A stretch of 64,000 nt of DNA from a virus, in the IMG/VR virus record IMGVR_UViG_3300010399_000004, positions 23,740 to 87,739 of that record, one strand, 5' to 3'. Positions 1 to 64,000 of this stretch are shown piece after piece. How positions within the stretch are numbered: the stretch's first letter is position 1; each line of letters starts with the position of its first letter. Made by a program: the position numbers and the translations under genes. The notes under the pieces are model-generated. The model ran no database searches. It saw nothing but the letters and a program-made list of their open reading frames with translations, and was not told where the DNA came from.

Positions 1-212
1 AGAATAATAACTGACGTTTTTCGGTCGTCGTAGGCTTCTTGCATGGCCGCGATGTGATGATGGAAGAGGGTTAAAGCATTTTCCGCTGGAGGGACTGGAA
101 GCATTCTACGCTGATCCTCGTTGAAGGCCGACAGCAACGGCCAAGTAGAAAGGACCGGTGTATGCCGGACGGGGACAATGATGAGCCGGGAGAAGTCTGG
201 AAGTGTGTGCAT
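1..212 (-). CDS. N-terminus of an unrecognised leftward protein, cut by the window edge
   Basis: A minus-strand frame is open from an ATG at 212-210 to the window edge (70 codons). The product begins MHTLPDFSRL and has a polar HHH stretch near residue 50. An AGGA lies 6 nt before the ATG on that strand. I recognise no family. It diverges from the rightward gene at 307, and the gap between them holds the rightward promoter. The open frame and ribosome site are seen; that it is a gene is inferred. Confidence 0.45.
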   Translation of the reverse strand, partial: MHTLPDFSRLIIVPVRHTPVLSTWPLLSAFNEDQRRMLPVPPAENALTLFHHHIAAMQEAYDDRKTSVII

Positions 213-266
213 TCCCCATCCTACGAAAGATTTTTAGGGGATAAAAGGAAAAAGTGAAAATTTCGC

Positions 267-294
267 TTGCAAAAGAAGTATTTTGCCTTAGAAT
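267..294 (+). promoter_or_regulatory. Sigma70-like promoter, very short leader
   Basis: TTGCAA at 267-272 and TAGAAT at 289-294, 16-bp spacer. The ATG of the next gene is 13 nt after the -10, giving a leader of about 6 nt. The stretch CTTGCAAAAGAAGTATTTTG recurs at 46383. Confidence 0.6.
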
Positions 295-306
295 TCATTC
301 ATATTC

Positions 307-552
307 ATGAGCAAGCATAGAATCATACTCCGAACAGTAACAATATCTGAAATCGGTCATCTTGATGGATGGCTTTACAGAGAGCAGGGTATCAAGTATA
401 AAACGGCCATCGGAGCATTCATGGGGATTCGTCGCAGATTTACCAGCATGGCAAAGGATTGTCCTGATGCTGTCATCGTGACCGTTGTTTCTTGGGTGCC
501 GAGGACTTCCGCCGGAAGATTGCTTGTTCAAGCCATCACTGACAGATCGTAG
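307..552 (+). CDS. Small hypothetical protein, 81 aa
   Basis: Basic protein starting MSKHRIILRT with no recognisable domain. First gene after the promoter at 267-294 and head of a run of closely packed rightward genes. The stop TAG is followed directly by a palindrome. Function unknown. Confidence 0.55.
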   Translation: MSKHRIILRTVTISEIGHLDGWLYREQGIKYKTAIGAFMGIRRRFTSMAKDCPDAVIVTVVSWVPRTSAGRLLVQAITDRS

Positions 553-569
553 TTTGAAAACTTTTCAAA
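553..569 (+). repeat. 17-bp palindrome copy 1 (perfect, central C)
   Basis: TTTGAAAACTTTTCAAA fills the gap between a stop at 550-552 and the ATG at 571. Confidence 0.95.
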
Positions 570-570
570 A

Positions 571-843
571 ATGAAACCCGTCTTTTACATATTCACTCAA
601 GCATCGAAAAATGAATTTCGGATCAGAACGGATTCAAGGCAATATTATCCTTCTCTGAGTCATAGTAAAGGCAATACGGTAAAAACGCATCGGGCTGATG
701 TTATGATTGTTATGCAGAACGGGATGTTCATGGTGATCAAAGATAGGTCCGCTCATTTTCTTAGCAAAACAGGAGACGTAAGGGAAATACCCGCCCTTCT
801 TACTGAGATCAATGAATTCTATTTGAAAACTTTTCAAAAATGA
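571..843 (+). CDS. Small hypothetical protein, 90 aa
   Basis: Begins MKPVFYIFTQ. The C-terminal residues LKTFQK are encoded by a copy of the genome-wide palindrome. The TGA overlaps the ATG of the following gene (ATGA at 840-843). No domain recognised. Confidence 0.55.
   Translation: MKPVFYIFTQASKNEFRIRTDSRQYYPSLSHSKGNTVKTHRADVMIVMQNGMFMVIKDRSAHFLSKTGDVREIPALLTEINEFYLKTFQK
822..838 (+). repeat. Palindrome copy 2 (perfect, central C)
   Basis: Lies inside the 3' end of the 571-843 gene, encoding LKTFQ, and ends 1 nt before the next ATG at 840. Confidence 0.95.
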
Positions 844-1556
844 AACTGCTCAAAGCCCCCAATACTTATAAGCCCGGCACCTACGGGGGCTGGATTCTTT
901 CTATGTCGGAATCCAAGAGCAATCATATCCTGCCCAGCTACTACTCTGGAATGGTAAAGCCTAAAGGATTTATTCCCACGCTGCACGATAAGGATGGTCT
1001 GCTTTGGATGTCAGTAACGGTTATGGAGTTGGAGTCTCAGTTTCACCACAACGCAAATGCATTCGGAGACGTGATAGTTGCGGGGGCCGGACTATGCGTG
1101 CTCCCCTTCAACTTGCTCCAGAATCCCAAAGTGAATCACGTAACGATTCTGGAACGCTCTCCGGAGCTTTTTGATTCCTGGGGAGAACTTGTGGGTCTGT
1201 CGCAATGGAAACGGAGCGACAAGCTGACGCTAATCAATGTGGACGCTTTGCAGTGGGAGGGGAAATGTGATGTATTGCTGGCGGATATCTGGCTGGAAAT
1301 TGGGCATGAATCGTTGGAAGGGGATATGGAAACCTTTGTTCGCAGTATCAAGTTTAAGCGAATGATGTGCTGGGGAGCGGAGATTGCCTTTATTCATTGG
1401 GCCACGCAACGGGGTATTAACGCTTTCACGACTAAGGAGCATCACGCAAAGGAATGGAGCCGCCAGACCGGGCATTATGTTTGGCCAGGATTTCACATAG
1501 ACGCAACGAACGCAGCAACAACCGCCCTTACCGGCACAACTTATCCAAGAGCATGA
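840..1556 (+). CDS. Class I SAM-binding (methyltransferase-fold) protein
   Basis: 238 aa. The central part has a Rossmann-type SAM pocket: GDVIVAGAGLCVLPFNLL (near residue 80) resembles motif I, VTILERSPEL resembles the acidic end of strand 2, and CDVLLADIW the strand-4 motif. This is the spermidine-synthase/O-methyltransferase style of fold. There is no DPPY catalytic motif, so a DNA base N-methyltransferase is not indicated. Overlaps its upstream and downstream neighbours by 4 nt. Substrate unknown. Confidence 0.6.
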   Translation: MKLLKAPNTYKPGTYGGWILSMSESKSNHILPSYYSGMVKPKGFIPTLHDKDGLLWMSVTVMELESQFHHNANAFGDVIVAGAGLCVLPFNLLQNPKVNHVTILERSPELFDSWGELVGLSQWKRSDKLTLINVDALQWEGKCDVLLADIWLEIGHESLEGDMETFVRSIKFKRMMCWGAEIAFIHWATQRGINAFTTKEHHAKEWSRQTGHYVWPGFHIDATNAATTALTGTTYPRA

Positions 1557-1813
1557 TTCCAACAGAAGCACAACAGGAAGCCATCGAAGCAGAGGAAAAG
1601 CGGCAAAGAAGTTTGCCCCGAGGCTGGCATCCAATCAAAGAGCTTGTCATAAATAAAAAAGGCAATGGTAATTGGATTTGGTCTGTCTTTTGGTTCTATA
1701 GAAAAGGAGGGTCAAGCTGCGAGAGTGCTTTGGCCTGTAAATCCAAATTCGGGGCGGAAATTCTGGCATGCATGCTTAACGATTCGGGGGTTAAACCTTA
1801 TACATCCCATTAG
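1553..1813 (+). CDS. Hypothetical protein, 86 aa
   Basis: The ATG at 1553 overlaps the preceding TGA (ATGA). A longer reading from 1454 would lie inside the upstream gene and was not chosen. Begins MIPTEAQQEAIEAEEKRQ and has a Trp-rich centre (WIWSVFWFY). Family not recognised. Confidence 0.5.
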   Translation: MIPTEAQQEAIEAEEKRQRSLPRGWHPIKELVINKKGNGNWIWSVFWFYRKGGSSCESALACKSKFGAEILACMLNDSGVKPYTSH

Positions 1814-1814
1814 C

Positions 1815-2444
1815 ATGAAACAGTTCAACCCACCTTCCCTTCCAGATATAGATGTTGACTGTCTGAAAATCATTGCCAAGCGGGGCAATCAGACTTTCCA
1901 TTCATATCTGGACGATAGAATGTTTAGCGTGGCCGCGGCCTGGAATATTATTCTCAATGCACCCCGCCGACCGCTTTGGGCGGATATTGAACCCCTCCTT
2001 CCCGTTCTGCTGGAAGCGGACATTGACCGGGAGTATGCGGAAAATGAATTGCATCCCGGTATGGATACGGTTCCTGCTCTGGTGTATTTGGAAAAGAATG
2101 GGGAGGATCGCATCATTATTCTGGATGGCTGGCATCGTGTGTGGAATTGGTATAAACGGGGCGAGGATTGCTTACCCTGCTTTGTTTTGGAGCCGGGGGA
2201 AGCCGATGCTGCGGAGATTACAAGAGAACAGGGTGTAGCTCTTTGTTTGCCTTACCAGAAGGACTCAGAGACTCGTAATCATATGTCTCGTATCGTTTCT
2301 CGTAAGCTCAAAGCCGACCGCAGCGCGATTCATGAAATTATTTGCGGCGTTTTGGATGGGCAGGGAATATCCTGGGCAGCTACTACTGCAATCCGGAGAG
2401 GTATTGATCCCTATGCTTTGATTAATACATTGGCAAGCATCTAA
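1815..2444 (+). CDS. Protein with a ParB/sulfiredoxin-like DGxHR motif, 209 aa
   Basis: Start chosen at ATG 1815, just after the upstream stop. The segment IIILDGWHRVWNWYK resembles the DGxHR turn of the ParB/sulfiredoxin nuclease fold, in which a phage protein often reads a residue list before a Cys or His nucleophile. The rest is unrecognised. A degraded ParB-like fold is the best guess; another ParB-like gene lies at 11510. Confidence 0.5.
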   Translation: MKQFNPPSLPDIDVDCLKIIAKRGNQTFHSYLDDRMFSVAAAWNIILNAPRRPLWADIEPLLPVLLEADIDREYAENELHPGMDTVPALVYLEKNGEDRIIILDGWHRVWNWYKRGEDCLPCFVLEPGEADAAEITREQGVALCLPYQKDSETRNHMSRIVSRKLKADRSAIHEIICGVLDGQGISWAATTAIRRGIDPYALINTLASI

Positions 2445-2450
2445 ATTTTT

Positions 2451-2843
2451 ATGGCTGATATACCTGAACTCTACCGCCGAATGGCGGAGTTAACTCTGTC
2501 GCACTGTCTCAAGTGCCCCACTAGATGCGCAACCAAGTGTTGCGATCCTGACTACTGTGCAATGGTGCCCAAGATAGCCAATGAGCGGGGGGAGCCAGTG
2601 CCCGCTACTACAGGACACTCCACGTTGCCATATATGGGGCCGTCCGGTTGCGTAGCTCCCCCACACCTGCGCCCCCTTTGCACTCTGCATTTGTGCGATA
2701 TCAACAGCGTGGGCTTTATTCGTAAACCAGCAGACAAAACGGGCCGAAAGGGGCCGGTGGACCTTGATGCCACTAACGATTACTTTGCACTTCGAGAAGA
2801 AATCAATGACGCAGAGTGCGCTAATGTGGAAAATATTATCTAA
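2451..2843 (+). CDS. Cysteine-rich metal-binding protein, 130 aa
   Basis: The N-terminal third has a dense Cys cluster, HCLKCPTRCATKCC followed by DYC, and a second group CTLHLC near residue 78. At least eight cysteines in spaced pairs suggest a zinc or iron-sulfur site. No enzyme motif is visible. Confidence 0.5.
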   Translation: MADIPELYRRMAELTLSHCLKCPTRCATKCCDPDYCAMVPKIANERGEPVPATTGHSTLPYMGPSGCVAPPHLRPLCTLHLCDINSVGFIRKPADKTGRKGPVDLDATNDYFALREEINDAECANVENII

Positions 2844-2853
2844 GTTAAATATC

Positions 2854-3285
2854 ATGAAAATCGAATCCATTTGGTTCAAACCTTCGTTCAATATTTCTTT
2901 TTCGGGGGAGGAGTTGCGGGTAATGATTCACGTTGCGAGTAATCATTACGATGGCACATGCCGCCGGACTGTTATGGAAGAATGGCCGGATGCGTTTTTA
3001 TTGCAAGCTCAGAAAGCAGAGCAAAAGTTTCCTGGTGTGTCTTGTTCTTATTCCTGGAGAGACCTAGATTTGTTGGCCAAGATTCTTACAATTATAAATC
3101 ATGGATGCTTGGAAAGTGAAGCGGACCGTAGACTGGCGGGAGAGCTTTATGCTAAGATCAGCGGATTGATTCGGGAGCACAAAGTCATATCCGCTGAGGA
3201 TTTGAAAAGTTTTCAAATCAAAGCAATAAGGGGAACTCAGAACCCCGCCGAGGCTATACATATAATCAAAGGATTGAATCCATGA
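2854..3285 (+). CDS. Hypothetical protein, 143 aa
   Basis: ATG 2854 is chosen because upstream codons lie inside the preceding gene. Begins MKIESIWFKP. The palindrome at 3201 is read through in frame as DLKSFQIK. Ends in ATGA overlap with the next gene. No domain recognised. Confidence 0.5.
   Translation: MKIESIWFKPSFNISFSGEELRVMIHVASNHYDGTCRRTVMEEWPDAFLLQAQKAEQKFPGVSCSYSWRDLDLLAKILTIINHGCLESEADRRLAGELYAKISGLIREHKVISAEDLKSFQIKAIRGTQNPAEAIHIIKGLNP
3201..3217 (+). repeat. Palindrome copy 3 (perfect, central G)
   Basis: Located within a coding region about 70 nt before its stop; read as LKSFQ. Confidence 0.95.
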
Positions 3286-3818
3286 CTGAGCCAGAAGTAA
3301 GAGAACGATTACTGGCCGCTCGCCGGGCAGAACTTGAAAAGGCTGCTATCGCTTACGAGTTTCACGCTGCTTCTATTGACCGGGGAAAGCATTCCGTAAT
3401 ACTGGAGAAGCTTTTGGCCACGGCCTACGAATATGGGGCAGCGTATAGAACCCGATTGGGGACTCCGTGCGATAACTGTCCGTGGGTTAGCGAGGTGGGA
3501 AGGAAGGTATTTAATAAGGAGGTAAAGGAAGCGGCGCGGCGGGGGGATGACTTTGTATGCCAGGGGCAAATGACAAGATGCTGGGGGGCTTTCCTATATG
3601 GCTTGGAATTACCTGCCCCCGCTTCCAAAGGTATGAGCATACTGGACCTGGCCGGGGCCGCAGAGGCTATAGGCGCAGCGCATGGGGACTTGGAAGTAGA
3701 ATGCCGGGGAAGTGATGGAGAACCGGCCCCTCTTCTGGATATAAGAGCGGAGCGTAGAAAGGACGGGAAGAAGGGTGCAAAGGTTGTTTTGTTCCTGGAT
3801 AGCGAATTGCCCGATTAA
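3282..3818 (+). CDS. DUF6283-like CxxCPW protein, 178 aa
   Basis: Contains PCDNCPW near residue 63 and a later CQGQMTRCWG, the spaced Cys pattern typical of the DUF6283 phage proteins (HPCxxCPW, then C-rich elements). A clearer relative is encoded at 61959. Starts at an ATGA overlap. Probably binds zinc; role unknown. Confidence 0.55.
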   Translation: MTEPEVRERLLAARRAELEKAAIAYEFHAASIDRGKHSVILEKLLATAYEYGAAYRTRLGTPCDNCPWVSEVGRKVFNKEVKEAARRGDDFVCQGQMTRCWGAFLYGLELPAPASKGMSILDLAGAAEAIGAAHGDLEVECRGSDGEPAPLLDIRAERRKDGKKGAKVVLFLDSELPD

Positions 3819-3828
3819 AAATTTCCCC

Positions 3829-3856
3829 TTGCAAAAAATCCATTCTCACTTAATAT
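3829..3856 (+). promoter_or_regulatory. Sigma70-like promoter giving a leaderless mRNA
   Basis: TTGCAA at 3829-3834, 16-bp spacer, TAATAT at 3851-3856. The ATG at 3863 is 7 nt after the -10, so transcription should begin at or beside the start codon. Confidence 0.6.
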
Positions 3857-3862
3857 ATTCGT

Positions 3863-4141
3863 ATGTTTAAAGGATTCTATCACGGAGAAACAGAAAGCGG
3901 TCTGGCGCGGATACTTAGCCCGCGGGCCGATGGCCGTATTGTCTTTGTCCCTATTGATCGGACTTCACGATTCCGGAAGGTAGCAGTAAAGAATCCGGAG
4001 AAGGACGGAGCCGTATCCCTAAAAGAATGGAAGCCGGGGGGCAAACCATGTCATTGTATTTTCGATGTAGAGGGATGGCTCAAAAACAAGGATGATATGA
4101 AGGGGTTTGATGAAGCTGTTTTCGGAAAGGATTACGTTTGA
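3863..4141 (+). CDS. Hypothetical protein, 92 aa
   Basis: Begins MFKGFYHGET. Basic C-terminal half. Apparently translated from a leaderless transcript. Its TGA stop lies inside palindrome copy 4. Family not recognised. Confidence 0.5.
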   Translation: MFKGFYHGETESGLARILSPRADGRIVFVPIDRTSRFRKVAVKNPEKDGAVSLKEWKPGGKPCHCIFDVEGWLKNKDDMKGFDEAVFGKDYV

Positions 4142-4153
4142 AAACTTTTCAAA
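4137..4153 (+). repeat. Palindrome copy 4 (perfect, central C)
   Basis: Supplies the TGA stop (4139-4141) of the upstream gene and precedes the ATG at 4166. Confidence 0.95.
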
Positions 4154-4165
4154 AGACCAATCATT

Positions 4166-4600
4166 ATGAATGCAGCCCTACGTCCCCCCCGCCGAACTCC
4201 GCCAGCAGCTTTAGCCGCCCTTCCCAAACCACCGCGGAGGGGAAGCCCGATAGCGCTGGAAGTTTACGCAGAGGAGATTCAGCCTGACATACAGCAGGAA
4301 CCGGAACCGGGAATCTTCCCCCTTTGCGGGGGCCTTACGGTTTTTGTTCGCAGGAGTAACAGTCTGGTAGCCAACTTCTCCATGCAGGGGCAAATCGACT
4401 CCCCGGAGCACGCAGAATCGCTTGCAAAGGAAAAGCTGGGCGGGGAGATCAATCTTGTTTGCATCGCCGCGGTGCGCCCCGGAAACCCCAATCTGACGCT
4501 GCCCTACGTAGCCCGCCCTTCTGATCCTTTGGTTACAGAGTTGAAGGAATCGTTTCTACGAATCAATGCGGCCTGCAATGCTTTGGGGTTTAAGAAATAA
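4166..4600 (+). CDS. Hypothetical proline-rich protein, 144 aa
   Basis: The first 35 residues are rich in Pro, Ala and Arg (LRPPRRTPPA), so probably disordered. No recognisable fold afterwards. Confidence 0.45.
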   Translation: MNAALRPPRRTPPAALAALPKPPRRGSPIALEVYAEEIQPDIQQEPEPGIFPLCGGLTVFVRRSNSLVANFSMQGQIDSPEHAESLAKEKLGGEINLVCIAAVRPGNPNLTLPYVARPSDPLVTELKESFLRINAACNALGFKK

Positions 4601-4624
4601 GAGTGGCAAAAGAATGTCATTACA

Positions 4625-4861
4625 ATGAGTAATACAACATCAGACACACCACGCACCGATGCAGCCGCTGACTTTCCAGCAGGTCGGCATTGTGTTGATA
4701 TTAATGTATCAAGAGCGCTAGAAAGAGAACTCTCTAGTCTGCGGGACGCGACAATGGCTCTGATGGAGTGGGCTTCTGGGCCCGGTGGAGACTCATCTGT
4801 TTTACACCGCATCATCGCACAGGCTACTGCCGCTTTAGATAAAAATTCTTCTCCAAGGTAA
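4625..4861 (+). CDS. TPRTDA-family phage protein, 78 aa
   Basis: Starts MSNTTSDTPRTDAAAD and continues into a predicted helix containing ALERELSSLR. The TPRTDA...ARxLEREL pattern is a common small phage family of unknown function. A paralogue at 53652 shares both elements. Confidence 0.6.
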   Translation: MSNTTSDTPRTDAAADFPAGRHCVDINVSRALERELSSLRDATMALMEWASGPGGDSSVLHRIIAQATAALDKNSSPR

Positions 4862-4869
4862 AATGTAAA

Positions 4870-5373
4870 ATGAGTGTTTATGTTGATGGAGAAGAGAACA
4901 GCTTTCGTGGGATGAAAATGTCTCACATGGTTGCCGATACTCTGGACGAGTTACATACTACGGCGGGGTATTTTACGCTAGATGGATTCAACACCATTGC
5001 TTACGTGATGGATGAAGAAAAACTTCCTTTGGACAAGTGGATTCACATAAGCCAGGGGGGAGTATTCGGAGAAGTATGGGAAAAGTTGTTTCAAGGCAGG
5101 GTGCCTATACCCATTTCCCTTTTGCAACTTAGGAACGCTTCCAACGATGTGCGCCATGCGGCCGGGCTTATTATTCTCTTCTTTGAAAAGACGGTGGAAG
5201 AGCGGGTGCCTATTTTCCTAAGAGAACCGGAGACACATCTTCATCCTGCGGAAGCGCGGTGCATAATGGGTATGATAAAAAAACTTCAATATTTCTGCGG
5301 AATTGCTTGCCGCGGGCCAAAGTTCGTCCCTAAACCGGTCCCAAAAGGCAGAAGATTGAATCTTGAAGTTTGA
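4870..5373 (+). CDS. DUF4031-like protein, 167 aa
   Basis: The N-terminus MSVYVDGEENSF...KMSHMVADTLDELH matches the start of DUF4031 proteins (MxVYVD...MSHMxADTxxELH). The C-terminal half contains REPETHLHP, reminiscent of the Walker B region of OLD/RecF-type ATPases, but no P-loop is present. Stop codon TGA is inside palindrome copy 5. Confidence 0.5.
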   Translation: MSVYVDGEENSFRGMKMSHMVADTLDELHTTAGYFTLDGFNTIAYVMDEEKLPLDKWIHISQGGVFGEVWEKLFQGRVPIPISLLQLRNASNDVRHAAGLIILFFEKTVEERVPIFLREPETHLHPAEARCIMGMIKKLQYFCGIACRGPKFVPKPVPKGRRLNLEV

Positions 5374-5385
5374 AAACTTTTCAAA
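5369..5385 (+). repeat. Palindrome copy 5 (perfect, central C)
   Basis: Contains the TGA stop at 5371-5373; the next ATG follows 3 nt later at 5389. Confidence 0.95.
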
Positions 5386-5388
5386 TCT

Positions 5389-5820
5389 ATGAATAAAGAA
5401 GATTGCCCGGATTGCGGGGGGACTGGATATCAATTCTTCCCTACTGTGAATCCAAAAGTTTCGGGGACTCACGCGTGTAAAACCTGCAAAGGGCAATCAG
5501 GTAAGGATTCAGTAGTGAAGAATCAACTGGCCCCAGCCCCTTCTATAGGAGGATTGAATCCCGGCCGTGTTGCGCAGCTTGTTCATGAATTCAAAATAGA
5601 AGTATGGAGATTGAAAGGAAGCATTGAACTGGATACCTGCGGCTGGTATGCTCTTATCTTTGGATGGACTTTGGCGCAGGGGGAAGATTTTGACGATTGC
5701 ATAGCCCTGGCGGAATACATACATGAAAACCTATTAAAACAATGCTCTACTCCAAATCAGAATGCGCAGAAGCCAGGAAAGAATGGGAAACTTCCGGAGG
5801 GCGAGGCTGGAAGTCTATGA
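5389..5820 (+). CDS. DnaJ-type zinc-ribbon protein, 143 aa
   Basis: CPDCGGTGY at residues 6-14 and CKTCKG about 20 residues later form one CxxC pair of the DnaJ zinc-finger kind. The C-terminal two thirds are unrecognised. Small proteins of this kind often bind RNA or partner proteins. Confidence 0.5.
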   Translation: MNKEDCPDCGGTGYQFFPTVNPKVSGTHACKTCKGQSGKDSVVKNQLAPAPSIGGLNPGRVAQLVHEFKIEVWRLKGSIELDTCGWYALIFGWTLAQGEDFDDCIALAEYIHENLLKQCSTPNQNAQKPGKNGKLPEGEAGSL

Positions 5821-6335
5821 GCGCGGATGAACAATCCTTATTGGTTATGGCAACTAATGAAAGAAAGCGAAAACTCCGGGACAGCGTTTTGACGGAGGAA
5901 GTTTTGCGGTCTTTTTGGAATTTGGTCGATAAGAAATATTTCGATAACAAGGAAGGAATATGGGAGGAGAATCATCCCTACGGAACTTGCACCTGGGTAA
6001 ATTCCTCGCCCTTCCGATGGATAGAGAAAGGAGCCAGAACAGTTGAGATTTATGGCGGAGACGAGAAAGCCTGTTCAGATTGTGGATTGACTACTACGCT
6101 GGGAATGATTACCGGGCATGACTGGCTGTTTGTAAGCGGGAGATGGCTTATAGATATATGGGCCTGGGCTTATCTCGGTGCCCCGCAATGTCTATATGAT
6201 CTTTGGGAGCCAACTCACGTGGCATGGGTTGACGTTCTGTATCCAAAGCGATGGGAACGAAACGAGAATGCAGAGAAGTGGTCTGCGTGGTTTGATCTTG
6301 CGGAAAGAGACTGGAATGAGTTATTGTCGAAATGA
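5817..6335 (+). CDS. Hypothetical protein, 172 aa
   Basis: ATG 5817 gives the ATGA overlap used by neighbours; an alternative ATG at 5742 would overlap the upstream gene by 79 nt. Trp-rich, with one CSDCG pair near residue 90. No family recognised. Confidence 0.5.
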   Translation: MSADEQSLLVMATNERKRKLRDSVLTEEVLRSFWNLVDKKYFDNKEGIWEENHPYGTCTWVNSSPFRWIEKGARTVEIYGGDEKACSDCGLTTTLGMITGHDWLFVSGRWLIDIWAWAYLGAPQCLYDLWEPTHVAWVDVLYPKRWERNENAEKWSAWFDLAERDWNELLSK

Positions 6336-6766
6336 AAACCAAACCAAAATTACTAGCTGTTGATTTTGACGGCACTTGCGCGGTTTCCAGATTCCCGAAG
6401 ATAGGGGAACCAGTTCATCTGGCCATTGAATCCCTCCGATTTCTAAAGGAACGGGGCTGGAAGTTAATACTATGGACTGTTCGCAGCGGGCAGACTTTAG
6501 TGGAAGCAATGCAATGGGCATCGGATCGGGGAGTAGAATTCGACAGTGCCAATGTAAACCCGAATCAAGGCCGATGGTCTTCCAGCCAGAAAGCTTACGC
6601 CCCATTTTATGTAGATGACTCGGCGCTGGGCTGTCCCCTTCTTGAAGTCGGGAAAGACGTAATGGTTGATTGGTATTCTATAATGGAAATACTCAATATT
6701 CATTATCCGGAGGAAAGAATCGGGGCTTGGCTTACAAAGAAAATTATAGTGAAATCTAACGAATAA
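6332..6766 (+). CDS. HAD-superfamily hydrolase
   Basis: 144 aa. The N-terminal LLAVDFDGTCAV carries the catalytic DxDGT of HAD phosphatases. ILWTVRSGQ is motif II, and YVDDSALG supplies the acidic metal-binding pair of motif IV. Size and layout match the small phage HAD proteins that dephosphorylate nucleotides or polynucleotide ends. Substrate not determinable here. Confidence 0.7.
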   Translation: MKTKPKLLAVDFDGTCAVSRFPKIGEPVHLAIESLRFLKERGWKLILWTVRSGQTLVEAMQWASDRGVEFDSANVNPNQGRWSSSQKAYAPFYVDDSALGCPLLEVGKDVMVDWYSIMEILNIHYPEERIGAWLTKKIIVKSNE

Positions 6767-6770
6767 CATT

Positions 6771-7016
6771 ATGGGGCTCTATACAGAAAAAATGAAAGAA
6801 GAACAGAAGGCGAAGTCCGATGCCTTTCTCAAGAAGTTATCGGCCGCAGAGCATCCCTCTGCGAAGGTTCCGGACGCGGAAACAAAAAGGTGCATCGGGT
6901 GTTGGGGTAAGAAATGGAGAGTGGACCCGATAACTGGAATTTGTGGATTGTGTTCGCGCTGCAACGGCGCCGGATTCCTCTGCCTGCGGAACCCGTCCAC
7001 AGGGCAGAAGGAATAA
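6771..7016 (+). CDS. Small zinc-finger protein, 81 aa
   Basis: Helical basic N-terminus, then CIGCWGKKW and CGLCSRCNGAGFLC, giving five to six spaced cysteines. Likely a single zinc ribbon. Role unknown. Confidence 0.5.
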   Translation: MGLYTEKMKEEQKAKSDAFLKKLSAAEHPSAKVPDAETKRCIGCWGKKWRVDPITGICGLCSRCNGAGFLCLRNPSTGQKE

Positions 7017-7071
7017 GCTTGCTCCTTTCAGTTTAGTGATTTAGTCTGCGGGTCACTACACACTAATATTT

Positions 7072-7425
7072 ATGGACAGAGAAGAAGCACACCCCCTTCA
7101 TTTGCGTTGCGAAGCTCAGGCCAAAGAGAATTCTGATCTTTGGGTTATCATTGATATCTTGCAGGCCGCATTGCGGCGGACTGAACAATTCATGCCACAG
7201 GATGGAAGGCGGCAGGATGTATTTACCCCGCAAGTTGTATTGGCTTTGTTTGCTCGGCAAACCAGTGTTCCTGCGGGAATGTCTTCTCTGCGGATCAGCC
7301 GTAAGTTTTATAATGAAGAGGGGGATGTTGTAGGAACAGAGTTAAGTCGGGCTGGTTTGAATACACCTTTTGTTATTGGGATTGGCCCTGATTCTCCTTT
7401 GGTTACAAGAATAGAAATTTGTTGA
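7072..7425 (+). CDS. Hypothetical protein, 117 aa
   Basis: Begins MDREEAHPLH. No domain recognised. Separated by 1 nt from the following gene. Confidence 0.45.
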   Translation: MDREEAHPLHLRCEAQAKENSDLWVIIDILQAALRRTEQFMPQDGRRQDVFTPQVVLALFARQTSVPAGMSSLRISRKFYNEEGDVVGTELSRAGLNTPFVIGIGPDSPLVTRIEIC

Positions 7426-7426
7426 T

Positions 7427-7849
7427 ATGAAACTTTCTTCTTTGAATCCCCAATTTTACAGATACGACCGCCGTATGACGGATGTAGAATTATGCGTAGG
7501 GGATCAGGCTACGTGGAGGGAACGGGGATGTCCAACAGAGAAGAAAAAGGAACTGCGGGACTATCGAATTCCTGTAAATAATATAGAGGAAGCCCAATGC
7601 GTATGGTTTCAATGCCCTAAATGTGTGAGGGAAAAGGGAACCGTGGTTGGGTGTCATTTTGTTGAAGTTACTTTTGCTGACAGGGGAGTTCTGCCTGGGC
7701 AGGGAATCAAAAACAAATCGGGGGAGGATATTCGTTGGAACATAAGCGGAACAAACTATAACGATCTTACGGTTACCCCTTCGGTTCTAATCCAAGGAGG
7801 CTGCGGCTGGCATGGATTTATAACCGCGGGCGAGGTTTCCATAATCTGA
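7427..7849 (+). CDS. DUF6527-like protein, 140 aa
   Basis: WFQCPKC near residue 60 and, at the C-terminus, TPSVLIQGGCGWHGFITAGEV. The sequence order resembles DUF6527 phage proteins, where a metal-binding Cys/His end follows a PSI(L) strand. A second member is at 10998. Function unknown. Confidence 0.45.
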   Translation: MKLSSLNPQFYRYDRRMTDVELCVGDQATWRERGCPTEKKKELRDYRIPVNNIEEAQCVWFQCPKCVREKGTVVGCHFVEVTFADRGVLPGQGIKNKSGEDIRWNISGTNYNDLTVTPSVLIQGGCGWHGFITAGEVSII

Positions 7850-7905
7850 CGCTATGCAAAGAAAGTCTTTTAGCTTGAATAGCCGTATCTGTTGTGCTAA
7901 AAGCG

Positions 7906-7922
7906 TTTGAAAACTTTTCAAA
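7906..7922 (+). repeat. Palindrome copy 6 (perfect, central C)
   Basis: The last A of the palindrome is the A of the terS ATG at 7922. Confidence 0.95.
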
Positions 7923-8596
7923 TGTCGGACCGCTCTACAGAACGCATAGTGCCTCAAAGAAGATCGCAGCCCGCGGTCTGCCCCCCGCCTTCTGTTCCGG
8001 GGGGAGCATCCAAACGAATTATTGACGGCACTCCGGGGGGAGAAAAGAAAAAATCCGAGGGAGCGTTGCGTATAATAGCCGCAGAGAAGCAGTTTCTTTT
8101 AAAGACTCTGCGCAGCAGTTTGGGAAATATTTCTCTGGCTTGTTTGAAAGCCAATATTTCGCGGACAAAGTTTACCCGATATGTCGATGAAGACCCGGCA
8201 TTTGCGGAGGGGGTAATTGAAGTTAAAGAAATGGCGGTGGATTTTGCAGAGGGGTGTTTATTTAAGCAAATGCGTAACGGCTCCACTGCCGCAGCTATCT
8301 TCTATCTCAAGACGCAAGGGCGGCACCGGGGCTACATAGAGAGGATTCGACATGAGCTTCCGGACGCTCCGGATGTATCCGCACCGATCACTGCGCAATC
8401 TATTGAAGAGGAAGTTCCGGATGAGAGCATGGATGAAATCTTTGATGTAATTGCCGAGGGAGTAGCGGCGCAAAAACGATTCATCGAAAAACGTAAAGCG
8501 GATGCCCTGAGGGCCGCGGCAGAGAAAGCAAAAGCCATGCCCCCTTCCGGACCAAGACTAATAACGGTCAAATCAAAAGCGGGGGTTGGGGGATGA
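7922..8596 (+). CDS. terS: Terminase small subunit
   Basis: 224 aa from ATG 7922; a TTG 15 nt upstream lies in the palindrome and is not needed. Disordered Pro-rich N-terminus, then a helix-turn-helix segment (SLACLKANISRTKFTRYV) typical of DNA-recognition domains in small terminases, a long central helix, and a Lys/Ala-rich C-terminus. Overlaps the large subunit gene by 4 nt. Assignment rests on the HTH, size and position. Confidence 0.75.
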   Translation: MSDRSTERIVPQRRSQPAVCPPPSVPGGASKRIIDGTPGGEKKKSEGALRIIAAEKQFLLKTLRSSLGNISLACLKANISRTKFTRYVDEDPAFAEGVIEVKEMAVDFAEGCLFKQMRNGSTAAAIFYLKTQGRHRGYIERIRHELPDAPDVSAPITAQSIEEEVPDESMDEIFDVIAEGVAAQKRFIEKRKADALRAAAEKAKAMPPSGPRLITVKSKAGVGG

Positions 8597-10992
8597 ATCC
8601 TGCACACAGGCAGAAATTTGCTCTGCTTATCAAGAAGGCCAGGAAAAGTTTCCTGGCTTATTTGATGTTATTCAACAATCCGAAGACTTCTCAAATCAAG
8701 ATGGGGAAGTTGCACAAGTTTCTGGCTGATCTTGTGCAGGGGGTAGTTGATGGGACATATGGAGCCTATCAAGCAGTTTCAATCCCCCCGCAGCACGGTA
8801 AGGCTCTGCACGATGATACTTTGATTCCTACCCCGGACGGGTTTAAAAAAATTGCGGACCTTGAAGTAGGGGATCGGGTATTCACCCAGGATGGTTCTGT
8901 GACTTCTGTTTTATGCGTGAAACACTGGAAGCGCAGACCGATCTACAAACTGACAATGGATGACGGAACGTTTGTGAAGGCGGATGGCGAGCATTTGTGG
9001 TCAGTCCGTATGTGTCGAAAGCGGAAAACAACACACACGCTCTGGACCACTGAACGGCTTAGCAAAAGAACGTCCAGCCGCTCCCCCGCCCTTCCTGAGT
9101 CTGGAGCTTTGGTGTTGCCGGAAAAGCCTTTTGTGGTGGCTCCTTATGTGCTTGGCTGCTGGCTTGGGGATGGAAACTCTAATGGAAACTTATTCACGGC
9201 AACAGAGGAGGATCAAGAGCATTATGCTCAAAGGTTCTCTGCGATGGGATTTCCGGTAAGCAGAACAGCCTACGCGATGCGGTTTCGTTTGCAGGCTTCT
9301 TGGTATATTCGATGGCTGAAAGACTCTGGATTGCATGAAAACAAGCACATCCCAGAGAGATATATGAGGGGAAGCGCGGAGCAGAGGAGGGAACTGCTGA
9401 AAGGCCTAATTGACACTGACGGCTATGTTTCGTCTGATGGACAGGTTGAATTCTGCAATGTAAACTATCGCCTCGCCTGCGATGTTCGGCGATTAGTCCA
9501 TTCGCTTGGAATCAAGGCGGCCATGTCCGAAGGGCGGGCAACTATAAATGGAGTTGACTGTGGTCCAAAATACCGAATCTTATTTTATGCAGACAGAGTA
9601 GCCTCTCTTCCACGAAAAGTAGCCAGACTCCGCAATCCGCAGAAACGATGTCGTTACATAGAAAAAGTTGAACGATGCGGAACGGGCAATACTACCTGCA
9701 TCCAAGTAAATCATCCATCGGGTATGTTCCTTTGCGGGGAGGCTTGCATACCCACCCACAACAGCCTTATGCTGGCGGTTGAGACTGTTTCCTGGCTAAT
9801 GGGGCATTCTCCGGGAATCAGCATCGCTATCGCTGGACATAGGCATGATTTGATGACTGAGTTTTCTCAGCAGGTAAAAGCGAGGATAAGTAATCCTTTA
9901 TATGCTTTAGTGTTTCCTAAAGCGGGGGAGATTATTCGGGGTAGGGATAAAGCGGATTCGTGGATGCTTGGCAATAGGTCAACCTTGAGGGCAAAATCGG
10001 TAGGAAGTAAATTGACAGGGAACCGGGTGGACTGGCTTATTATTGACGATGCCCATGCAGGCCGGGCGGAAGCAGAAAGCGAGACTCAGCGAAATAGAGT
10101 GCATCAGTGGTATTTCGGAGATTGCGTTACTCGTTTGTCTCCGGGGGCTAAAGTATTCATCATTGGGACGCGTTGGCATCCAAAGGATTTGATAGGACAT
10201 TTAACTAGCAAGGAGTATGTTGATACGCTCAAAGCAGAAGGGCAGGAAGAGCGTATATTTGAAGTAACTAATCTCCCTGCCTTTGCGGGAGAAAATGATC
10301 CTTTAGGAAGAGAATCGGGGGAAGCGCTATTTCCGGAAGTTCGTAATGCTGCCTGGCTCATGGGGGTTAAAGCGTCTATCCCTTCTTACGAATGGGATTC
10401 TCAATACATGGGCAACCCCCGTTCTATTGCGGAGGGGCAGGCAGATATTAGCCGGCTTAGAAGAATTCCTATGGATCGTGTCCCTATCCATATTCCCAGA
10501 TTGCGGGGGTGGGACCTTGCTCTTACAGAGAAGAAAACATCGGACTATTCAGTAGGATCGCTTTGCGCATGGGATGCAGACAAAGAAGAGTTTTATATAC
10601 TTAACATGTTCCGGGTAAAACTGGCTTGGCCAAAGCTTGAGCCCCGTCTTCTTGCTTTATCTCTAAGGGATAAGCTGGAATGGAATTGTAACAAGATGGC
10701 TATGGAAGCCGTAAGTGGATTTGAAATTGGATTACAAAACATTCGCAAGGCTTTATCCGGTCAGGTAAAAGTGGTAAAAAGAAATCCAGGGGTCGGAGGG
10801 AAACTGATGCGGGCGCAGGGGTGGTTGAATGTTTTGGAAAAGGGCAGAATGTTTATGGTTGAAGGTCCCTGGAATAAGGATTTCTTAGATGAGCTTCTTG
10901 ATTTCCCTAACGGAAAAAATGATGATATTGAGGATTCGGTTAGTGTCGCATGGGAAGAGTTGACTTCCCCGCAGAAACTTCTATATGGTTAA
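8593..10992 (+). CDS. terL: Terminase large subunit, interrupted by an intein
   Basis: 799 aa precursor; the spliced protein would be 479 aa, normal for a TerL. The Walker A sequence IPPQHGK-S is split between Lys70 and Ser391 by the intein. After it come the Walker B strand VDWLIIDDAHAG and SAT motif IIGTRWHPKD, then the RNase H-like nuclease with RGWDLALTE, MAMEAVSG and a final DDIEDSVSVA. This is the packaging motor that cuts and pumps DNA into proheads. Splicing is required for ATPase activity. Confidence 0.92.
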   Translation: MNPAHRQKFALLIKKARKSFLAYLMLFNNPKTSQIKMGKLHKFLADLVQGVVDGTYGAYQAVSIPPQHGKALHDDTLIPTPDGFKKIADLEVGDRVFTQDGSVTSVLCVKHWKRRPIYKLTMDDGTFVKADGEHLWSVRMCRKRKTTHTLWTTERLSKRTSSRSPALPESGALVLPEKPFVVAPYVLGCWLGDGNSNGNLFTATEEDQEHYAQRFSAMGFPVSRTAYAMRFRLQASWYIRWLKDSGLHENKHIPERYMRGSAEQRRELLKGLIDTDGYVSSDGQVEFCNVNYRLACDVRRLVHSLGIKAAMSEGRATINGVDCGPKYRILFYADRVASLPRKVARLRNPQKRCRYIEKVERCGTGNTTCIQVNHPSGMFLCGEACIPTHNSLMLAVETVSWLMGHSPGISIAIAGHRHDLMTEFSQQVKARISNPLYALVFPKAGEIIRGRDKADSWMLGNRSTLRAKSVGSKLTGNRVDWLIIDDAHAGRAEAESETQRNRVHQWYFGDCVTRLSPGAKVFIIGTRWHPKDLIGHLTSKEYVDTLKAEGQEERIFEVTNLPAFAGENDPLGRESGEALFPEVRNAAWLMGVKASIPSYEWDSQYMGNPRSIAEGQADISRLRRIPMDRVPIHIPRLRGWDLALTEKKTSDYSVGSLCAWDADKEEFYILNMFRVKLAWPKLEPRLLALSLRDKLEWNCNKMAMEAVSGFEIGLQNIRKALSGQVKVVKRNPGVGGKLMRAQGWLNVLEKGRMFMVEGPWNKDFLDELLDFPNGKNDDIEDSVSVAWEELTSPQKLLYG
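8803..9762 (+). mobile_element. TerL intein with LAGLIDADG endonuclease
   Basis: 320 residues. Starts with Ala (ALHDDTLIPTPDG), so an Ala1-type intein rather than the common Cys1; block B is DGEHLWSV. Ends CIPTHN before the +1 Ser. Two LAGLIDADG helices, YVLGCWLGDGNSNG and LLKGLIDTDGYV, mark the homing endonuclease. Inserted inside the P-loop, a common intein site because it is conserved. Confidence 0.9.
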
Positions 10993-10997
10993 ATATT

Positions 10998-11255
10998 ATG
11001 AAAGGAACAAGAAAAGAACCTGATGCTGATGGAAACCTGAATCTCAAGCCAGGGGAGTATGGCAAGCACGGGCGGGACGGTAACTGGTATTGTTGCCCGC
11101 CGGGCCGGGAGGATTGGTTTATAGGAAACCTCCAAGCGCATCAGGTTACAGAGCATGAAGATGGAACCATTACCGCCGCTCCTTCTATCCTGATAAAATC
11201 CTGGAACGGAACTTGGCATGGTTATCTGGAGCGGGGCGTATTTCGTGAAGTCTAA
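10998..11255 (+). CDS. DUF6527-like protein, 85 aa
   Basis: ATG 10998 avoids overlap with terL. The pattern WYCCPPGRE, HEDGTITAAPSILI and WHGYLERGVFRE matches the C-terminal part of DUF6527 proteins, and echoes the gene at 7427. Role unknown. Confidence 0.5.
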   Translation: MKGTRKEPDADGNLNLKPGEYGKHGRDGNWYCCPPGREDWFIGNLQAHQVTEHEDGTITAAPSILIKSWNGTWHGYLERGVFREV

Positions 11256-11267
11256 AATATTTGTGCT

Positions 11268-11468
11268 ATGAACTTTGAAAACTTTTCAAACTGGATTTGG
11301 ATTCTGCTTGCTCTGATTCTCTGGGCATGGGCCGGGTATAGAGTTTTCCTTGCTTACGTAGCTTCCTCTATTGATCTTCGTAACGGATGGGAAAGAGCGC
11401 TGATGCTTCTATGTGGCCCGCGGGTATGGTTTATCACGTTAAGGCTTCGGAGGAAGTTCAGGAAATAA
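11268..11468 (+). CDS. Small membrane protein, 66 aa
   Basis: One strong transmembrane helix at residues 8-32 (WIWILLALILWAWAGYRVF), then a basic tail RLRRKFRK. The palindrome copy at 11274 encodes residues 3-8 (FENFSN). Could be a holin-like or inner-membrane accessory protein; context does not decide. Confidence 0.5.
   Translation: MNFENFSNWIWILLALILWAWAGYRVFLAYVASSIDLRNGWERALMLLCGPRVWFITLRLRRKFRK
11274..11290 (+). repeat. Palindrome copy 7 (perfect, central C)
   Basis: Begins 6 nt after the start of a small membrane-protein gene and is translated in frame. Confidence 0.95.
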
Positions 11469-11509
11469 GATTGACTGGCCCACGTCTTCATGTAAGACTC
11501 AACACTGCT

Positions 11510-12238
11510 ATGGCTACACTAAAGAAACACGAAGTAAAAAAAGAACAGACACTGCAATCGCTTAAAGCGAATGCAAAGAATCCCAGGAAGGAATGGAGCA
11601 GTGACGAAAAGAAAGCTGCATTCGTAAAATCACTTTCTGAATTTGGCGATCTTTCTGGAATCGTTTGGAATTCAAGAACAAAGCAGTTGGTGGGGGGACA
11701 TAAACGAATTGAAGAGTTCAAAAGTGATGATGCTGCTAAAATCGAATATACCAATAAACTGGAAACGGCGGATGTCTCGGGAACTACTGCATATGGTTAT
11801 GTGATGTTGACTTCCGGAGTGCGATTCGCTTATCGTGAAGTAAATTGGGACAAGAAGAAAGAGATGGCCGCTAATCTTGCGGCTAATCAATGGGCAGCAG
11901 AGTGGGATTGGGAAGGAGTATCGGATATGCTTAAAGAGCTTAATGATGGCGAGTTTGATCTGTCCTTGACGGGTTTCGATCATTCGGAATTCGAACCTTT
12001 ACTTGCAGCGGAGTGGGACCCCCCCGCAGCCGGGGATATGCCGGTTAATACTCCTTCCGAAGATCAGGAAGGAACTAATATTGCCAAGGGGATGAAGCAG
12101 TTGGTAATCAGCGATGCGGCGCATGATGCTTTGCAGCGATATAAGGAGGAAGGGAAATATCCTGATTACTCCGCGGCCATCCTTGCTTTGGTGCCTGTTG
12201 CTCCTAAAAAGGTTACTCCGCCCCGTCGGGGGGTTTGA
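11510..12238 (+). CDS. ParB/sulfiredoxin-like nuclease-fold protein, 242 aa
   Basis: Residues 20-55, NPRKEWSSDEKKAAFVKSL...LVGGHKRIE, follow the ParB-like pattern NPR...LxxSIxEFG...VGGHxR. Phage proteins with this domain often sit beside DNA-modification genes, as here just upstream of two DpdA-like genes. ATG 11510 was chosen over a longer frame from 11387, which lies inside the upstream gene. The acidic middle and Pro-rich tail are unassigned. Confidence 0.65.
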   Translation: MATLKKHEVKKEQTLQSLKANAKNPRKEWSSDEKKAAFVKSLSEFGDLSGIVWNSRTKQLVGGHKRIEEFKSDDAAKIEYTNKLETADVSGTTAYGYVMLTSGVRFAYREVNWDKKKEMAANLAANQWAAEWDWEGVSDMLKELNDGEFDLSLTGFDHSEFEPLLAAEWDPPAAGDMPVNTPSEDQEGTNIAKGMKQLVISDAAHDALQRYKEEGKYPDYSAAILALVPVAPKKVTPPRRGV

Positions 12239-12239
12239 T

Positions 12240-13280
12240 ATGGATGTTCGTTTGGCTTATCACCCCGAAGGGGGGAGGACTTTGAGTATGTTGAAATTTC
12301 CATCAGTGCGTTTGGCCGTTGCCCATAAAAGTCAAACAGGAGCTAACTCTGCGGAACATCATGTGAATGGTGCCGGGCTGGGTCACCCCACTATTCGTTT
12401 ATCTGCCGCCCCTAAAGGGGCGCAGGGAGATAACGTGTTGCAAGGAAAGCGGGGAGTAAAGCAATTAGGCAAAGAGAGCGCTCCCGCATTGTTGGTATCG
12501 TATTTCTATATCAAACCTTTTTTGGCTAATCAGGCGCAGTATTGTTATAGGGACTGGGTTCTAGACTCTGGCGCATTCTCTGCTTATATGAGCGGGGCTA
12601 CGATTGATTTGCAGGAATATATCAATCTCTGTATAAAGCTTCGCCGGGATGATCCTACTTTGACGGAAATATTTGCTCTGGATGTGATCGGCAACCATGA
12701 AGCCAGTTTGCATAACTGCGAAATAATGTGGGCGCAGGGAGTCGAAGCAATCCCTTGTTATCATTATGGTGAGCCGGCAGATGTCCTTATAACGATGGCT
12801 CAGAAATATCCAAAGATCGCTATCGGTGGTTGTGCGCGGATGCGGCTTGGAGCAAAAATGAAATTCGCAGAGCAGTGCTTTTCAAGGATATGGCCAAAGA
12901 AGATACACGGTTTTGGTTTCGGCAGTGAACAATCAATACTCGCCCTTCCCTTCTATAGCGTTGATGCTACTAATTGGGAAATGGGTCCTTGTGCATTTGG
13001 CAGGTGGAATAAGTTCGGGCAAATGAGTGTGCGGGGAAGCAGTCAGAATCTCAAACAGGAAGTTGAATATTATTTGGAAGTGGAAAGAAAAGCTCGTATC
13101 CGATGGAAAAGGGAGATGTTGCAATTGGAGGCACTTCCGAATAATAATCCCACTCTGCGACTCGCTATTGATGCTGCTTCGGGGGGAGGTAAAAGAGTAG
13201 GTAAAGCTTTGAAGAAATCCACACACACACACAGCACCAACTATAAGACTGGCCGCGGTTCCCTCCAGCGGACGCTCTGA
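12240..13280 (+). CDS. dpdA: DpdA-like TGT-family DNA transglycosylase, copy A
   Basis: 346 aa. Family signatures in order: DWVLDSGAFSAY, EIFALDVIGN, GVEAIPCYHYGEP, KIAIGGCARM, KKIHGFGFGS and FYSVDATNW. These match phage DpdA, related to bacterial tRNA-guanine transglycosylase, which swaps guanine in DNA for a 7-deazaguanine base. The first 90 residues are an extra, Gly/Ala-rich segment missing from copy B. Followed 16 nt later by a paralogue and the preQ0 pathway genes. A decayed palindrome relic overlaps its stop. Confidence 0.85.
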   Translation: MDVRLAYHPEGGRTLSMLKFPSVRLAVAHKSQTGANSAEHHVNGAGLGHPTIRLSAAPKGAQGDNVLQGKRGVKQLGKESAPALLVSYFYIKPFLANQAQYCYRDWVLDSGAFSAYMSGATIDLQEYINLCIKLRRDDPTLTEIFALDVIGNHEASLHNCEIMWAQGVEAIPCYHYGEPADVLITMAQKYPKIAIGGCARMRLGAKMKFAEQCFSRIWPKKIHGFGFGSEQSILALPFYSVDATNWEMGPCAFGRWNKFGQMSVRGSSQNLKQEVEYYLEVERKARIRWKREMLQLEALPNNNPTLRLAIDAASGGGKRVGKALKKSTHTHSTNYKTGRGSLQRTL

Positions 13281-13295
13281 AAGAACCTTTTCAAA

Positions 13296-14039
13296 ATGAA
13301 ACCTTCTGTGCTTATAGCTTTCCCTTTCTGGAAGGATGCGATGAGCACGCATTTGACAGGGAGGGATTGGGTAATGGATTCTGGTGCATATTCCGCATTT
13401 ACATCCGACAAGCATATAGCTTTAGGTGATTATATATCTTGTATAAAACGATTGCAGGACACTGCACATGCTCCGCGTCATGTATTTGCTTTAGATGTGA
13501 TTGGGGATGAATATGTAAGCTATAGCAATGCAATTGCTATGCGAACCGCTGGAATTGAGGTGATTCCTACTTGGCACGCAGGAAGTAGCCTGGAAGCATT
13601 GCGGAGAATTGCTGATGAGTTTTCACGAATTGCTATCGGGGGGCTAGTAGGTCGGCGTCCGAATCGTCGTTTAGTAATGGGTAAGAAAGCTCGAATTTAC
13701 TGGGTTTCCAAAGCATTTGAAACTGTATGGCCCAAATGGATTCATGGCTTTGGGTTGAGCTTCGTTGATCTTTTGCAATCATTTCCGTTTGCATCTGTGG
13801 ATAGTCTTGGATGGAGATTTACTCCCGAAGCTTTCGGTATATGGAAAACATTTGGAGGTAAATTGCCACTAAGAAAAGTTTCCTCCGTAGGGGTTGACTG
13901 TGAGATAAAGTGGTATCTTGAATTTCAAGAAAAGTTAAAACAGCAATGGAAACGTGAGCATGAGTCTGTTCAAGAATCTAATTTTTCAATCAAGTTTGCA
14001 TGTTGTAATAAGAAAGAAATAGTGCAACTTGATATATGA
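13296..14039 (+). CDS. dpdA: DpdA-like TGT-family DNA transglycosylase, copy B
   Basis: 247 aa paralogue of copy A with the same ordered motifs: DWVMDSGAYSAF, VFALDVIGDE, GIEVIPTWHAG, RIAIGGLVGRR, KWIHGFGLSF and FASVDSLGW. The conserved catalytic Asp regions DSGA and LDVIG are intact in both copies. Shorter because it lacks the N-terminal extension. Lower GC than copy A, so divergence is not recent. ATGA overlap with queC. The pair could act as a heterodimer, or use different bases or DNA motifs. Confidence 0.85.
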   Translation: MKPSVLIAFPFWKDAMSTHLTGRDWVMDSGAYSAFTSDKHIALGDYISCIKRLQDTAHAPRHVFALDVIGDEYVSYSNAIAMRTAGIEVIPTWHAGSSLEALRRIADEFSRIAIGGLVGRRPNRRLVMGKKARIYWVSKAFETVWPKWIHGFGLSFVDLLQSFPFASVDSLGWRFTPEAFGIWKTFGGKLPLRKVSSVGVDCEIKWYLEFQEKLKQQWKREHESVQESNFSIKFACCNKKEIVQLDI

Positions 14040-14812
14040 AAACTCATGTTGTTCAATCAATCAGTGGAGGTATGGATTCAACCTGCCTCCTTTTGCGTCA
14101 TTTGGCACAGAATCGCAGTATCCATCTCTTGTCTTTCGATTATGGGCAGAAGCATAAACTTGAATTGGAAAGATTGGATAAGAATTTGGAGTATCTGAAA
14201 GCACAGGATTTGGGCCATACTCGAATTTCGGTCCCATTCGGAGGCATTGCGTCCTCTGCATTGACTACTGCTGAACAGGATGTTCCGGAAGGTTTCTATG
14301 CTCAGGATAATATGAAGCAAACTGTGGTGCCGAATCGCAATGCTATTTTTTCAGCCATTGCCTATGCATCTGCTCTTTCTCTGGCTAATGAATTGCATCA
14401 GGAAGTATTGCTATCTCTGGGGGTGCATAGTGGAGATCATGCAATTTATCCTGATTGCAGGAGGGAATTCTTTGAAGCGCTGCACGCCGCATTTGTTTTG
14501 GGTAACTGGAACGGTCAAGCCGTCATACTTGATCTTCCTTATTTGGATTGGGATAAAGTAGATATTTTGCGGCAGGCAGTCAAGGATTGTGAAACTTTAG
14601 GGATTGAGTTCGATACAGTGCTTCGTAACACCAATACTAGTTACGCCCCAGACGTTTCGGGGAAAGCCAGTGGTCGCACGGGAAGTGATGTGGAGCGTAT
14701 CCTCGCTTTCCATGTTATAGGCCGGCGGGACCCAGTTGAATATATAGATGGATGGGAGAAAGCCCTTGAGTATGCTTTGCAATCGCAGAAAGATTTCAAT
14801 ATGAAAGGATAA
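14036..14812 (+). CDS. queC: QueC-like preQ0 synthase lacking its zinc cysteines
   Basis: 258 aa. The N-type ATP-pyrophosphatase loop SGGMDSTCLL is intact, as are FDYGQKHKLE and VPNRNAIF. QueC converts CDG through the amide ADG to preQ0. The C-terminal zinc site, normally SCYxGG...ACGxCGTCVER, reads TSYAPDVSGKASGRTGSDVER here: all four Cys ligands are replaced while the surrounding frame is kept. The enzyme may be metal-free, or altered so that it stops at ADG. Part of the dpdA-queC-queD-queE-folE cluster. Confidence 0.85.
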   Translation: MKTHVVQSISGGMDSTCLLLRHLAQNRSIHLLSFDYGQKHKLELERLDKNLEYLKAQDLGHTRISVPFGGIASSALTTAEQDVPEGFYAQDNMKQTVVPNRNAIFSAIAYASALSLANELHQEVLLSLGVHSGDHAIYPDCRREFFEALHAAFVLGNWNGQAVILDLPYLDWDKVDILRQAVKDCETLGIEFDTVLRNTNTSYAPDVSGKASGRTGSDVERILAFHVIGRRDPVEYIDGWEKALEYALQSQKDFNMKG

Positions 14813-14818
14813 AGGGAT

Positions 14819-15259
14819 ATGGCCGTGCCTACCTTAGTATTGATTGGATGCTCAAGCAGGAAAGCAAAGGAAGCTTGCGCAGTCAGAGATTTCTATTTGG
14901 GAACACTATTCAAAGCTTCGGTTGAGTGGACAGAATCTTGTAAATTGAAATGGGGGGTTATTTCCACGAAATATGGATTTGTCTTACCCGATCAAATTAT
15001 TGCTCCTTATAATGAAACCTTTGCCTCTTTCGCCAAAGGATCAGTAGGATATAGGAAAATAACTGATGGATGGCGACTTTTGGTGCGGAGACAGCTATTG
15101 CCTTATAAGGGAAGAAGAATGCTAAGTATCCTTGGAAAAGAATACGAAAATATTGGACTTCCTCTTTTTAATCCATTTAAGTATTTATGGTTGGGGGCTA
15201 GAGTTAAATGGTTATGGGGTCATTTAGGTATGCTTCCTTCTACTATTATAAAACCATGA
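14819..15259 (+). CDS. DUF6884-like protein, 146 aa
   Basis: The N-terminus VLIGCSSRKAKEACAVRDFYLGTLFKAS resembles DUF6884 proteins (LVGCxxxK...ARDLYxGxLFxxx), whose GVISTKYGFVLPD segment also fits. Embedded between queC and queD with an ATGA overlap to queD, so a part in the deazaguanine pathway is plausible but unproven. Confidence 0.6.
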   Translation: MAVPTLVLIGCSSRKAKEACAVRDFYLGTLFKASVEWTESCKLKWGVISTKYGFVLPDQIIAPYNETFASFAKGSVGYRKITDGWRLLVRRQLLPYKGRRMLSILGKEYENIGLPLFNPFKYLWLGARVKWLWGHLGMLPSTIIKP

Positions 15260-15681
15260 TTTCCTGCACCAAACGATATATTGATCTTCCATTCGCACAT
15301 CGTCAGCCCCACCATAATGGGCATTGCGCTATGATACATGGACATTCATGGGGCATTGAATTTGAATTCACTGCGCAACGGTTGGATGAATGTGGATTTG
15401 TAGTTGACTTCGGAAGTCTAAAATGGCTCAAGGAATGGATTGATGCTATGTTCGATCATACTTTGGTGCTGAATGCAGACGATCCATATTTGAAAAGTTT
15501 TCAAATTGCTCTGGAAGGCACTGCGAATATCAAAGTCGTTCCGGATTGTTCCAGCGAAGGATTGGCCATATTTATATTTCAAACGGTTGCAGATTTACTT
15601 TGGAAAACAGAACAAGGCCGAGTATCCCTGTTGCGCGTAACCGTATTTGAGGACTCAAAGAACTCTGCCACATATAAATGA
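15256..15681 (+). CDS. queD: QueD 6-carboxytetrahydropterin synthase
   Basis: 141 aa from ATG 15256 (ATGA overlap). Zinc histidines in FAHRQPHHNGHCAMIHGHSW, with the catalytic Cys in GHC. FVVDFGSLK and FDHTLVLN are further family motifs, and TVFEDSKN supplies the late Glu. Converts dihydroneopterin triphosphate from FolE to CPH4. Palindrome copy 9 is carried in frame as YLKSFQIA. Confidence 0.92.
   Translation: MISCTKRYIDLPFAHRQPHHNGHCAMIHGHSWGIEFEFTAQRLDECGFVVDFGSLKWLKEWIDAMFDHTLVLNADDPYLKSFQIALEGTANIKVVPDCSSEGLAIFIFQTVADLLWKTEQGRVSLLRVTVFEDSKNSATYK
15489..15505 (+). repeat. Palindrome copy 9 (perfect, central G)
   Basis: Inside queD and translated as LKSFQ. Confidence 0.95.
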
Positions 15682-16376
15682 AACGACCATTTCAATTACC
15701 CATCCACGAGCGTTTCGCTGCCTTCCAGGGGGAGGGTTGCCATATGGGGTTATCGGCATTCTTTATTCGCACGTATGGCTGTCCGGTAAAATGTAAATTT
15801 TGCGATTCTGCGGGCACTTGGCATAAGGATTTTGCCCCAAAGAAATCCTTACTTGTCGATGTTCCCGATCTTGTAAAGGAAGCAAAAGAAGCAAACCCCG
15901 TGTTTGTAGTATTGACCGGGGGGGAGCCCTGCATTCATCGGGAAGGGGTTCAGGCGCTCTCAGAATCGCTTTCCATTGCAAAGATAGCTCTACATGTTGA
16001 AACGTGTGGAGCATTCCCACTGCCCCCTTCCTGGTTCGATTGGATTACCGTTTCACCGAAGAGGGATGCTTTGCCTAAAGACGAAATGTTGCTTGCGGCC
16101 AATGAGTTGAAAATTATAGTGGATAATGTTGGTGCTATTGAGGAATGGATGAGTTTTATAAATGGAACACTTCCTAAAGTTCCGGTGTGGTTGCACCCAG
16201 AATGGTCCATGCGCAATGATCCATCTATTTTGAATTACATATCAGAATCTGTAAAATTGAGAGGGGGGAGATTCCGGGCCGGCTATCAGCTTCACAAACT
16301 TTATAACGTGGACAAGTTGGACAAGCGCTCTGCACCTTTAGTTCCGCTGGGTGGAAATCCCAAAAAAGGATTTTGA
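15678..16376 (+). CDS. queE: QueE 7-carboxy-7-deazaguanine synthase
   Basis: 232 aa radical SAM enzyme. CPVKCKFCDSAGTWH holds the CxxxCxxC cluster ligands; FAAFQGEGCHMG and VLTGGEPCIH are QueE hallmarks; WITVSPKRD and HPEWS follow as expected. Turns CPH4 into CDG. Overlaps queD by 4 nt; folE follows at 2 nt. Confidence 0.93.
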   Translation: MKRPFQLPIHERFAAFQGEGCHMGLSAFFIRTYGCPVKCKFCDSAGTWHKDFAPKKSLLVDVPDLVKEAKEANPVFVVLTGGEPCIHREGVQALSESLSIAKIALHVETCGAFPLPPSWFDWITVSPKRDALPKDEMLLAANELKIIVDNVGAIEEWMSFINGTLPKVPVWLHPEWSMRNDPSILNYISESVKLRGGRFRAGYQLHKLYNVDKLDKRSAPLVPLGGNPKKGF

Positions 16377-16377
16377 T

Positions 16378-16956
16378 ATGAATATGAAGGAGATAACCAT
16401 TGATGGTTTGAAAGCTCTGATTAGTTTGTCTGGGGATGATCCTACCCGCACAGGAATGGAAGAAACTCCAAACCGCTTTGTTAAAGCGTTCCTTGAGATG
16501 TGCAGCGGATATAAGGAGAATCCTTTAGATCATTTGCAGAAAGAATTTGATCTAAGTGATACTGGCGACGGCCATACGCCCTATGGGGGCATGATTATTT
16601 CTAAAGACATTCCCTTTGTCAGTCTTTGTGAGCATCATATGCTGCCGTTTCATGGAACAATTCATATGGGTTACATCCCCGGAGAATCAGGCAAAGTAGT
16701 GGGACTCTCAAAGCTGGCTCGTATGGCCGATGGTTATGCCAGGAGATTTCAAGTACAGGAAAGATTGACTCAGCAGATAGGTGACGGACTACAAAGTTTG
16801 AATCCACAGGGAGCTATCGTAGTGGTTCAAGCCCAGCACGCATGCCAATGTTTTCGTGGGGTTCGCAAATCGGGGAGCATGATCACTTCTGCGGTATATG
16901 GAGCTTTCAAAGAGCAACCTGCGAGGGAGGAATTCCTTACTTTGCTGCGTTTGTAG
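16378..16956 (+). CDS. folE: GTP cyclohydrolase I
   Basis: 192 aa from ATG 16378; a second ATG lies 6 nt later. Zinc ligands in SLCEHHMLPF and QHACQCFRGVR; GLSKLARMADGYARRFQVQE is the family signature. Makes dihydroneopterin triphosphate from GTP, the first step to preQ0. Last gene of the modification cluster, followed by a palindrome and the capsid operon promoter. Confidence 0.95.
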   Translation: MNMKEITIDGLKALISLSGDDPTRTGMEETPNRFVKAFLEMCSGYKENPLDHLQKEFDLSDTGDGHTPYGGMIISKDIPFVSLCEHHMLPFHGTIHMGYIPGESGKVVGLSKLARMADGYARRFQVQERLTQQIGDGLQSLNPQGAIVVVQAQHACQCFRGVRKSGSMITSAVYGAFKEQPAREEFLTLLRL

Positions 16957-16957
16957 A

Positions 16958-16974
16958 TTTGAAAACTTTTCAAA
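16958..16974 (+). repeat. Palindrome copy 10 (perfect, central C)
   Basis: Sits 1 nt after the folE stop and 30 nt upstream of the -35 of the structural operon promoter. Confidence 0.95.
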
Positions 16975-17003
16975 CTTGAAGGGAAATGCACAGTCAATGC
17001 AGA

Positions 17004-17032
17004 TTGACTTCCCCGCGTAACTGGTGAACAAT
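17004..17032 (+). promoter_or_regulatory. Candidate promoter of the head operon
   Basis: TTGACT at 17004-17009, 17-bp spacer, AACAAT at 17027-17032; portal ATG at 17047. Strong -35, weak -10. Confidence 0.45.
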
Positions 17033-17046
17033 CGCCCTGTTGCGTT

Positions 17047-18360
17047 ATGAAAAACATATTTCGCCGGAGTAATACCATATCCAAATCAAAGCGGGGGGAA
17101 GCTATTGCTGAAATGGCTATACCGGGACGCAAGGAACGCAGTTTCATTGAGAATCTGCTTCGCATCCCCATTCACGCTATGGGGGATTCCCGGTCCTATC
17201 TGGAAACGGGGAGTAAAAAAGTATGGGCTACCTTTCGGGCTTGCCACATTACTGCTTCTGCACTCCTGACTACGGTGTTCAAGGTTGTGGGCTCAAGCAC
17301 CGGGGCGGAGGTAAATAACCCCGAGATATCCCGCCTTCTCAAGTCCCCTAATCCTCACGATTCATGGGAGGAGATTCTTTATCAGTGGGTGTTTCATATG
17401 AAGCTCACAGGGATGGCTTTCTGGTATAAGGATCAGATGAACGGTAAAGGGCAGCCTTTGCATTTGTATCCTCTGATTCCGCAATATATCAGAATCATTC
17501 CCGATGAAAAGAAACGGATTGCGGGGTTTGAATATCAAATCAACGGCAGGAAGATTGAATTTGATGAAGAAGAGATTATCTTCTTTCGCCGCCCTCATCC
17601 TTCCAATATTATTTTGGGTATGGGGGACATTGAACCATCCACGGACCTTTACCGCAACTACATTACCCGTCAGACTCTGGAAAATCGCTTCCTGCAAAAC
17701 GGGGCTATGCCTTCCGGTATCCTGACTAAAGAGGAAGAGGTAGGAGATGAGGAGGAGTGGAGAAAGATCAAAGAATGGTGGCGGGCTGAATACGAAGGCT
17801 CCGGTAATGCCGCTAAGACGGCTTTTCTCAATGGGAAGTGGAACTATACCAAGATGGGACTAACGCATCAGGAGATGCAATCCATCGAAAGCGAGCGTTG
17901 GAGTGTATCTCAGATATTCAATAATCACGGAGTTCCTTTGTCATTAGCGGGGCTGGAGAAGGCGGCTAACTATGCGACCGCTCGGCTCGACGAGATGAAT
18001 TTTAAGCGCTATGAAGTAGTTCCCCTTCTCGATATCCTCGTAGGCAAGCTGAATGCTATGGGGTCGGACGGCCACGGGGTATTCATTCAGGCATATGCAA
18101 CGGCGTGGTGGCTGGTGTATGAGCTTTCTGGATTGATCGACATTGAACAGCGTGTCAGGGAATATAAACCGCTGGCTGAAATAGGGGCCATAACTTTGAA
18201 CGAACTTCGGGTGCTTTGTGGGCTAGAGAAGCTGAACAACGCTTTGTTGGATCAGCATTTTGTGGCTTCCGGAAGGCTGCCTATTGAGATGGCAGGACTG
18301 GCTAATAATCCTCCGTCTGACGAGATTCCAAAGGAACCGAATGATTCGGTAGAAGCTTGA
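17047..18360 (+). CDS. Portal protein, HK97 type
   Basis: 437 aa, the usual length. Features of the family: FRACHITASALLTTVF, GMAFWYKDQ, LYPLIPQYIRI, GMGDIEPSTDLYRNYI and the long NNHGVPLSLAGLEKAANYATARLDEMNFKRY segment. Forms the dodecameric DNA channel at one capsid vertex. Start ATG 17047 follows the candidate promoter. Confidence 0.88.
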   Translation: MKNIFRRSNTISKSKRGEAIAEMAIPGRKERSFIENLLRIPIHAMGDSRSYLETGSKKVWATFRACHITASALLTTVFKVVGSSTGAEVNNPEISRLLKSPNPHDSWEEILYQWVFHMKLTGMAFWYKDQMNGKGQPLHLYPLIPQYIRIIPDEKKRIAGFEYQINGRKIEFDEEEIIFFRRPHPSNIILGMGDIEPSTDLYRNYITRQTLENRFLQNGAMPSGILTKEEEVGDEEEWRKIKEWWRAEYEGSGNAAKTAFLNGKWNYTKMGLTHQEMQSIESERWSVSQIFNNHGVPLSLAGLEKAANYATARLDEMNFKRYEVVPLLDILVGKLNAMGSDGHGVFIQAYATAWWLVYELSGLIDIEQRVREYKPLAEIGAITLNELRVLCGLEKLNNALLDQHFVASGRLPIEMAGLANNPPSDEIPKEPNDSVEA

Positions 18361-18390
18361 CAGGGTCCTTAATCTGGACACCATGTTTAT

Positions 18391-18996
18391 ATGTCCGAAT
18401 CCGTTGTAAATACCCTTATCAATGGTCTTTTCAGTTTGGTTGCCCTGATCGCCGGATATTTTTTCCGAATACTGTTGGTGTGGTATAAGGGCAAAGATTC
18501 CCGAAAGTTTGCCCACGTTATCGGCAGGGTCAAGGACGTGTATGGTCATATCGGGATTCTCAGAAGGGAAACAAAAGCTTTGCGGGTCCTGGTAGTAAAA
18601 GCCCACAACGGAGGGGGAAAACCCAAGCTTTCCGGCCCTCTTTACGCGTCTGTTCTTTATGGAGACTGGGAGCAGAACATGACAGATGCATCCGAATGGG
18701 TTAATCAGAGGCTGGACGAGGGATATGTAACTACACTAAATGATATGCTTGCTGCGGGGGAAGGATGGGTAGATATGCGGACTGAGAATCTAAAAGACGG
18801 ACAACTAAAGGATATGCTGGCTGCTGATAACGTGGAGCACGCTATGTTTTTTTGCCTGGCCCAGCTTCACGATTCCTTGCTGTATCTCAGCATCAATTTT
18901 GGAAACGCCAACGTAATGCAGGCGCGCCAGCGTTCTATTATACGCGAGATCGTAAACAATATGCGTGCGTTGTTCAAAGCAGAGCCGGTATCATAA
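18391..18996 (+). CDS. Hypothetical protein with N-terminal membrane helix, 201 aa
   Basis: Transmembrane segment at residues 7-30 (NGLFSLVALIAGYFFRILLVWY), then a soluble helical domain. Placed between portal and MuF-like genes; may be a virion-associated or ejection protein. Family not recognised. Confidence 0.5.
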   Translation: MSESVVNTLINGLFSLVALIAGYFFRILLVWYKGKDSRKFAHVIGRVKDVYGHIGILRRETKALRVLVVKAHNGGGKPKLSGPLYASVLYGDWEQNMTDASEWVNQRLDEGYVTTLNDMLAAGEGWVDMRTENLKDGQLKDMLAADNVEHAMFFCLAQLHDSLLYLSINFGNANVMQARQRSIIREIVNNMRALFKAEPVS

Positions 18997-19005
18997 TGCA
19001 ATACT

Positions 19006-19464
19006 ATGCCTCCCCCCGGTTCATCCAACGATAGATGGAATGTGGAAACACTACACATTCATTTAATGTCGTTGATAAGTGCCGCGGAGACTCTTAACAG
19101 TCAGCGATTCGGAGCGCAGGAGACGCAGGTAGGCACGGCTATGGTTGCGGCAGAGAAGGCGGTAAATGCCGCTCTGGCTTCATCAGACAAGGCTATTTCT
19201 GTGGCCAGCGTCATTGCTGAAAAGTGGCGGGAGAATGCCAACGAATGGCGGGGGGCTATGGAGGATAAAGATAAAACCTACGCCACCCTAGTAATGTTCA
19301 TAGCTCTTACAAAAGAACTGGATGCACTGACTTCCAGATTCAATAAAGGGGAATCGACTGCGCAGGGGGCGCATCAGGGCACTAGTAGAATCGGAGCTAC
19401 TATTCTTTATATATTAACGGCTGCTTCTCTTATCCTATCCGTTTTTACTTTCTTCCGTAAATAG
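19006..19464 (+). CDS. Coiled-coil protein with C-terminal membrane helix, 152 aa
   Basis: Long Ala-rich helical body (residues 15-110) and a terminal hydrophobic helix GATILYILTAASLILSVFTFF with FRK end. This mirror-image layout of the upstream gene suggests they act together. Function unknown. Confidence 0.5.
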   Translation: MPPPGSSNDRWNVETLHIHLMSLISAAETLNSQRFGAQETQVGTAMVAAEKAVNAALASSDKAISVASVIAEKWRENANEWRGAMEDKDKTYATLVMFIALTKELDALTSRFNKGESTAQGAHQGTSRIGATILYILTAASLILSVFTFFRK

Positions 19465-19470
19465 CTTCCT

Positions 19471-20409
19471 ATGTCCCAATGGAACTACAGACCATGCATT
19501 TGCCCTCGGCATCCAATAACAAGGATTCCGGCCCCTTCTTTACTGTTGGATAAAGCAAGGGAAAGCACCCCATTTGATAATGACTGGAATCAGAAAAAGC
19601 TCTTGAAGCTTATAGCTGATATGATTCGTGCTCACAGGGTAGCCGTTGCCCGCGGTGTAAAAGCTTTGGTGTTAAAGCTTTCGTTATTCTTTTCCCGGCA
19701 GTCCACAATGATTGAGGATGGGTTTCGCCTTAGCTATTCAAATCACTCTGGCAACCATCATGGCGCAGTAGTGTTGTCGGCAGATACGCACGAAGCGTTA
19801 TGGAGAGGAAATATCGAAAGGGTATTCAGAGCTACGGCCCTGGAGTTTGATGCTTTGCTTTTGAAAATTTTTCAAAGCACCGCAGATATTTCCTATGCCG
19901 CAACTTTGTCTCTGCTTGGATTGATCGAATCCATGATAGGCCGGGCGCGAGTAAATCAGCGGGTAAGAAGACTGCTTCAATCCAGTCCCGGAATACTGGA
20001 GACTGCAAAAATTCGCTGGTATTCTTTGATCCATAAATTTGTGCGGGAGGATAAGCTGGATGTGGCCCAAACCTTGGCAGCAACGATTAGAAAAATAGAT
20101 GAAACTACTCGCGCACATATCCCTACGATTGCCCGCACGGAAGCAGGAAGGGCGGCTGACGAGGGGCGTAAACAGGGACTAATAGACTCACAAAAGGTGA
20201 AAACTATATCAGTAATTGGCTGTCAGGCCCGCGAAAGGAATTCTCCGCAGTATCGGGGGGAATCTACATGCAACATCGAACGAGTGCCTATCTACGATAT
20301 TGATTTACTAGAGTTCCATCCTAACCATACTGGCACAATAGTTCCCTCAGAGTTTGTGGACCGCATACAGCCTCCGATTCCTGGGCTGGAAAGAGAGCCG
20401 GGGGAGTAA
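19471..20409 (+). CDS. MuF-like head morphogenesis protein, 312 aa
   Basis: A helical N-terminal domain ends in ARTEAGRAADEGRKQGLIDS, the TExxxAxxxGxxxG signature of MuF-type minor head proteins, followed by CQARERNSPQY and FHPNHTGTIVP. It lies after the portal, as in many HK97-like phages. Palindrome copy 11 is translated in the middle (LKIFQS). Moderately sure. Confidence 0.55.
   Translation: MSQWNYRPCICPRHPITRIPAPSLLLDKARESTPFDNDWNQKKLLKLIADMIRAHRVAVARGVKALVLKLSLFFSRQSTMIEDGFRLSYSNHSGNHHGAVVLSADTHEALWRGNIERVFRATALEFDALLLKIFQSTADISYAATLSLLGLIESMIGRARVNQRVRRLLQSSPGILETAKIRWYSLIHKFVREDKLDVAQTLAATIRKIDETTRAHIPTIARTEAGRAADEGRKQGLIDSQKVKTISVIGCQARERNSPQYRGESTCNIERVPIYDIDLLEFHPNHTGTIVPSEFVDRIQPPIPGLEREPGE
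19860..19876 (+). repeat. Palindrome copy 11 (one change: central T)
   Basis: TTTGAAAATTTTTCAAA inside the MuF-like gene. Confidence 0.8.
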
Positions 20410-20418
20410 AAGATTTCC

Positions 20419-20446
20419 TTGCACCCCCTTCCTAATGTTGTAGATA
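20419..20446 (+). promoter_or_regulatory. Candidate promoter with short leader
   Basis: TTGCAC 20419-20424, 16-bp spacer, TAGATA 20441-20446; ATG at 20459. Confidence 0.45.
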
Positions 20447-20458
20447 TAGGGCAAACTT

Positions 20459-21046
20459 ATGAATGCTTTTGTCCGCGCTCGCTATACTGGCCCACCTACC
20501 CGTCTCGGTTCTTATGGGTTTCTGAAAACAGGCACAGAGGTTTCTATATCCTGGCGTGACTGGCAATACATGGAAGACCATAACAAGGATGGACAGCCGG
20601 ATAATTTCGAAAAGCTGGGGGAATCAGATGTTTCGGAAGATTTGGTTCATCCTGATGTGGCTTTGGATATTCCTGTTGAATCTGAGTCCATTGGGAAAGA
20701 AGGGGGCGACGATGGTGTGCCTATCCGATTGGTGGAAGGAGATGAAGAGGATGAAGAGGAACTTACCCAAGAAGTGGGAGGGACTGAGTCCCTTAAATTG
20801 GTAGAAGAAAAAGAAGATGGGGAAACTGATAATTCGGAATCGGAACAATCCGAAGAGAAGACCGACGTTATTGCGGAAGATTCGGAAGAGCAAACTGTTG
20901 ACTCTTACGACGAGCTTACCGTTGCGCAGTTGAAAGAACAGCTTTCCCTCCGCGATAAAGAAATCCCCCACCGCGCTACCAAGAAAGAGCTTATCGCTTT
21001 GATTCAGGCTGCGGATGCAGAATTAGATAAAGCAGAACCCGCTTAA
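20459..21046 (+). CDS. Acidic protein ending in a HeH/SAP-like domain, 195 aa
   Basis: Middle part is very rich in Glu and Asp (EGDEEDEEELTQE). The last 45 residues, YDELTVAQLKEQL...RATKKELIALIQAAD, form the helix-extended-helix (SAP/LEM-like) motif found in phage head proteins. Possibly a DNA-binding or scaffold-associated protein next to the protease. Confidence 0.55.
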   Translation: MNAFVRARYTGPPTRLGSYGFLKTGTEVSISWRDWQYMEDHNKDGQPDNFEKLGESDVSEDLVHPDVALDIPVESESIGKEGGDDGVPIRLVEGDEEDEEELTQEVGGTESLKLVEEKEDGETDNSESEQSEEKTDVIAEDSEEQTVDSYDELTVAQLKEQLSLRDKEIPHRATKKELIALIQAADAELDKAEPA

Positions 21047-21054
21047 CTGCGGAG

Positions 21055-21071
21055 TTTGAAAACTTTTCAAA
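21055..21071 (+). repeat. Palindrome copy 12 (perfect, central C)
   Basis: Intergenic, ends 10 nt before the protease ATG. TTGAAA within it is followed 16 nt later by CATAAT, a possible promoter. Confidence 0.95.
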
Positions 21072-21081
21072 ACATAACATA

Positions 21082-21921
21082 ATGAAGAAACTCTTTGTTG
21101 GCCCCCGGCGCAAAGCTGCTCCGGCCCCTTCCATGAAAGGACATCCCGTTTTTATTGAGCAGGATGGACAAAAGATAGTGGCCGTTATATCCGAGGAGCT
21201 TTCTGGGGATAGACTTAGCATTGAGTTGACTTTGCCGGACGCTGATGGGGTTCTGCACAAAACGGGTTCTTTCCTAGTAATCGAAAAGTCTGCGGTCCGG
21301 AAAGGAGAGGATGTAGTTATCTCCCCAAACGATTACAAAATCAAAGAGTGGAGCGCCCAAACGGATATCGTAATCCCTGCGGATGAAAAAGCTCCTACCC
21401 CCGTGCGGGAAGGCGGGGAGGCTAAGGGCCGCGTTGTGGATTATGAGAATGTGACCATTACTGGATTCCTTTCTACGTTTGCTTCTACGACGCCAAGGGA
21501 CCGCGACGGGGATTATGTTATGGACGGAGCTTTCAATGCCACTTTGGCAGAGTTTAAGCGTAACCCTGTTATGTTGATTGACCATCGCAACGCGGTGGAC
21601 CATCTGGCAGGGAGCTTTACCAAGATAGGGGCCAATGCTCAGGGGCTGGCTATTGAAGGCAAGATTTCCAATGCCCCCGGCCTTTGCGATCTTCGTTTCA
21701 AGGTAGCGGAGGGGCATCTGAAAGCCCTTTCGATGGGGGGAATCTTCTATTACGATGACGACGGCCGGGGTATCAAAGAGGTTAAGCTTTTTGAAGGCTC
21801 CATCGTTCCCGTTCCCGCCAATCAGGATGCTTTGTTTTCTGTTCGTGCTTTGACCGCGGTTACAGCGGCCAAGCAATTCAGAGCTTTTTCCGTCTCTGGC
21901 AAATCTTTGGCCGTTGCGTAA
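21082..21921 (+). CDS. Prohead maturation protease
   Basis: 279 aa. The N-terminal 120 residues are an unassigned extension. The HK97/S78-type core follows: ITGFLSTFASTTPRDRDGDYV, LIDHRNAVDHLAG with the catalytic His, LKALSMGG with the catalytic Ser, and EGSIVPVPANQDA. Cleaves capsid delta domains during maturation; the capsid gene lies two genes downstream. Confidence 0.85.
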   Translation: MKKLFVGPRRKAAPAPSMKGHPVFIEQDGQKIVAVISEELSGDRLSIELTLPDADGVLHKTGSFLVIEKSAVRKGEDVVISPNDYKIKEWSAQTDIVIPADEKAPTPVREGGEAKGRVVDYENVTITGFLSTFASTTPRDRDGDYVMDGAFNATLAEFKRNPVMLIDHRNAVDHLAGSFTKIGANAQGLAIEGKISNAPGLCDLRFKVAEGHLKALSMGGIFYYDDDGRGIKEVKLFEGSIVPVPANQDALFSVRALTAVTAAKQFRAFSVSGKSLAVA

Positions 21922-21955
21922 TTCATTTTCTTAACTACACCAATTTACTTTTTGT

Positions 21956-22939
21956 ATGACCATAGTTCCTTCTGTTTCTATCGACTTTCTGGCCAGAACT
22001 ACGGCTAATAACGTCAACATTTTGGATTCCTTCCGCGTGGGGATTACCAATGTAGTTCCAGAGTTTCCTGAATCCTGCAACCAGGTTGTAGCTAACGAAG
22101 TTGTCTTCGATGCGACAGATATAACCGATTGGGAGCTTTCTCTTTTGATGGGAGTCAGAAGTTCCTATACATCAGTTGAATCCGGGGCCGTGGTTAGTCC
22201 CTATTGGCGCAATGCCGACGGGGAAGTTGTTTTCCTTTCCAAGATATACGGCATTGTGGTTCAGTGCCTTGCCCACACCCCCACGGACGATGGAAGCCGG
22301 TCTGGGTGGACAGTGGCCATTCAGGATGCAGAAGTTCTTGATTTTGGAGAATTACTGACCCCCCTTCCTGATGTTGTAGGGTATGTGGACAGTGTAGGCA
22401 GCGTTTGGCTGCAAACGTTTCCTGACGGTCTGCTCATTACCTCCGCTACTCTTATAGCCATTACCCCTTTGCAGGATCAGATGGCTGGAAATTTTAGGAT
22501 TACCCTTTTAGGAGAATCTACAGAAAGCGAAGTATGGGCTCTGACCCCCTTCTTTAGTAGCATTACGGGAGTGCATGCTACAAACGTAATTACTGCAACG
22601 GGGCATACATTTGAAAACGATGACGCAGTTATGCTTCCTACTTTAACAGGGGGTGGACCGGAAATAGAGGTTGATACTATCTATTATATAGGAGACGTAT
22701 CCGGCGATACGTTCAAACTATACGACGCTCTGGGTGGAAGCATTATCAATTTTTCTGCCACGATTACAGATGGCTCTATAATGCTGGAAGCTGGAAGATA
22801 TCGTGTAGGGGATTTGGTTACTCAGGACGGTGTGTTATTTAAGCAATGGCTTTGCACCGTCGCGCACTACTCTTCTGCTGTATTTGAGCCAGGAGTTGGA
22901 GGAGACTGGGAAGATGTTTGGCAGGATGTAACCAATTGA
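21956..22939 (+). CDS. Putative virion structural protein, 327 aa
   Basis: Beta-rich composition, high in Thr, Val and Gly. The segment HATNVITATGHTFENDDAVMLPT...GDTFKLYDA is a phage structural repeat seen in tail and decoration proteins. Sits between protease and capsid genes. Could be a head decoration or fibre-like protein. Confidence 0.45.
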   Translation: MTIVPSVSIDFLARTTANNVNILDSFRVGITNVVPEFPESCNQVVANEVVFDATDITDWELSLLMGVRSSYTSVESGAVVSPYWRNADGEVVFLSKIYGIVVQCLAHTPTDDGSRSGWTVAIQDAEVLDFGELLTPLPDVVGYVDSVGSVWLQTFPDGLLITSATLIAITPLQDQMAGNFRITLLGESTESEVWALTPFFSSITGVHATNVITATGHTFENDDAVMLPTLTGGGPEIEVDTIYYIGDVSGDTFKLYDALGGSIINFSATITDGSIMLEAGRYRVGDLVTQDGVLFKQWLCTVAHYSSAVFEPGVGGDWEDVWQDVTN

Positions 22940-22953
22940 TTTTTACTGATTTT

Positions 22954-23574
22954 ATGACTAAAGACCAAGCCATTACAGAAGCGGTCAAGCTTCTAAAAGA
23001 AAAGCAAAGTGGGAATTTGTCTGACGATGAGTTTTCTTCGCAAATCGAATCTTTAGCTGCGGGGATTGGAATATCACCAAACTCCCGATTGGTGAAGCTG
23101 GCGGAATTGAGGATCAATAATGTGCAAGCTCCGAAGCAAAGAACGCAGAAACAAGACCTTGCTGTAAACTTTACGGCCCCGCCTTCTCAAGCTCGGGATG
23201 AAACTCCAAAGGTAGGACCTTTCTCGTTGATAAAAGAAGGAGTTTCCGACGAAGATGGGGGGCTTGTATTCTCTGATCTTCCCCCCGGAGAACGATTTGT
23301 TATTATCAATCTCCCATCAAACGGAGTTTCCTATGGTCCCCAGCCTGATGCCATAATGGGGGGAGGGACGGTGCGCAGAACCTTTACAGCGGTGGCAACT
23401 TTTTTTCCTGGTCAGGCACAGATACCTCTCTCGAAGGGGCCGGTTGGCCCTGTGCCGGATGCTCTCCTCATTGATACCAAAATTCACCCGGTTATTCGCA
23501 CAGGGAAGGCGCAGGAGCCTTCCGAAACGCAAAAGGAAGGAGAAGACCTTGCCGGGGAGGATGTCCCTTCTTAG
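22954..23574 (+). CDS. Hypothetical structural-operon protein, 206 aa
   Basis: Start at ATG 22954, after the upstream stop. Helical N-terminus with short linkers, then a Pro/Gly-rich body (DLPPGERFVII). Last gene before a strong terminator, so it ends the portal operon. No family recognised. Confidence 0.5.
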   Translation: MTKDQAITEAVKLLKEKQSGNLSDDEFSSQIESLAAGIGISPNSRLVKLAELRINNVQAPKQRTQKQDLAVNFTAPPSQARDETPKVGPFSLIKEGVSDEDGGLVFSDLPPGERFVIINLPSNGVSYGPQPDAIMGGGTVRRTFTAVATFFPGQAQIPLSKGPVGPVPDALLIDTKIHPVIRTGKAQEPSETQKEGEDLAGEDVPS

Positions 23575-23613
23575 AGGCTCCTACGCGTTCTTTTTTCCTG
23601 GGGTTGCAGAAAT

Positions 23614-23648
23614 AACCCGGTCCCGTTTTAAGCGGGACCGGGTTTTTT
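23614..23648 (+). terminator. Strong intrinsic terminator
   Basis: A 12-bp perfect stem AACCCGGTCCCG (23614-23625) with its complement at 23633-23644, 7-nt loop, then a T run to 23648. Separates the portal operon from the capsid gene. Confidence 0.95.
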
Positions 23649-23680
23649 ATTGTATTGGAATATAAAAAGGATAAAAAGGA

Positions 23681-23697
23681 TTTGAAAACTTTTCAAA
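23681..23697 (+). repeat. Palindrome copy 13 (perfect, central C)
   Basis: In the leader region between the terminator and the capsid gene, about 120 nt before its ATG. Confidence 0.95.
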
Positions 23698-23817
23698 TCG
23701 TGGTGTTGTAGGCGCGTCGGCCAGCTTCATGCAAAACAGAAACCGCCAGTGGGAGTAATGCCAGCCTGTCTGCCCGCCTTCCCAATAAACAACCAAAACA
23801 CAATCATACGTAACTAA

Positions 23818-25533
23818 ATGAAAACTGCACAGATTGCACGTCTCAAAGCTCTCCTGGCGAAGGGTGAAACTCTCACTGGCGATGAAGCCAAGGAATTGCT
23901 CAAACTCAAGACCCTCGCGGCCAAGAGTAAGTTCGATCCGGAAACCGGGGAGGCAATTGTTGGCGATGCCAACAAAGATAACAAGGATGAACCCGACGAA
24001 GGGCTTAGCGAGGAAGCCGTCAAAACGCTGGTAGCTGAATCCACTGCCAAGGCTTTTGAGGGCATCGGCTTGGACAAAGAAACAGTCAAAGCGCTCAAGG
24101 ATCGTCTTGAGCAGAATACGGTTTCCACCCCAGAAGAAATCCAAAAGGCCATCAAGGACGTTCTTGGTGGAGAGAATGTGGACATGAAGGCGCTGGCGGA
24201 AGCTATAAAAAAGGGCCTGCCCGCCTCTGCTCTAACGGAAGAAAAAGTCAAAGGTTTGCTTACGCAGATGTTTGATGAATTCAAGACTTCCCAGCGCAAG
24301 GAATCCAAGATGGCTTTTCCCAGTGGCGAAGCCAATTTCCCCATTGAGCATCGTTCCGGCAATATGACGGTTGCCGCCAAACAGCTTCTCAATATCTGCA
24401 TGATGCATGTAGGGGAGGAGGGTCTGGCCAAGTCCGATGGTGGCCGCGGCATCAAGCGTCCCACAAGCATGAATGATGGTATTACTGACGAACAAATCAA
24501 AGCCGCCGTTCGCAGCGGAGATATGTTCGCCAAGCAGGTGCGTCAGGAATGTGTCTATGGCCGCAAAACCGCTATCACTGCGGGCGGAACTGGAACCGGT
24601 GCCGAATTCGTCAATACGGACCTGTCCAGCGATTTGCAGGCTCGGATGTATATGGAATCTCAACTCGCCTCCTTCCTGGTGGCCAGTGAGATTACCATGC
24701 CGTCCAACCCGTTCAAGCTTCCGCTGAGCACTTCCCGGCCCACGTTCTATAAGGGGTCGGAAGGGGGCACCCCAACGGTTTCCAATCCAGGGACTGCGGC
24801 TATCACGCTGGATGCGCAAAAGCTCATTGGTTACTGCGAATACTCTTATGAAGCGGACGAGGATGCTATTATTGCTATCCTTCCCTGGATGCAGGAAATG
24901 CTTGCCAAAGCCGCCGCGGAAGCGCTTGAGGACGCCTTCATCAATGGGGATACTACTGGCTCCCACATGGACTCTGATGTGACCGGGGCCACGGATGCCC
25001 GCAAGCTCTTCAAGGGTCTGCGCTACTACGCCAAGGCCGTTGCAGCGCTCAAGGTGTCCTTCGCTACCGGCGGTATCACCAGCGCCAATATCGGGGCTCT
25101 CCGCAAGGCAATGGGTAAATACGGCATGAAACCGGCGGATATGTTCCTGCTATGCGGAACTTCCGGCTACAACGATATTGTTCTTCTGGCCGAAACCCTG
25201 ACCGCGGAGAAAGCGGGGGCAGCGGCCCGTATTCTTACGGGTAACGCTCCTCAAATATTTGGTATTCCGATCATCCCCTCTTCCAAGATGCGGGAAGACC
25301 TTAATGCCTCCGGGGTTTACGACGGGTCCACCGTTACCAAGGGTTCCCTCCTGCTAGTCCACCGGCCAGCATGGTATGTTGGCGTGAAGCGCGGACTGAT
25401 GATTGAAGTCGATACGAACAAACTCACTCAGGTCAACCAGGTGATCGCTTCGTTCCGTCGGGACTTCAAGCCCCGCGAAACACCTTCAGCTACTGAACAG
25501 ACAGTTGTGTTAGGATATAACTTCACAGCTTGA
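23818..25533 (+). CDS. Major capsid protein, HK97 fold, with delta domain
   Basis: 571 aa. Residues 1-160 are helical and charged, like the scaffolding delta domain removed by the protease. The capsid core contains LASEITMPSNPFKLPL, GYCEYSYEADEDAI, EMLAKAAAEALEDAFINGD, FGIPIIPSSKM and a final VASFRRDFKP-type strand. Codons are GC-rich and uniform, as for a highly expressed gene. It has its own leader of about 120 nt and own terminator. Confidence 0.9.
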   Translation: MKTAQIARLKALLAKGETLTGDEAKELLKLKTLAAKSKFDPETGEAIVGDANKDNKDEPDEGLSEEAVKTLVAESTAKAFEGIGLDKETVKALKDRLEQNTVSTPEEIQKAIKDVLGGENVDMKALAEAIKKGLPASALTEEKVKGLLTQMFDEFKTSQRKESKMAFPSGEANFPIEHRSGNMTVAAKQLLNICMMHVGEEGLAKSDGGRGIKRPTSMNDGITDEQIKAAVRSGDMFAKQVRQECVYGRKTAITAGGTGTGAEFVNTDLSSDLQARMYMESQLASFLVASEITMPSNPFKLPLSTSRPTFYKGSEGGTPTVSNPGTAAITLDAQKLIGYCEYSYEADEDAIIAILPWMQEMLAKAAAEALEDAFINGDTTGSHMDSDVTGATDARKLFKGLRYYAKAVAALKVSFATGGITSANIGALRKAMGKYGMKPADMFLLCGTSGYNDIVLLAETLTAEKAGAAARILTGNAPQIFGIPIIPSSKMREDLNASGVYDGSTVTKGSLLLVHRPAWYVGVKRGLMIEVDTNKLTQVNQVIASFRRDFKPRETPSATEQTVVLGYNFTA

Positions 25534-25604
25534 TCCTAAACTACTGGGCACTGACAGTTGAAAACTGTGTGGTGGTTCCAGTGTGTAGCACCACTACGCG
25601 ACAG

Positions 25605-25640
25605 CCCCCGCCTTCCATGAGAAGGCGGGGGTTTGTTGTT
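25605..25640 (+). terminator. Strong intrinsic terminator after the capsid gene
   Basis: An 11-bp GC-rich stem CCCCCGCCTTC (25605-25615) and complement (25621-25631), 5-nt loop, then a T-rich tail. A GTGGTGG/CACCAC hairpin precedes it. Confidence 0.9.
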
Positions 25641-25646
25641 TTGAGG

Positions 25647-25919
25647 TTATGGCCCAACTATACAGTCCCCCGGTTCGGTTTTGGCGAGAGCTTCCTCGAA
25701 GGTTCCAGCTTTTGCCTTGAGATTCCACCCCGGCCGGTTGCTTGTCGGAATCAGGTGTTCTTCCCAAATTTGATAAATTGGCGAGTCTTGAAATTGTATA
25801 TTGGCCTGAATTGAATAACAAAGCAGGCTTGAGCCAGGAGATTCCATCGCGGTTCCGGAACGCGATAGGTAGCCAATACTTACATCTGAGAGGGTTTTGA
25901 GTGACGGAAGAGCGTTCAT
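25647..25919 (-). CDS. Leftward single gene (moron), 90 aa
   Basis: Begins MNALPSLKTL; no family recognised. Its reality is supported by a good minus-strand promoter at 25948-25975 of the same type as the phage's rightward promoters and by its position between capsid terminator and a new promoter. Probably an accessory gene expressed independently. Confidence 0.6.
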   Translation of the reverse strand: MNALPSLKTLSDVSIGYLSRSGTAMESPGSSLLCYSIQANIQFQDSPIYQIWEEHLIPTSNRPGWNLKAKAGTFEEALAKTEPGDCIVGP

Positions 25920-25947
25920 TATTACTTTTAGTTTGGATTACGGGAAC

Positions 25948-25975
25948 AGAATACCAGAAATAGTTCTTTTGTAAA
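25948..25975 (-). promoter_or_regulatory. Leftward sigma70-like promoter
   Basis: On the minus strand TTTACA, 16-bp spacer, TATTCT, followed by CGTAATCCAAA just after the start site, the same initial sequence as other promoters here. Confidence 0.75.
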
Positions 25976-26010
25976 GTGAAATCTGAAACTTTTCGTCAAA
26001 TTTTCGCAGA

Positions 26011-26038
26011 TTGACTCCCGGAAGGGAACGTGTATGCT
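26011..26038 (+). promoter_or_regulatory. Sigma70-like promoter of the connector operon
   Basis: TTGACT 26011-26016, 16-bp spacer, TATGCT 26033-26038; ATG at 26063. Confidence 0.6.
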
Positions 26039-26062
26039 CTCGTTACACACATTCAGAACATC

Positions 26063-26449
26063 ATGATTCGCTGCAAATATAAAGGGAAGGAACCGCAAAA
26101 TCTGGCCGTCGGCCCCGTCGTTAAGGGGTCCATTATTATGCTTCATGAGGAAGAAGCATTTACTCTGCGGGAGGATGCGCAGTGGGAATTGATGCCAGAA
26201 GCTTTTCCTCCCGGAGTTCCTGAGAATCTGCGGCCGATTCGTGGGAAGCATTTCGATTTGACTTCCCTTCCCTGGAAGAACAAAAGGTTATTCAATGCGG
26301 TCAAAACTTTGGGCCGTTCTGTTCTTGTAAAGGGGTTGGCACAGATGGAAGCTTTGGGGTTGCCGGTCCCTCCAATCAGTAATACCAACGATACCGCAGA
26401 TTTGCGGGAAACGTTTCTTGAGTTGGGGAGGAAAGCTGCCTGGATTTGA
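26063..26449 (+). CDS. Hypothetical head-region protein, 128 aa
   Basis: ATG 26063 is the first start after the promoter. Begins MIRCKYKGKE; no family recognised. TGA stop lies in palindrome copy 14. Confidence 0.5.
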   Translation: MIRCKYKGKEPQNLAVGPVVKGSIIMLHEEEAFTLREDAQWELMPEAFPPGVPENLRPIRGKHFDLTSLPWKNKRLFNAVKTLGRSVLVKGLAQMEALGLPVPPISNTNDTADLRETFLELGRKAAWI

Positions 26450-26461
26450 AAACTTTTCAAA
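26445..26461 (+). repeat. Palindrome copy 14 (perfect, central C)
   Basis: Supplies the TGA at 26447-26449; next ATG at 26475. Confidence 0.95.
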
Positions 26462-26474
26462 ATAAATAACTAAA

Positions 26475-26669
26475 ATGAACGTAAACAAAGCAACCGCGGA
26501 GCGGGCTATTGAATTCCTCCCTTCCGAAGATCAGGCAGAATTTCGCAAGAGGCTTCAACGCTGCAATACTCCGCTTTCTTTGGAGGAGTTACATAAGGAC
26601 GTGCTCCGCCGTCTCAAGCAAAGCGGAACGCAGCAACACAAAGGCTCCCGCCCTTCTGCGGTGAAGTAA
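26475..26669 (+). CDS. Small hypothetical protein, 64 aa
   Basis: Charged helical protein MNVNKATAERAIEFL... ending in a Lys/Ser-rich tail. Directly abuts the connector gene (stop then ATG). Unknown function. Confidence 0.5.
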   Translation: MNVNKATAERAIEFLPSEDQAEFRKRLQRCNTPLSLEELHKDVLRRLKQSGTQQHKGSRPSAVK

Positions 26670-27362
26670 ATGGCTACAACCTTATTTTATCCTTACACGT
26701 CTTTGGCTGCGGTGCAGCAGGAGACAAAGAACCGGGACTCTGATAAAGAGGACTGGTTTAAGGAATGCATCAATAATGCTTCACGCATTATTGAAGAGGA
26801 GTTGCGCCGGGATTTTCGATTTCACGATCATACCTCTTCTGCCCTTACTGTAAAATCATCGTGGTTTGCCGGACAGGAAATATTTCTCCCCTGGCCAATC
26901 TTAACTTTGACGGAGGTTAAAATCAATGAAGATGATGCTCTATCTTCGGACGATTATATTTATGAAAATGGAGCGTTGAATAAAGGAAATGCCGTTATTC
27001 GGAGGCGGGGGGCAGGCTGGGGCAGCGATGCTGATGTAATAATTATCGGTGGAAGTTTATTTGATTCCGAGGAGTATGGTTCTCTTGATAGACCAACGAA
27101 AGCCTATCCCGATAGAACACTTACCAAGGTTTATTTGAAAGGAACCTTTGGCTATGCGTTGGTTAGTTCAAGCACAGCAGTTACTCCTGTGGATATCCCA
27201 GAGAAAGTAAAACGAGCCGCTACGCTAACCGCTGCCGCAATTTCAGGTTACATGAGAAAGGAAATCATGGGAATGGATGGGGAGCGTCAAAGCCTTATGG
27301 ATACCCGTATTCCTCCCGCGGCATGGGCCTTGATAAAAAATCTAAAGGTTACAGTTTTGTGA
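26670..27362 (+). CDS. Head-tail connector (gp6/adaptor-like), 230 aa
   Basis: N-terminal helices with WFKECINNASRIIEEELRRDF and the later LPWPILTLTEVKINED and VYLKGTFGYA are the pattern of phage gp6-like adaptor proteins, which sit under the portal. The C-terminal KVKRAATLTAAAISGYMRKEI helix fits. Position after the capsid gene agrees. Confidence 0.7.
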   Translation: MATTLFYPYTSLAAVQQETKNRDSDKEDWFKECINNASRIIEEELRRDFRFHDHTSSALTVKSSWFAGQEIFLPWPILTLTEVKINEDDALSSDDYIYENGALNKGNAVIRRRGAGWGSDADVIIIGGSLFDSEEYGSLDRPTKAYPDRTLTKVYLKGTFGYALVSSSTAVTPVDIPEKVKRAATLTAAAISGYMRKEIMGMDGERQSLMDTRIPPAAWALIKNLKVTVL

Positions 27363-27844
27363 ATATCAGTGTAAAGGTGTCTGCGGGGAAACTTTTAGGC
27401 AAGATTGCCAGATTACGAGATACTCTGCAAACAACTACACAAAAAACGGTATTGGAAAAGGAAGCCAAGCTTTCCTTGCGCAGATTGAAATATGCCACTC
27501 CCGTTCGATGGACTGGGAAGACCCGCAAGGCGTGGAGAATAGAACATGCTTCTCGTGCCCGCAGTTATGGGTTTCGGATTATAAACGATACCAAGGAAAT
27601 GCTGTTTCTTGAAAAAGGAACAAAAGCGCATGGACCAAAGCGGGCCAAGTTTCTCTATATACCGCTTAATCGCCGGGCGGCCCGAGGCTGGTCCCCTTCC
27701 CTGAAAATAGGCAGAGACTACATTCTCAAGAAATGGGTTCGCGGAATTCGTGCTATGCATATCGTAGAGAAAGAGCGTAAAAAGACCAAAGCGAGGTTGA
27801 AGGATTCCATGAGGGAGTATATTAGCTTTGTAATCAAATCCTGA
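27359..27844 (+). CDS. Neck/tail-completion protein, HK97 gp10-like, 161 aa
   Basis: GTG 27359 overlaps the previous TGA (GTGA); the ATG at 27323 would overlap by 40 nt. Contains FLEKGTKAHGPKRAKFLYIPL, the conserved gp10-like element (YGTxxHxPxPFL). Highly basic. Likely joins head and tail. Confidence 0.6.
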   Translation: MNISVKVSAGKLLGKIARLRDTLQTTTQKTVLEKEAKLSLRRLKYATPVRWTGKTRKAWRIEHASRARSYGFRIINDTKEMLFLEKGTKAHGPKRAKFLYIPLNRRAARGWSPSLKIGRDYILKKWVRGIRAMHIVEKERKKTKARLKDSMREYISFVIKS

Positions 27845-27854
27845 TTAAACGCTG

Positions 27855-28388
27855 ATGCCTGCTACTCTATCAGATATTCCATTTTCGATCCGCCCACTTT
27901 GGGTTATCGACAAGCGGCTTACTTTCCATACAGGAACTAGCCGAATGTTGGATGGATTGACTTTCAAAAGAGAAGGAAATTTTGAAGCGAAAGGTAAACA
28001 GGATTTGCCTTATGTGCAATGGTATGGATTGGAGGACGAGGAAGATTGGACCGCGGGGGCAGGCACCCCTGTTAAAAGCGAAAGGAAGCTGCTGCTGGAA
28101 ATATGTGCTTTTCGGGCCTATGGAATGTTTCGCAGGGACCCTACTGCCGCACTGGCCGACTCTGATACGATGGGGGGAGGTAAGGGGGTTCTGGAGTGGG
28201 TGGAGCTTGTCCGGGATGCCATCGAAACCAAGACTACGGGAGAAACTGATCCGCTATTGGATGGAACACAAAGTCGCCCCATATTAACAGCTATAAGAGA
28301 ACAAACTCCTTCCGATCTGGGATGGTCATTTCTATTGGAAGTAACCGTAACCATTGATTCCATGTGCCGGGGGATGCGATCCTTATAG
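27855..28388 (+). CDS. Putative tail terminator protein, 177 aa
   Basis: Order in the operon and size suggest a tail terminator. Sequence features: VRDAIETKTTGETDPLLDG and SFLLEVTVTIDSMCR near the end. No strong motif, so placement is mainly from synteny. Confidence 0.45.
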   Translation: MPATLSDIPFSIRPLWVIDKRLTFHTGTSRMLDGLTFKREGNFEAKGKQDLPYVQWYGLEDEEDWTAGAGTPVKSERKLLLEICAFRAYGMFRRDPTAALADSDTMGGGKGVLEWVELVRDAIETKTTGETDPLLDGTQSRPILTAIREQTPSDLGWSFLLEVTVTIDSMCRGMRSL

Positions 28389-28389
28389 C

Positions 28390-28842
28390 TTAGTCTATCC
28401 AGTCAAATACGACTAGGTCGCAATAAAGTTCTCCATCGTCTCTATGAAAATGAGTAGAATCTCTTCCCCTTGTATCCACATATTTGTAGGGGGCGTAATC
28501 TTTTTGAGTTTTTGCAGTTTTACTAAACTGAGATAGAAAATCTGCCTTCCTTGGATCGTTTCTACGGTAGTTGATTAAGCGTCCAACTTCTTTCTGTTTG
28601 TGAAATGTAATTTCGGGTGGACCGTAAGCTTCGGTCATATCCTTCATCCATTTTCGGAAATAGAATAGTTTTAAGATATCCCTGCTTAGCTCACTTCGTA
28701 AATCTGGTTTTGCTCCGGAAAAGGTTCCCAGAGAGTAACCGAATGGAACGCTGAGTCGCATTAACCACGTAAGGCATGTTCCCGTGTTTCGGGTTTCAGT
28801 GCTTGGGATGATTTGGTTTGTGAGTTGGATTTGATTTTTCAT
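28390..28842 (-). CDS. Leftward accessory gene (moron), 150 aa
   Basis: Begins MKNQIQLTNQ, ends against the tail operon with a 1-nt gap. Basic, with HFHRDDGELYCDLVVFDW near the C-terminus. Family unknown. Own minus-strand promoter at 28870-28897. Lower GC than neighbours, so probably acquired separately. Confidence 0.65.
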   Translation of the reverse strand: MKNQIQLTNQIIPSTETRNTGTCLTWLMRLSVPFGYSLGTFSGAKPDLRSELSRDILKLFYFRKWMKDMTEAYGPPEITFHKQKEVGRLINYRRNDPRKADFLSQFSKTAKTQKDYAPYKYVDTRGRDSTHFHRDDGELYCDLVVFDWID

Positions 28843-28869
28843 AAGTAGATGGATTTGGATTACGACTCA

Positions 28870-28897
28870 AGAATACCCCATCTAGATGTTTTGTAAA
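28870..28897 (-). promoter_or_regulatory. Leftward sigma70-like promoter
   Basis: Minus-strand TTTACA, 16-bp spacer, TATTCT, then CGTAATCCAAA in the initial transcribed region. Confidence 0.75.
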
Positions 28898-28946
28898 GTG
28901 AAATTTTTAGGGCAAAAATTTTTCAGCTTCCCGGCTCAAAGTCGGG

Positions 28947-28963
28947 TTTGAAAAGTTTTCAAA
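28947..28963 (+). repeat. Palindrome copy 15 (perfect, central G)
   Basis: Lies between two divergent promoters (28870-28897 leftward, 28990 rightward). Confidence 0.95.
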
Positions 28964-28989
28964 TCTGACAAAATCTCGGAAGAAACGCG

Positions 28990-29017
28990 TTGACGCCCCC
29001 TTCTTTAGTGGCACAAT
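28990..29017 (+). promoter_or_regulatory. Candidate promoter of the tail operon
   Basis: TTGACG 28990-28995, 16-bp spacer, CACAAT 29012-29017; ATG at 29050. Confidence 0.45.
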
Positions 29018-29049
29018 CTACCTTAATCACTTTAATCCTTTTCATTATT

Positions 29050-29397
29050 ATGGCCTGCGGCACTATTGTTGGATCAGCACTCCAGTTTGGGGTATCTGTT
29101 GACGAAGCTTCTCTCGTTACGCAAAGCGTTCGGGCCACTCGAAAAAATGACAAAAAGGAAGCCCGCGATAAATGCGGCATCGTGGTGTCTGTAGCATACT
29201 ACAACCCTACGGCAGACATTGAAATCGAGGGATTGGGAACGTCGGCAGCGGAAGTGGGGGCTGCTTTAGCCCTGAGCGGTGCATTTGGGCTTGGAAGTGG
29301 AAAAATCTGCATTGATGAAATTTCTGTGGAAAAAGGAAATGAGGAATTTACCAAGTCCAGTATCAAAGCTACGCAATATGGCGGCATTGCTGCATAA
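29050..29397 (+). CDS. Putative major tail (tube) protein, 115 aa
   Basis: ATG 29050 is preferred to an upstream frame because the promoter overlaps that extension. The protein is Gly/Ala-rich and contains alternating hydrophobic strands (VVSVAYYNPTADIEIEG). Followed by two genes and the tape measure, the usual order tube, chaperones, tape. Assignment from synteny and composition. Confidence 0.5.
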   Translation: MACGTIVGSALQFGVSVDEASLVTQSVRATRKNDKKEARDKCGIVVSVAYYNPTADIEIEGLGTSAAEVGAALALSGAFGLGSGKICIDEISVEKGNEEFTKSSIKATQYGGIAA

Positions 29398-29413
29398 TTG
29401 AAAACTTTTCAAA
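29397..29413 (+). repeat. Palindrome copy 16 (one change: first base A)
   Basis: ATTGAAAACTTTTCAAA, overlapping the last base of the upstream TAA stop. Confidence 0.85.
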
Positions 29414-29482
29414 CTCTGTGCCGTCGCATTCTTTGTGGTGCGACAGACGCCTGGCTCTCTTATATGTGTCCGGGTAATTCAA

Positions 29483-29959
29483 ATGAACAGACAATCTACT
29501 ACAACGAATCCGCAGCCCCTTCCTGATACCTACGGCGATACGCTGGAGCCAGGAACCGAGGTTATATTCGTGGGAGATAAAAGACTGGCGGCTGCGCTTA
29601 TCGCTGTTGGGGTTCATCTTCGGAAGGACCCTCCATATGTTCAGGTAATACGTCCGGACGGTTCCACGCAGACGATATTTCATTTTCTACCATTGGATTC
29701 GGACGGAGTTCTTAACACAACGGAGCTTATCAAAGCGTGGGGGCAGGACCTTGATTTTATCCAAGCCAACCCCCTTCACCCCTTTACCTTTGCAATGTGT
29801 GCTCTGCGCAATTACCAGAGTATATTGGAGCATTTGCAAAACGATGTTCCCTGGGTCCAATTTGAAGGTATGAAGGATGGAAAGAAAGTGAACCTTCTCG
29901 TTAAGAAGGGGAGCAGGAAAGAGGAAGCCGCCCGCAAACGTGGGTTGCGCCAATTTTGA
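29483..29959 (+). CDS. Putative tail assembly protein, 158 aa
   Basis: ATG 29483 chosen; the preceding 49 nt contain a GTCGCA/TGCGAC hairpin. Contains LIKAWGQDLDFIQANPLHPF. With the next gene it occupies the place of the G/GT tail chaperones, but they are separated by a palindrome and no slippery site was seen. TGA stop lies in copy 17. Confidence 0.45.
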   Translation: MNRQSTTTNPQPLPDTYGDTLEPGTEVIFVGDKRLAAALIAVGVHLRKDPPYVQVIRPDGSTQTIFHFLPLDSDGVLNTTELIKAWGQDLDFIQANPLHPFTFAMCALRNYQSILEHLQNDVPWVQFEGMKDGKKVNLLVKKGSRKEEAARKRGLRQF

Positions 29960-29971
29960 AAACTTTTCAAA
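29955..29971 (+). repeat. Palindrome copy 17 (perfect, central C)
   Basis: Contains the TGA at 29957-29959; next ATG at 29987. Confidence 0.95.
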
Positions 29972-29986
29972 TATACACCTATACCT

Positions 29987-30490
29987 ATGAGTAAATCTAC
30001 CATAAAAAAACTTTCCCCCGCTGAAAGTGAATTGAACGAAATAGTTGCTGGGTCGGCTTATCCTGAGCAGTCCGAACAAAGCATTCACGACTCCCGAGTT
30101 GAGGATGCCATGTTGCCGGGGTTTGAGGATACGTTAAGTATGGCAGGAATTGATTTGGAGCATATGAGCTTGACCACTATGACCTGGTTGCGCCGGGCCG
30201 GGTCTTGTTTTGTTACAGGTGTCAATACTTCGGAGGAAGGAGTAATTGTGCGGGATACCGGGATGTTCCTCTTGGCACATAATAAAAGAATTCCATTTAA
30301 GGACCGCTCCCGCCTTTTCCGAAAAGCGGGGGATGAATTGGAAGATGCTATTGATGAGCTTTTGCACCGTGTTCGCATCAGCGATGCCTCCCCGCTGTTT
30401 AAGGCTTTGGCTGAATATGTAAGAACCGAAACAGCTACTCTGGCTACCCCAGAAAAAGAAGATGGGGATAATGAAATGGGAAACGGATAG
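29987..30490 (+). CDS. Putative tail assembly protein, 167 aa
   Basis: Acidic helical protein with MTWLRRAGSCFVTG and RLFRKAGDELEDAIDELL. Immediately precedes the tape measure region, the place of tail chaperones. No definitive motif. Confidence 0.45.
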   Translation: MSKSTIKKLSPAESELNEIVAGSAYPEQSEQSIHDSRVEDAMLPGFEDTLSMAGIDLEHMSLTTMTWLRRAGSCFVTGVNTSEEGVIVRDTGMFLLAHNKRIPFKDRSRLFRKAGDELEDAIDELLHRVRISDASPLFKALAEYVRTETATLATPEKEDGDNEMGNG

Positions 30491-30691
30491 GACCTCCCTT
30501 CCTGACCTGGATTTCATCCATTGTGGCGGGGGAGGCCAGAGTATCCATCGAAGAAGCTATGAGTATGCGCCTCCTTCTTGTATTCTCTTATCATCATTGC
30601 TGGATGGCTAAACAGGGGATAAAATGTAAGTTGTCGCGAGGTTCGGAATCCCTTGAAGAGTTCATGTTTTTGAAGTAATAAACTTACACAA

Positions 30692-32566
30692 ATGGCCGAC
30701 AGCATACTCATATCCGTTCTTGGCGATATTACCGATGTTCGGAGAAAGTTTGCTCTGCTTCATCGGGACATAGCTGGATTGGGGGATGGGATATCTGAGA
30801 GGTTGAAATCTTCTTTTACGGGGGTAGGGGTAGCGGTTACGGCTATCGCTACGGGGGTTGCTGGAATAGTGGGCAGCGTTCTTCTAATCAAGCGGGGGCT
30901 CTCCGAAGCCGCGCAGGCAGAAACCCTTACGGCGCAGTTTGAAACGCTTCTGGGAAGCGCGGAGGCGGCAAAGAAACGCTTTGCTGACTTAGTTCAGTTT
31001 TCCCAGCAGACTCCCTTCAATCTTATTCAGGTTGCCGAGGGAAATCGGACATTGGAAACTCTTACTAGGGGGGCGTTGTCAGGCAAGCAGGGAATGCAGT
31101 TGGTAGCGGATGCCGCTACTATAACAGGAGAGCCTTTTCAGCGTTTAGCTTTGCATATCGGCCGCGTTTACGACGGTTTGATGAATGGTCGCCCAGTTGG
31201 GGCATCTATTCGACGTTTGCAGGTTCTTGGTATTGTTTCTTCGGAGACTAGAAATAAGATCGAAGATTTACAGAAAGCCGGCAAATCGGGTAATGTCGTA
31301 TGGCAGGTAGCTGCAAAAGAGATAGGAAAATTTTCCGGTAATACAGAACGACAATTCCATACCTGGTCGGGGCAAGCAGAAGCTTTAGGAGAAAATATAT
31401 CTGCTTTGTTCCGGGCATTCGGGGAACCGATTATGAATGTGCTCAAGCCCATTCTTGGTGACGCTGTAAAGACTACGGATGGGTTGGTGCCTGCCGCTAA
31501 GGCTGCGGGGGAAGCTGTGGCTGTAGCGATAGGACGTTTGATGCAGGCTGGGAAAATGATGATTGATCTTTTCCGGTCCGGGGATTTGGCCGGTGTGGCA
31601 TTTACTGCTCTGTCTTTGGGATTCAAGAAAGCGATTAATGTTCTTGTAAATGGTTTAGCTCTCGCGGTTGATTTATTCAAAGCGCATGTTGTAGGAGTAT
31701 TTAATACATTCTCTGATCCGGAAGCCTGGATGGCTATGTGGGAAATATTCCGCGGGGCCGGAGCAATATTGGTAGGGGCGGGGGCTACATTAATAGCGGG
31801 ATTGATAGAAGGGGGCCGACTGTTTGTTGATCCTGTTGTTACTGCTTTTGTATTTGTAGGAAACAAGCTCATCGCCTCCTTTGAAATAGCGGTAGCTACT
31901 TTGAAAGCGGGTATGCTGGGGGCAGCTAAAGAGTTTTTGGAATTCATCAATGACGCTCCTTTGATTGGGGGAAATGATGAAACTATTGAGAGTCTTGATA
32001 ATGGATTGCAGACGGCTCTCTTTGATTTAGATAAAGCCTTTAATAAGATAACGGAATCGTGGGGGGATACCATGAATGGTGTAACTAAAACTATAGACAG
32101 TTCGATTCCAAAATTGAAAACATTCGGCAACGATGTTTTTGATATGGGAAAAGATGATCTAAACGAAGGTTATAATAACCTCGGAAAGATTAATGGAAAT
32201 GCTTATTTGAAAAGCATGGCCGATGCTATTAATTCCCATAAAAAGGTAACCTTGTTTGATGAGAGTCGGGAGAAAAACATTCTGTCTGAACGGCTTGGTA
32301 AATTTTTTGGTGATATAGATACAAGCTCCAAAGGATTGCCTGGAGTAAAAAAAGGAAATGCTCTTGGAGATGAAATAGATGATATGGTTTCAGGGATGTT
32401 TGAAGCCGTTGGGGATTCTATTACTTCTGTTGGCGGAGGCGGAGGAATCTTCGGTGGAAGCAATATCGCTGCGGATCAACTGACTGTGCAGCGCAGTATG
32501 GATACTCGTCTTGCATCAATTCAGGGCATGCTTGAGAAACAACAACCTTTAACCGTTCGCGTCTAA
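30692..32566 (+). CDS. Tape measure protein, 624 aa
   Basis: Starts with a short coiled segment, then a hydrophobic helix VAVTAIATGVAGIVGSVLLI, a TP901-type tape measure core (AQAETLTAQFETLLGSAEAAKKRFADL...TPFNL), and several further long hydrophobic helices at residues 300-430. The C-terminus is Gly-rich. The length fits a short siphovirus tail. The 200 nt before it hold no gene, only GC-rich hairpins. Confidence 0.85.
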   Translation: MADSILISVLGDITDVRRKFALLHRDIAGLGDGISERLKSSFTGVGVAVTAIATGVAGIVGSVLLIKRGLSEAAQAETLTAQFETLLGSAEAAKKRFADLVQFSQQTPFNLIQVAEGNRTLETLTRGALSGKQGMQLVADAATITGEPFQRLALHIGRVYDGLMNGRPVGASIRRLQVLGIVSSETRNKIEDLQKAGKSGNVVWQVAAKEIGKFSGNTERQFHTWSGQAEALGENISALFRAFGEPIMNVLKPILGDAVKTTDGLVPAAKAAGEAVAVAIGRLMQAGKMMIDLFRSGDLAGVAFTALSLGFKKAINVLVNGLALAVDLFKAHVVGVFNTFSDPEAWMAMWEIFRGAGAILVGAGATLIAGLIEGGRLFVDPVVTAFVFVGNKLIASFEIAVATLKAGMLGAAKEFLEFINDAPLIGGNDETIESLDNGLQTALFDLDKAFNKITESWGDTMNGVTKTIDSSIPKLKTFGNDVFDMGKDDLNEGYNNLGKINGNAYLKSMADAINSHKKVTLFDESREKNILSERLGKFFGDIDTSSKGLPGVKKGNALGDEIDDMVSGMFEAVGDSITSVGGGGGIFGGSNIAADQLTVQRSMDTRLASIQGMLEKQQPLTVRV

Positions 32567-33357
32567 TGTCTGTCTTATATATAACGGTTGGCAATCAGCT
32601 TACTACGCTTATTGAAGGTCCGGATTCTTCTTTGGACCTGGATGAGAATGGAAAAGTGACCGCTATCGTAAATTACAAAACAAAACGTCAGATGGCACTT
32701 ATAGTTGCTTTGCGTTCTGCCCGGCATCCGGATTATCCCATGCTGGTGCGCAAAACTATCAATATACAATTTGAGCCTCCTGATTGGGCTAACGTATCGG
32801 TGAAATTTGAGGGGGCTGTTACGTCCAGCGCAGAGACAGAGCCTGGGGTAAAAAAAACCTATTCAATATCAGGAACCACTGGCAATGAGCCTATCGAAAC
32901 GCATGAACAATTTCCCACCTTCGGAGGAAAACCACCTACAGGTAAAAAAGGCACAAACGATAAAGGAGCTACATTTGATGATGCCGGAAAGTTCACTGGA
33001 TTTGCGGTTCAGGATATAGATAATGATTTAGATTATTACGGCACTGATCCAAATTTGAATCTGGCGGGGGTTCGATCTTATTTAGCTCCCGGAGTTATAT
33101 ATACAGAAACAGCAACATATAACGGAGCGGGGAGAGCAGATGCTCCCTCTAATCTGGATAATTTAGGAAAGATAGATACGCCGCCCAGCAGTCCCCTTCT
33201 CCCTTCTTTATCTGGCCCTGCAAACTGGTTACTAGTTTCCTTTGAAGCGGGGGATGTGGGGGATGGTGTGCAGGTAAGACGTTCCTGGAGAGCTTCCGGC
33301 CCTCGGGGATGGAATGCATTAATTTATGCCCCTGGGCTTGGTATTCCTACTCCGTAA
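32566..33357 (+). CDS. Putative minor tail protein, 263 aa
   Basis: Overlaps the tape measure stop by one base. Beta-rich, with DWANVSVKFEGAVTSSAETEPG and a linker region of Gly/Asp/Pro. Position suggests distal tail or baseplate. Confidence 0.5.
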   Translation: MSVLYITVGNQLTTLIEGPDSSLDLDENGKVTAIVNYKTKRQMALIVALRSARHPDYPMLVRKTINIQFEPPDWANVSVKFEGAVTSSAETEPGVKKTYSISGTTGNEPIETHEQFPTFGGKPPTGKKGTNDKGATFDDAGKFTGFAVQDIDNDLDYYGTDPNLNLAGVRSYLAPGVIYTETATYNGAGRADAPSNLDNLGKIDTPPSSPLLPSLSGPANWLLVSFEAGDVGDGVQVRRSWRASGPRGWNALIYAPGLGIPTP

Positions 33358-33363
33358 TTCTTT

Positions 33364-34992
33364 ATGCCTGCCCCCCGCATACAAATCAATCACGATGGGC
33401 TGCAAAAAGCATTCAATGCTTTAGCGGATTATTTGGATTCTAAAGAAAAAGGAGGGGGAAGTATATCGCTTACCGGAGATGATGTAATTGAAGGTCTGCC
33501 TGGTAAATTTTCTATTGCTTCACAAGCTAAAGATTCTGAACTTGGAGGCATATGGCAGCTTAGGAGAAATAAAGACAAACTCTATATTTCTCCTGGATAT
33601 GTGCATGTCTATACGTCGGGGGGTTCAAAACTTGCGGCGGTTTATCCACCTGATCTTGAAAACGTATCTGTATTTAACTCAATCCGCCCCTTCTGGAATC
33701 TTCCTTTAGCCGAGGAAGAAACATATAAAGTGTATTTGGTAGTTGCTCCGGAAGAGGATGACGGGAATCCTACGGAGGAGACAGGAACCGTTACGGGGGC
33801 TGATCCCAACACAGGTGCGGGTCCATCCAGTTCAGCTACCGCGGCATGGCTGGAGCTTATGCTATCTTCTGTTTCTACGGAAGATGTATTTCCGGAAGAT
33901 GCCAAGGTTATTCTGCTTCATAAGTTTTCTACGAATGCGGAGGGGTATCCAATTTTTTCTGATTCAACCCAAAAACTGTTTTCAGAGCCAGTCATTGTGC
34001 CTGATGTGATACGCTGGTGTCATATTACACAAGCGAGCGTGGACACAGTCACAGAGGAGGAAGGAAGCGGAACGACGGGGACTGTAAATATAGCGGAGGG
34101 GTGTGTTATGGTAGGTGATGCGGGGGCAGTAGATGAAACAGACCCAGTCCCTTCTAAAGTCTTAACGAGATTAATTGTAGATGATGTTTTTTTGCCCGCG
34201 GAGCTGGAAGATGCGGAAGTTGTTCACGAAGATAAAATCTATGTTAAGTTAACCTATACAGTAAATGAATATGGCGATACTTCGACAGTTCGACTTTTGG
34301 AATGCACCAGTGCAGAATACTTAATTACTAGTTCTGCGCCGGAAGACGATGATACCGCGTCTCACATTCTAATAGGGGAGATTTCTATTGTGGATGGAGT
34401 AATGACAATTGAGCATCATTGGCCGGGTGTTATTACTGCGCCAACGTTAACCCTGCCTGTCGAGGGCACGGATGATGCAGCGATTTCTCAATCTTGTTAT
34501 TGGGCAGCGGAGATTATTGCCCCAGGAGCTATTAGCATAGGAAGAGGTCTTTTGATCTATTGGGAATACTATTGGGTTACAGAAACACTTTCTTCTGTAA
34601 CTCAGGGTTTGATAACGTCTTTCGCAGAAACCGGAGGCACTCCAAGTGCATCTGATATTCAGGTAGGAGTGGCAGTAGACCCTATAGCAGATGGAGATTT
34701 TGTATGGCTGTCGGTGCCCGTAGGCTGGGCGTCTCGACAGGTTCTTACCAGTGAATATACCGCGGCTGAACCAAATCACCATCATGAATACTACGAAGAT
34801 TACAGTCGGATAAATTTAAGCGGTGATGCTCCTTTTCTTGATTTTGGGGATGAATTACCTGCTCCCGTTGAGGGTGGGGATACCATATACCCGATAGGGC
34901 AATATGTTAATTCTACTACTTGGGTTCAATTTCATATAGGTGCTCTTATTATTCCGTCGTTCGCTACGAATAATAGCACACCCAATGAGTAG
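33364..34992 (+). CDS. Putative tail tip or receptor-binding protein, 542 aa
   Basis: A helical N-terminus, then long beta-rich, Thr/Glu-rich sequence with three HHHEYYE-like metal-binding or charged segments near the end. AT-rich in contrast to the fibre gene downstream. No catalytic motif recognised. Confidence 0.5.
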   Translation: MPAPRIQINHDGLQKAFNALADYLDSKEKGGGSISLTGDDVIEGLPGKFSIASQAKDSELGGIWQLRRNKDKLYISPGYVHVYTSGGSKLAAVYPPDLENVSVFNSIRPFWNLPLAEEETYKVYLVVAPEEDDGNPTEETGTVTGADPNTGAGPSSSATAAWLELMLSSVSTEDVFPEDAKVILLHKFSTNAEGYPIFSDSTQKLFSEPVIVPDVIRWCHITQASVDTVTEEEGSGTTGTVNIAEGCVMVGDAGAVDETDPVPSKVLTRLIVDDVFLPAELEDAEVVHEDKIYVKLTYTVNEYGDTSTVRLLECTSAEYLITSSAPEDDDTASHILIGEISIVDGVMTIEHHWPGVITAPTLTLPVEGTDDAAISQSCYWAAEIIAPGAISIGRGLLIYWEYYWVTETLSSVTQGLITSFAETGGTPSASDIQVGVAVDPIADGDFVWLSVPVGWASRQVLTSEYTAAEPNHHHEYYEDYSRINLSGDAPFLDFGDELPAPVEGGDTIYPIGQYVNSTTWVQFHIGALIIPSFATNNSTPNE

Positions 34993-35037
34993 AAGGCGGC
35001 GCAACGATGCAAACTTGACCCCTTGGTAGAGCGTATA

Positions 35038-35412
35038 ATGATTGATAATATATCTCACCTTTGGACGGTTCTCCATGTAAAGGCTGCGGGTTGGTTAGAT
35101 GTTCCGGAGTCGGAGGATATTTTAGAGATGCAACAATGGTTGATCTACTTTGAGAGTAAGTTTCCTGTCGGCTGTCCATGTAAAAAAGAATGGCGGGAAG
35201 CCATCGAATTATGCCCACCTCCTTTACAGGAAGGGCGGGAAGCTTTTTTCCAATGGACTATAGCGTTACATGATCGAATCAATGTTCTGTTGGGGAAACC
35301 GATTTGGGTAGAAACTTCAAAGCAACATATTCTTTTGACTTCTCTATTTGCTGACCCCCGATTTGCGCATAGAGAAGCAGACTCGGCGGTGCATAAAGAA
35401 ATTGGGATTTGA
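35038..35412 (+). CDS. Erv1/Alr-like sulfhydryl oxidase, 124 aa
   Basis: ATG 35038. The order LWTVLHVKAAGW, LIYFESKFPVGCPCKKEW, CPPPLQEGREAFFQWTIALHDRINVLLGKP follows the Erv/ALR fold: a Trp-His pair, the redox Cys helix, then WxxxxHxxVNxxLGKP that grips FAD. The redox pair is spaced CxC here rather than CxxC. Would form disulfides in virion or secreted proteins. Fits the nearby secreted proteins. Confidence 0.6.
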   Translation: MIDNISHLWTVLHVKAAGWLDVPESEDILEMQQWLIYFESKFPVGCPCKKEWREAIELCPPPLQEGREAFFQWTIALHDRINVLLGKPIWVETSKQHILLTSLFADPRFAHREADSAVHKEIGI

Positions 35413-35447
35413 CGCCCCGCCTTCCCGTTGTAGGATGCTTAAACAAA

Positions 35448-35750
35448 ATGGCATTCTTTAATTCACTTTCTGCGGCCATTACGGCGGTTGCCAACGCCCT
35501 TGCAGCCCGCGAGCATAATGTATCATTGAGAATGTTAACTGAAATTGGAAATTCTTTATATGAAGCCAAAAAGGAAATACTCAATCTTCATGATGGTGCT
35601 GCTAATGAGCGGGATATTGATCTTGCAGAGTTGCGCCTCCAAGCTCTCGAAGAGCAAGAGCGACGCATTCTCTCCGCCGCCGCCCGCACCGCGTCTGTTG
35701 ACGCTCCCGGAGTCGTTCCGCCCAAAGCCATACCAGTCAGTGATCAGTGA
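35448..35750 (+). CDS. Coiled-coil protein overlapping the spanin gene, 100 aa
   Basis: ATG 35448. Helical throughout: FNSLSAAITAVANALAAREH then ERDIDLAELRLQALEEQERR. An inner-membrane spanin (Rz) is a possibility because a lipoprotein gene is nested in another frame of its 3' half, but it lacks a clear N-terminal membrane helix. Confidence 0.5.
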   Translation: MAFFNSLSAAITAVANALAAREHNVSLRMLTEIGNSLYEAKKEILNLHDGAANERDIDLAELRLQALEEQERRILSAAARTASVDAPGVVPPKAIPVSDQ

Positions 35751-35838
35751 AGAAGGGGAGTGGATAACGCAGCCGGGAGAAGTTTGGTGGAGCCACAAGG
35801 CCTACATGGATCAGGTTGCTAAAAGATTCATTCCCTGA
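35560..35838 (+). CDS. Outer-membrane spanin-like lipoprotein (Rz1 type), 92 aa
   Basis: Basic start MKPKRKYS, hydrophobic helix and lipobox LQSC at residues 19-22, then a proline run SPPPPAPR: the signature of Rz1 o-spanins. It is encoded in a different frame and overlaps the upstream gene by 190 nt, the typical nested Rz/Rz1 layout. Implies a host with an outer membrane. Confidence 0.65.
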   Translation: MKPKRKYSIFMMVLLMSGILILQSCASKLSKSKSDAFSPPPPAPRLLTLPESFRPKPYQSVISEEGEWITQPGEVWWSHKAYMDQVAKRFIP

Positions 35839-35874
35839 GTGATTGACTTTATCCCCCGCGGAATGTAATCTCGG

Positions 35875-35891
35875 TTTGAAAACTTTTCAAA
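35875..35891 (+). repeat. Palindrome copy 18 (perfect, central C)
   Basis: Intergenic, ends 1 nt before the ATG at 35893. Confidence 0.95.
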
Positions 35892-35892
35892 C

Positions 35893-36018
35893 ATGAATGC
35901 CAATGCTTTGACCCTGGAAGAATTGAATACGAGCGTAGCTGCTGGCAATGAACCGGAAGCCAACGACTCTATTGCCGTCCTGCTGGCTAAACTGATAAAT
36001 GCTCTTCTTGCCGTATGA
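35893..36018 (+). CDS. Small duplicated protein, 41 aa
   Basis: MNANALTLEELNTSVAAGNE...AVLLAKLINALLAV resembles the first 40 residues of the next protein (MNHLTANELATQVETN...PVLLGKVLLAVAE), so the two arose by duplication. Overlaps it by 4 nt. Function unknown. Confidence 0.55.
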   Translation: MNANALTLEELNTSVAAGNEPEANDSIAVLLAKLINALLAV

Positions 36019-36446
36019 ATCACCTTACCGCAAATGAATTGGCTACGCAGGTAGAGACTAATGCTACCCCGCAAGCGCTGGATTCTATACCCGTTCTTTT
36101 GGGGAAAGTATTGCTTGCAGTTGCAGAAATTGAAACTGCCTCCCCTTCCTGGGATGATCAGGAAATAACTACCCTTGCGGCAGTTAATCAAGGCGATCCA
36201 ATTACTGCTACGGGATTGTCTCATACCCCTATCGGAAGGATTGATGTATATAATACCGGGGGTCAACGGTGGAGAATAGGGGATGGGGTAAAAACCAAAG
36301 ATATTTACTTTTCAGGAAATGGAGGGACAACAGCCCGCGCTCATGCGGCTATTGTTTTGGGGGATATTCCATATCTCGGAACAACAGGAGCAGACGCTGG
36401 CGGGGTCCCTTCCGGAGAAGCAATTTCAATATGTTACAATCAATGA
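36015..36446 (+). CDS. Hypothetical tail-region protein, 143 aa
   Basis: Short helical N-terminus shared with the upstream mini-gene, then beta-rich, GQRWRIGDG and GNGGTTARAHAAI. Perhaps an adaptor for the fibre gene, whose ATG overlaps its stop. Confidence 0.5.
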   Translation: MNHLTANELATQVETNATPQALDSIPVLLGKVLLAVAEIETASPSWDDQEITTLAAVNQGDPITATGLSHTPIGRIDVYNTGGQRWRIGDGVKTKDIYFSGNGGTTARAHAAIVLGDIPYLGTTGADAGGVPSGEAISICYNQ

Positions 36447-39343
36447 AAAACGCGCGTAAGTTTATTTTTCTTTTTTTATTAACGACTTCTGTTGTATTTG
36501 GGCAGCAGACTGTCACAGGTAATAAGCTACAGATAGGTTCTGGAGCCAGTAGTATCGCTGGAAATATAACTTTTGGCGGGAGTGCTAATATCGGCGGAGT
36601 TGAGATTCTGAGCGATACCGCTGTTATTTCCTATCATCGACCAACAGAGGACACCAATGCAGCCCGCGGAACTGCAATACTGGCAGCGGCAGCAGCCGCC
36701 ACATCCGGTCAGACGATCAGGGTCGGCCCTGGCACGTTCTCTCTCGTCAACGATGTCCTTGTCCTCGCGGACGGCGTCAATCTTTCGATGGACCCGGCGA
36801 CGGTCATCACGTCCGATCATGATAATTTTTTGGGCGTGGACGCTGTGATTCTCGCCCCCGGCACCGGGTCCGTGATTACTGGCGGAACCCTTCAGGGGAC
36901 CGGACAAGTCGGCGCTTATCAGGCGCCAATCGGAGTGTTTAGTGGGGCAGCAAAGACGGGAGTGAAGGTGATTGGAACCAAATTCATCGCCGACACGGAT
37001 GGGCTTTATATTGTTATCGCCGGGTCAACCTTCGAGCTTTGGAACTGCGTATTCGAGCAGAAGTATGACTCCATCGTTTCCAGCGGCGCGGCAACAATGG
37101 TGACGTGTCATAGCTGCAAGATCACTATCGCCGGGCCGTCATTGGCTGGCACGGGCGAGTCCCGCGGTATTCAGGCGCTGGCAGGTGGCGGCATTCGCTA
37201 CTACGGCGGCAGCATCACTGTCAACGACGGGGGTAACGACACGAACGCGTGCGTCAGAACGACGGGGGCAAATTCGACAATTGAACTACACGACGTAGCG
37301 CTGCGTCAAAGCAATGCAAGTGAGCCCCTCGCCAGCAACTTCGACATACTGGTTCTCGCGACCGGATCGCCATCAGTAAAGGTTTTTGGGGGCTCTGGCA
37401 GCAACACGGACGGCAGCTACATGACCAGCGGGACGGTGGTCCTGAACAGCGAGACGTTCTCTAAAGTAGGCGTCGGGCTGTCAGGAACCGATGCGGTAAC
37501 TAACTTGACCGTGGGCGACACGGTTACAACAAGTCCGCGCGGGATCATGTCATGGCAGTCGAACACCGGCACGGATGGCGCTCGGCTGCACCTGCGCAAG
37601 TCCCGTGGATCATTTTCAGGCCCGACGACCGTATTGACGGGGGATACACTCGGCCGCCTTATTGCATCCGGCTTCGTGGGAGCTACGAACGGATTCATCG
37701 AGATGGCGTCCATCGACATGAAGGCGGCAGGGACTGTGGCTGACACTTCAACGGGGCGGCTACCGACGGACATGGAATTTTGGACGGCGACGAACGCCAG
37801 CCCATCGGTGTTGACGAAAAGGCTAACGATTGACAGCGCGGGGCTTTCGACGTTCACGGGCGGCGTTTCTTGCACGACGCTCTCCGCGAGCGGGGTGGTG
37901 ACGCTCAGTTCAACATTGGGTATGGGCGGCACCGCCATAACCTTTGGCGCGCTGCCGTCCGGAGCCACTACTGCCGGTGCGCTCGCGACGTATGCGGCGC
38001 AGACCTATACTGTTACAGGGACTAATACAGCCACTGCGTTTCAAGCTATTTATCATGGCGTCCCGACATTTACGGACGCGTCAGCAGGAACAGTGACGGA
38101 CTTATTTAGTGAAGTGTGGGCAGGGCCAGCCGCGGTCGCGGGATCGCTTGTCGGCACCCGCAAGCACACACTTGGAATCGTCGATTCCACGGCGGCGACG
38201 TCTCCTATCACGGGTGCGCTTGTGGTTGCCGCGACCCTCGGCACTCAAGCAACCTCCGTCGGAATCGGGGGTGGCAATATTCAGGCGGGGGGCTCGATTT
38301 TGGCGAACGGAGATATTAACGCGGGATCGGGCAGGGCCATTTATTGGGGGGGTGGGGCCAGTATGATTTCCTCGGTTAACAGTAAAATAAAAACAGGCAG
38401 TAATAACGGAACGACTGGCGTGACGTGGGATTATTCCACCGACGGCACGGCGAAGCTGCGCAATTATGCCGACAACGCAGATGGCAACCTTACCGCCGCC
38501 GCCGGCACGTTCAGCGGTGTGATCGGACTCGCAAATGGCTCGGTTACTTCTCCGGCAGTGGCACCGACCAGCGATCCGGACACAGGATTTTACTGGACTA
38601 ACTCGGGGTATTGGGATTTTACTTCAAATGGGGTGGCTGCGACGGAGTTTGGGTCGCGGGGAGATAACATTCGTCTTGGGAGCACCGGCACCATAGGATT
38701 CGTGTCAAATGTGAGCCCGCTTATCGGATCGGCGGATACAAACTTATCTCGCATTTCTGCTGGGGTTATTGGCATTGGCACTGGCGCGCCCGGCAGCACT
38801 GCCGGAGGCATTTCTACGGCGACGGGAACGTTCAGCGGTTCTGTTTCGGTTGTCCCCGGCACTGCCGCCGACACAGCCAAAGTCGGAGGCGTCCTGTCCA
38901 CCATCACCACCGGAGTTGGCAACAACGGCGCAGGGGAAGACGACCTCATCACCTATTCAGTTCCTGCCAACTCACTGGCAGTGGATGGTGATTACATCGA
39001 ATTTTCCGGCGCGGGCGTGATTGCTTCCAGTGTCAACGCCAAGCGGGTTAAGATTTACTTTGGGGCCGCTGTCATCTTTGACACCGGGGCCGCCGGCATC
39101 CCCATCAGCGCAGCGATTGATTTTACCGTCACAGGGAAAATCTTTCGGACCGGAGCGGCGACGCAGAAATGCATGTGCCACATGAACACGAACAACGCCA
39201 CGCTGGCCAGCTACGCGGATTACTCTACGGCGGCGGAAACGCTGTCTGGGGCAGTTACCTTCAAGGCCACCGGGGAGGCGGTGGCGACCGACGATGTGAG
39301 GCTGGAGCTTTTGACTGTTAGTTGGAAACCGAACAATTCATGA
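36443..39343 (+). CDS. Secreted or fibre-like beta-helix protein, 966 aa
   Basis: Starts at an ATGA overlap; a longer frame from 36269 would lie antiparallel to coding logic of the upstream gene. Signal peptide MKNARKFIFLFLLTTSVVFGQQ. Residues 60-350 look like a right-handed beta-helix (GQTIRVGPGTFSLVNDVLVL, GVNLSMDPATVIT), followed by long Thr/Gly/Ala repeats and a tail-fibre-like C-terminus. Codons from about 36650 are much GC-richer than the phage average, so the body looks imported. Confidence 0.65.
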   Translation: MKNARKFIFLFLLTTSVVFGQQTVTGNKLQIGSGASSIAGNITFGGSANIGGVEILSDTAVISYHRPTEDTNAARGTAILAAAAAATSGQTIRVGPGTFSLVNDVLVLADGVNLSMDPATVITSDHDNFLGVDAVILAPGTGSVITGGTLQGTGQVGAYQAPIGVFSGAAKTGVKVIGTKFIADTDGLYIVIAGSTFELWNCVFEQKYDSIVSSGAATMVTCHSCKITIAGPSLAGTGESRGIQALAGGGIRYYGGSITVNDGGNDTNACVRTTGANSTIELHDVALRQSNASEPLASNFDILVLATGSPSVKVFGGSGSNTDGSYMTSGTVVLNSETFSKVGVGLSGTDAVTNLTVGDTVTTSPRGIMSWQSNTGTDGARLHLRKSRGSFSGPTTVLTGDTLGRLIASGFVGATNGFIEMASIDMKAAGTVADTSTGRLPTDMEFWTATNASPSVLTKRLTIDSAGLSTFTGGVSCTTLSASGVVTLSSTLGMGGTAITFGALPSGATTAGALATYAAQTYTVTGTNTATAFQAIYHGVPTFTDASAGTVTDLFSEVWAGPAAVAGSLVGTRKHTLGIVDSTAATSPITGALVVAATLGTQATSVGIGGGNIQAGGSILANGDINAGSGRAIYWGGGASMISSVNSKIKTGSNNGTTGVTWDYSTDGTAKLRNYADNADGNLTAAAGTFSGVIGLANGSVTSPAVAPTSDPDTGFYWTNSGYWDFTSNGVAATEFGSRGDNIRLGSTGTIGFVSNVSPLIGSADTNLSRISAGVIGIGTGAPGSTAGGISTATGTFSGSVSVVPGTAADTAKVGGVLSTITTGVGNNGAGEDDLITYSVPANSLAVDGDYIEFSGAGVIASSVNAKRVKIYFGAAVIFDTGAAGIPISAAIDFTVTGKIFRTGAATQKCMCHMNTNNATLASYADYSTAAETLSGAVTFKATGEAVATDDVRLELLTVSWKPNNS

Positions 39344-40164
39344 CAACCACCCGCAAACACTGGACTCTCTTTTGGCTCGCTTGGGCCGCGTGGCTCATCG
39401 CGAGCGTGACACTCTCGCGAGGCTCTGATATCGTGATCGAATACGACGATCCGGGGAACGTGCTCACCCTGGAGCAGAAGCAGAAGATCGGGACCGCAGC
39501 GTCACTGTGGGACCATGTTTTGCTGGACAACGGGCTCACCGGACCCTCGTCCGTTATTACGTTCAAGATCAAACCGGAGCCGCTGCCGGGCGGACTGGCG
39601 TGGACACCAGTTTCCAAGTATGCCGAGAACTCCCGCGGCATCGTCACTGTGGACGGACAATATCCGATCATCGTAATGGTCAACACGAATGCCGCCCCGG
39701 CAACGTGGGACCCGTTTTACACCGCAATCGTTCTGTTCCACGAATTTGGCCACGGACTCGGTTTTGGAGTCGGCGGGTGGAAGTCCAACGGATACGTTGA
39801 TGGCTACATGACCACTGTCGGCGGCATCCCGACGTTCGTGTTGAACAACCGCTACGTCGGCCCGGCACTGGCCACTTACCGTGCTGAGCGAGATCCTCTG
39901 GCAGAGTGGATTCCGATGGCGGATGACCACTATAAAGAGCCACCGTGGCTCGGGGCGACAAACACCGATCCGTGGTATTACGAAATCATGACGACGGGGA
40001 TTTCCTCGTCAGGCTGGATGAATACGTTTATTGATCCGACTACGTGGGCCGTTGCTGGCGACAACGGATGGACGCTGAATTCCAATCCGCCAACAGGACG
40101 GATCATTGACATGCTTAAAATCCGCCGATGGAAGGACGAGGATATAGTTATAATTTCACAATAA
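39340..40164 (+). CDS. Secreted zinc metalloprotease, 274 aa
   Basis: Signal peptide to about residue 28, then a metzincin-like active site VLFHEFGHGLGFGVGG with the HExxHxxG zinc motif; the usual third His is not obvious. Overlaps the fibre gene (ATGA) and shares its high GC. Related bacterial proteases with HELGHGLGF degrade surface proteins. Could help cross host surface layers or process the fibre. Confidence 0.7.
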   Translation: MTTTRKHWTLFWLAWAAWLIASVTLSRGSDIVIEYDDPGNVLTLEQKQKIGTAASLWDHVLLDNGLTGPSSVITFKIKPEPLPGGLAWTPVSKYAENSRGIVTVDGQYPIIVMVNTNAAPATWDPFYTAIVLFHEFGHGLGFGVGGWKSNGYVDGYMTTVGGIPTFVLNNRYVGPALATYRAERDPLAEWIPMADDHYKEPPWLGATNTDPWYYEIMTTGISSSGWMNTFIDPTTWAVAGDNGWTLNSNPPTGRIIDMLKIRRWKDEDIVIISQ

Positions 40165-40165
40165 T

Positions 40166-40555
40166 ATGAAATCTCTTTTTATTAAACTTCTCACAGGCCA
40201 CGGAGGACGAATCAAATCTGCTTTAACGGCGGGACTCGTATGGTTGATTACCTGGACTATAACCAAATTCGGAATAAAAGCAGGAGAAGATTGGGCATCT
40301 GAAATTGCTACTATTTCTGCTCTCGCCGTTGGATGGGCTTTAGAATCTATCGCGGCTAAGATAGGGGTGGATGGTGTAAAAGCTATCCAAGCAGAAATGC
40401 CCCAAGCTCGCGTAAGCGCAGATGGTCACGCAGGACCGATTACTATCGGGGCGATTAAAGAGCTTGTAACAGAATCAGGCATGATGGCTCCGGAAACCGC
40501 TGCAATAGTTACGCCAGAAATTGTAAAGGGGATGTCGGCCCCGCCTTCTATATGA
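40166..40555 (+). CDS. Holin-like membrane protein, 129 aa
   Basis: Membrane helix at residues 15-36 (IKSALTAGLVWLITWTITKFG) and a second weaker one at 47-64. Back to AT-rich phage codons. Overlaps the next membrane protein gene by 4 nt; a lysis role is the best guess. Confidence 0.5.
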   Translation: MKSLFIKLLTGHGGRIKSALTAGLVWLITWTITKFGIKAGEDWASEIATISALAVGWALESIAAKIGVDGVKAIQAEMPQARVSADGHAGPITIGAIKELVTESGMMAPETAAIVTPEIVKGMSAPPSI

Positions 40556-40809
40556 AAGTAACTCCCCGCCTTGTAGTTGTTGGCTTGGTTTGTTATCTTT
40601 TAGGCGGGGGTCTCATAAAATATTGCCCCTACCAACAAATCTGGTGGGTAGCGAATATGGCACAGGATTTTGGAAGCGGTTTATTGGGGTTGTTGGGAAT
40701 AACGAATCTGGGAAGGATGCGCGCAATCCTTGAACTTCTTTCTGAATCTGAAAAAACAAGAAGTTCAGGAGAAGTTCAACGTAGCGATCCTCCCCCACCT
40801 TCTTCCTGA
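40552..40809 (+). CDS. Small membrane protein, 85 aa
   Basis: N-terminal helix LVVVGLVCYLLGGGLI and a second hydrophobic stretch GSGLLGLLGI, then a charged tail with PPPPSS. Possibly a holin/antiholin partner. Confidence 0.5.
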   Translation: MKVTPRLVVVGLVCYLLGGGLIKYCPYQQIWWVANMAQDFGSGLLGLLGITNLGRMRAILELLSESEKTRSSGEVQRSDPPPPSS

Positions 40810-40818
40810 TCCGGGAGT

Positions 40819-40835
40819 TTGAAAAGTTTTCAAAT
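40819..40835 (+). repeat. Palindrome copy 19 (perfect, central G)
   Basis: Ends 63 nt before the -35 of the AAA ATPase promoter. Confidence 0.95.
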
Positions 40836-40898
40836 CTGAGTTTGAACCGGGTTCTGAATCGGAAAAGGGAAAATTTTCCCTGAAACCAAAAATTTCGT

Positions 40899-40927
40899 TT
40901 GCAAAATAAGTATTTCCGCTTTAGATT
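40899..40927 (+). promoter_or_regulatory. Promoter of the AAA ATPase operon
   Basis: TTGCAA at 40899-40904, spacer 16-17, TAGATT at 40922-40927. The TTGCAAAAtAAGTATTT stretch matches the 267 and 46384 promoters. Confidence 0.55.
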
Positions 40928-40960
40928 TGCAGTGCTCTCAGATCAAGGAGCACCGAAAAC

Positions 40961-43441
40961 ATGCAAATCAAAAACACCGCCGGCTTCAATGCCGCAATCC
41001 GCACACTCACGAACGCCGCCGTAGGCGTCATAATCGTTCAAACCAGGGAGCCCCACCGCACCCAGCAGGTTCTCCGGGAATTCACTTTCTCTGTCCGCAA
41101 AGCATTCCGCGTATGGGACTGCGTTTATGGATGGAGGCGATTTCCGGATTCCCCTGCCGGAAAAATCGAGCAGGACAAAACTCTGGACGCCTATGCGGCC
41201 CTCCGCAAGATCGCTGACTTGGACGGGGACGGACAGGCGCAATGGAATGATTGCATCTGCGTGATGCACTATCCGCACTGGGCACTGCCGAAGAATTTGG
41301 CGTTCATGCAGCTTCTCAAACATTACGTTCGACTGTTTACGGAATCCCAGCAGCGGCTGATTCTTTTGGTTCCAGAAGGATTTGAGCCTCCCGTCGAAAT
41401 CGCCAACGACGTTACCCTGGTGGACTTCCCCCTTCCTTCCCCGGAGGAACTTGGAGAGAGTTTGGGAAACGTTATTACTTCCTCCTTGGCGGAAGGGAGC
41501 AAAGGGGAGGTATATGGTGAAACAGAGCGGACCATTCTTGTCGGGAATGCCAGCGGGATGACGCAACTGGAAGCGGAGAATGCTTTCAGTCAGGCTATCG
41601 TCGCCAACAAAAAAACCTGGCCCCAAACCCCCTTCCAGGATTTCAATGATGTGCTCTTGGAGTGTAAGACTAACGTAGTCAAGCGCTCCAACGTTCTTGA
41701 GATGATGGACCCAGTGAATATTGATGAAGTTGGGGGGCTTGATTTATTCAAGTCATACATTAGGGTAAGGCATAAAGCGTTCACGCTAGAAGCCAAAGCT
41801 TTTGGGGTTGATATTCCTAACGGAGTTTTACTGGCCGGGCCGCCGGGATGTCTTTCGGCGGATACGCCGATGTTATATCTCCGGGGAATTCGTAATTCTG
41901 GACGCCATATACGTCTTGATGATTTGTTTGAAAAATTTAATGGGATAGCTTCAAACAATACTTGGGATCGTAGGATTCCAACCTATCTTCATTCTTTTGA
42001 TGCAAATACTGGCAAGGTATTTTATAACCGAGTTGTATCTGTAATTAACTCGGGGGTTAAAACAGTTATCCTATTAACTACGAAAGACGGCAGGCAACTT
42101 AAGCTCACTAATGATCATCCAGTTCTCACTACGGATGGATTTGTTGCTGCGGAACAACTTCAACCTGGAACAGAGATAATTGTTCGGGGGAGTATGAAAG
42201 CATCTCCTTCTGCTATGCGGTATGGCAGAAAACCTCGTGTAGTTATTGAGGGTTTGAAATACTATGCTTCTGGATGGAAAAAAATAGTAGAACACAATGG
42301 AATCATATACGAGTATCAACGGCAAAATCGCGCTCGGTTGGTAGTAGAAGCTCATATGAATAATCTTAGCTACGATGATTATATTTGGAGACTCAAAACC
42401 GATATGGAAGCCATCTGCCTTAAATACCTACCATCGGAAATGGTAGTTCATCACATAGACGAAAACCCGATGAATGATGAATTATCAAATCTTCAAATTA
42501 TGTTCAAACCAGACCATGATCGGTTACATATGGATGAGGAAAACTTCAACATAGAATATACTACGCTTGACTATGTTACTAATGTTATTTCTTATGGCGA
42601 GGTTCAAACCTATGATATTCAAATGGAATCTCCCGGAAACAACTTCGCCACTGCGGACGGGCTAATAGTCCACAATACCGGTAAGAGTTTAGTAGCTAAA
42701 GCTGTGGCAGGTGTCCTCCGCCTTCCGCTTATCAAGCTGGATATAGGCAAAGTATTTGCTGGTATCGTCGGTGAATCCGAATCCCGTATTCGCTCCGCAC
42801 TGAAACAAATTGAAGCTATGGAGCCGGCCGTTGTATTGATAGACGAGATTGACAAAGGGTTAGGGGGAGCGCATCAGAACGGGGGAGACTCTGGAGTGTC
42901 CAAGCGGGTTCTCGGAACCATCTTGACGCACATGCAGGAGTCAACCTCCAGAATTTATTGGATATTCACCGCTAACCGTGTAGAGGGACTTCCCCCCGAA
43001 CTTGTGAGGAAGGGGCGATTGGATGATGTGTTTTGTGTCTCCCTCCCCAACATTGTTGAGCGAATGGAAGTGCTCAAGATTCATCTTCGGAAACGCAAGC
43101 AGGACCCCGCAAAGATTCCAGACCTGAACAAAGCGGCGGTGGAATCGAAAGGCTATGTCTCCGCAGAAATTGAATCCGCAGTAGCGCAGGCTGTGCTTGC
43201 CGCTTTCAATGATAACATTCCCGTCACCGGTAATTTGATCGTGGCTCAACTGAAAAACATGAAGCCGCTGAGTGAAGCGTTCAAGGCTGATTTCGAGCGC
43301 ATGATGGAATGGGCACAGGATAATGCCCGAATGACATCCACCCCGCAGGAGGAACCCGCAGCGCTGCGGAACGCGGGCATCCCCCTTCCCGGCAAGCCCT
43401 CCCGCCGCGGAATGAACATGGACAAATCCAACAACAACTAA
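40961..43441 (+). CDS. Ycf46-like AAA ATPase, interrupted by an intein
   Basis: 826 aa precursor, 550 aa after splicing. The N-terminal half (VIIVQTREPHRTQQVLREF, VRKAFRVWDCVYGWRR) is the Ycf46-type regulatory region. The AAA core begins DEVGGLDLFKSYIRV; Walker A is GPPG-TGKS split by the intein, Walker B VVLIDEIDKGL, sensor FTANRVEGLPPELVRKGR with the arginine finger. Followed by DUF1257 and DUF2997 genes as in the cyanobacterial Ycf46 set. GC-rich codons suggest strong expression. Cellular role of the family is unclear. Confidence 0.8.
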   Translation: MQIKNTAGFNAAIRTLTNAAVGVIIVQTREPHRTQQVLREFTFSVRKAFRVWDCVYGWRRFPDSPAGKIEQDKTLDAYAALRKIADLDGDGQAQWNDCICVMHYPHWALPKNLAFMQLLKHYVRLFTESQQRLILLVPEGFEPPVEIANDVTLVDFPLPSPEELGESLGNVITSSLAEGSKGEVYGETERTILVGNASGMTQLEAENAFSQAIVANKKTWPQTPFQDFNDVLLECKTNVVKRSNVLEMMDPVNIDEVGGLDLFKSYIRVRHKAFTLEAKAFGVDIPNGVLLAGPPGCLSADTPMLYLRGIRNSGRHIRLDDLFEKFNGIASNNTWDRRIPTYLHSFDANTGKVFYNRVVSVINSGVKTVILLTTKDGRQLKLTNDHPVLTTDGFVAAEQLQPGTEIIVRGSMKASPSAMRYGRKPRVVIEGLKYYASGWKKIVEHNGIIYEYQRQNRARLVVEAHMNNLSYDDYIWRLKTDMEAICLKYLPSEMVVHHIDENPMNDELSNLQIMFKPDHDRLHMDEENFNIEYTTLDYVTNVISYGEVQTYDIQMESPGNNFATADGLIVHNTGKSLVAKAVAGVLRLPLIKLDIGKVFAGIVGESESRIRSALKQIEAMEPAVVLIDEIDKGLGGAHQNGGDSGVSKRVLGTILTHMQESTSRIYWIFTANRVEGLPPELVRKGRLDDVFCVSLPNIVERMEVLKIHLRKRKQDPAKIPDLNKAAVESKGYVSAEIESAVAQAVLAAFNDNIPVTGNLIVAQLKNMKPLSEAFKADFERMMEWAQDNARMTSTPQEEPAALRNAGIPLPGKPSRRGMNMDKSNNN
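41849..42676 (+). mobile_element. AAA ATPase intein with HNH endonuclease
   Basis: 276 residues from Cys1 (CLSADTPMLYLRG) to VHN before +1 Thr, inside the P-loop. Block B is TNDHPVLTTDG. An HNH motif (VVHHIDENPMNDELSNLQIM...HDRLH) makes up the endonuclease. The DNA is visibly AT-richer than the flanking gene, so it arrived recently. Confidence 0.9.
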
Positions 43442-43464
43442 TTGAAGGAAAGGAAATTTATACT

Positions 43465-44133
43465 ATGAAATCTGACTCACCTACGGTCCCCATTGAAACC
43501 GTTCTTGGAGCTATCAATGCTTCGGAAGGGAGCGGGAAGGCTTACCTGTTCCATTCTCCCCACGCACTTTCTGTGCGGGCGGGGGAAAAGGAAACTTACG
43601 CATCTACCGCGATGTCTGAATGCCCTTCTCTGGGCATCAAGGGTAGCGTTATCAAGCTTCCTGCCAGGAAAAATATTCGCACGGATATTGGCAAGGAGGT
43701 TTTTCAAACCACTCTGGTGCTAAAGGAAGGGGAGGTGTTCAAGGTGTTCGCGCAATCCTCCGCGCTGGGCGAACGTTGGAATCAGCGGGCACGGACCGCT
43801 TGCCAGTTCATTCGAGTGCGGGCTGATGCCCCGCTTAACAAGCTCCTGGTCAAGGTTCCGGGGACCATCAAAGATTCTACCTTTGAGCACTGGTTTATCC
43901 GCGGGCGGTTTGATGTTTTGACTTTGGCGCAAGCCGAAGAAATAGGTATCAATGTGCCCGAAGGGGTGCGGGATCATTTTCTCTCTATTCCGGTGGAAGC
44001 CTTGTTTGAGGTTGAAGAAATCGAAAAAGAGCGCCGGCCCGCAGCCGTAGCGGAAACTATCGTAAAGAAAGTAGGGGATCGTGCTATGACGATTGCCCGC
44101 CCTCGTCGTTCTCTTAATCTGGAACAGCATTAA
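43465..44133 (+). CDS. Hypothetical protein of the Ycf46-like operon, 222 aa
   Basis: Preceded by AAGGAAAGGAAAT at a usable ribosome-site distance. Beta-rich middle (VFQTTLVLKEGEVFKVFAQ) and an acidic helical C-terminus. No known family; GC-rich codons like the ATPase suggest co-expression. Confidence 0.6.
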   Translation: MKSDSPTVPIETVLGAINASEGSGKAYLFHSPHALSVRAGEKETYASTAMSECPSLGIKGSVIKLPARKNIRTDIGKEVFQTTLVLKEGEVFKVFAQSSALGERWNQRARTACQFIRVRADAPLNKLLVKVPGTIKDSTFEHWFIRGRFDVLTLAQAEEIGINVPEGVRDHFLSIPVEALFEVEEIEKERRPAAVAETIVKKVGDRAMTIARPRRSLNLEQH

Positions 44134-44160
44134 CGTTTGTAACCGGGGGAAACTTTGAGA

Positions 44161-44177
44161 ATTGAAAAGTTTTCAAA
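44161..44177 (+). repeat. Palindrome copy 20 (one change: first base A)
   Basis: Ends 8 nt before the -35 of the promoter at 44186. Confidence 0.85.
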
Positions 44178-44185
44178 GTTTTCCC

Positions 44186-44213
44186 TTTACAAAATATTCC
44201 TTTCGAGTATTCT
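44186..44213 (+). promoter_or_regulatory. Sigma70-like promoter of the DUF1257 gene
   Basis: TTTACA 44186-44191, 16-bp spacer ending CTTTCGAG, TATTCT 44208-44213. Nearly identical boxes occur at 48533 and 60983, each just after a palindrome. Confidence 0.75.
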
Positions 44214-44257
44214 TTCCCCGCAACCAAGAAGATCAACCTTTAACCTAAAATAAGCCA

Positions 44258-44776
44258 GTGTCGCACACAACTACGGTCCGTTCAGTCCCCATCAAATCCC
44301 GATCCGCTTTGCGGGCTGCGGTTGATGCCCTCCGCGCCAGCGGGGTGAATTGCGAACTTCTGCAAAATGCAGTCCCCCGGATGTTTTACCAGAATCAGAT
44401 TCGGGATCATATCCAAGCCAAGGCCCCGAACGCCTATCGGTTCCACAAAAATGCAGACGAATGCGATTTCGTTTTGCGCCTTCCCGGTTCTCGTTACGAT
44501 GTTGGATTTCTTACTGATGCCAAAACCGGTGACCTGGTTGCTCAGTTTGATGATTGGAGTAAATCCGTCAGCAGTATTCTCGGGGCCAAATTCAACGGTC
44601 CAGTGGAGCACTGGAGCGGCATGAAGGAAGATACAGAGCAGACCTTGCACAGCATCGGGAGGCTGCTCCAGGAATACACCAAGGCCGCAGTTATCGAAAG
44701 CGCAGCGCAGGAAGGCGTAAGCCTCCAATCCTGCGAGGTTGACAAGGAAGGGCGGCTGCAAATGGTTTTCGTCTGA
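44258..44776 (+). CDS. DUF1257 (Ycf35) family protein, 172 aa
   Basis: GTG start at 44258. MSHTTTVRSVPIKSRSALRAAVDAL matches the Ycf35 N-terminus (MSHxxTIKTxIxDxxxLxxAL), and RYDVGFLTDAKTGDLVAQFDDW is the family's YDIGFxxxxxGxYxLVxDWW core. C-terminus QSCEVDKEGRLQMVF also fits. With Ycf46 and DUF2997 genes it forms a known chromosomal trio of unknown function. Confidence 0.75.
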   Translation: MSHTTTVRSVPIKSRSALRAAVDALRASGVNCELLQNAVPRMFYQNQIRDHIQAKAPNAYRFHKNADECDFVLRLPGSRYDVGFLTDAKTGDLVAQFDDWSKSVSSILGAKFNGPVEHWSGMKEDTEQTLHSIGRLLQEYTKAAVIESAAQEGVSLQSCEVDKEGRLQMVFV

Positions 44777-44812
44777 GTCCCCGCATTTCAATTTAACCGA
44801 AACAAAATTATT

Positions 44813-45004
44813 ATGGACGGACAATTCAAAGTTACCATCGACCAGTGCGGGCGCATGACCTGGGAAGGCCAAAACTTCACCGGGCATTCCTGCAAGGAAT
44901 CTGCCGCCTTCCTGCGCCGTGTAGTCGAGGGGGCCAACCAAGTCACGGAAGACAAGCCGGAGCTTTACGCAGAGGAGCAGGAATCAATGGTGCAAACCAT
45001 CTGA
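44813..45004 (+). CDS. DUF2997 family protein, 63 aa
   Basis: FKVTIDQCGRMTWEGQNFTGHSCKESAAFL follows the DUF2997 pattern IxxxGxxxxEVxGxxGxSCxxxTxxLE. Acidic C-terminal tail. Third member of the Ycf46-Ycf35-DUF2997 set. Last protein gene before the RNA region. Confidence 0.7.
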   Translation: MDGQFKVTIDQCGRMTWEGQNFTGHSCKESAAFLRRVVEGANQVTEDKPELYAEEQESMVQTI

Positions 45005-45099
45005 TATTACTGATCCTCTTGACAAAATGCGGTCCGGGCCGCAGATTCAAATAAATCCGGAAGCCTGCGAGCAAAGCCGCAGGTAATGTTCTTTCTCAG

Positions 45100-45116
45100 T
45101 TTGAAAAGTTTTCAAA
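45100..45116 (+). repeat. Palindrome copy 21 (perfect, central G)
   Basis: Immediately upstream (6 nt) of the first tRNA-like element of the RNA cluster. Confidence 0.95.
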
Positions 45117-45122
45117 ATCAAT

Positions 45123-45195
45123 GCCAGTGAACAGTCACTGCTGTATTCAGCCGAGGCTGGACAGCAGGCAGGGTGCAAATCCCTGGCTGGCTCCA
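45123..45195 (+). tRNA. tRNA-like element with encoded CCA, anticodon arm replaced
   Basis: GCCAGT pairs with GCTGGC to make a 6-bp acceptor stem, followed by U73 and CCA at 45193-45195. The T arm is complete: 5-bp stem CAGGG/CCCTG with loop TGCAAAT. In place of the anticodon arm is a longer hairpin, GCTGT...ACAGC closing CAGC-CGAG-GCTG, and no D arm fits. Two nucleotides later the rRNA-like RNA starts, so it may act as a processing tag. Not a conventional tRNA by eye. Confidence 0.45.
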
Positions 45196-45196
45196 A

Positions 45197-45550
45197 TTTC
45201 TGGAATGTTGGCCTAGAAGCAGCCATCATCTAAGGAGTGACCCGTTGGGGTAACTATGTAAAACACCGAGTCGAGCGCACATTGGCTATTTATTAGCTTT
45301 AGATCGGTAGCGTGTCTGAAAAGATCACGTTGTAGTAAACAACCCACTAAGAAGCGCCTTGTCAAGTTGCGAGTGTCCGACGGCTGCGGCACTCAAGGTC
45401 TTTAGCGTAACAGCACACCAGAATTCGCCTTCCCGTTCTGTCCTTGCGCAGGGTAATCCTTGAGGATATCTCGGCAGCATCGAAACCTGTTAAGGTATGC
45501 CTGACAACGGTCAACTCGGCTTAGGAAATGCAGAACGGGGGGGGGGACAA
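45197..45550 (+). ncRNA. Structured RNA mimicking the 23S rRNA GTPase-associated centre
   Basis: 45201-45236 aligns with E. coli 23S 1055-1088: GGAATGTTGGC then TAGAAGCAGCCATCAT (16 identical). 45404-45418 (AGCGTAACAGCACAC) aligns with 1090-1104, including the loop of helix 44. Helix 42 is rebuilt by TTCTGG (45198-45203) with CCAGAA (45418-45423), using base pairs that differ from E. coli but still pair. The three-way junction is thus complete, with a ~165-nt hairpin-rich domain inserted before helix 44. A second domain follows, closed by CCCGTTCTG (45432) and CAGAACGGG (45531). Lies between tRNA-like elements; no protein gene overlaps. Confidence 0.85.
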
Positions 45551-45552
45551 TT

Positions 45553-45625
45553 GGTTGGGTAGTGTAATTAACACACCGCGGCTTAGTCCCGGAGATTGCT
45601 GGTTTAAGTCCAGCCCTGACCGCCA
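45553..45625 (+). tRNA. tRNA with encoded CCA; anticodon uncertain (TTA or TAG)
   Basis: Acceptor GGTTGGG/CCTGACC (7 bp with G-T pairs), D stem GTGT/ACAC with a 5-nt loop, T arm GCTGG-TTTAAGT-CCAGC, discriminator G and CCA at 45623-45625. The anticodon arm (576-592 in the 45 kb block) has one C-C mismatch and loop GCTTAGT. Taken at standard positions the anticodon is TTA with C33; a one-base shift gives TAG with U33. Confidence 0.65.
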
Positions 45626-45690
45626 ATTGCTATGGGTTTTACACCGTGAAACAGACCAGCTTGGCTACAAGCTGCATAGCGCAATTTTTT
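45626..45690 (+). terminator. Branched (three-way junction) terminator-like RNA
   Basis: ATTGCTATG (45626-45634) pairs with CATA-GC-GCAAT (45675-45685), enclosing two hairpins GTTT...AAAC and CAGCTT-GGCTAC-AAGCTG; a run of T follows directly to 45690. Begins one base after the CCA of the preceding tRNA. Confidence 0.5.
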
Positions 45691-45770
45691 GATATGAGGC
45701 GGGCACGGGGGATGGGTATCCCCGCCGATAGTGATATAGGAGTAAAGGGGTTCGAGTCCCCGCTAGTCTC
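45691..45770 (+). tRNA. tRNA-like element, cloverleaf unresolved
   Basis: A T-arm consensus GGGG-TTCGAGT-CCCC (45747-45761) and a hairpin GGGGAT-GGGT-ATCCCC (45708-45723) that could be an anticodon arm with GGG. I could not place a convincing acceptor stem or CCA, and the variable region would be about 22 nt. A degenerate or class II tRNA is possible. Confidence 0.3.
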
Positions 45771-45774
45771 TCAT

Positions 45775-45849
45775 TACAGGGAAGTGTAACGGATGCACAA
45801 AAGGCCCATAACCTTTAAGTAGCGAGTTCAATTCTCGCCCCTGTAACCA
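45775..45849 (+). tRNA. tRNA-Met (CAT), CCA encoded
   Basis: Complete cloverleaf: acceptor TACAGGG/CCCTGTA (7 bp, U1-A72), D stem GTGT/GCAC with loop AACGGAT, anticodon stem AAAGG/CCTTT with loop CCCATAA (anticodon CAT at 45807-45809), T arm GCGAG-TTCAATT-CTCGC, discriminator A, CCA. Position 33 is C instead of the near-universal U. Confidence 0.85.
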
Positions 45850-45852
45850 ATT

Positions 45853-45940
45853 TCGCAGTCTGCCGGGATTCAGGCAATGCGGTCCATAACCGCTTCCCGA
45901 TAGTTGGTTCCGTTACGCGGGACGCGCAGACTGCGAGCCA
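45853..45940 (+). tRNA. tRNA-like element with CAT loop but no normal T arm
   Basis: Acceptor TCGCAGT/ACTGCGA, extendable to 9-10 bp, ends GCCA. D stem TGCC/GGCA with a GG-containing loop. GCGG-TCCATAA-CCGC gives an anticodon arm with CAT and again C33. The T arm is missing: instead TCCCG and CGGGA enclose 18 nt. Possibly a decayed or specialised Met tRNA. Confidence 0.5.
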
Positions 45941-45944
45941 ATGC

Positions 45945-46115
45945 CCTGGGACGAAATAGGCCCAGGGGAAAACCAGGGGGAAATGCATGGTGCAAATCCG
46001 GCCGGAGGAGAAATCCTCCGTCGTCTAATCAGATAGGACACCCCCGCTAATTTGTTGGTAACGAGGAACAGTCCACCGCGGTTTGGTTACTCAGGTGGAC
46101 ACCACAAAGGCGGGG
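45945..46115 (+). promoter_or_regulatory. Cobalamin-riboswitch-like element
   Basis: The hallmark order AGGGGGAAA...GGTGCAAATCCGGC...GGACACCCCCGCTAAT resembles the AdoCbl riboswitch core (AGGGAA..GGTGxAAxxCC..CCCCGCxAC). A GAAA-capped hairpin CGGAGGA/TCCTCCG separates the two halves. Later, CAGGTGGACACC resembles the CAGgAgACC element, GTCCACC/GGTGGAC form a helix, and GTAAC (46058) can pair with GTTAC (46086) as a loop contact. CCCCGC at 46042 can also pair with GCGGGG of the terminator, allowing a switch. The regulated gene is unclear. Confidence 0.45.
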
Positions 46116-46156
46116 CTTCGTAGCCTGTTTGCGCGAAGTCCCGCCCCTTATTTTTT
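46109..46156 (+). terminator. Strong intrinsic terminator, possible switch partner
   Basis: GGCGGGGCTTCG (46109-46120) pairs with CGAAGTCCCGCC (46134-46145, one G-U), then a T run 46151-46156. Its 5' arm can alternatively pair with CCCCGC upstream. Confidence 0.85.
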
Positions 46157-46159
46157 AAT

Positions 46160-46242
46160 GGCCGGTTAGAAAGCCGGGGCGATTGCAACGTCTTCGGACA
46201 ACTCATGGATGGTTTGGGGTTCGACTCCCTGACCGGCCACCA
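46160..46242 (+). tRNA. tRNA-like element with encoded CCA, anticodon unresolved
   Basis: Acceptor GGCCGGT/ACCGGCC (7 bp perfect), discriminator A, CCA at 46240-46242; T arm TGGGG-TTCGACT-CCCTG; T8 present. The 47 nt between do not form a normal D or anticodon arm; they contain a GTC-TTCG-GAC tetraloop hairpin. 83 nt in all. Confidence 0.5.
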
Positions 46243-46252
46243 AACATTATTT

Positions 46253-46355
46253 GCGCACCCTGCCCGCCCTTCCTATTCTTGGTTTTCTTCTTGAGGAAGG
46301 AAACGGGCTAAGACCCCGAGCCGGCGGCGAACGCCGCGGGGTGCGCCCTATTTTT
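46253..46355 (+). ncRNA. Branched GC-rich RNA ending in a T run
   Basis: GCGCACCC (46253) pairs with GGGTGCGC (46339), enclosing hairpin GCCCG-n-CCTTCCT/AGGAAGG-n-CGGGC and hairpin CGGCG-GCGAA-CGCCG; TATTTTT follows. Same branched-stem-plus-T layout as 45626-45690, so either a terminator or a small stable RNA. Confidence 0.5.
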
Positions 46356-46359
46356 CATC

Positions 46360-46376
46360 TTTGAAAACTTTTCAAA
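46360..46376 (+). repeat. Palindrome copy 22 (perfect, central C)
   Basis: Ends 7 nt before the -35 of the promoter at 46384. Confidence 0.95.
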
Positions 46377-46383
46377 CTTTGGC

Positions 46384-46411
46384 TTGCAAAAGAAGTATTT
46401 TGTCTTATGGT
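46384..46411 (+). promoter_or_regulatory. Sigma70-like promoter of the groES leader
   Basis: TTGCAA 46384-46389, 16-bp spacer, TATGGT 46406-46411. Shares CTTGCAAAAGAAGTATTTTG with the promoter at 267. Confidence 0.6.
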
Positions 46412-46753
46412 AAGATTGCCTTCAATGGCTTCATTCCATTTCTACCATGAAGTAATTCCTAGAGAACCAAGTCGCGATTACCTTGGAACAGGGTACAACG
46501 GAGTCCTGCCTAAACCAAAGGCTCCAGATTAAAATATACTCACGGTCATACTCCCGAAAATGAACAAGCTTTGTATCCGAGGACCGGCGGCCCATGATCC
46601 GCCGGAAAGGCGATTGGTAAGTCCTTACAAGATTCGATAGGCTTATGACAAACGATGGAGCCAAACGCGGGCAGGTAATGGGATTTGGGCAGTAGGCGTG
46701 ACTTTGCTGGAGTTCAGAGAAAACCAGCACACTTTCCAGTTAACATACACACA
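46412..46753 (+). other. Long structured leader or small RNA upstream of groES
   Basis: About 340 nt without a credible gene. Hairpins: AATGG/CCATT, CCAAG/CTTGG, CAGG/CCTG, a perfect CCGGCGG (46584-46590) with CCGCCGG (46599-46605), GTAAG/CTTAC, and GCTGG/CCAGC just before the groES start. A minus-strand frame (46431-46730) is probably chance. Confidence 0.5.
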
Positions 46754-47026
46754 ATGAATACAGCACAAATTATCCCGCTATCCAACCGCCTTCTAATCGA
46801 AATGCTTCCCCGCGAATCTGTTTCTGCCGGGGGTATTCATTTTCCTGAAATGGCGCAAGTAACCGCAGAGTGGGGGAAAGTTTTGGCAACAGGATCGGAG
46901 GTTGAAGAGATTCAGGAAGGGGAGTTAGTATATTTAGCCCCCCGCAGCGGCACCCATTTCATTCTCGGGGGAGTGGATTACTTGGTAGTTCGGGAACATG
47001 AATGTCTGGCGCGCATTGTTGCTTAA
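46754..47026 (+). CDS. groES: GroES-type co-chaperonin, 90 aa
   Basis: PLSNRLLIEMLPRESVSAGGIHFP is the conserved GroES start, with the mobile-loop region, then EWGKVLATGSEVEEIQEGELVYLA and DYLVVREHECLARI. Full length. No groEL lies in the window, so it would cap the host GroEL to fold capsid proteins, as phage T4 gp31 does. Confidence 0.85.
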   Translation: MNTAQIIPLSNRLLIEMLPRESVSAGGIHFPEMAQVTAEWGKVLATGSEVEEIQEGELVYLAPRSGTHFILGGVDYLVVREHECLARIVA

Positions 47027-47044
47027 TCTCTGAAACAAACGAAT

Positions 47045-47371
47045 ATGAAACCAATCAAGTTTCCGGAGGCTTACGTAATTTTTGCTGAAAATCAGCCCGA
47101 ATATCAGCCCCTCCCTTCCTGGCAGAAACCCAACGATCCGCAGGGGGAAACTATTTTTTGTTGGAAGCTGACTTGGTGGGAAAGGATCAAGCTTCTGTTC
47201 ACCGGGAAGATATGGCACCGGGTTTATACTTTCAACAAACCTTTGCAGCCTCAGTTGTTGCAAGTTGAATATCCTTTTCTAAAGCAATCTACAGGGGGAC
47301 GTGTTAAGCCGTCAAATATTGAGCCTCCCCCACCAAGAAAAGCTTCCAGCCCATTCAAGAAAGCAGGTTAG
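47045..47371 (+). CDS. Hypothetical phage protein of the QPEYxPLP family, 108 aa
   Basis: NQPEYQPLPSWQ, FCWKLTWWERIKLLFTGKIWHRVYTFNKPLQPQLL follow a widely seen small phage family (QPEYxPLP..CWxLxxxERLxLLFTGRIW..PLQP). Basic Pro-rich tail. Function unknown. Confidence 0.6.
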   Translation: MKPIKFPEAYVIFAENQPEYQPLPSWQKPNDPQGETIFCWKLTWWERIKLLFTGKIWHRVYTFNKPLQPQLLQVEYPFLKQSTGGRVKPSNIEPPPPRKASSPFKKAG

Positions 47372-47374
47372 TGC

Positions 47375-47391
47375 TTTGAAAAGATTTCAAA
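47375..47391 (+). repeat. Palindrome copy 23 (one change)
   Basis: TTTGAAAAGATTTCAAA, 7 nt before the -35 of the next promoter. Confidence 0.85.
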
Positions 47392-47398
47392 CTGCGGC

Positions 47399-47426
47399 TT
47401 GACCTGAGGAAGACGAAGGGTATTTT
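47399..47426 (+). promoter_or_regulatory. Sigma70-like promoter
   Basis: TTGACC 47399-47404, 16-bp spacer, TATTTT 47421-47426; ATG at 47437. Confidence 0.6.
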
Positions 47427-47436
47427 TTCAGTCACT

Positions 47437-48408
47437 ATGAATCTGAAAAAACTATCCATCCTCGCTTTGTTGTTTTGGTTCCTACCTCTAGCCAGAGCGC
47501 AGGATCAAAAGGTATCAATGTCCGCCGACACTGGTGATTTCTCTGTAACGGTTAAAAACGTTGACATTGAAACTACGCAGACAATCGACATTCTTCTCCC
47601 CAAGAACTACAATTATCGGATTGATGCTGTTGAATCCGTTGTGGTTACTTCCCCGTCCGCGATTACTACGAGGGGGCGTATTGGACTCTCCAGCTATGAT
47701 GGCTCTACCGCTACAATTCTGCGTGGCACGGTTCCGGTTTACGCTACAGCGGCTACCCTAAGCGATTCTCTTTTTTCTGGCCGTGGTGGAAATGGTTATG
47801 CTTACCTGCAAAACATCGCTGCCGCTACTACATCTGGATTGATTACCCAGGTAGCTACACTGAACACTCCCGGCACTGCTACTATTACGGCGGCCATTAT
47901 TGCGGTTCCTCGAAAGCTGCGATTGGTCCTGGTGGATAACGCTGGGGCCAATCTGGCCGGCACGGTTACTCTTGTGGGAACGAATCAGCTTGGAGAAGTT
48001 ATTACTGAGATCATTACCGTGGTTGCCGGCACTGTGGCTTACGATACGGTTAACGCTTTTGCTTCACTTTCTTCCGTGGCTCACAACTTCGGGGTGTTGG
48101 GCCAGGTGACCGTGGACACGATGGACTTGGGTATGGATACCTCCCTTGCCTTGCCGGGCCGAAACGCGGAAGTGGTTAAGCTGGTCAGTGCGGGGACTGT
48201 AGAAGCCGCGGGAGCTTCTGACCCCGCAGTGGGCACGTTCGATCCCACCACGGCCCCGGACGGCTCTAAAGATTTTGAGGTTTGGTATCGTGTGGGGGGC
48301 AGTCCGCCCGTTATTCCTGGAGGAAGTTACGCCCGTCTTGTTATTACAGGTGCTACAGTCACAGGAGATGATGTTAGGACTTTGATTGTCAGAGGAACCC
48401 GATACTGA
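47437..48408 (+). CDS. Secreted beta-rich protein with own promoter and terminator, 323 aa
   Basis: Clear signal peptide (KKLSILALLFWFLPLARAQ) and then Thr/Val/Ala-rich sequence with no cysteine in the mature part, typical of beta-sandwich surface or virion proteins. Codon use is uniform and GC-rich like the capsid gene, so probably abundant. Monocistronic between promoter 47399 and terminator 48429. Could be an exported decoration or surface-exclusion protein. No family recognised. Confidence 0.65.
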   Translation: MNLKKLSILALLFWFLPLARAQDQKVSMSADTGDFSVTVKNVDIETTQTIDILLPKNYNYRIDAVESVVVTSPSAITTRGRIGLSSYDGSTATILRGTVPVYATAATLSDSLFSGRGGNGYAYLQNIAAATTSGLITQVATLNTPGTATITAAIIAVPRKLRLVLVDNAGANLAGTVTLVGTNQLGEVITEIITVVAGTVAYDTVNAFASLSSVAHNFGVLGQVTVDTMDLGMDTSLALPGRNAEVVKLVSAGTVEAAGASDPAVGTFDPTTAPDGSKDFEVWYRVGGSPPVIPGGSYARLVITGATVTGDDVRTLIVRGTRY

Positions 48409-48428
48409 TTCACTGCTGAAAAACCTTG

Positions 48429-48467
48429 AAACCCGGAGACTGCTGAAAGGCGGTTTCCGGGTTTTTT
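48429..48467 (+). terminator. Strong intrinsic terminator
   Basis: AAACCCGGA (48429-48437) with TCCGGGTTT (48456-48464), then T run. Confidence 0.9.
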
Positions 48468-48509
48468 GCGTCCAGGAATCGACGATTTGAACCGGGAAAT
48501 CGAAAAAAG

Positions 48510-48526
48510 TTTGAAAACTTTTCAAA
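48510..48526 (+). repeat. Palindrome copy 24 (perfect, central C)
   Basis: Ends 6 nt before the -35 of the promoter at 48533. Confidence 0.95.
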
Positions 48527-48532
48527 TTTCAC

Positions 48533-48560
48533 TTTACAAAAGAAGCCTTTCGAGTATTCT
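48533..48560 (+). promoter_or_regulatory. Sigma70-like promoter
   Basis: TTTACA 48533-48538, 16-bp spacer ending CTTTCGAG, TATTCT 48555-48560, then CGTAATCCAAA. Confidence 0.75.
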
Positions 48561-48593
48561 ATTCTCGTAATCCAAACCTCAATTCCAAAGCAA

Positions 48594-48839
48594 ATGAAAA
48601 AGATCGCTTACAGAACCCGCACTGGCCTTAATCAATTTCGCCCCGCTCCCATGAGCGAGGCTGCTTTCACCCGCCGTTCCGATGAATCGAAAGGCTTCTG
48701 CTTGGCTTGCGGCAAGACTGTGGAAGGGGTTGAGCCTGATGCCCGCAAATATACTTGCGAGTTTTGCAAGGCTCCCAAAGTTTACGGGCTGGAAGAATTG
48801 CTGATGATGGGATTGGTCAAAGTTTCTACCCACGCTTGA
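48594..48839 (+). CDS. Zinc-ribbon protein, 81 aa
   Basis: CLACGKTVEG and CEFCKAP form a two-knuckle zinc ribbon at residues 36-62, followed by a C-terminal helix GLEELLMMGLV. First gene of an operon that includes a DNA methyltransferase. Confidence 0.6.
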   Translation: MKKIAYRTRTGLNQFRPAPMSEAAFTRRSDESKGFCLACGKTVEGVEPDARKYTCEFCKAPKVYGLEELLMMGLVKVSTHA

Positions 48840-48842
48840 TCC

Positions 48843-49040
48843 ATGAACACACTTTCTGATCTTTCCAATGAACAAATTTGCTCCGAATGGATGCAGCAGG
48901 TTCTCCGGACAACCCGCCGAGAAGTAACTTTGGTTTACCGCCGAGGATGGTTTACGAGCAATTCAGGCGACAAAGATAGGCGAGCATTGATTGAAAATGC
49001 AATATTGGTCCTGCGAACCCGCCCAGACTGTGCAGATTGA
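48843..49040 (+). CDS. Small hypothetical protein, 65 aa
   Basis: Begins MNTLSDLSNEQICSEWM; basic, helical. 3 nt after the upstream stop. Unknown. Confidence 0.5.
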   Translation: MNTLSDLSNEQICSEWMQQVLRTTRREVTLVYRRGWFTSNSGDKDRRALIENAILVLRTRPDCAD

Positions 49041-49052
49041 TTCCCTTCTTCC

Positions 49053-49319
49053 ATGAATACCAAACACCCTGAACTTCTCGCAGCAGCTATTGTTTTTCAC
49101 GCCAAGGGGATGAGTCCTGATACTGCGGTTGAAGCCGCAATTGGCCAGCTTTACCGGAAGCGGTGTCGTGTATCAGACCGGGCTAAAGAAGCCCAAACTC
49201 TGAACGAAAAGATTTTGTATCAGCGGGCCGCAGCTTTACTTGAGGAAGAAAGGCGTGATTGCCGCGCTGATTATTTTAAGCTTGTCGACTGTGTTAAAGC
49301 CGCAGCAGTCCAAATCTAG
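49053..49319 (+). CDS. Small hypothetical protein, 88 aa
   Basis: Helical; begins MNTKHPELLAAAIVFHA, an Ala/Arg-rich protein. Unknown. Confidence 0.5.
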   Translation: MNTKHPELLAAAIVFHAKGMSPDTAVEAAIGQLYRKRCRVSDRAKEAQTLNEKILYQRAAALLEEERRDCRADYFKLVDCVKAAAVQI

Positions 49320-49333
49320 CCCCGCCCCTTCCC

Positions 49334-49693
49334 ATGAAAACACAACTCATCACTGTCCATCCGGACGGCTCCCTTTCTGGACTGCAATTCAAGAAGGGCG
49401 GGGTTAATCTCCAAAAGTTTGGTCCCGCCCGAACGGTCCGCATATCAGACGTTGAGTGGAGCGAGGAGCGTCAGTGCTGGCAAATAAAGTTTCTCCTGGG
49501 CACTCTGGTCGGCACTTACATGCGTTCGGTGGAAGCTCTGGACGTTGGAATGTCCCCGGCTAATTATGGGGCTCCGGACCCCCGAAATGGGGTGTTTGGA
49601 TTTGAAGATTACGATGCTGCCGTTGCGGCGGAGGTTGCATTCATTCAGGCAGCCCGCCTTCACGGAATGGAATATTTGGTCGGGGAAGCTTGA
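49334..49693 (+). CDS. Hypothetical protein, 119 aa
   Basis: Begins MKTQLITVHPDGSLSGLQFKK; beta-rich N-terminal half with WSEERQCWQIKFLLG. Unknown. Confidence 0.5.
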   Translation: MKTQLITVHPDGSLSGLQFKKGGVNLQKFGPARTVRISDVEWSEERQCWQIKFLLGTLVGTYMRSVEALDVGMSPANYGAPDPRNGVFGFEDYDAAVAAEVAFIQAARLHGMEYLVGEA

Positions 49694-49698
49694 AAAAC

Positions 49699-49715
49699 TT
49701 TGAAATCTTTTCAAA
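49699..49715 (+). repeat. Palindrome copy 25 (one change)
   Basis: TTTGAAATCTTTTCAAA, 3 nt before the methyltransferase ATG. Confidence 0.85.
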
Positions 49716-49718
49716 AAT

Positions 49719-51356
49719 ATGTCTGTCTCCTCTATTGTAAATCGCTTGAAGTCCGAAGATCAGGATTACGAATGGTATCCCACTACCAACGAAATAATCG
49801 AAGTCGTTCTGCGGGATATAAAGCTGGCGGAATACCCGCGGTGGAGAAGCCGACAATACAGCACAACCCTGGACAGCGTGTTGGATATCGGGGCTGGGAA
49901 TGGAAAGGTTCTATCCGCCTTCAAAGCCGCTGGATTCGGTTCCCTTTATGCTATCGAAAAGAGCACCATTCTTTGTGGTCTGCTCCCTTCTGATGTTTGC
50001 ATTATCGGAATGGATTTTCATGAGCAGACTTTTTACTCCAAGAATGTTGATTTGATTTTCTGCAATCCGCCTTACTCAGAATATGAAGCATGGGCGGTAA
50101 AGATCATTCGGGAAAACAATGCAATCGTTGTTTACCTGGTAATCCCCGAGCGCTGGAAAGATTCTGTGCCTATTCAGGATGCTTTGCGATTCCGGAATGC
50201 AAAGGCGAAGACTATTGGTTCCTTTGATTTCCTGTCATCGGAGGATCGCAGCGCAAGGGCCAAGGTCAATATCGTAAAGATAACGGGAAACGAAAGCAAG
50301 CAGGACGCTTTTGAACGGTTCTTTGAAGAGCAGTTTGCCCCGCTCTGTGATAAGTTCAAAAGCGGAGTAATTGAGCCCATAGAACGGAAGGGGGCCTTTG
50401 ATAAACTGGTTCCAGGAGAAAATTACCCAGCAATGTTGGTAGCTATCTATATGGATGAACTTGAACATATACGCCAGCAATACGAAAAGATAGGAGAGTT
50501 GGACCCCGTTCTGTTGAAGGAATTGAATGTCAGTCTTCCAATGGTTCGTGATGGTTTGAAGCTGAGGCTGGATGGCTTGCGCAATGATTATTGGCAGGAG
50601 TTGTTTTCCCGGCTTGAACCAATCACAGATCGTTTGACCGTTAAGAGCAGGGATCAAATCTTGAAACGATTGAATGCACACATCCAGGTTGATTTCACAG
50701 TTTCCAATATCCACGGAGTTTTGATATGGGTAATTAAGAACGCCAATGAGTATTTTGATGCTCAGTTATTGGATACCTATGAGTTGATGATCGACAAAGC
50801 GAACGTCTATCTTTACAAATCGAACGACAAGGTATTTGAGAAGCAGGGGTGGCGTTATCTTCGCAGCGAATCAACGGCTTCCCATTTTGCTTTGGATTAT
50901 CGAATCGTGATGCATACCTGCGGAGGGATGGCGCAGGAATACGAGCGATACTCCTGTCATAATACACATGGGCTTTCTCAGACCGCTTTCGATTTCATAC
51001 AGGACCTGGTTACGATTGCAAACAACCTCGGATACGCTGTGCGAAGATCACCCTACCTAATGTCCAGAGCCCCGGCTTGGAAGGGCGGGAAGCCTTATGT
51101 GTTCAATTATTCCAAGGATGGAGTTACAAAGGTTCTGTTTGAAGTGCGGGCTTTCAAAAACAGAAACATGCATTTTCGATTGTCTCAGGAGTTTGCACTA
51201 TCGTTGAATGTGGAATACGGCCGTCTGCGGGGATGGCTCAAGACCCCCGCGGAAGCCGCAGAGGAATTGAAAGACGAACGGGCAGTATCTGCTTTCAAGA
51301 GTAACAAACTCCTCCCCTTCTCCGCGGAGGAGAATCCAGCCCGATTGCTTCAATAA
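49719..51356 (+). CDS. Adenine-specific-type DNA methyltransferase with DUF4942 domain, 545 aa
   Basis: N-terminal MTase domain: motif I VLDIGAGNGKVL, motif IV FCNPPYSEYE (NPPY, N6-adenine or N4-cytosine type), VYLVIPERW. The C-terminal half is DUF4942 (DAQLLDTYELMIDKAN, EVRAFKNRNMHFRLSQEF, LNVEYGRLRGW). Such fusions are common in phages and plasmids and may methylate phage DNA against restriction. Its target site cannot be read from sequence. Confidence 0.85.
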   Translation: MSVSSIVNRLKSEDQDYEWYPTTNEIIEVVLRDIKLAEYPRWRSRQYSTTLDSVLDIGAGNGKVLSAFKAAGFGSLYAIEKSTILCGLLPSDVCIIGMDFHEQTFYSKNVDLIFCNPPYSEYEAWAVKIIRENNAIVVYLVIPERWKDSVPIQDALRFRNAKAKTIGSFDFLSSEDRSARAKVNIVKITGNESKQDAFERFFEEQFAPLCDKFKSGVIEPIERKGAFDKLVPGENYPAMLVAIYMDELEHIRQQYEKIGELDPVLLKELNVSLPMVRDGLKLRLDGLRNDYWQELFSRLEPITDRLTVKSRDQILKRLNAHIQVDFTVSNIHGVLIWVIKNANEYFDAQLLDTYELMIDKANVYLYKSNDKVFEKQGWRYLRSESTASHFALDYRIVMHTCGGMAQEYERYSCHNTHGLSQTAFDFIQDLVTIANNLGYAVRRSPYLMSRAPAWKGGKPYVFNYSKDGVTKVLFEVRAFKNRNMHFRLSQEFALSLNVEYGRLRGWLKTPAEAAEELKDERAVSAFKSNKLLPFSAEENPARLLQ

Positions 51357-51360
51357 TTTT

Positions 51361-51585
51361 ATGTCTAATTTGAGACACAGGAAATATCATCCTTTGAAGG
51401 AGCAGGGTATTTTATCGCGTGTTGAAGAATGGGAAACAATTAATTGGTTGAATACAGATCATGCGATTGCAAGATTTCTGGGAATTACACACAAGGCAGT
51501 TCATTATCAGAGGAAAAAACGCGGAATTGCCCGGTATTGCGGGAGGGGAGGGAATACTATTAAGCAATCAGTTTATCGGCCATAG
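51361..51585 (+). CDS. Small HTH protein, 74 aa
   Basis: TDHAIARFLGITHKAVHYQRKKRGI is a compact helix-turn-helix, flanked by basic residues. Probably binds DNA; a candidate regulator located beside the divergent control region. Its 3' end overlaps the leftward gene by 26 nt. Confidence 0.55.
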   Translation: MSNLRHRKYHPLKEQGILSRVEEWETINWLNTDHAIARFLGITHKAVHYQRKKRGIARYCGRGGNTIKQSVYRP

Positions 51586-51877
51586 GGCAACCCTGTAGAA
51601 TGTGCCCTCTAACATCAGCTAACAGCGTTGTAGGCTCTCTAGGCGCTTCGGGGGTAGAAAGGTGCACAGAAAGATGCTCCGCAAGGCGGGCAGCGTAGAA
51701 CGCAAGCTTTTCAGCATCCCGCGGCCCGGCCCCTTTATGGTTCAATCGCAGTCCATATTTGAGAGAATTTCCCAGCAGGAATCCTGCATACTGTTCGGGT
51801 GTCAGCTTGGCTTTGATTACGTCCAGGGTATCTATTCCCCAGGCATCATAGTAGGTGGCTTGTCCATCCTTAGCCAT
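51560..51877 (-). CDS. DUF3310 (SaV-like) protein, 105 aa
   Basis: YYDAWGIDTLDVIKAKLTPEQYAGFLLGNSLKYGLRLNHKG matches DUF3310 (YDxxGIDTxDxIxxxLxxEQxxGFxxGNxIKYxxRxxxK). Common small phage protein, function not established. Last gene of a short leftward operon started at about 52050. Confidence 0.8.
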   Translation of the reverse strand: MAKDGQATYYDAWGIDTLDVIKAKLTPEQYAGFLLGNSLKYGLRLNHKGAGPRDAEKLAFYAARLAEHLSVHLSTPEAPREPTTLLADVRGHILQGCPMADKLIA

Positions 51878-51881
51878 ATTA

Positions 51882-51995
51882 TTAACGGCAATGGCGGAAT
51901 CCCCAAATCAATACGCACAGGATGGCTATTCCCAGCCAGGTAGGATCACCGGCCTGTAAGCTCATGGCTGCTACAGAAGACGGTTTATCACCCAT
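51882..51995 (-). CDS. Micro membrane protein, 37 aa
   Basis: MGDKPSSVAAMSLQ then a hydrophobic helix WLGIAILCVLIWGF and a basic end RHCR. Overlaps the next micro-gene out of frame by 25 nt and precedes DUF3310 closely. Possible small holin or regulator. Confidence 0.45.
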   Translation of the reverse strand: MGDKPSSVAAMSLQAGDPTWLGIAILCVLIWGFRHCR

Positions 51996-52045
51996 ATAAC
52001 GATAACCGCCAACAGGAGGATGCAGAGAACGCGTTCAATGGTCAT
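51971..52045 (-). CDS. Micro membrane protein, 24 aa
   Basis: MTIERVLCILLLAVIVIWVI plus NRLL: essentially one membrane helix. First codon is 6 nt after the -10 of the leftward promoter, so likely leaderless. Confidence 0.4.
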   Translation of the reverse strand: MTIERVLCILLLAVIVIWVINRLL

Positions 52046-52050
52046 GATTC

Positions 52051-52078
52051 ATTATATAGAATTTGAAAAGTTTTCAAA
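52051..52078 (-). promoter_or_regulatory. Leftward promoter overlapped by a palindrome
   Basis: Minus-strand TATAAT at 52056-52051; TTGAAA of the palindrome at 52077-52072 serves as the -35 with a 15-bp spacer. A bound regulator would block it. Confidence 0.6.
52062..52078 (+). repeat. Palindrome copy 26 (perfect, central G)
   Basis: Covers the -35 box of the leftward promoter, between two divergent promoters. Confidence 0.95.
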
Positions 52079-52100
52079 TCAAAAATAAATGAAAATAAAT

Positions 52101-52128
52101 ATTGCAAAATATCAATTTTGGGTATTAT
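52101..52128 (+). promoter_or_regulatory. Rightward promoter of the replication operon
   Basis: TTGCAA 52102-52107, 15-bp spacer, TATTAT 52123-52128; the first hairpin of the leader begins at 52138. Confidence 0.5.
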
Positions 52129-52137
52129 TGCAATAGA

Positions 52138-52294
52138 TTCGTAGAACTGAAAGCCCTACGAATCAACTAAGCTATTTATCTATGCGAACATCAATCAAAA
52201 CCCCAGTCGGGTTATTCCTCCGGTCCTTCGGGACAGCCCTCTCGCATACGGGGCAAGCTTTCAGCGGCGGGATGATCCGACTGGGTTTTTCGTT
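52138..52294 (+). promoter_or_regulatory. Attenuator-like leader of the initiator gene
   Basis: GATTCGTAG (52138) and CTACGAATC form a perfect 9-bp hairpin. CCCAGTCGG (52203) pairs with CCGACTGGG (52277) around a 65-nt insert containing GTCC-TTCG-GGAC, and is followed by TTTTT: a terminator before the initiator start codon. Confidence 0.55.
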
Positions 52295-52325
52295 TCGATG
52301 TTATGCAGACTCAAAAACTGAATGA
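52182..52325 (+). CDS. Possible leader peptide, 47 aa
   Basis: ATG 52182, MRTSIKTPVGLFLRSFG..., runs through the attenuator hairpin and ends inside the initiator gene. Translation could change the fold of the leader. May be chance. Confidence 0.3.
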   Translation: MRTSIKTPVGLFLRSFGTALSHTGQAFSGGMIRLGFSFRCYADSKTE

Positions 52326-53655
52326 AATATCGGTAGCCTGCGGGGAAGGGGAGTCCCCGCTTCGGTCCATTCTATACGTAAGGGATTGGTCCCGAAAAAT
52401 TGAACGTGAATGGGGAGCATATATGCGACCCGCGGCCAGAGCGCTGGTAAGGATGATCTTTGATCGAACGATGGAATGGGGTAAGGCGATGGAGGTTATT
52501 AGCCTATCTCATTTCGAGCGAGGACTTAGGGATCGGCACGGGAATACGATTCATCCCGGAACGGGGCTGACCCGGCCAACAGTCAAAGCCTGGCTCAATG
52601 CTCTGGAGAACGCGGGGGCCATTATTCGGGAAGGTTCCTGCTACGGAATCAACCGGGAATGGAACCCGGTTCCTGTTGATTTGAAAAGTTTTCAAACGAA
52701 CAATAATGACATGCTGCGCCAACCCAAAAACCCAACTAATATCCCCCGCCGGGGCATGGCTGTCCCCATGAAGGACAATAATCTTCATAAAAAAGGGGGG
52801 AAAGAAATTTACCCCAGGGGGGGAAAGAAATTTTCAGAGGGGGGGAAAGAAATTTACCCCCTTAAAGGAGAAGAAGTAAAAGAGGAAAATGAAAGGACCG
52901 CAGCGGCTGCGCCGCAGCGATTCTCGGGGGAAGGGGAGTCGGAGTTGGAAAGGAATATCCAGCAAGCAGAAACTCGCTCCGCCTTCCGGAAAGAAAGGAT
53001 TGCGGCGGAAACCAAGATACCCCCTTCTCAGAAGCTGGGGAGATTGTTTGATTCCATTTGTGCAGAATCCTTTCCGAAAGATACGATGCCTATAACTTTA
53101 GTCGATTCCACAATTCTCCGCAAGTTTGCTCAGCGGTTTTGCCGGATTGGGGAAAAAGAGAGAGAACAGCCTTTCTCCGCTTTCTATGAATTCCTGACTT
53201 GGTGCATTGCAAACTGGGGATTGCTGATGGACAATGCATTCCATTGGGCCAAGGATGCCCCGCCTTCTCCGCAGGTTCGGTTCTTCGTCGGAATGAGTGA
53301 GTATTTTATTCGGGCCTGGCAGAGCAGAAAGGCAATAGAAGCCAGGGCCGGTATGACTCCGAAAGAAAAGTATATCGCGGTGTTGCGAGCAAAGGGATCG
53401 ACGCAGGAAACCGCGGAGCGGGCCGCGGATCAAAAGTTTGGCGATGGGCAGAAAGAGCAAATGAAGAAGGAACGGTTATTGTTGCAACGAGAACGCACCC
53501 AAATTGACTTGACCGGGGCGGAAAGGGAAAAGGCCCGGCAGCGGGCAGAAGCCAGCAGAGACGTTGCTGAGCGCATCAAAAAACACGAAGCCGCAGCGGC
53601 TCTGGCCCCCTTCCAAGGGTTTGGAGAAATTCAAAAATGGAGGGATGACAAATGA
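52303..53655 (+). CDS. Replication initiator-like protein, 450 aa
   Basis: N-terminal winged-helix part (residues 25-120: RPAARALVRMIFDRTMEWG, GLTRPTVKAWLNALENAGAI), as in phage O-type initiators. A central low-complexity linker is coded by three 22-bp direct repeats, the layout of origins inside initiator genes (lambda O). The C-terminus is a long charged helix. Directly upstream of the helicase loader-like and helicase genes. Confidence 0.6.
   Translation: MQTQKLNEISVACGEGESPLRSILYVRDWSRKIEREWGAYMRPAARALVRMIFDRTMEWGKAMEVISLSHFERGLRDRHGNTIHPGTGLTRPTVKAWLNALENAGAIIREGSCYGINREWNPVPVDLKSFQTNNNDMLRQPKNPTNIPRRGMAVPMKDNNLHKKGGKEIYPRGGKKFSEGGKEIYPLKGEEVKEENERTAAAAPQRFSGEGESELERNIQQAETRSAFRKERIAAETKIPPSQKLGRLFDSICAESFPKDTMPITLVDSTILRKFAQRFCRIGEKEREQPFSAFYEFLTWCIANWGLLMDNAFHWAKDAPPSPQVRFFVGMSEYFIRAWQSRKAIEARAGMTPKEKYIAVLRAKGSTQETAERAADQKFGDGQKEQMKKERLLLQRERTQIDLTGAEREKARQRAEASRDVAERIKKHEAAAALAPFQGFGEIQKWRDDK
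52680..52696 (+). repeat. Palindrome copy 27 (perfect, central G)
   Basis: In the initiator gene, 100 bp before its direct repeats; read as LKSFQ. Confidence 0.95.
52795..52861 (+). repeat. Three 22-bp direct repeats (putative iterons)
   Basis: GGGGGGAAAGAAATTTACCCC-type units start at 52795, 52817 and 52839, exactly 22 bp apart (two helical turns). The middle copy ends differently (TTCAGA). Each unit has GGGG...CCCC dyad ends. Candidate origin. Confidence 0.85.
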
Positions 53656-54050
53656 GCAATATTTCTAATGGCGATACTCCCAGAACAGATGCAGAGTCTT
53701 TCGATTATGGATACAATGCTTCGTGGGACTCTATGTATACCAAAGGCGGTAAAGACGGAAAATTTGTAAAGGCTGAATTTGCTAGAAAATTGGAAAGGGA
53801 AATTATCAGTTTGCGGGCCGAATTAGCTAAGGCAAAAGAATGGACAAGTGAAGATGAACCCATAAAGGAGGATAAGGAGATTGAGGCAGTGCATCCTGTA
53901 AATGTGGAAGATGAAAAGGTTCACAAGGTTTACGAGGAAGCGCTTAGGATGGTTGGAGCAAAGCGCAGTAAGTATGCTCTGGTTGATTTGGTTCATTGGC
54001 TGCTATGGAGAATAGAAGGATTAGAGAAAGAACGTGATGGAGCAGTTTGA
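53652..54050 (+). CDS. TPRTDA-family phage protein, 132 aa
   Basis: SNGDTPRTDAESFDYG and EFARKLEREIISLRAEL identify the same family as the gene at 4625, here with a longer helical tail. ATGA overlap with the initiator gene. TGA stop is in palindrome copy 28. Confidence 0.6.
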   Translation: MSNISNGDTPRTDAESFDYGYNASWDSMYTKGGKDGKFVKAEFARKLEREIISLRAELAKAKEWTSEDEPIKEDKEIEAVHPVNVEDEKVHKVYEEALRMVGAKRSKYALVDLVHWLLWRIEGLEKERDGAV

Positions 54051-54062
54051 AAAGTTTTCAAA
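54046..54062 (+). repeat. Palindrome copy 28 (perfect, central G)
   Basis: Contains the TGA at 54048-54050; next ATG at 54071. Confidence 0.95.
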
Positions 54063-54070
54063 ACAGTAAC

Positions 54071-54301
54071 ATGAATACACATACCCGAAAACTGGTTCGG
54101 CTGCGTTCTGAGATATTGAGACTACGGCGCGTAATTGATTGTGCGTGCAATGCCCTCACGGATTCGATTTTAACGAGCGGCAATGATCCAGAGACTAATA
54201 TTCATTTTGTGCGCAAGCTTCGGAATTCTATTCATGTAGAATCTTCGCTTGCGGGAACAAACACAAACACAAATTGTGCTAACGGGGAGGAAATCTACTA
54301 A
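54071..54301 (+). CDS. Small hypothetical protein, 76 aa
   Basis: Basic helix MNTHTRKLVRLRSEILRLRR then polar tail. An earlier TTG at 54047 lies in the palindrome and was not used. Unknown. Confidence 0.45.
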   Translation: MNTHTRKLVRLRSEILRLRRVIDCACNALTDSILTSGNDPETNIHFVRKLRNSIHVESSLAGTNTNTNCANGEEIY

Positions 54302-54303
54302 AT

Positions 54304-54867
54304 ATGAATAAGGATGAACGAATTAAATGTGCTTTGGGTGCCGCGGGTATTCCATCCAAATATCATCGTCGGGATTGTTCTCTGGCAAGCCTGCCGGAGA
54401 AGCCGTTTAAGCTTCTTCAAGGCAGTGTAAAATCTATTGCTGCAATCGCATGGGAGAAATCAGATGCTCAATGGGATGGGGATTTTATTCGCTGGTGTTT
54501 CTCTGGAGAGCGTGGGCTGGAAGCCATGTATCTATTTGCCAGGGCTTTGGTATTAAATGACGTTGGGGTTCGCATATTCACTGTTCCGGAAGTCTTTTCT
54601 TTGGTCCTGGAAGGAAACGAAGATATTGAAGAGTGGCAGCAGGCCCCCGTTGTAATCGTTATTGGATTAACGGAAAAGGGCGGCCCCCGCCTTCCCGGTC
54701 CGGAGGAGTCCATTTTGCGGGTGCAGTGGTTTCTTAGAAAACAAATGGACAGTGATAAACTCGTTATGTTTCATTGTGAGGTTGCACCTAAAGCAGATTC
54801 GTTAAACTGGTGGGGAGCTTCCTTTATGCGGGAAGTCCAGAAAGCTACAACTTTGATTATTGTATGA
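54304..54867 (+). CDS. Degenerate DnaC-type helicase loader, 187 aa
   Basis: LGAAGIPSKYHRRDCSLASL resembles the DnaC/IstB entry (GIPxRY..sF). In the place of Walker A is FSGERGLEAMYLFARAL, without GKT, and the Walker B strand VVIVIGLTE lacks the acidic pair. The following FARALVLNDVGVRIFTVPE keeps the DnaC helix-strand order. Sits directly before dnaB. A loader that no longer needs ATP is the inference. Confidence 0.5.
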   Translation: MNKDERIKCALGAAGIPSKYHRRDCSLASLPEKPFKLLQGSVKSIAAIAWEKSDAQWDGDFIRWCFSGERGLEAMYLFARALVLNDVGVRIFTVPEVFSLVLEGNEDIEEWQQAPVVIVIGLTEKGGPRLPGPEESILRVQWFLRKQMDSDKLVMFHCEVAPKADSLNWWGASFMREVQKATTLIIV

Positions 54868-55073
54868 ATACTTTACTTTTACTTAGAAAGCCAAGAATTC
54901 ATGTAGGGGTTACATTTTCGGAGAATGGAAATCATATACGTAAATATGAAGAATTTGATAGTAGAGATTCGGCTGCCAAAGGAATACGGGATGCAAGACA
55001 AAGGGGGGGATCGTTTATAGTAGTCTTAGTTCCCTCCGATTCATCATATGATAAAGTTACAAAATCTGTATGA
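54864..55073 (+). CDS. Small hypothetical protein, 69 aa
   Basis: ATGA overlap upstream and downstream. Begins MNTLLLLRKPRIHVG; compact alpha/beta look with SFIVVLVPSD. Unknown. Confidence 0.5.
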   Translation: MNTLLLLRKPRIHVGVTFSENGNHIRKYEEFDSRDSAAKGIRDARQRGGSFIVVLVPSDSSYDKVTKSV

Positions 55074-56350
55074 GCCTTGGCCGTCAATTTATTCAAGCGG
55101 TCATAAGGGATTCTACTCCCACGCTGCTTAGGCAGTCCGGGGTGGGATTGTTTCTGGAAGAGGAATTGGCTTTGTATCAATTCGTGGAAATGCATTATCT
55201 TGCACATCACGCATTGCCCGATTCTTCTGTGCTATCGGGGGCCGGGTTTCATTTACCCGCGCTTACCTCCTCGCAGCCTGTATCCTATTTCCTGACCAGA
55301 CTGCGGCAGCGGTTTATATACAATACGGTAGCTGGAAAGTTAACAACTCTTACAACGGCCCTGGCTTCTCAGGATACGGAGGCAATGGTTGATCTTTTGC
55401 GGGGGACGTTATCGGAGATTGGTTCCGCGGCGCATTCTCACTCTGTGGTTTTGATCGGGGATGAAATGGATGGAGTGCTTGATGACTTTGAGATAGCCAG
55501 AACCCACTTCGGTTTGCGGGGAATAACGATGGGTTGGCCTACGCTGGATGCGGCTACGCTGGGAGCTTCTGGGGGGGACTTGATAGTAATAGCCGGCCGG
55601 CCTGGGCTCGGAAAGTCATATGCGCTACAGGAGATGGCATATGCAGCGTGGCTCAACTCTCACCGCCTTCTATTTCTTTCGATGGAAATGGGTAAAAGGC
55701 AGATGAGTATAAGATGGTTGGGAAGACATACAAGATTGAACCCAAAGCTGATACGTTCTGGACAGCTTTCTCCCTGGGGCCGGCAAATGCTGCATGAAGG
55801 CGTTGCGCAGATAAAAGGAGCTACAGGGAGAATGTATTTGGAGAGCGGACAGGATACCCGCAAGGTATCGCAATTGGAGGCACTGGTGTTGCAGTATGGT
55901 CCGGAAGCCCTTTATGTGGATGCTGCTTACCTGATGAGTTCCGAGGGAAAGAAAAAGGGATATGTCAGCAGGTGGGAATCCCTTGCCGAAGTTATTGGAG
56001 AGTTGAAGGCGTTGGCTATCCGATTCAATATTCCTATCTTCATTACGGTTCAGTTTAACAGGAATCAAAAAAACCGCAGTATGCGTGGGGAGCCTGATCT
56101 ATCCGATATTGCAGGGACGGATTCCATTCCGCAGGATGCTTCTATTGTGTTGGGAATTCAGAAACCCCCTGCTCCCCATGCGGATAACAGAAGGATCATG
56201 ACCATGATGAAAAATCGGGAGGGCGATCTATGTCGCTTTCTTTATAGGTATGAATTCCAGCCCGTAAACTTTGAAGAGCTTCCCTGGGAGGCTATGGAAC
56301 CTGATGAAGAAACGGAAGCAGAGGAAGCCGGAACTGCTTGGCAGCAATAA
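55070..56350 (+). CDS. dnaB: DnaB-like replicative helicase, 426 aa
   Basis: N-terminal helical domain, then RecA-type motor: Walker A VIAGRPGLGKSYAL, FLSMEMGKRQM (H1a), ALYVDAAYLMS (Walker B area), IPIFITVQFNRN (H3) and DASIVLGIQKP. Unwinds DNA at the fork; loaded by the preceding gene product. Confidence 0.88.
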   Translation: MSLGRQFIQAVIRDSTPTLLRQSGVGLFLEEELALYQFVEMHYLAHHALPDSSVLSGAGFHLPALTSSQPVSYFLTRLRQRFIYNTVAGKLTTLTTALASQDTEAMVDLLRGTLSEIGSAAHSHSVVLIGDEMDGVLDDFEIARTHFGLRGITMGWPTLDAATLGASGGDLIVIAGRPGLGKSYALQEMAYAAWLNSHRLLFLSMEMGKRQMSIRWLGRHTRLNPKLIRSGQLSPWGRQMLHEGVAQIKGATGRMYLESGQDTRKVSQLEALVLQYGPEALYVDAAYLMSSEGKKKGYVSRWESLAEVIGELKALAIRFNIPIFITVQFNRNQKNRSMRGEPDLSDIAGTDSIPQDASIVLGIQKPPAPHADNRRIMTMMKNREGDLCRFLYRYEFQPVNFEELPWEAMEPDEETEAEEAGTAWQQ

Positions 56351-56354
56351 AAAT

Positions 56355-57104
56355 ATGAAACTTTTTTGTGGAGATTGTTTGCAGCAGATGAATCATTTGG
56401 CTCCGAGATCGGTTGATCTTGTATTGAGCGATCTTCCTTACGGGACTACACAGTGTAAATGGGATTCTATAATTCCATTGATTCCACTATGGAAGGGTAT
56501 TTTGCGCATACTAAAGCCTGCGGGGGCGGTCGTATTGACTTCGGCGCAGCCCTTTACTTCTATATTAGTGTGTAGCAATCTTAAAATGTTTCGATATGAT
56601 TGTGTATGGGTAAAGGATAGGGCCACCGGGCATCTCAATGCTGGCAGAAGTCCAATGAGAAGGCATGAAAGCATTCTTGTCTTTGCACATAGAAGAGAGA
56701 AGATAACATTCAATCCTCAGCTTATTGCGGGGGCTGCTTCTACGGCTATAGGAGCATTTCGGGGGTATGGCGGGCATAAAAATAAGGCATCGCAGATTTA
56801 TGGTGTAGCTGGCGGACATAAGAGCAAGCAGTGGAATGCAAAGATAAATCCACACTCGGTGTTATATTTCAATTCTGTCCCTTCCAGACCTATACGACTT
56901 CATCCGACACAGAAACCAGTTGATTTGGCTCGCTATCTGATTAGGACTTACAGTAATAGTGGGGATGTTGTTTTGGATGTTGCTATGGGATCAGGTTCAT
57001 TCGGAGAAGCCGCTCTTCTTGAAGACAGAGGGTTTATTGGGATAGAAAAAGATCAGGCTATATTCGATATAGCTTGCAATCGTTTGAAAACTTTTCAAAA
57101 CTGA
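56355..57104 (+). CDS. DNA N-methyltransferase, beta-type order, 249 aa
   Basis: ATG 56355. Motif IV is SDLPYG (a DPPY variant) at residues 25-30; after a target region, HPTQKPVDLARYLIR and motif I VLDVAMGSGSFGEAAL follow, the beta class order of N6-adenine or N4-cytosine enzymes. C-terminus RLKTFQN is encoded by palindrome copy 29. Probably protects phage DNA; no cognate nuclease gene adjoins it. Confidence 0.85.
   Translation: MKLFCGDCLQQMNHLAPRSVDLVLSDLPYGTTQCKWDSIIPLIPLWKGILRILKPAGAVVLTSAQPFTSILVCSNLKMFRYDCVWVKDRATGHLNAGRSPMRRHESILVFAHRREKITFNPQLIAGAASTAIGAFRGYGGHKNKASQIYGVAGGHKSKQWNAKINPHSVLYFNSVPSRPIRLHPTQKPVDLARYLIRTYSNSGDVVLDVAMGSGSFGEAALLEDRGFIGIEKDQAIFDIACNRLKTFQN
57083..57099 (+). 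repeat. Palindrome copy 29 (perfect, central C)
   Basis: Overlaps the 3' end of the methyltransferase gene, 25 nt before the -35 of the next promoter. Confidence 0.95.
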
Positions 57105-57124
57105 GGATGCGGGCAAGATTTTAC

Positions 57125-57152
57125 TTTACAGAGTATCTATTTTGTGTATAAT
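57125..57152 (+). promoter_or_regulatory. Strong sigma70-like promoter, short leader
   Basis: TTTACA 57125-57130, 16-bp spacer, TATAAT 57147-57152; ATG 9 nt later at 57161. Confidence 0.8.
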
Positions 57153-57160
57153 TCCATTAT

Positions 57161-57298
57161 ATGAAGACCAAACTTAAGAAAGAACCATTCATCAGTGACC
57201 CTGTTTATGCATTTTTGGCAAGTAAGTGTCCTGCGTTTGCAAGGGACCTTAAACGGGTGCTTGCAAACCAAAAAAAGCGGACTGAAAAAGCAGACTAA
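57161..57298 (+). CDS. Small basic protein, 45 aa
   Basis: MKTKLKKEPFISDPVYAFL... ending KKRTEKAD. Very basic, single helix. Its TAA overlaps the polymerase ATG (TAATG). Possibly translationally couples the polymerase. Unknown family. Confidence 0.5.
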   Translation: MKTKLKKEPFISDPVYAFLASKCPAFARDLKRVLANQKKRTEKAD

Positions 57299-60200
57299 TG
57301 AGCGTTATATATTCAACGGGTAATCTTAGGAATCCAAAGGTTGTAGTTGTCTGCGATATTCCAACGGTCAAGGCTTATGCCGCGGGCCATGCAATGTCAG
57401 TGGCCTGCATGGATAAGTTCCGGGAGGAAGCGGAGCGGAGTGGATTCGTGAAGGATGACTTTGCATTCGTTATTCCGGCCCCGCCGATGTCAGAGCACGA
57501 TGCAACTTCGGAAGCACGGACTAATGCATTCCTGGATGGCCACCGGCCGCTATTTATGGCTACGCTGAATGGGCTCCTTTCTAAAGGTCCGGCCCTGTTG
57601 ATGTATTGCGGGAAGCACGCGGGGAGGCAGGTAATGGGCAAGACAATCCAGATAACAAAAAAGCGGGGGCAGATTCATAATGAAGAAGGATTCAACATCC
57701 CCGTCCTTCCTATGTTATCGCCGGGGAATGTTCTGCGCCGTCCCGAGGTTGCAGAAACCTTTGAGACGGATTTCCGGCTGGCGGGAGCATTTAAGGAAGC
57801 GGGATGGAGTCTCCGGGGCTACAGCAACAGCAGATTGCGGGGGGAGTATAAATGGTGCCTTGATTTAGAGGAAGAGATTGATTTAGATAATCCTCCCGAA
57901 GCTATAGCTTTGGATGTTGAAACAAAGGGATTGAAGTGGTATGATCCTTCCTTCCGGGTTTTGACTATACAACTTTCCTGGGCTCACGGACAGGGAATCA
58001 TTCTGCCGATAGATATCAATTATTTCAACGATGATTCGTTGCGGGGGGTTTCTACTATCGGTATGCCAAAGATAGGCAGGAGGGACCGGGAACGAATGCT
58101 AAAACAAGTGCGCAGATTATTGGCAGATAAAAGAGTAAAGGTATGCGGCGCGAACCTCAAGTTTGATCTTCATGCATTGAAAAACCTGGATATTGAAGTT
58201 GCTTGTTGGCAGCATGATACTGTTCAATTGGCTTTCGTCTGTGACGATAACATGCAGCAGAAAGCTTTGTCCGAATGCGTTAGGCGATGGATACCCAGCA
58301 TGGCCGGATATAGTGATAATTTTGATAGGGAAATTGACAAGTCCATGATGGATAAAGTTCCTCATGACAAGATGCTCCCATACGCAGCCGGCGATACGGA
58401 CGTAGCGCGGAGGTTGACTTTGATACTTGTAAAGCTGGCAAAAGAGGACCCGCAGAATTATCGCTGCTATACAAGGATTCAGATGCCGGCCCTTCGACAA
58501 TTCTTTAGAATAGAGCGGGAGGGATTATATACCGATCAACCTGATTTGCTGACGCTTGGGAATGTAATTGGAGAACAGATAGAGGAAATCAACAATGCTC
58601 TATTGAATACCGGAAGGTTGAATGAGGATGGAACGGTTCTATATGCTCCTGTGTCAGCCAAAGTAAAAAGGAGGCAATTGGAATTGACCGAAAATAAACT
58701 TGATCCGGAGGATGCTTTGAGTTTTACGCGGGCGGATTTCATTATTGATGTTTTATTCTCCCCAAAGCGGGAAGGGGGTCGGGGGCACGTTCCGGTTGTA
58801 TTCACAGACACGACCGCGGCCCTTGATCCATCGGAACGGGTCCCTTCCACTTCTGCCAAACACCATCTTATCTATTTTGATGAAGACCCATTTGTAGGAG
58901 ACTTAACGGATTTGATCCGTCTCCGTAAGCTGCAATCTACTTATGTAGGATTGCCGGAAGGATATGAATATCGCCCGGTTAAGTTATTGAAGAATGGAAA
59001 GTTTCAGAAAGCTGCGCAGGATATTATAACGGCTAAGGAATTGAATGTAACCTATCAGGAAGCTCCGGGGGGAGAACCGGAAGCGGAGCACATGGCTTTC
59101 GATGTAAAGGAAAACGTGGCTTTCGTTCTTGATCTTCATGGAAGACCGCTATGGAGAGATTACCGCCCCCCTTCTGGATTCTGGCAGCATTTGGCCCCGG
59201 ATTCAAAGATTCACCCTGGATTCTATCTGGACAGAACTGTCACTGGAAGATCCGCTAGTAAAGATCCTAACGGACAGAACATACCAAAGCGCGGTAGGAC
59301 TCCTAGACTTAAAATCTTGGTATCATCATATAGGAAAATATTCAAAGCAAGGCCGGGGTGGATATTGCTGGAAGTGGATTTAAGTCAGGCGGAGCTTAGA
59401 CTAGTTGCATGGATGGCCAGAGAAAGAACTATGCTCAAGGTTTATAAGGATGGGGGGGATATTCATGCTACAACTGCTGCCAATGCATTAAAGATTACTA
59501 TGGCACAGTTCAATGCCTTATCTAAGGATGATCGCTTTATGTATCGCTATCACTCTAAGGCTAGGAACTTTGGTCTATGCATAGCTGAGGGGCAGAGTGT
59601 TCTTACTCAAGTAGGAGAAATACCTATTGAAAAAGTTAAGGATTGGCATTTATTATGGGATGGACAAGAATGGATCAAACACGAAGGAGTCATATTCAAA
59701 GGTTATAAGAAGGTCATTACCTGGGACGGAGTTACTGCTACCCCAGACCATAAAGTCTGGGCAGAGGAAGGGAGGATGCTTTCCCTGCGGGAAGCTTCAT
59801 CCGAAGTATGTCCCCTTGCAAGAACGGCGACGGCAGATGGCATCCCTGTCCGTTGGAACGCTGACTTTAAGACTGAGAACTTTGAAAAGGGAAGGAAGCT
59901 ATTGGGTAATAAATGGAAAATGCAAAGCTTGTGGAAACGTATGGGTGTTGTCTTGCAACAATCTATATTCAGGAAAAACAAAAAATTGTCGTTGTCAGAG
60001 GCACAGGAAATATCCACAGGACGGGAGAGCGGAAACTCTCGGGCAAAGATACGATTCTATGATTCAGCGTTGCAGACGGGATACGCACGTATCGTCTCAC
60101 AATTACAAAGGGAGAGGGATAAAAGTATTGTTCGAGAGCAGAGAGGATTTCATATGGTGGGCATTAAAGAAGTTCCCGGAGACAGATTTCAAGGGGTTGG

Positions 60201-60963
60201 ACTTCGACAGGGAGAACAACGATGGTCATTATTCCAAGGAGAATCTCAGGCTAGTTACTCGGAAGGAAAATCTAGCGAATACACGACCAAGGAAGAAGCG
60301 GGAGCGGTGCGCGTTTACGATATAATTAACGCTGGCCCCAGAAGGCGATTTACATGTCAGGGTAGGTTAGTATCCAATTGTTACGGAATGTGGTGGAAAT
60401 CCTATCGCACATATGCAAGGACTGACTACGGTATTCATATATCAGAATCTCAGGCTAAACAAGAATGGGATGATTTCTTTGAGCTTTACAGCGATCTTCC
60501 CCGGTGGCACACAAAGATGAAAAACATTGCTAAACAGCATGGATTTGTGCGGGCATTGCACGGGGCTTTGCGCCGCCTTCCCGCGATTAATTCTAACGAT
60601 GAAAAGGTGCAGAGGGATGCGGAACGTATGGCAATCAACAGCCCCATCCAGCGCTTTGCTTCGGACCTTGGATTGATGGGAATGAGCATATTTGCAGAGC
60701 ACTGCCCCTGGGAGATTATGCACCCGCTGGGATTCATTCACGACGCCACGGTAATCGAAGCGCGGGAGGAGTATGCAGACGAAGCGATGGGGGCGATGAA
60801 ATGGATTTTGGAAAACCTCCCCCTTCTGGAGTGGTTTGACCTTGACCCCCCGCTTCCGATTCTGGCGGATGTATCCTGTGGCCCATCCCTCGGGGAGTTG
60901 GAGGAACGTCCTGATATTCAGGCAGTTCGGCCGGAGTGGCTGCCGGAAAATTGGAAGGTTTGA
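57298..60963 (+). CDS. polA: DNA polymerase I with UDG-like domain, interrupted by an intein
   Basis: 1221 aa precursor, 954 aa after splicing. Residues 1-190 resemble family IV/V uracil-DNA glycosylases (MYCGKHAGRQVMGKTIQITKKRG, LPMLSPGNVLRRPE). The 3'-5' exonuclease begins IALDVETKGLKWYD. The A-family polymerase follows: LLEVDLSQAELR (motif A), RARNFGL-C-YGMWW with the intein in motif B, and FIHDATVIEA (motif C, HD). Replicates the phage genome. TGA stop lies in palindrome copy 30. Confidence 0.9.
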   Translation: MSVIYSTGNLRNPKVVVVCDIPTVKAYAAGHAMSVACMDKFREEAERSGFVKDDFAFVIPAPPMSEHDATSEARTNAFLDGHRPLFMATLNGLLSKGPALLMYCGKHAGRQVMGKTIQITKKRGQIHNEEGFNIPVLPMLSPGNVLRRPEVAETFETDFRLAGAFKEAGWSLRGYSNSRLRGEYKWCLDLEEEIDLDNPPEAIALDVETKGLKWYDPSFRVLTIQLSWAHGQGIILPIDINYFNDDSLRGVSTIGMPKIGRRDRERMLKQVRRLLADKRVKVCGANLKFDLHALKNLDIEVACWQHDTVQLAFVCDDNMQQKALSECVRRWIPSMAGYSDNFDREIDKSMMDKVPHDKMLPYAAGDTDVARRLTLILVKLAKEDPQNYRCYTRIQMPALRQFFRIEREGLYTDQPDLLTLGNVIGEQIEEINNALLNTGRLNEDGTVLYAPVSAKVKRRQLELTENKLDPEDALSFTRADFIIDVLFSPKREGGRGHVPVVFTDTTAALDPSERVPSTSAKHHLIYFDEDPFVGDLTDLIRLRKLQSTYVGLPEGYEYRPVKLLKNGKFQKAAQDIITAKELNVTYQEAPGGEPEAEHMAFDVKENVAFVLDLHGRPLWRDYRPPSGFWQHLAPDSKIHPGFYLDRTVTGRSASKDPNGQNIPKRGRTPRLKILVSSYRKIFKARPGWILLEVDLSQAELRLVAWMARERTMLKVYKDGGDIHATTAANALKITMAQFNALSKDDRFMYRYHSKARNFGLCIAEGQSVLTQVGEIPIEKVKDWHLLWDGQEWIKHEGVIFKGYKKVITWDGVTATPDHKVWAEEGRMLSLREASSEVCPLARTATADGIPVRWNADFKTENFEKGRKLLGNKWKMQSLWKRMGVVLQQSIFRKNKKLSLSEAQEISTGRESGNSRAKIRFYDSALQTGYARIVSQLQRERDKSIVREQRGFHMVGIKEVPGDRFQGVGLRQGEQRWSLFQGESQASYSEGKSSEYTTKEEAGAVRVYDIINAGPRRRFTCQGRLVSNCYGMWWKSYRTYARTDYGIHISESQAKQEWDDFFELYSDLPRWHTKMKNIAKQHGFVRALHGALRRLPAINSNDEKVQRDAERMAINSPIQRFASDLGLMGMSIFAEHCPWEIMHPLGFIHDATVIEAREEYADEAMGAMKWILENLPLLEWFDLDPPLPILADVSCGPSLGELEERPDIQAVRPEWLPENWKV
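59578..60378 (+). mobile_element. PolA intein with an out-of-frame endonuclease
   Basis: 267 residues in the polymerase frame. Block A CIAEGQSVLTQVGEIPIEKV, block B GVTATPDHKVW, then a featureless middle, block F VRVYDIINAGPRRRFTCQ and end LVSN before +1 Cys. The penultimate His of block G is replaced by Ser. Interrupts motif B of the active site. The central 490 nt encode an HNH protein in the +1 frame. Confidence 0.85.
59837..60325 (+). CDS. HNH homing endonuclease nested in +1 frame of the intein, 162 aa
   Basis: Begins MASLSVGTLT. Zinc ribbon GKCKACGNVW and CRCQ, TLGQRYDSMIQRC, NYKGRGIKV and DFDRENNDGHYSKENLRLV, then TRKENLANTRPRKK: the full order of the HNH/AP2-type free-standing homing endonucleases. 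The frame is +1 to polA and shares no codons with it. Open ORF extends upstream to 59627; ATG 59837 is the likely start. Dual coding is maintained since the polA frame stays open. Confidence 0.8.
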   Translation: MASLSVGTLTLRLRTLKREGSYWVINGKCKACGNVWVLSCNNLYSGKTKNCRCQRHRKYPQDGRAETLGQRYDSMIQRCRRDTHVSSHNYKGRGIKVLFESREDFIWWALKKFPETDFKGLDFDRENNDGHYSKENLRLVTRKENLANTRPRKKRERCAFTI

Positions 60964-60975
60964 AAAGATTTCAAA
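60959..60975 (+). repeat. Palindrome copy 30 (one change)
   Basis: TTTGAAAAGATTTCAAA; contains the polA TGA (60961-60963) and ends 7 nt before the next -35. Confidence 0.85.
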
Positions 60976-60982
60976 ATTTCAC

Positions 60983-61010
60983 TTTACAAAGTATCCCTTT
61001 CGAGTATTCT
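60983..61010 (+). promoter_or_regulatory. Sigma70-like promoter
   Basis: TTTACA 60983-60988, 16-bp spacer ending CTTTCGAG, TATTCT 61005-61010, then CGTAATCCAAA. Confidence 0.75.
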
Positions 61011-61031
61011 TGATCCGTAATCCAAATTCAA

Positions 61032-61190
61032 ATGAACACTTCAAAGATTTACAAATTCTGCCGCCACATCGGACCGGGGGGCGTGACTTGCCCTTGCTGC
61101 GCCCTCGGACCCCTCAAGAAGACTAAGACGGCGCTGAATCGCGCTTTCCGCCGCAAGACTCGCCAAGAGCTTCGGGGAGATGATTCCTAA
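61032..61190 (+). CDS. Small basic CPCC protein, 52 aa
   Basis: MNTSKIYKFCRHIG then TCPCCALG and a Lys/Arg-rich helix (LNRAFRRKTRQEL). Four cysteines and one His could hold one zinc ion. Looks like a nucleic-acid binder. Too short to place in a family. Confidence 0.5.
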   Translation: MNTSKIYKFCRHIGPGGVTCPCCALGPLKKTKTALNRAFRRKTRQELRGDDS

Positions 61191-61237
61191 TCGCCCATTT
61201 GGGCACAACAAAAACACAAACAGAAAATCAAAATACC

Positions 61238-61675
61238 ATGAGCACTGCTACAACCAAGCCAGCCCGCCGGGCCATCAATACAGACTCCAAACTCAACGTC
61301 CCGGAGGACGTTCTCAATGACGCACGGGAATTTTATCTGGCCAACAAATTGGCCAACGAAGCCTCCCGGAAAGCGGAAGCTGCTCGTGCCCGTCTTTTCA
61401 AAGGCATGAGGGATGCCGGGGTTACATCCTTCGACGTTGGGGCCAATACCGATTCCGGGGCCATCATTCTCCAGGCGGTTATCAAGCCGGGCCGGAGCAC
61501 GACGGTGATTGATGTGGTAAAGCTCCGTAAGGAGTTGAAGGATGACGCCGCATTCCTAAAGGTTGTGTCCGCGACTAAGACTTCCGTGGAAACTCATTGC
61601 GGAACGGCGATGGTTGATTTGTGCGGGTCTGTGGTGCCGGGGGATGAAGCGGTTTACGTCAATCCCAAAAAGTGA
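61238..61675 (+). CDS. Hypothetical helical protein, 145 aa
   Basis: ATG 61238 chosen. Residues 20-60 form a coiled coil (EFYLANKLANEASRKAEAARARLF), then alpha/beta sequence. GC-rich codons. Followed by a palindrome and a terminator, closing the transcription unit. Unknown. Confidence 0.5.
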   Translation: MSTATTKPARRAINTDSKLNVPEDVLNDAREFYLANKLANEASRKAEAARARLFKGMRDAGVTSFDVGANTDSGAIILQAVIKPGRSTTVIDVVKLRKELKDDAAFLKVVSATKTSVETHCGTAMVDLCGSVVPGDEAVYVNPKK

Positions 61676-61692
61676 TTTGAAGACTTTTCAAA
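61676..61692 (+). repeat. Palindrome copy 31 (one change)
   Basis: TTTGAAGACTTTTCAAA, directly between the stop and the terminator. Confidence 0.85.
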
Positions 61693-61694
61693 AC

Positions 61695-61730
61695 GGGGCG
61701 GAGTCTCAACAAGGCTCCGCCCCTTCTTTT
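61695..61730 (+). terminator. Intrinsic terminator
   Basis: GGGGCGGAG (61695-61703) with CTCCGCCCC (61715-61723) and a T-rich tail. Confidence 0.9.
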
Positions 61731-61818
61731 CCAATAGCGGGGCTGGAAGATTTCACGAAACGCAGAGAAACACACCCATGAATACCCCCTAACACACCAC
61801 ACCCCACATCCCTTCTTT

Positions 61819-61962
61819 ATGAGCTTTGACATTTATGACATTAACTCGCATACTTCCGCTACTAAGAGGAAGGAACGGTTGCGCAGGGGCCGGAATATCC
61901 TTTTAGCTTTGGCTGTAATGTGGGGCCTGGTCTTCTTAATTGCTTGGCTGATTTTTCGATGA
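61819..61962 (+). CDS. Small membrane protein, 47 aa
   Basis: Polar, basic N-terminus (TKRKERLRRGRN) then one membrane helix LLALAVMWGLVFLIAWLIF. Overlaps the next gene by ATGA. Unknown. Confidence 0.5.
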   Translation: MSFDIYDINSHTSATKRKERLRRGRNILLALAVMWGLVFLIAWLIFR

Positions 61963-62489
61963 GCGCATGTCTTAAACCATGTAAGAGTTGCCCCTGGCGC
62001 AGAGATAGCCGGGCCGGGGCAATCGCGGGGCCGGAAGGACCTGGGCTTACTCCGTTGGAAGGAGATACGTGGACAGGAATGGTAGCTCAGGCCCACGCCG
62101 CCTTTTGGCTCCCATGTCACTCCCGCATGGACCCCGATAAGGGCAAAGATCAGGACCCTGAAAAAGTAACCCCTTGTGTGGGGGCGGGGATTTACCGCAC
62201 GCATATAAACAGGGACCCGCGGCTGGCCAACGATAAATGCCCTCATTATCCGGCCAATAAGGAATTGGTATTCTCGGACCCTGTTGAATTTCTGATGCAC
62301 CATGCAGGTATGATAAAGGAGTGTGCGCAGAAAGAAACCAGTCCAATGAGGATGAGGCTATATATCGAAGCCGAGTTTCGCCGGGCTCAGGGAAAATTGA
62401 TAGCCGTGGACAGGGTTACTGGTAAGGTTTTGGAACTTGGCAGGGATATGAGTGAGGAGCTTTTGAAATCTTTTCAAAATGGCCAGTAA
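61959..62489 (+). CDS. DUF6283 protein, 176 aa
   Basis: CLKPCKSCPWRRDSRAG at the N-terminus, then LPCHSRMDP, VTPCVGAG and DKCPHYP: the ordered Cys pairs of DUF6283. Relative of the gene at 3282. Palindrome copy 32 encodes LLKSFQN at the end. Probably zinc-binding. Confidence 0.75.
   Translation: MSACLKPCKSCPWRRDSRAGAIAGPEGPGLTPLEGDTWTGMVAQAHAAFWLPCHSRMDPDKGKDQDPEKVTPCVGAGIYRTHINRDPRLANDKCPHYPANKELVFSDPVEFLMHHAGMIKECAQKETSPMRMRLYIEAEFRRAQGKLIAVDRVTGKVLELGRDMSEELLKSFQNGQ
62462..62478 (+). repeat. Palindrome copy 32 (one change)
   Basis: TTTGAAATCTTTTCAAA; ends at the base before the next ATG (62479). Confidence 0.85.
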
Positions 62490-62793
62490 ATCACAGCGCA
62501 GGGCAAGATGCAGGGAGCGGCGGAAACGTTACTTTAAAAGGGGACATGTTCCGAATGGATGGGGCAGGAGAATACAGATTGCTCGTAATAGGGATTGGTT
62601 TTATGAGCGTAAGGAATCTCTTGAAGGGAGGCATTGGCCGATGGTCGCCCGCCTTCACCGGAGACATACGCAGTGCATCAATCATATTTTGCGTTTGAGC
62701 ATATTAGAGGAACGTATGCGGTGTCGAAAAGATGGAAGTTCTGAGAGATGGCTTGATTATTGGAATTGGAAACTACAGCATAAAAATGACTGA
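62479..62793 (+). CDS. Very basic hypothetical protein, 104 aa
   Basis: N-terminus SKSQRRARCRERRKRYFKRG and Arg/His/Trp-rich throughout, so likely nucleic-acid binding. Overlaps the upstream gene by 11 nt. No family recognised. Confidence 0.5.
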   Translation: MASKSQRRARCRERRKRYFKRGHVPNGWGRRIQIARNRDWFYERKESLEGRHWPMVARLHRRHTQCINHILRLSILEERMRCRKDGSSERWLDYWNWKLQHKND

Positions 62794-62798
62794 CTAAC

Positions 62799-63023
62799 AT
62801 GAGTATTCCTAGATTCAAACCGATGGCGGAAATAATTGACGAGTTACAACCATCTGATACGGTTCTTGCGGCTTGGTTATGGATGAGCAGAAATACAATA
62901 GTCAATCCGGAAGGAGCTAGAGATTGCGCAAAGACGATATGTCCTAATATGGAGACTGAGGAGGATATCCGCGCTTTGATGGCAACGGAGTCGAAGATAA
63001 GGGAGATTGATTCCGATGAATGA
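62799..63023 (+). CDS. Small acidic protein, 74 aa
   Basis: Begins MSIPRFKPMAEIIDEL. Acidic; overlaps the primase gene by 8 nt. Unknown. Confidence 0.5.
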   Translation: MSIPRFKPMAEIIDELQPSDTVLAAWLWMSRNTIVNPEGARDCAKTICPNMETEEDIRALMATESKIREIDSDE

Positions 63024-64000
63024 ACCCAATCTTAGAGAGATACTTACTGAATTGGGGGTTGAAATGATTGCTACAAATAGCAGCGGGTGGATAGTTTGCC
63101 GCTGCCCTCTAGCTTCACTAGGATTTCACGCAAAAAATTACGACAGGGAACCCTCTTTCTTTGTTCATATAAACAATAAAGGCCCCAGCGGGTATAACTG
63201 TTATGCTTGCAAGTCTAAGGGTAATATACCCTCTTTGATCCAAAAGGTTCTGCATTTCTCCGGCCTACCGATGGGAAACCTTGCCCATAGGGCAAGGATG
63301 AAAGAGATAGCTGTGGATTTTGGGGAGTTTGGGAAATGGGATGAATCCGAGGAACCCCCCGAGCCTTTGAACGAATCTCAGTTTGAAGGCGTATATCCCC
63401 CCGCATGGGAACAGCCTCCTGCCCGCGAATACCTGGAAGGCCGGGAAGTAACGGAAGAAGCAGCGGAGACAATGGGCTTGCTTTATGATCCGGAGGGGAT
63501 GCGGGTTATGTTTCCTATCCGAGATTACCAGCATAGGTTATTTGGGTTTTCCGGCCGCTCTATTTTACCAGATGACGAAAGGAGAATGGCCAAGGTAAAG
63601 GATTATGCGGGGCTGAAAAAAACCTGGCATTTGCTTGGGGAGAATCTTATAGCGGAATCAGACAAAGCAATAGAATCCGCTGCGCAGTATTCCGGCAAAG
63701 CAACAAAGCCCCGCCCCCTTCTTGTAGTCGAAGGATTATTTGCTTATGCACGGATGATTTCCATTGGAGCATTGGACTGGATTACCCCTGTTGCTACTTT
63801 AGGAAGTTTTCTTTCTGTTCATCAGAAAGATGCTCTCGCTTCTTTTAATCGTCCTGTCTATTTTCTTTATGATGATGATCTGGCGGGGGACATAGGGCTT
63901 TATGGAAAGTTAAATAAGGCTACGAGGGAGCATGAAGGCGGGGGGGCTATAGATCAGCTAAAGAAACATGTCCCCGTTTACGTTTGCAGTTATCCGGAAG
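63016..64000 (+). CDS. DnaG-like primase, cut by the right edge
   Basis: 328 codons seen, frame open to the end. The N-terminal zinc ribbon reads CRCPLASLGFHAK...NCYACKSKG, a CHC2-type variant. A linker follows, then RVMFPIRDYQHRLFGFSGRS and the TOPRIM fold with LLVVEGLFAYARM (catalytic Glu) and YFLYDDDLAG (acidic triad). Would make RNA primers for PolA at the fork next to DnaB. The 3' end lies outside the window. Confidence 0.8.
   Translation, partial: MNEPNLREILTELGVEMIATNSSGWIVCRCPLASLGFHAKNYDREPSFFVHINNKGPSGYNCYACKSKGNIPSLIQKVLHFSGLPMGNLAHRARMKEIAVDFGEFGKWDESEEPPEPLNESQFEGVYPPAWEQPPAREYLEGREVTEEAAETMGLLYDPEGMRVMFPIRDYQHRLFGFSGRSILPDDERRMAKVKDYAGLKKTWHLLGENLIAESDKAIESAAQYSGKATKPRPLLVVEGLFAYARMISIGALDWITPVATLGSFLSVHQKDALASFNRPVYFLYDDDLAGDIGLYGKLNKATREHEGGGAIDQLKKHVPVYVCSYPE

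What the first reader, a model, noticed from the sequence alone, without database searches (positions are those of the whole stretch)
45197..45423. A phage RNA that rebuilds the 23S rRNA GTPase-associated centre
Seen: 45201-45236 matches E. coli 23S 1055-1088 with a 16-nt identical run (TAGAAGCAGCCATCAT), and 45404-45418 matches 1090-1104, including the loop GTAA with the equivalents of A1095 and A1096; A1067 is also kept. Helix 42 is formed by TTCTGG and CCAGAA, base pairs that differ from E. coli yet still pair, which argues for selected structure and not a random rRNA scrap. Known: this centre binds L11, EF-G, EF-Tu, IF2, RelA and thiostrepton. Inference: the RNA is a decoy or tuner that titrates L11, RelA or a translation factor or toxin, or a part built into ribosomes. 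I know of no described phage RNA like this.
Basis: partly seen in the sequence, partly recalled or inferred. Interest (0 to 1): 0.97.

Follow-up and report, generated by a model that had tools for sequence, protein, structure and literature searches.

The report
Phage RNA copying a ribosome domain
Many unrelated bacterial viruses carry, among their tRNA genes, a separate RNA gene that rebuilds the spot on the bacterial ribosome where protein L11 and the translation factors dock, probably to hijack or retune the host's protein factory.

Summary
Window 45198-45423 encodes helices 42-43-44 of 23S rRNA, the GTPase-associated centre (GAC), as a stand-alone RNA with a 162-nt arm inserted between 23S positions 1090 and 1091. 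It is not an rRNA scrap or a chimera. The same RNA occurs in over 100 other phage contigs and in isolated phages of Aeromonas, Pseudomonas, Xanthomonas, Vibrio, Cronobacter, Pectobacterium, Serratia and Erwinia, where it is not annotated as an RNA. Across 83 distinct members every variable helix covaries, including the GAC tertiary pair 1082-1086, which is fixed as U-A in the bacterial 23S sampled. A covariance model built from phage members only picks out the 23S GAC in 92 of 299 bacterial genomes searched. No Rfam 15 family covers it. It lies in phage tRNA clusters; all 623 tRNA/tmRNA calls on its loci share its strand.

Function is inferred. The nucleotides that build the L11-binding fold are invariant, while the thiostrepton/factor tip (A1067, G1068, A1070, A1096) is relaxed. 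None of 30 carriers encodes L11. Best guess: a trans-acting decoy for host L11, made with phage tRNAs, that changes stalk-base or RelA signalling. The structure and family are near certain; the L11 role is about 45% likely; no expression data were seen.

The parts
45198..45203 (+). Helix 42 equivalent, 5' strand (TTCTGG); the closing helix of the stand-alone RNA
   Evidence: Pairs with 45418-45423. In the family this helix varies freely and covaries (helix 1).
45204..45204 (+). Extra base (A or G in 82 of 83 members) between the equivalents of 23S 1056 and 1057, absent from 23S
   Evidence: Column 14 of A1; comparison with 23S.
45205..45229 (+). Helix 43 and its loop, equivalent to 23S 1057-1081; A1067 = 45215
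   Evidence: Profile match E = 4e-9; position-by-position comparison.
45230..45238 (+). 1082-1090 equivalent: tertiary pair C1082-G1086, G1087, A1088, U1090
   Evidence: Pair 1082-1086 covaries UA 34, CG 33, AU 10 in the family.
45239..45400 (+). Variable inserted arm (162 nt here, 32-421 nt in relatives), opened and closed by a covarying helix (GACC/GGTC), placed between 23S 1090 and 1091
   Evidence: (helix 5).
45401..45404 (+). Invariant UUU linker and one purine before helix 44
   Evidence: Columns 63-66 of A1.
45405..45417 (+). Helix 44 hairpin, 23S 1091-1103 equivalent; A1095 = 45409, A1096 = 45410; A1101 pairs with U1090
45418..45423 (+). Helix 42 equivalent, 3' strand (CCAGAA)
45553..45622 (+). 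tRNA gene downstream, same strand
   Evidence: Rfam RF00005, 40.2 bits.
45775..45846 (+). tRNA gene downstream, same strand (probably CAU anticodon, read by eye)
   Evidence: Rfam RF00005, 51.4 bits.
45100..45116 (+). Copy of the phage-wide palindrome TTTGAAAAGTTTTCAAA just upstream of the RNA cluster; a possible control site
   Evidence: 32 copies in the window against 1.3 expected.

Best explanation
45198-45423 is a phage gene for a small structural RNA that folds like the GTPase-associated centre of 23S rRNA (helices 42, 43, 44), closed by its own terminal helix, with an extra arm grafted into helix 44. It is transcribed with the phage's tRNA genes. Acting in trans, it most likely binds the host ribosomal protein L11 (uL11), which binds the isolated 58-nt GAC. 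By holding L11, or by competing with the ribosome's own GAC for L11 and stalk-base partners, it shifts host translation during infection; the likeliest benefit is weaker RelA/(p)ppGpp signalling or altered elongation. The inserted arm would carry a second, phage-specific activity or a spacer. Shown: homology to the GAC, conserved fold, phage distribution, genomic setting. Inferred: expression, L11 binding, the effect on translation.
For: Homology: a covariance model from phage members only hits the 23S GAC in 52 of 150 and 40 of 149 bacterial genomes, almost all at E 1e-11 to 1e-7, full length with the insert skipped; a profile built without the window aligns end to end with Salmonella 23S, E = 5e-13. 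Selection on structure: 24 pairs, 91% of cells paired against 69% shuffled, 489 double changes against 167, slid controls 0.08-0.16 against 0.55. Tertiary fold kept: 1059, 1060, 1063, 1079, 1084, 1085, 1087, 1088, 1091-1095, 1098-1100 and 1102-1104 invariant; pair 1082-1086 fixed U-A in 59 bacterial 23S but covarying in phages; 1090/1101 changed together to U-A. Tip relaxed: A1067 in 67/83 phage RNAs against 59/59 in 23S; also G1068, A1070, A1096, which points to a ligand of the fold rather than of the tip. Isolated GAC RNA binds L11 (PMC10161774). Carriers encode no L11 of their own: 0/30, controls 14/14. Setting: 623/623 tRNA/tmRNA calls on the same strand; 45 of 119 elements within 100 nt of one.
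Against: No expression or binding data. A1095, also a factor and thiostrepton contact, is invariant. In this window the energy of the predicted fold is no better than shuffles (z = -0.76), so the structure rests on comparison only. The large arm, which a simple L11 sponge would not need, is unexplained. Ribosomes greatly outnumber any plausible decoy unless the RNA is abundant or acts on free L11. The 23S comparison sample was taken from the best matches to the phage model, so it is biased towards the consensus.
Confidence: 0.45

Rival explanations
1. Decoy for a translational GTPase, RelA-bound tRNA, or another ligand of the GAC tip (EF-G, EF-Tu-tRNA, IF2, thiopeptides), not for L11 itself.
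For: A1095 and the h44 loop GUA are invariant. EF-G has been reported to bind an isolated thiostrepton-domain RNA (title cited in PMC5829649), and A1067 stacks on the A/R tRNA elbow (PMC5829649).
Against: A1067 is G or C in 16 of 83 members, and G1068, A1070 and A1096 also vary, while they are fixed in the 23S sampled. No sarcin-ricin-loop mimic is found on the same loci; the one exact hit is the contaminant 23S in L134.
Confidence: 0.15
2. Antidote or decoy against a host defence enzyme or toxin that attacks or modifies the GAC of 23S rRNA, in parallel to phage tRNAs that replace tRNAs cut by host nucleases.
For: Setting in tRNA clusters, some with phage tmRNA. An RNA ligase/kinase gene lies near the element on related loci (L006, L011, L044, L148).
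Against: No host enzyme cutting the GAC is known to me. The RNA-ligase neighbour is not general. The relaxed loop argues against a sequence-specific nuclease bait.
Confidence: 0.15
3. A ribosome part in trans: the RNA docks into 50S subunits or their precursors and replaces or shadows the host h42-h44.
For: Complete h43-h44 fold with the L11-side nucleotides kept.
Against: Host h42-h44 is covalently part of 23S. The closing helix has no conserved rRNA sequence beyond GG/CC, so nothing matches the rest of 23S. The inserted arm may clash.
Confidence: 0.1
4. A structural or processing element of the phage tRNA transcript, or a large RNA assembly like GOLLD or ROOL, with the GAC fold used as a building block.
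For: GOLLD and ROOL are also phage RNAs encoded near tRNA islands (PMC12286853). The arm is large and diverse (32-421 nt).
Against: Some members have an arm of only 32-36 nt. Some lie between protein genes, thousands of bases from the nearest tRNA. A building block would not need the identity of the L11-side nucleotides.
Confidence: 0.1
5. rRNA scrap, pseudogene or assembly chimera.
For: Clear 23S homology; some 'phage' database records (for example L134) really are contaminating 23S.
Against: 107 relatives with the same insert, strong covariation, complete isolated phage genomes with the element between tightly packed genes, and no other 23S sequence at the locus.
Confidence: 0.01

Closest known systems
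GTPase-associated centre (h42-h44, 'thiostrepton loop', 58-nt L11-binding domain) of bacterial 23S rRNA
   Same: Same helices, same invariant nucleotides, same tertiary pair 1082-1086; homologous by covariance model.
   Different: Separate phage gene; own closing helix; extra base at 1056/1057; U1090-A1101; inserted arm of 32-421 nt between 1090 and 1091; relaxed A1067, G1068, A1070, A1096.
GOLLD and ROOL RNAs
   Same: Phage or prophage non-coding RNAs encoded near tRNA islands, function unknown (PMC12286853).
   Different: Those are 600-800+ nt RNAs that form nanocages; Rfam models of known families do not match this element.
Phage T4 stable RNAs C and D (species 1 and 2)
   Same: Small stable RNAs in a phage tRNA cluster.
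   Different: They lack the GAC core; rnaC ends in a tRNA-like T arm, by eye; the family model does not hit L131.
Ribosomal-protein leader RNAs (such as the L10 leader), and OLE RNA with its S21 pocket
   Same: RNAs that imitate an rRNA site to bind a ribosomal protein (leaders: from general knowledge; OLE: PMC12286853).
   Different: Leaders are cis-acting and sit before the ribosomal-protein gene; this RNA is free-standing, lies in phages, and no L11 gene is present.

Membership tests
23S rRNA GTPase-associated centre fold | h42-h43-h44 secondary structure | tested here: met
   91% of pair cells form across 83 members; 17 of 24 pairs covary.
23S rRNA GTPase-associated centre fold | Tertiary core: 1082-1086 pair, U1060/A1088, A1084-A1085, 1092-1099 with C1072 | tested here: met
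   1082-1086 covaries; the others are invariant or at least 98% conserved.
23S rRNA GTPase-associated centre fold | A1067 and A1095 tips | tested here: inconclusive
   A1095 in 83/83; A1067 in 67/83; both kept in this window.
23S rRNA GTPase-associated centre fold | Binds L11 and thiostrepton | not testable with these tools
   Needs binding assays.
23S rRNA (as a gene) | Continuous with the rest of domain II | tested here: not met
   No other 23S sequence at the locus; Rfam finds no LSU match; flanks are phage genes and tRNAs.
GOLLD / ROOL | Match to the Rfam covariance model | tested here: not met
   No match in the window or in 17 relatives.
T4 rnaC / rnaD | Shared core sequence | tested here: not met
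   No GAC core in L131.
L10 leader and other r-protein leaders | Rfam leader model match; upstream of the r-protein gene | tested here: not met
   No leader model; no L11 gene in 30 carriers.
tRNA / tmRNA | Match to RF00005 or RF00023 | tested here: not met
   The element itself is not matched, although neighbours are.

The most novel reading that the evidence does not exclude
Tailed phages of many bacterial groups share an undescribed class of trans-acting RNA: a 23S rRNA domain lifted out of the ribosome and turned into a phage gene, used to take L11 or stalk-base partners away from host ribosomes and so to disarm the stringent response or reprogram elongation during infection.
Probability: 0.35. 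Interest if true: 0.96.

Novelty: categorically new. Interest (0 to 1): 0.92.

Why it matters
Phages are known to carry tRNAs, tmRNA and some ribosomal proteins, but I found no description of one carrying a piece of ribosomal RNA as a gene of its own; the search covered Rfam 15 and an open-access paper library only. If expressed, it is a natural in-trans version of the 58-nt GAC that biochemists have studied for decades, it points to L11 or the stalk base as a target of phage takeover, and it may give a handle on how phages deal with (p)ppGpp. The 1082-1086 covariation is also independent evolutionary evidence for a tertiary contact that hardly varies in 23S.

Tried and rejected
Rfam 15 at gathering and relaxed thresholds found no family for the element. 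blastn of the whole locus against phages gave nothing, because only the two short cores are conserved. The neighbouring DUF1257 protein as bait found no relatives. T4 rnaC/rnaD were checked and rejected as relatives. Paenibacillus phage Pd_22F (L134) holds real 23S, and short Listeria, Staphylococcus, Salmonella and Escherichia records were left out as likely 23S contamination, several being annotated so. Minimum-energy folding of the window element is not significant (z = -0.76). A sarcin-ricin-loop mimic to complete the factor site was not found. A phage-encoded L11 partner was not found; an L12-like domain was found only in UNO-G1W1, with a weak sub-cut-off hit in one contig. RNA-ligase neighbours looked promising but are limited to one group of related loci. 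blastn against E. coli genomes at the default cut-off was too strict for a 44-nt query. Enrichment near tRNAs over random positions on the same loci is modest (38% against 20% within 100 nt), because many of the loci are themselves tRNA clusters. Paper searches found no prior description; subscription journals and preprints were largely outside the library.

Full report
WHAT IS THERE. The window holds TTCTGG-A-ATGTTGGCCTAGAAGCAGCCATCATCTAAGGAGT at 45198-45238 and TTTAGCGTAACAGCACACCAGAA at 45401-45423. Leaving out one extra A (45204), 31 of 34 bases equal Salmonella 23S 1055-1088, and 13 of 15 equal 1090-1104. A profile of bacterial 23S GACs puts the 5' half at E = 4e-9, with nothing else in 64 kb above noise. 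The 3' half is the top hit but is not significant on its own (E = 0.8).

IT IS A FAMILY. An exact pattern for the 5' core found nine IMG/VR contigs, and all proved to be the same kind of element, not 23S genes. Isolated phages carry it too: Aeromonas 4_4572; Pseudomonas pf16, Astolliot, Milchi and UNO-G1W1; Xanthomonas XacN1, XaC1 and XbC2; Vibrio 2.275.O; Cronobacter GAP32; Pectobacterium CBB; Serratia BF; Erwinia Kaldavass and pEa_SNUABM phages. None annotates it as an RNA, and in most it lies in an unannotated gap between genes; in Milchi, Kaldavass and UNO-G1W1 small hypothetical ORFs are called over part of it. In bacterial genome collections a stricter 3' pattern gives only 16 loci among about 85,000 species, at least 12 of them complete elements; the two contigs examined are phage by gene content. 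It is therefore a phage trait, rare in bacterial chromosomes.

STRUCTURE. 83 distinct members (window included, insert excised) align without gaps. Of 24 proposed pairs, 17 show changes on both sides. 91.1% of cells pair (69.0% in shuffles), there are 489 double changes (167 in shuffles), and the covariation score is 0.552 (0.133 in shuffles, 0.08-0.16 in slid controls). The outer helix varies freely. The base of h43 covaries (pair 1058-1080: UA, GC, AU, CG). The GAC tertiary pair 1082-1086 is UA 34, CG 33, AU 10. The helix that opens and closes the inserted arm covaries in all five pairs. In the 96 members with standard spacing the arm runs from 32 to 421 nt. Fifteen of 111 members depart from that spacing; several of these carry a second insertion near 1078. 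Two arm subtypes recur: CACCCC...GGTAAGG in 15, and GCRAAATG...GTGATGTG in 8.

HOMOLOGY TO 23S. A covariance model made from phage members only (R1) scores every 23S fragment tested at E 1e-9 to 2e-11, skipping the insert (alignment printed for one). In whole bacterial genomes it finds essentially only short, insert-free matches at rRNA-operon-like copy numbers, in 52 of 150 and 40 of 149 genomes of two phyla; genomes without a hit were not examined further and may lack an assembled rRNA operon. A profile built without the window sequence aligns end to end with Salmonella 23S at E = 5e-13. So the phage RNA is the GAC plus an arm between 1090 and 1091, plus one base.

WHAT IS KEPT AND WHAT IS RELAXED. 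Against 59 bacterial 23S sequences (19 distinct; taken from the best matches to the phage model, so biased towards its consensus), invariant in both sets are 1059, 1060, 1063, 1079, 1084, 1085, 1087, 1088, 1091-1095, 1098-1100 and 1102-1104. Phage RNAs are relaxed at A1067 (67/83; 59/59 in 23S; p = 2e-4), G1068, A1070 and A1096. Positions 1090 and 1101 are U and A in all but one phage RNA, where 23S has A or U against U. The fold that L11 recognises is held; the tip touched by factors, tRNA elbow and thiostrepton is looser, although A1095 is fixed. A1067's contact with the A/R tRNA elbow and its role in thiostrepton resistance are from PMC5829649. That the isolated 58-nt GAC folds and binds L11 is from PMC10161774.

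SETTING. In the window the element is followed by two tRNA genes at 45553 and 45775 inside about 1.2 kb of non-coding sequence, near DUF1257 and DUF2997 genes. Over 119 elements (a few from near-identical contigs), 79 loci have at least one ARAGORN call; 45 elements lie within 100 nt of one, often 2-14 nt away; all 623 calls are on the element's strand; five loci also carry tmRNA calls. Long same-strand gene blocks are common in phages, so strand agreement supports co-transcription without proving it. In jumbo phages such as GAP32, CBB and BF it fills a roughly 300-400-nt gap between packed genes.

MECHANISM. Shown: conserved fold, homology, phage distribution, tRNA-cluster setting. Inferred: expression and L11 binding. 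Carriers lack their own L11 (0 of 30; the same search finds it in 14 of 14 control genomes), so the natural partner is the host's. A decoy or sink for L11 explains why the L11-side fold is constant and the tip is not. The downstream benefit I rank first is weaker RelA activation or altered elongation during infection; this is a proposal, not a result. Rivals are a decoy for GTPases or tRNA at the tip, an antidote to a host enzyme that attacks the GAC, a ribosome part in trans, and a structural RNA of the tRNA transcript. Nothing here separates them decisively.

NOVELTY. Rfam 15 has no model for it, and ten full-text searches of an open-access library found no description. Work in subscription journals or preprints could have been missed. 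Nearest in setting are GOLLD and ROOL (PMC12286853); nearest in logic are ribosomal-protein leader RNAs and OLE.

Noticed in passing
window, 32 sites, for example 553-569, 45100-45116, 57083-57099: The palindrome TTTGAAAANTTTTCAAA occurs 32 times (most without mismatch) against 1.3 expected by chance, many of them near gene ends; it looks like a phage-wide control site.
   Followed up: partly
window 8593-10992, 40961-43441, 57298-60963: Intein or homing-endonuclease signatures in the large terminase and in an AAA ATPase; the DNA polymerase A gene is also interrupted mid-protein, seen by eye.
   Followed up: partly
window 14036-16956: Queuosine-precursor gene cluster (QueC, PTPS/QueD-like, radical SAM/QueE-like, GTP cyclohydrolase I), preceded by two related proteins without a Pfam match; suggests 7-deazaguanine modification of phage DNA or tRNA.
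   Followed up: partly
window 45696-45770 and 46159-46239: Two tRNA-like stretches with clear T arms but poor bodies (weak tRNA-Sec scores); ARAGORN calls no tRNA in the window, although Rfam calls two.
   Followed up: no
window 45850-46160: Further non-coding sequence with strong inverted repeats (11-bp perfect arms 45853-45863 and 45926-45936); possibly another structured RNA.
   Followed up: no
L006, L011, L044, L148: An RNA ligase/polynucleotide kinase gene (phrog_8238) lies near the GAC RNA in a group of related loci; XacN1 (L138) has a 2'-5' RNA ligase just upstream of it.
   Followed up: partly
Pseudomonas phage UNO-G1W1, 96300-96383 (L201): A phage ORF with part of a ribosomal L12-type domain (E = 7e-10) in a genome that also carries the GAC RNA.
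   Followed up: no
L024, L042, L059, L060, L082, L084, L096, L106, L113: Some members have a second inserted hairpin in helix 43 near 23S position 1078.
   Followed up: partly
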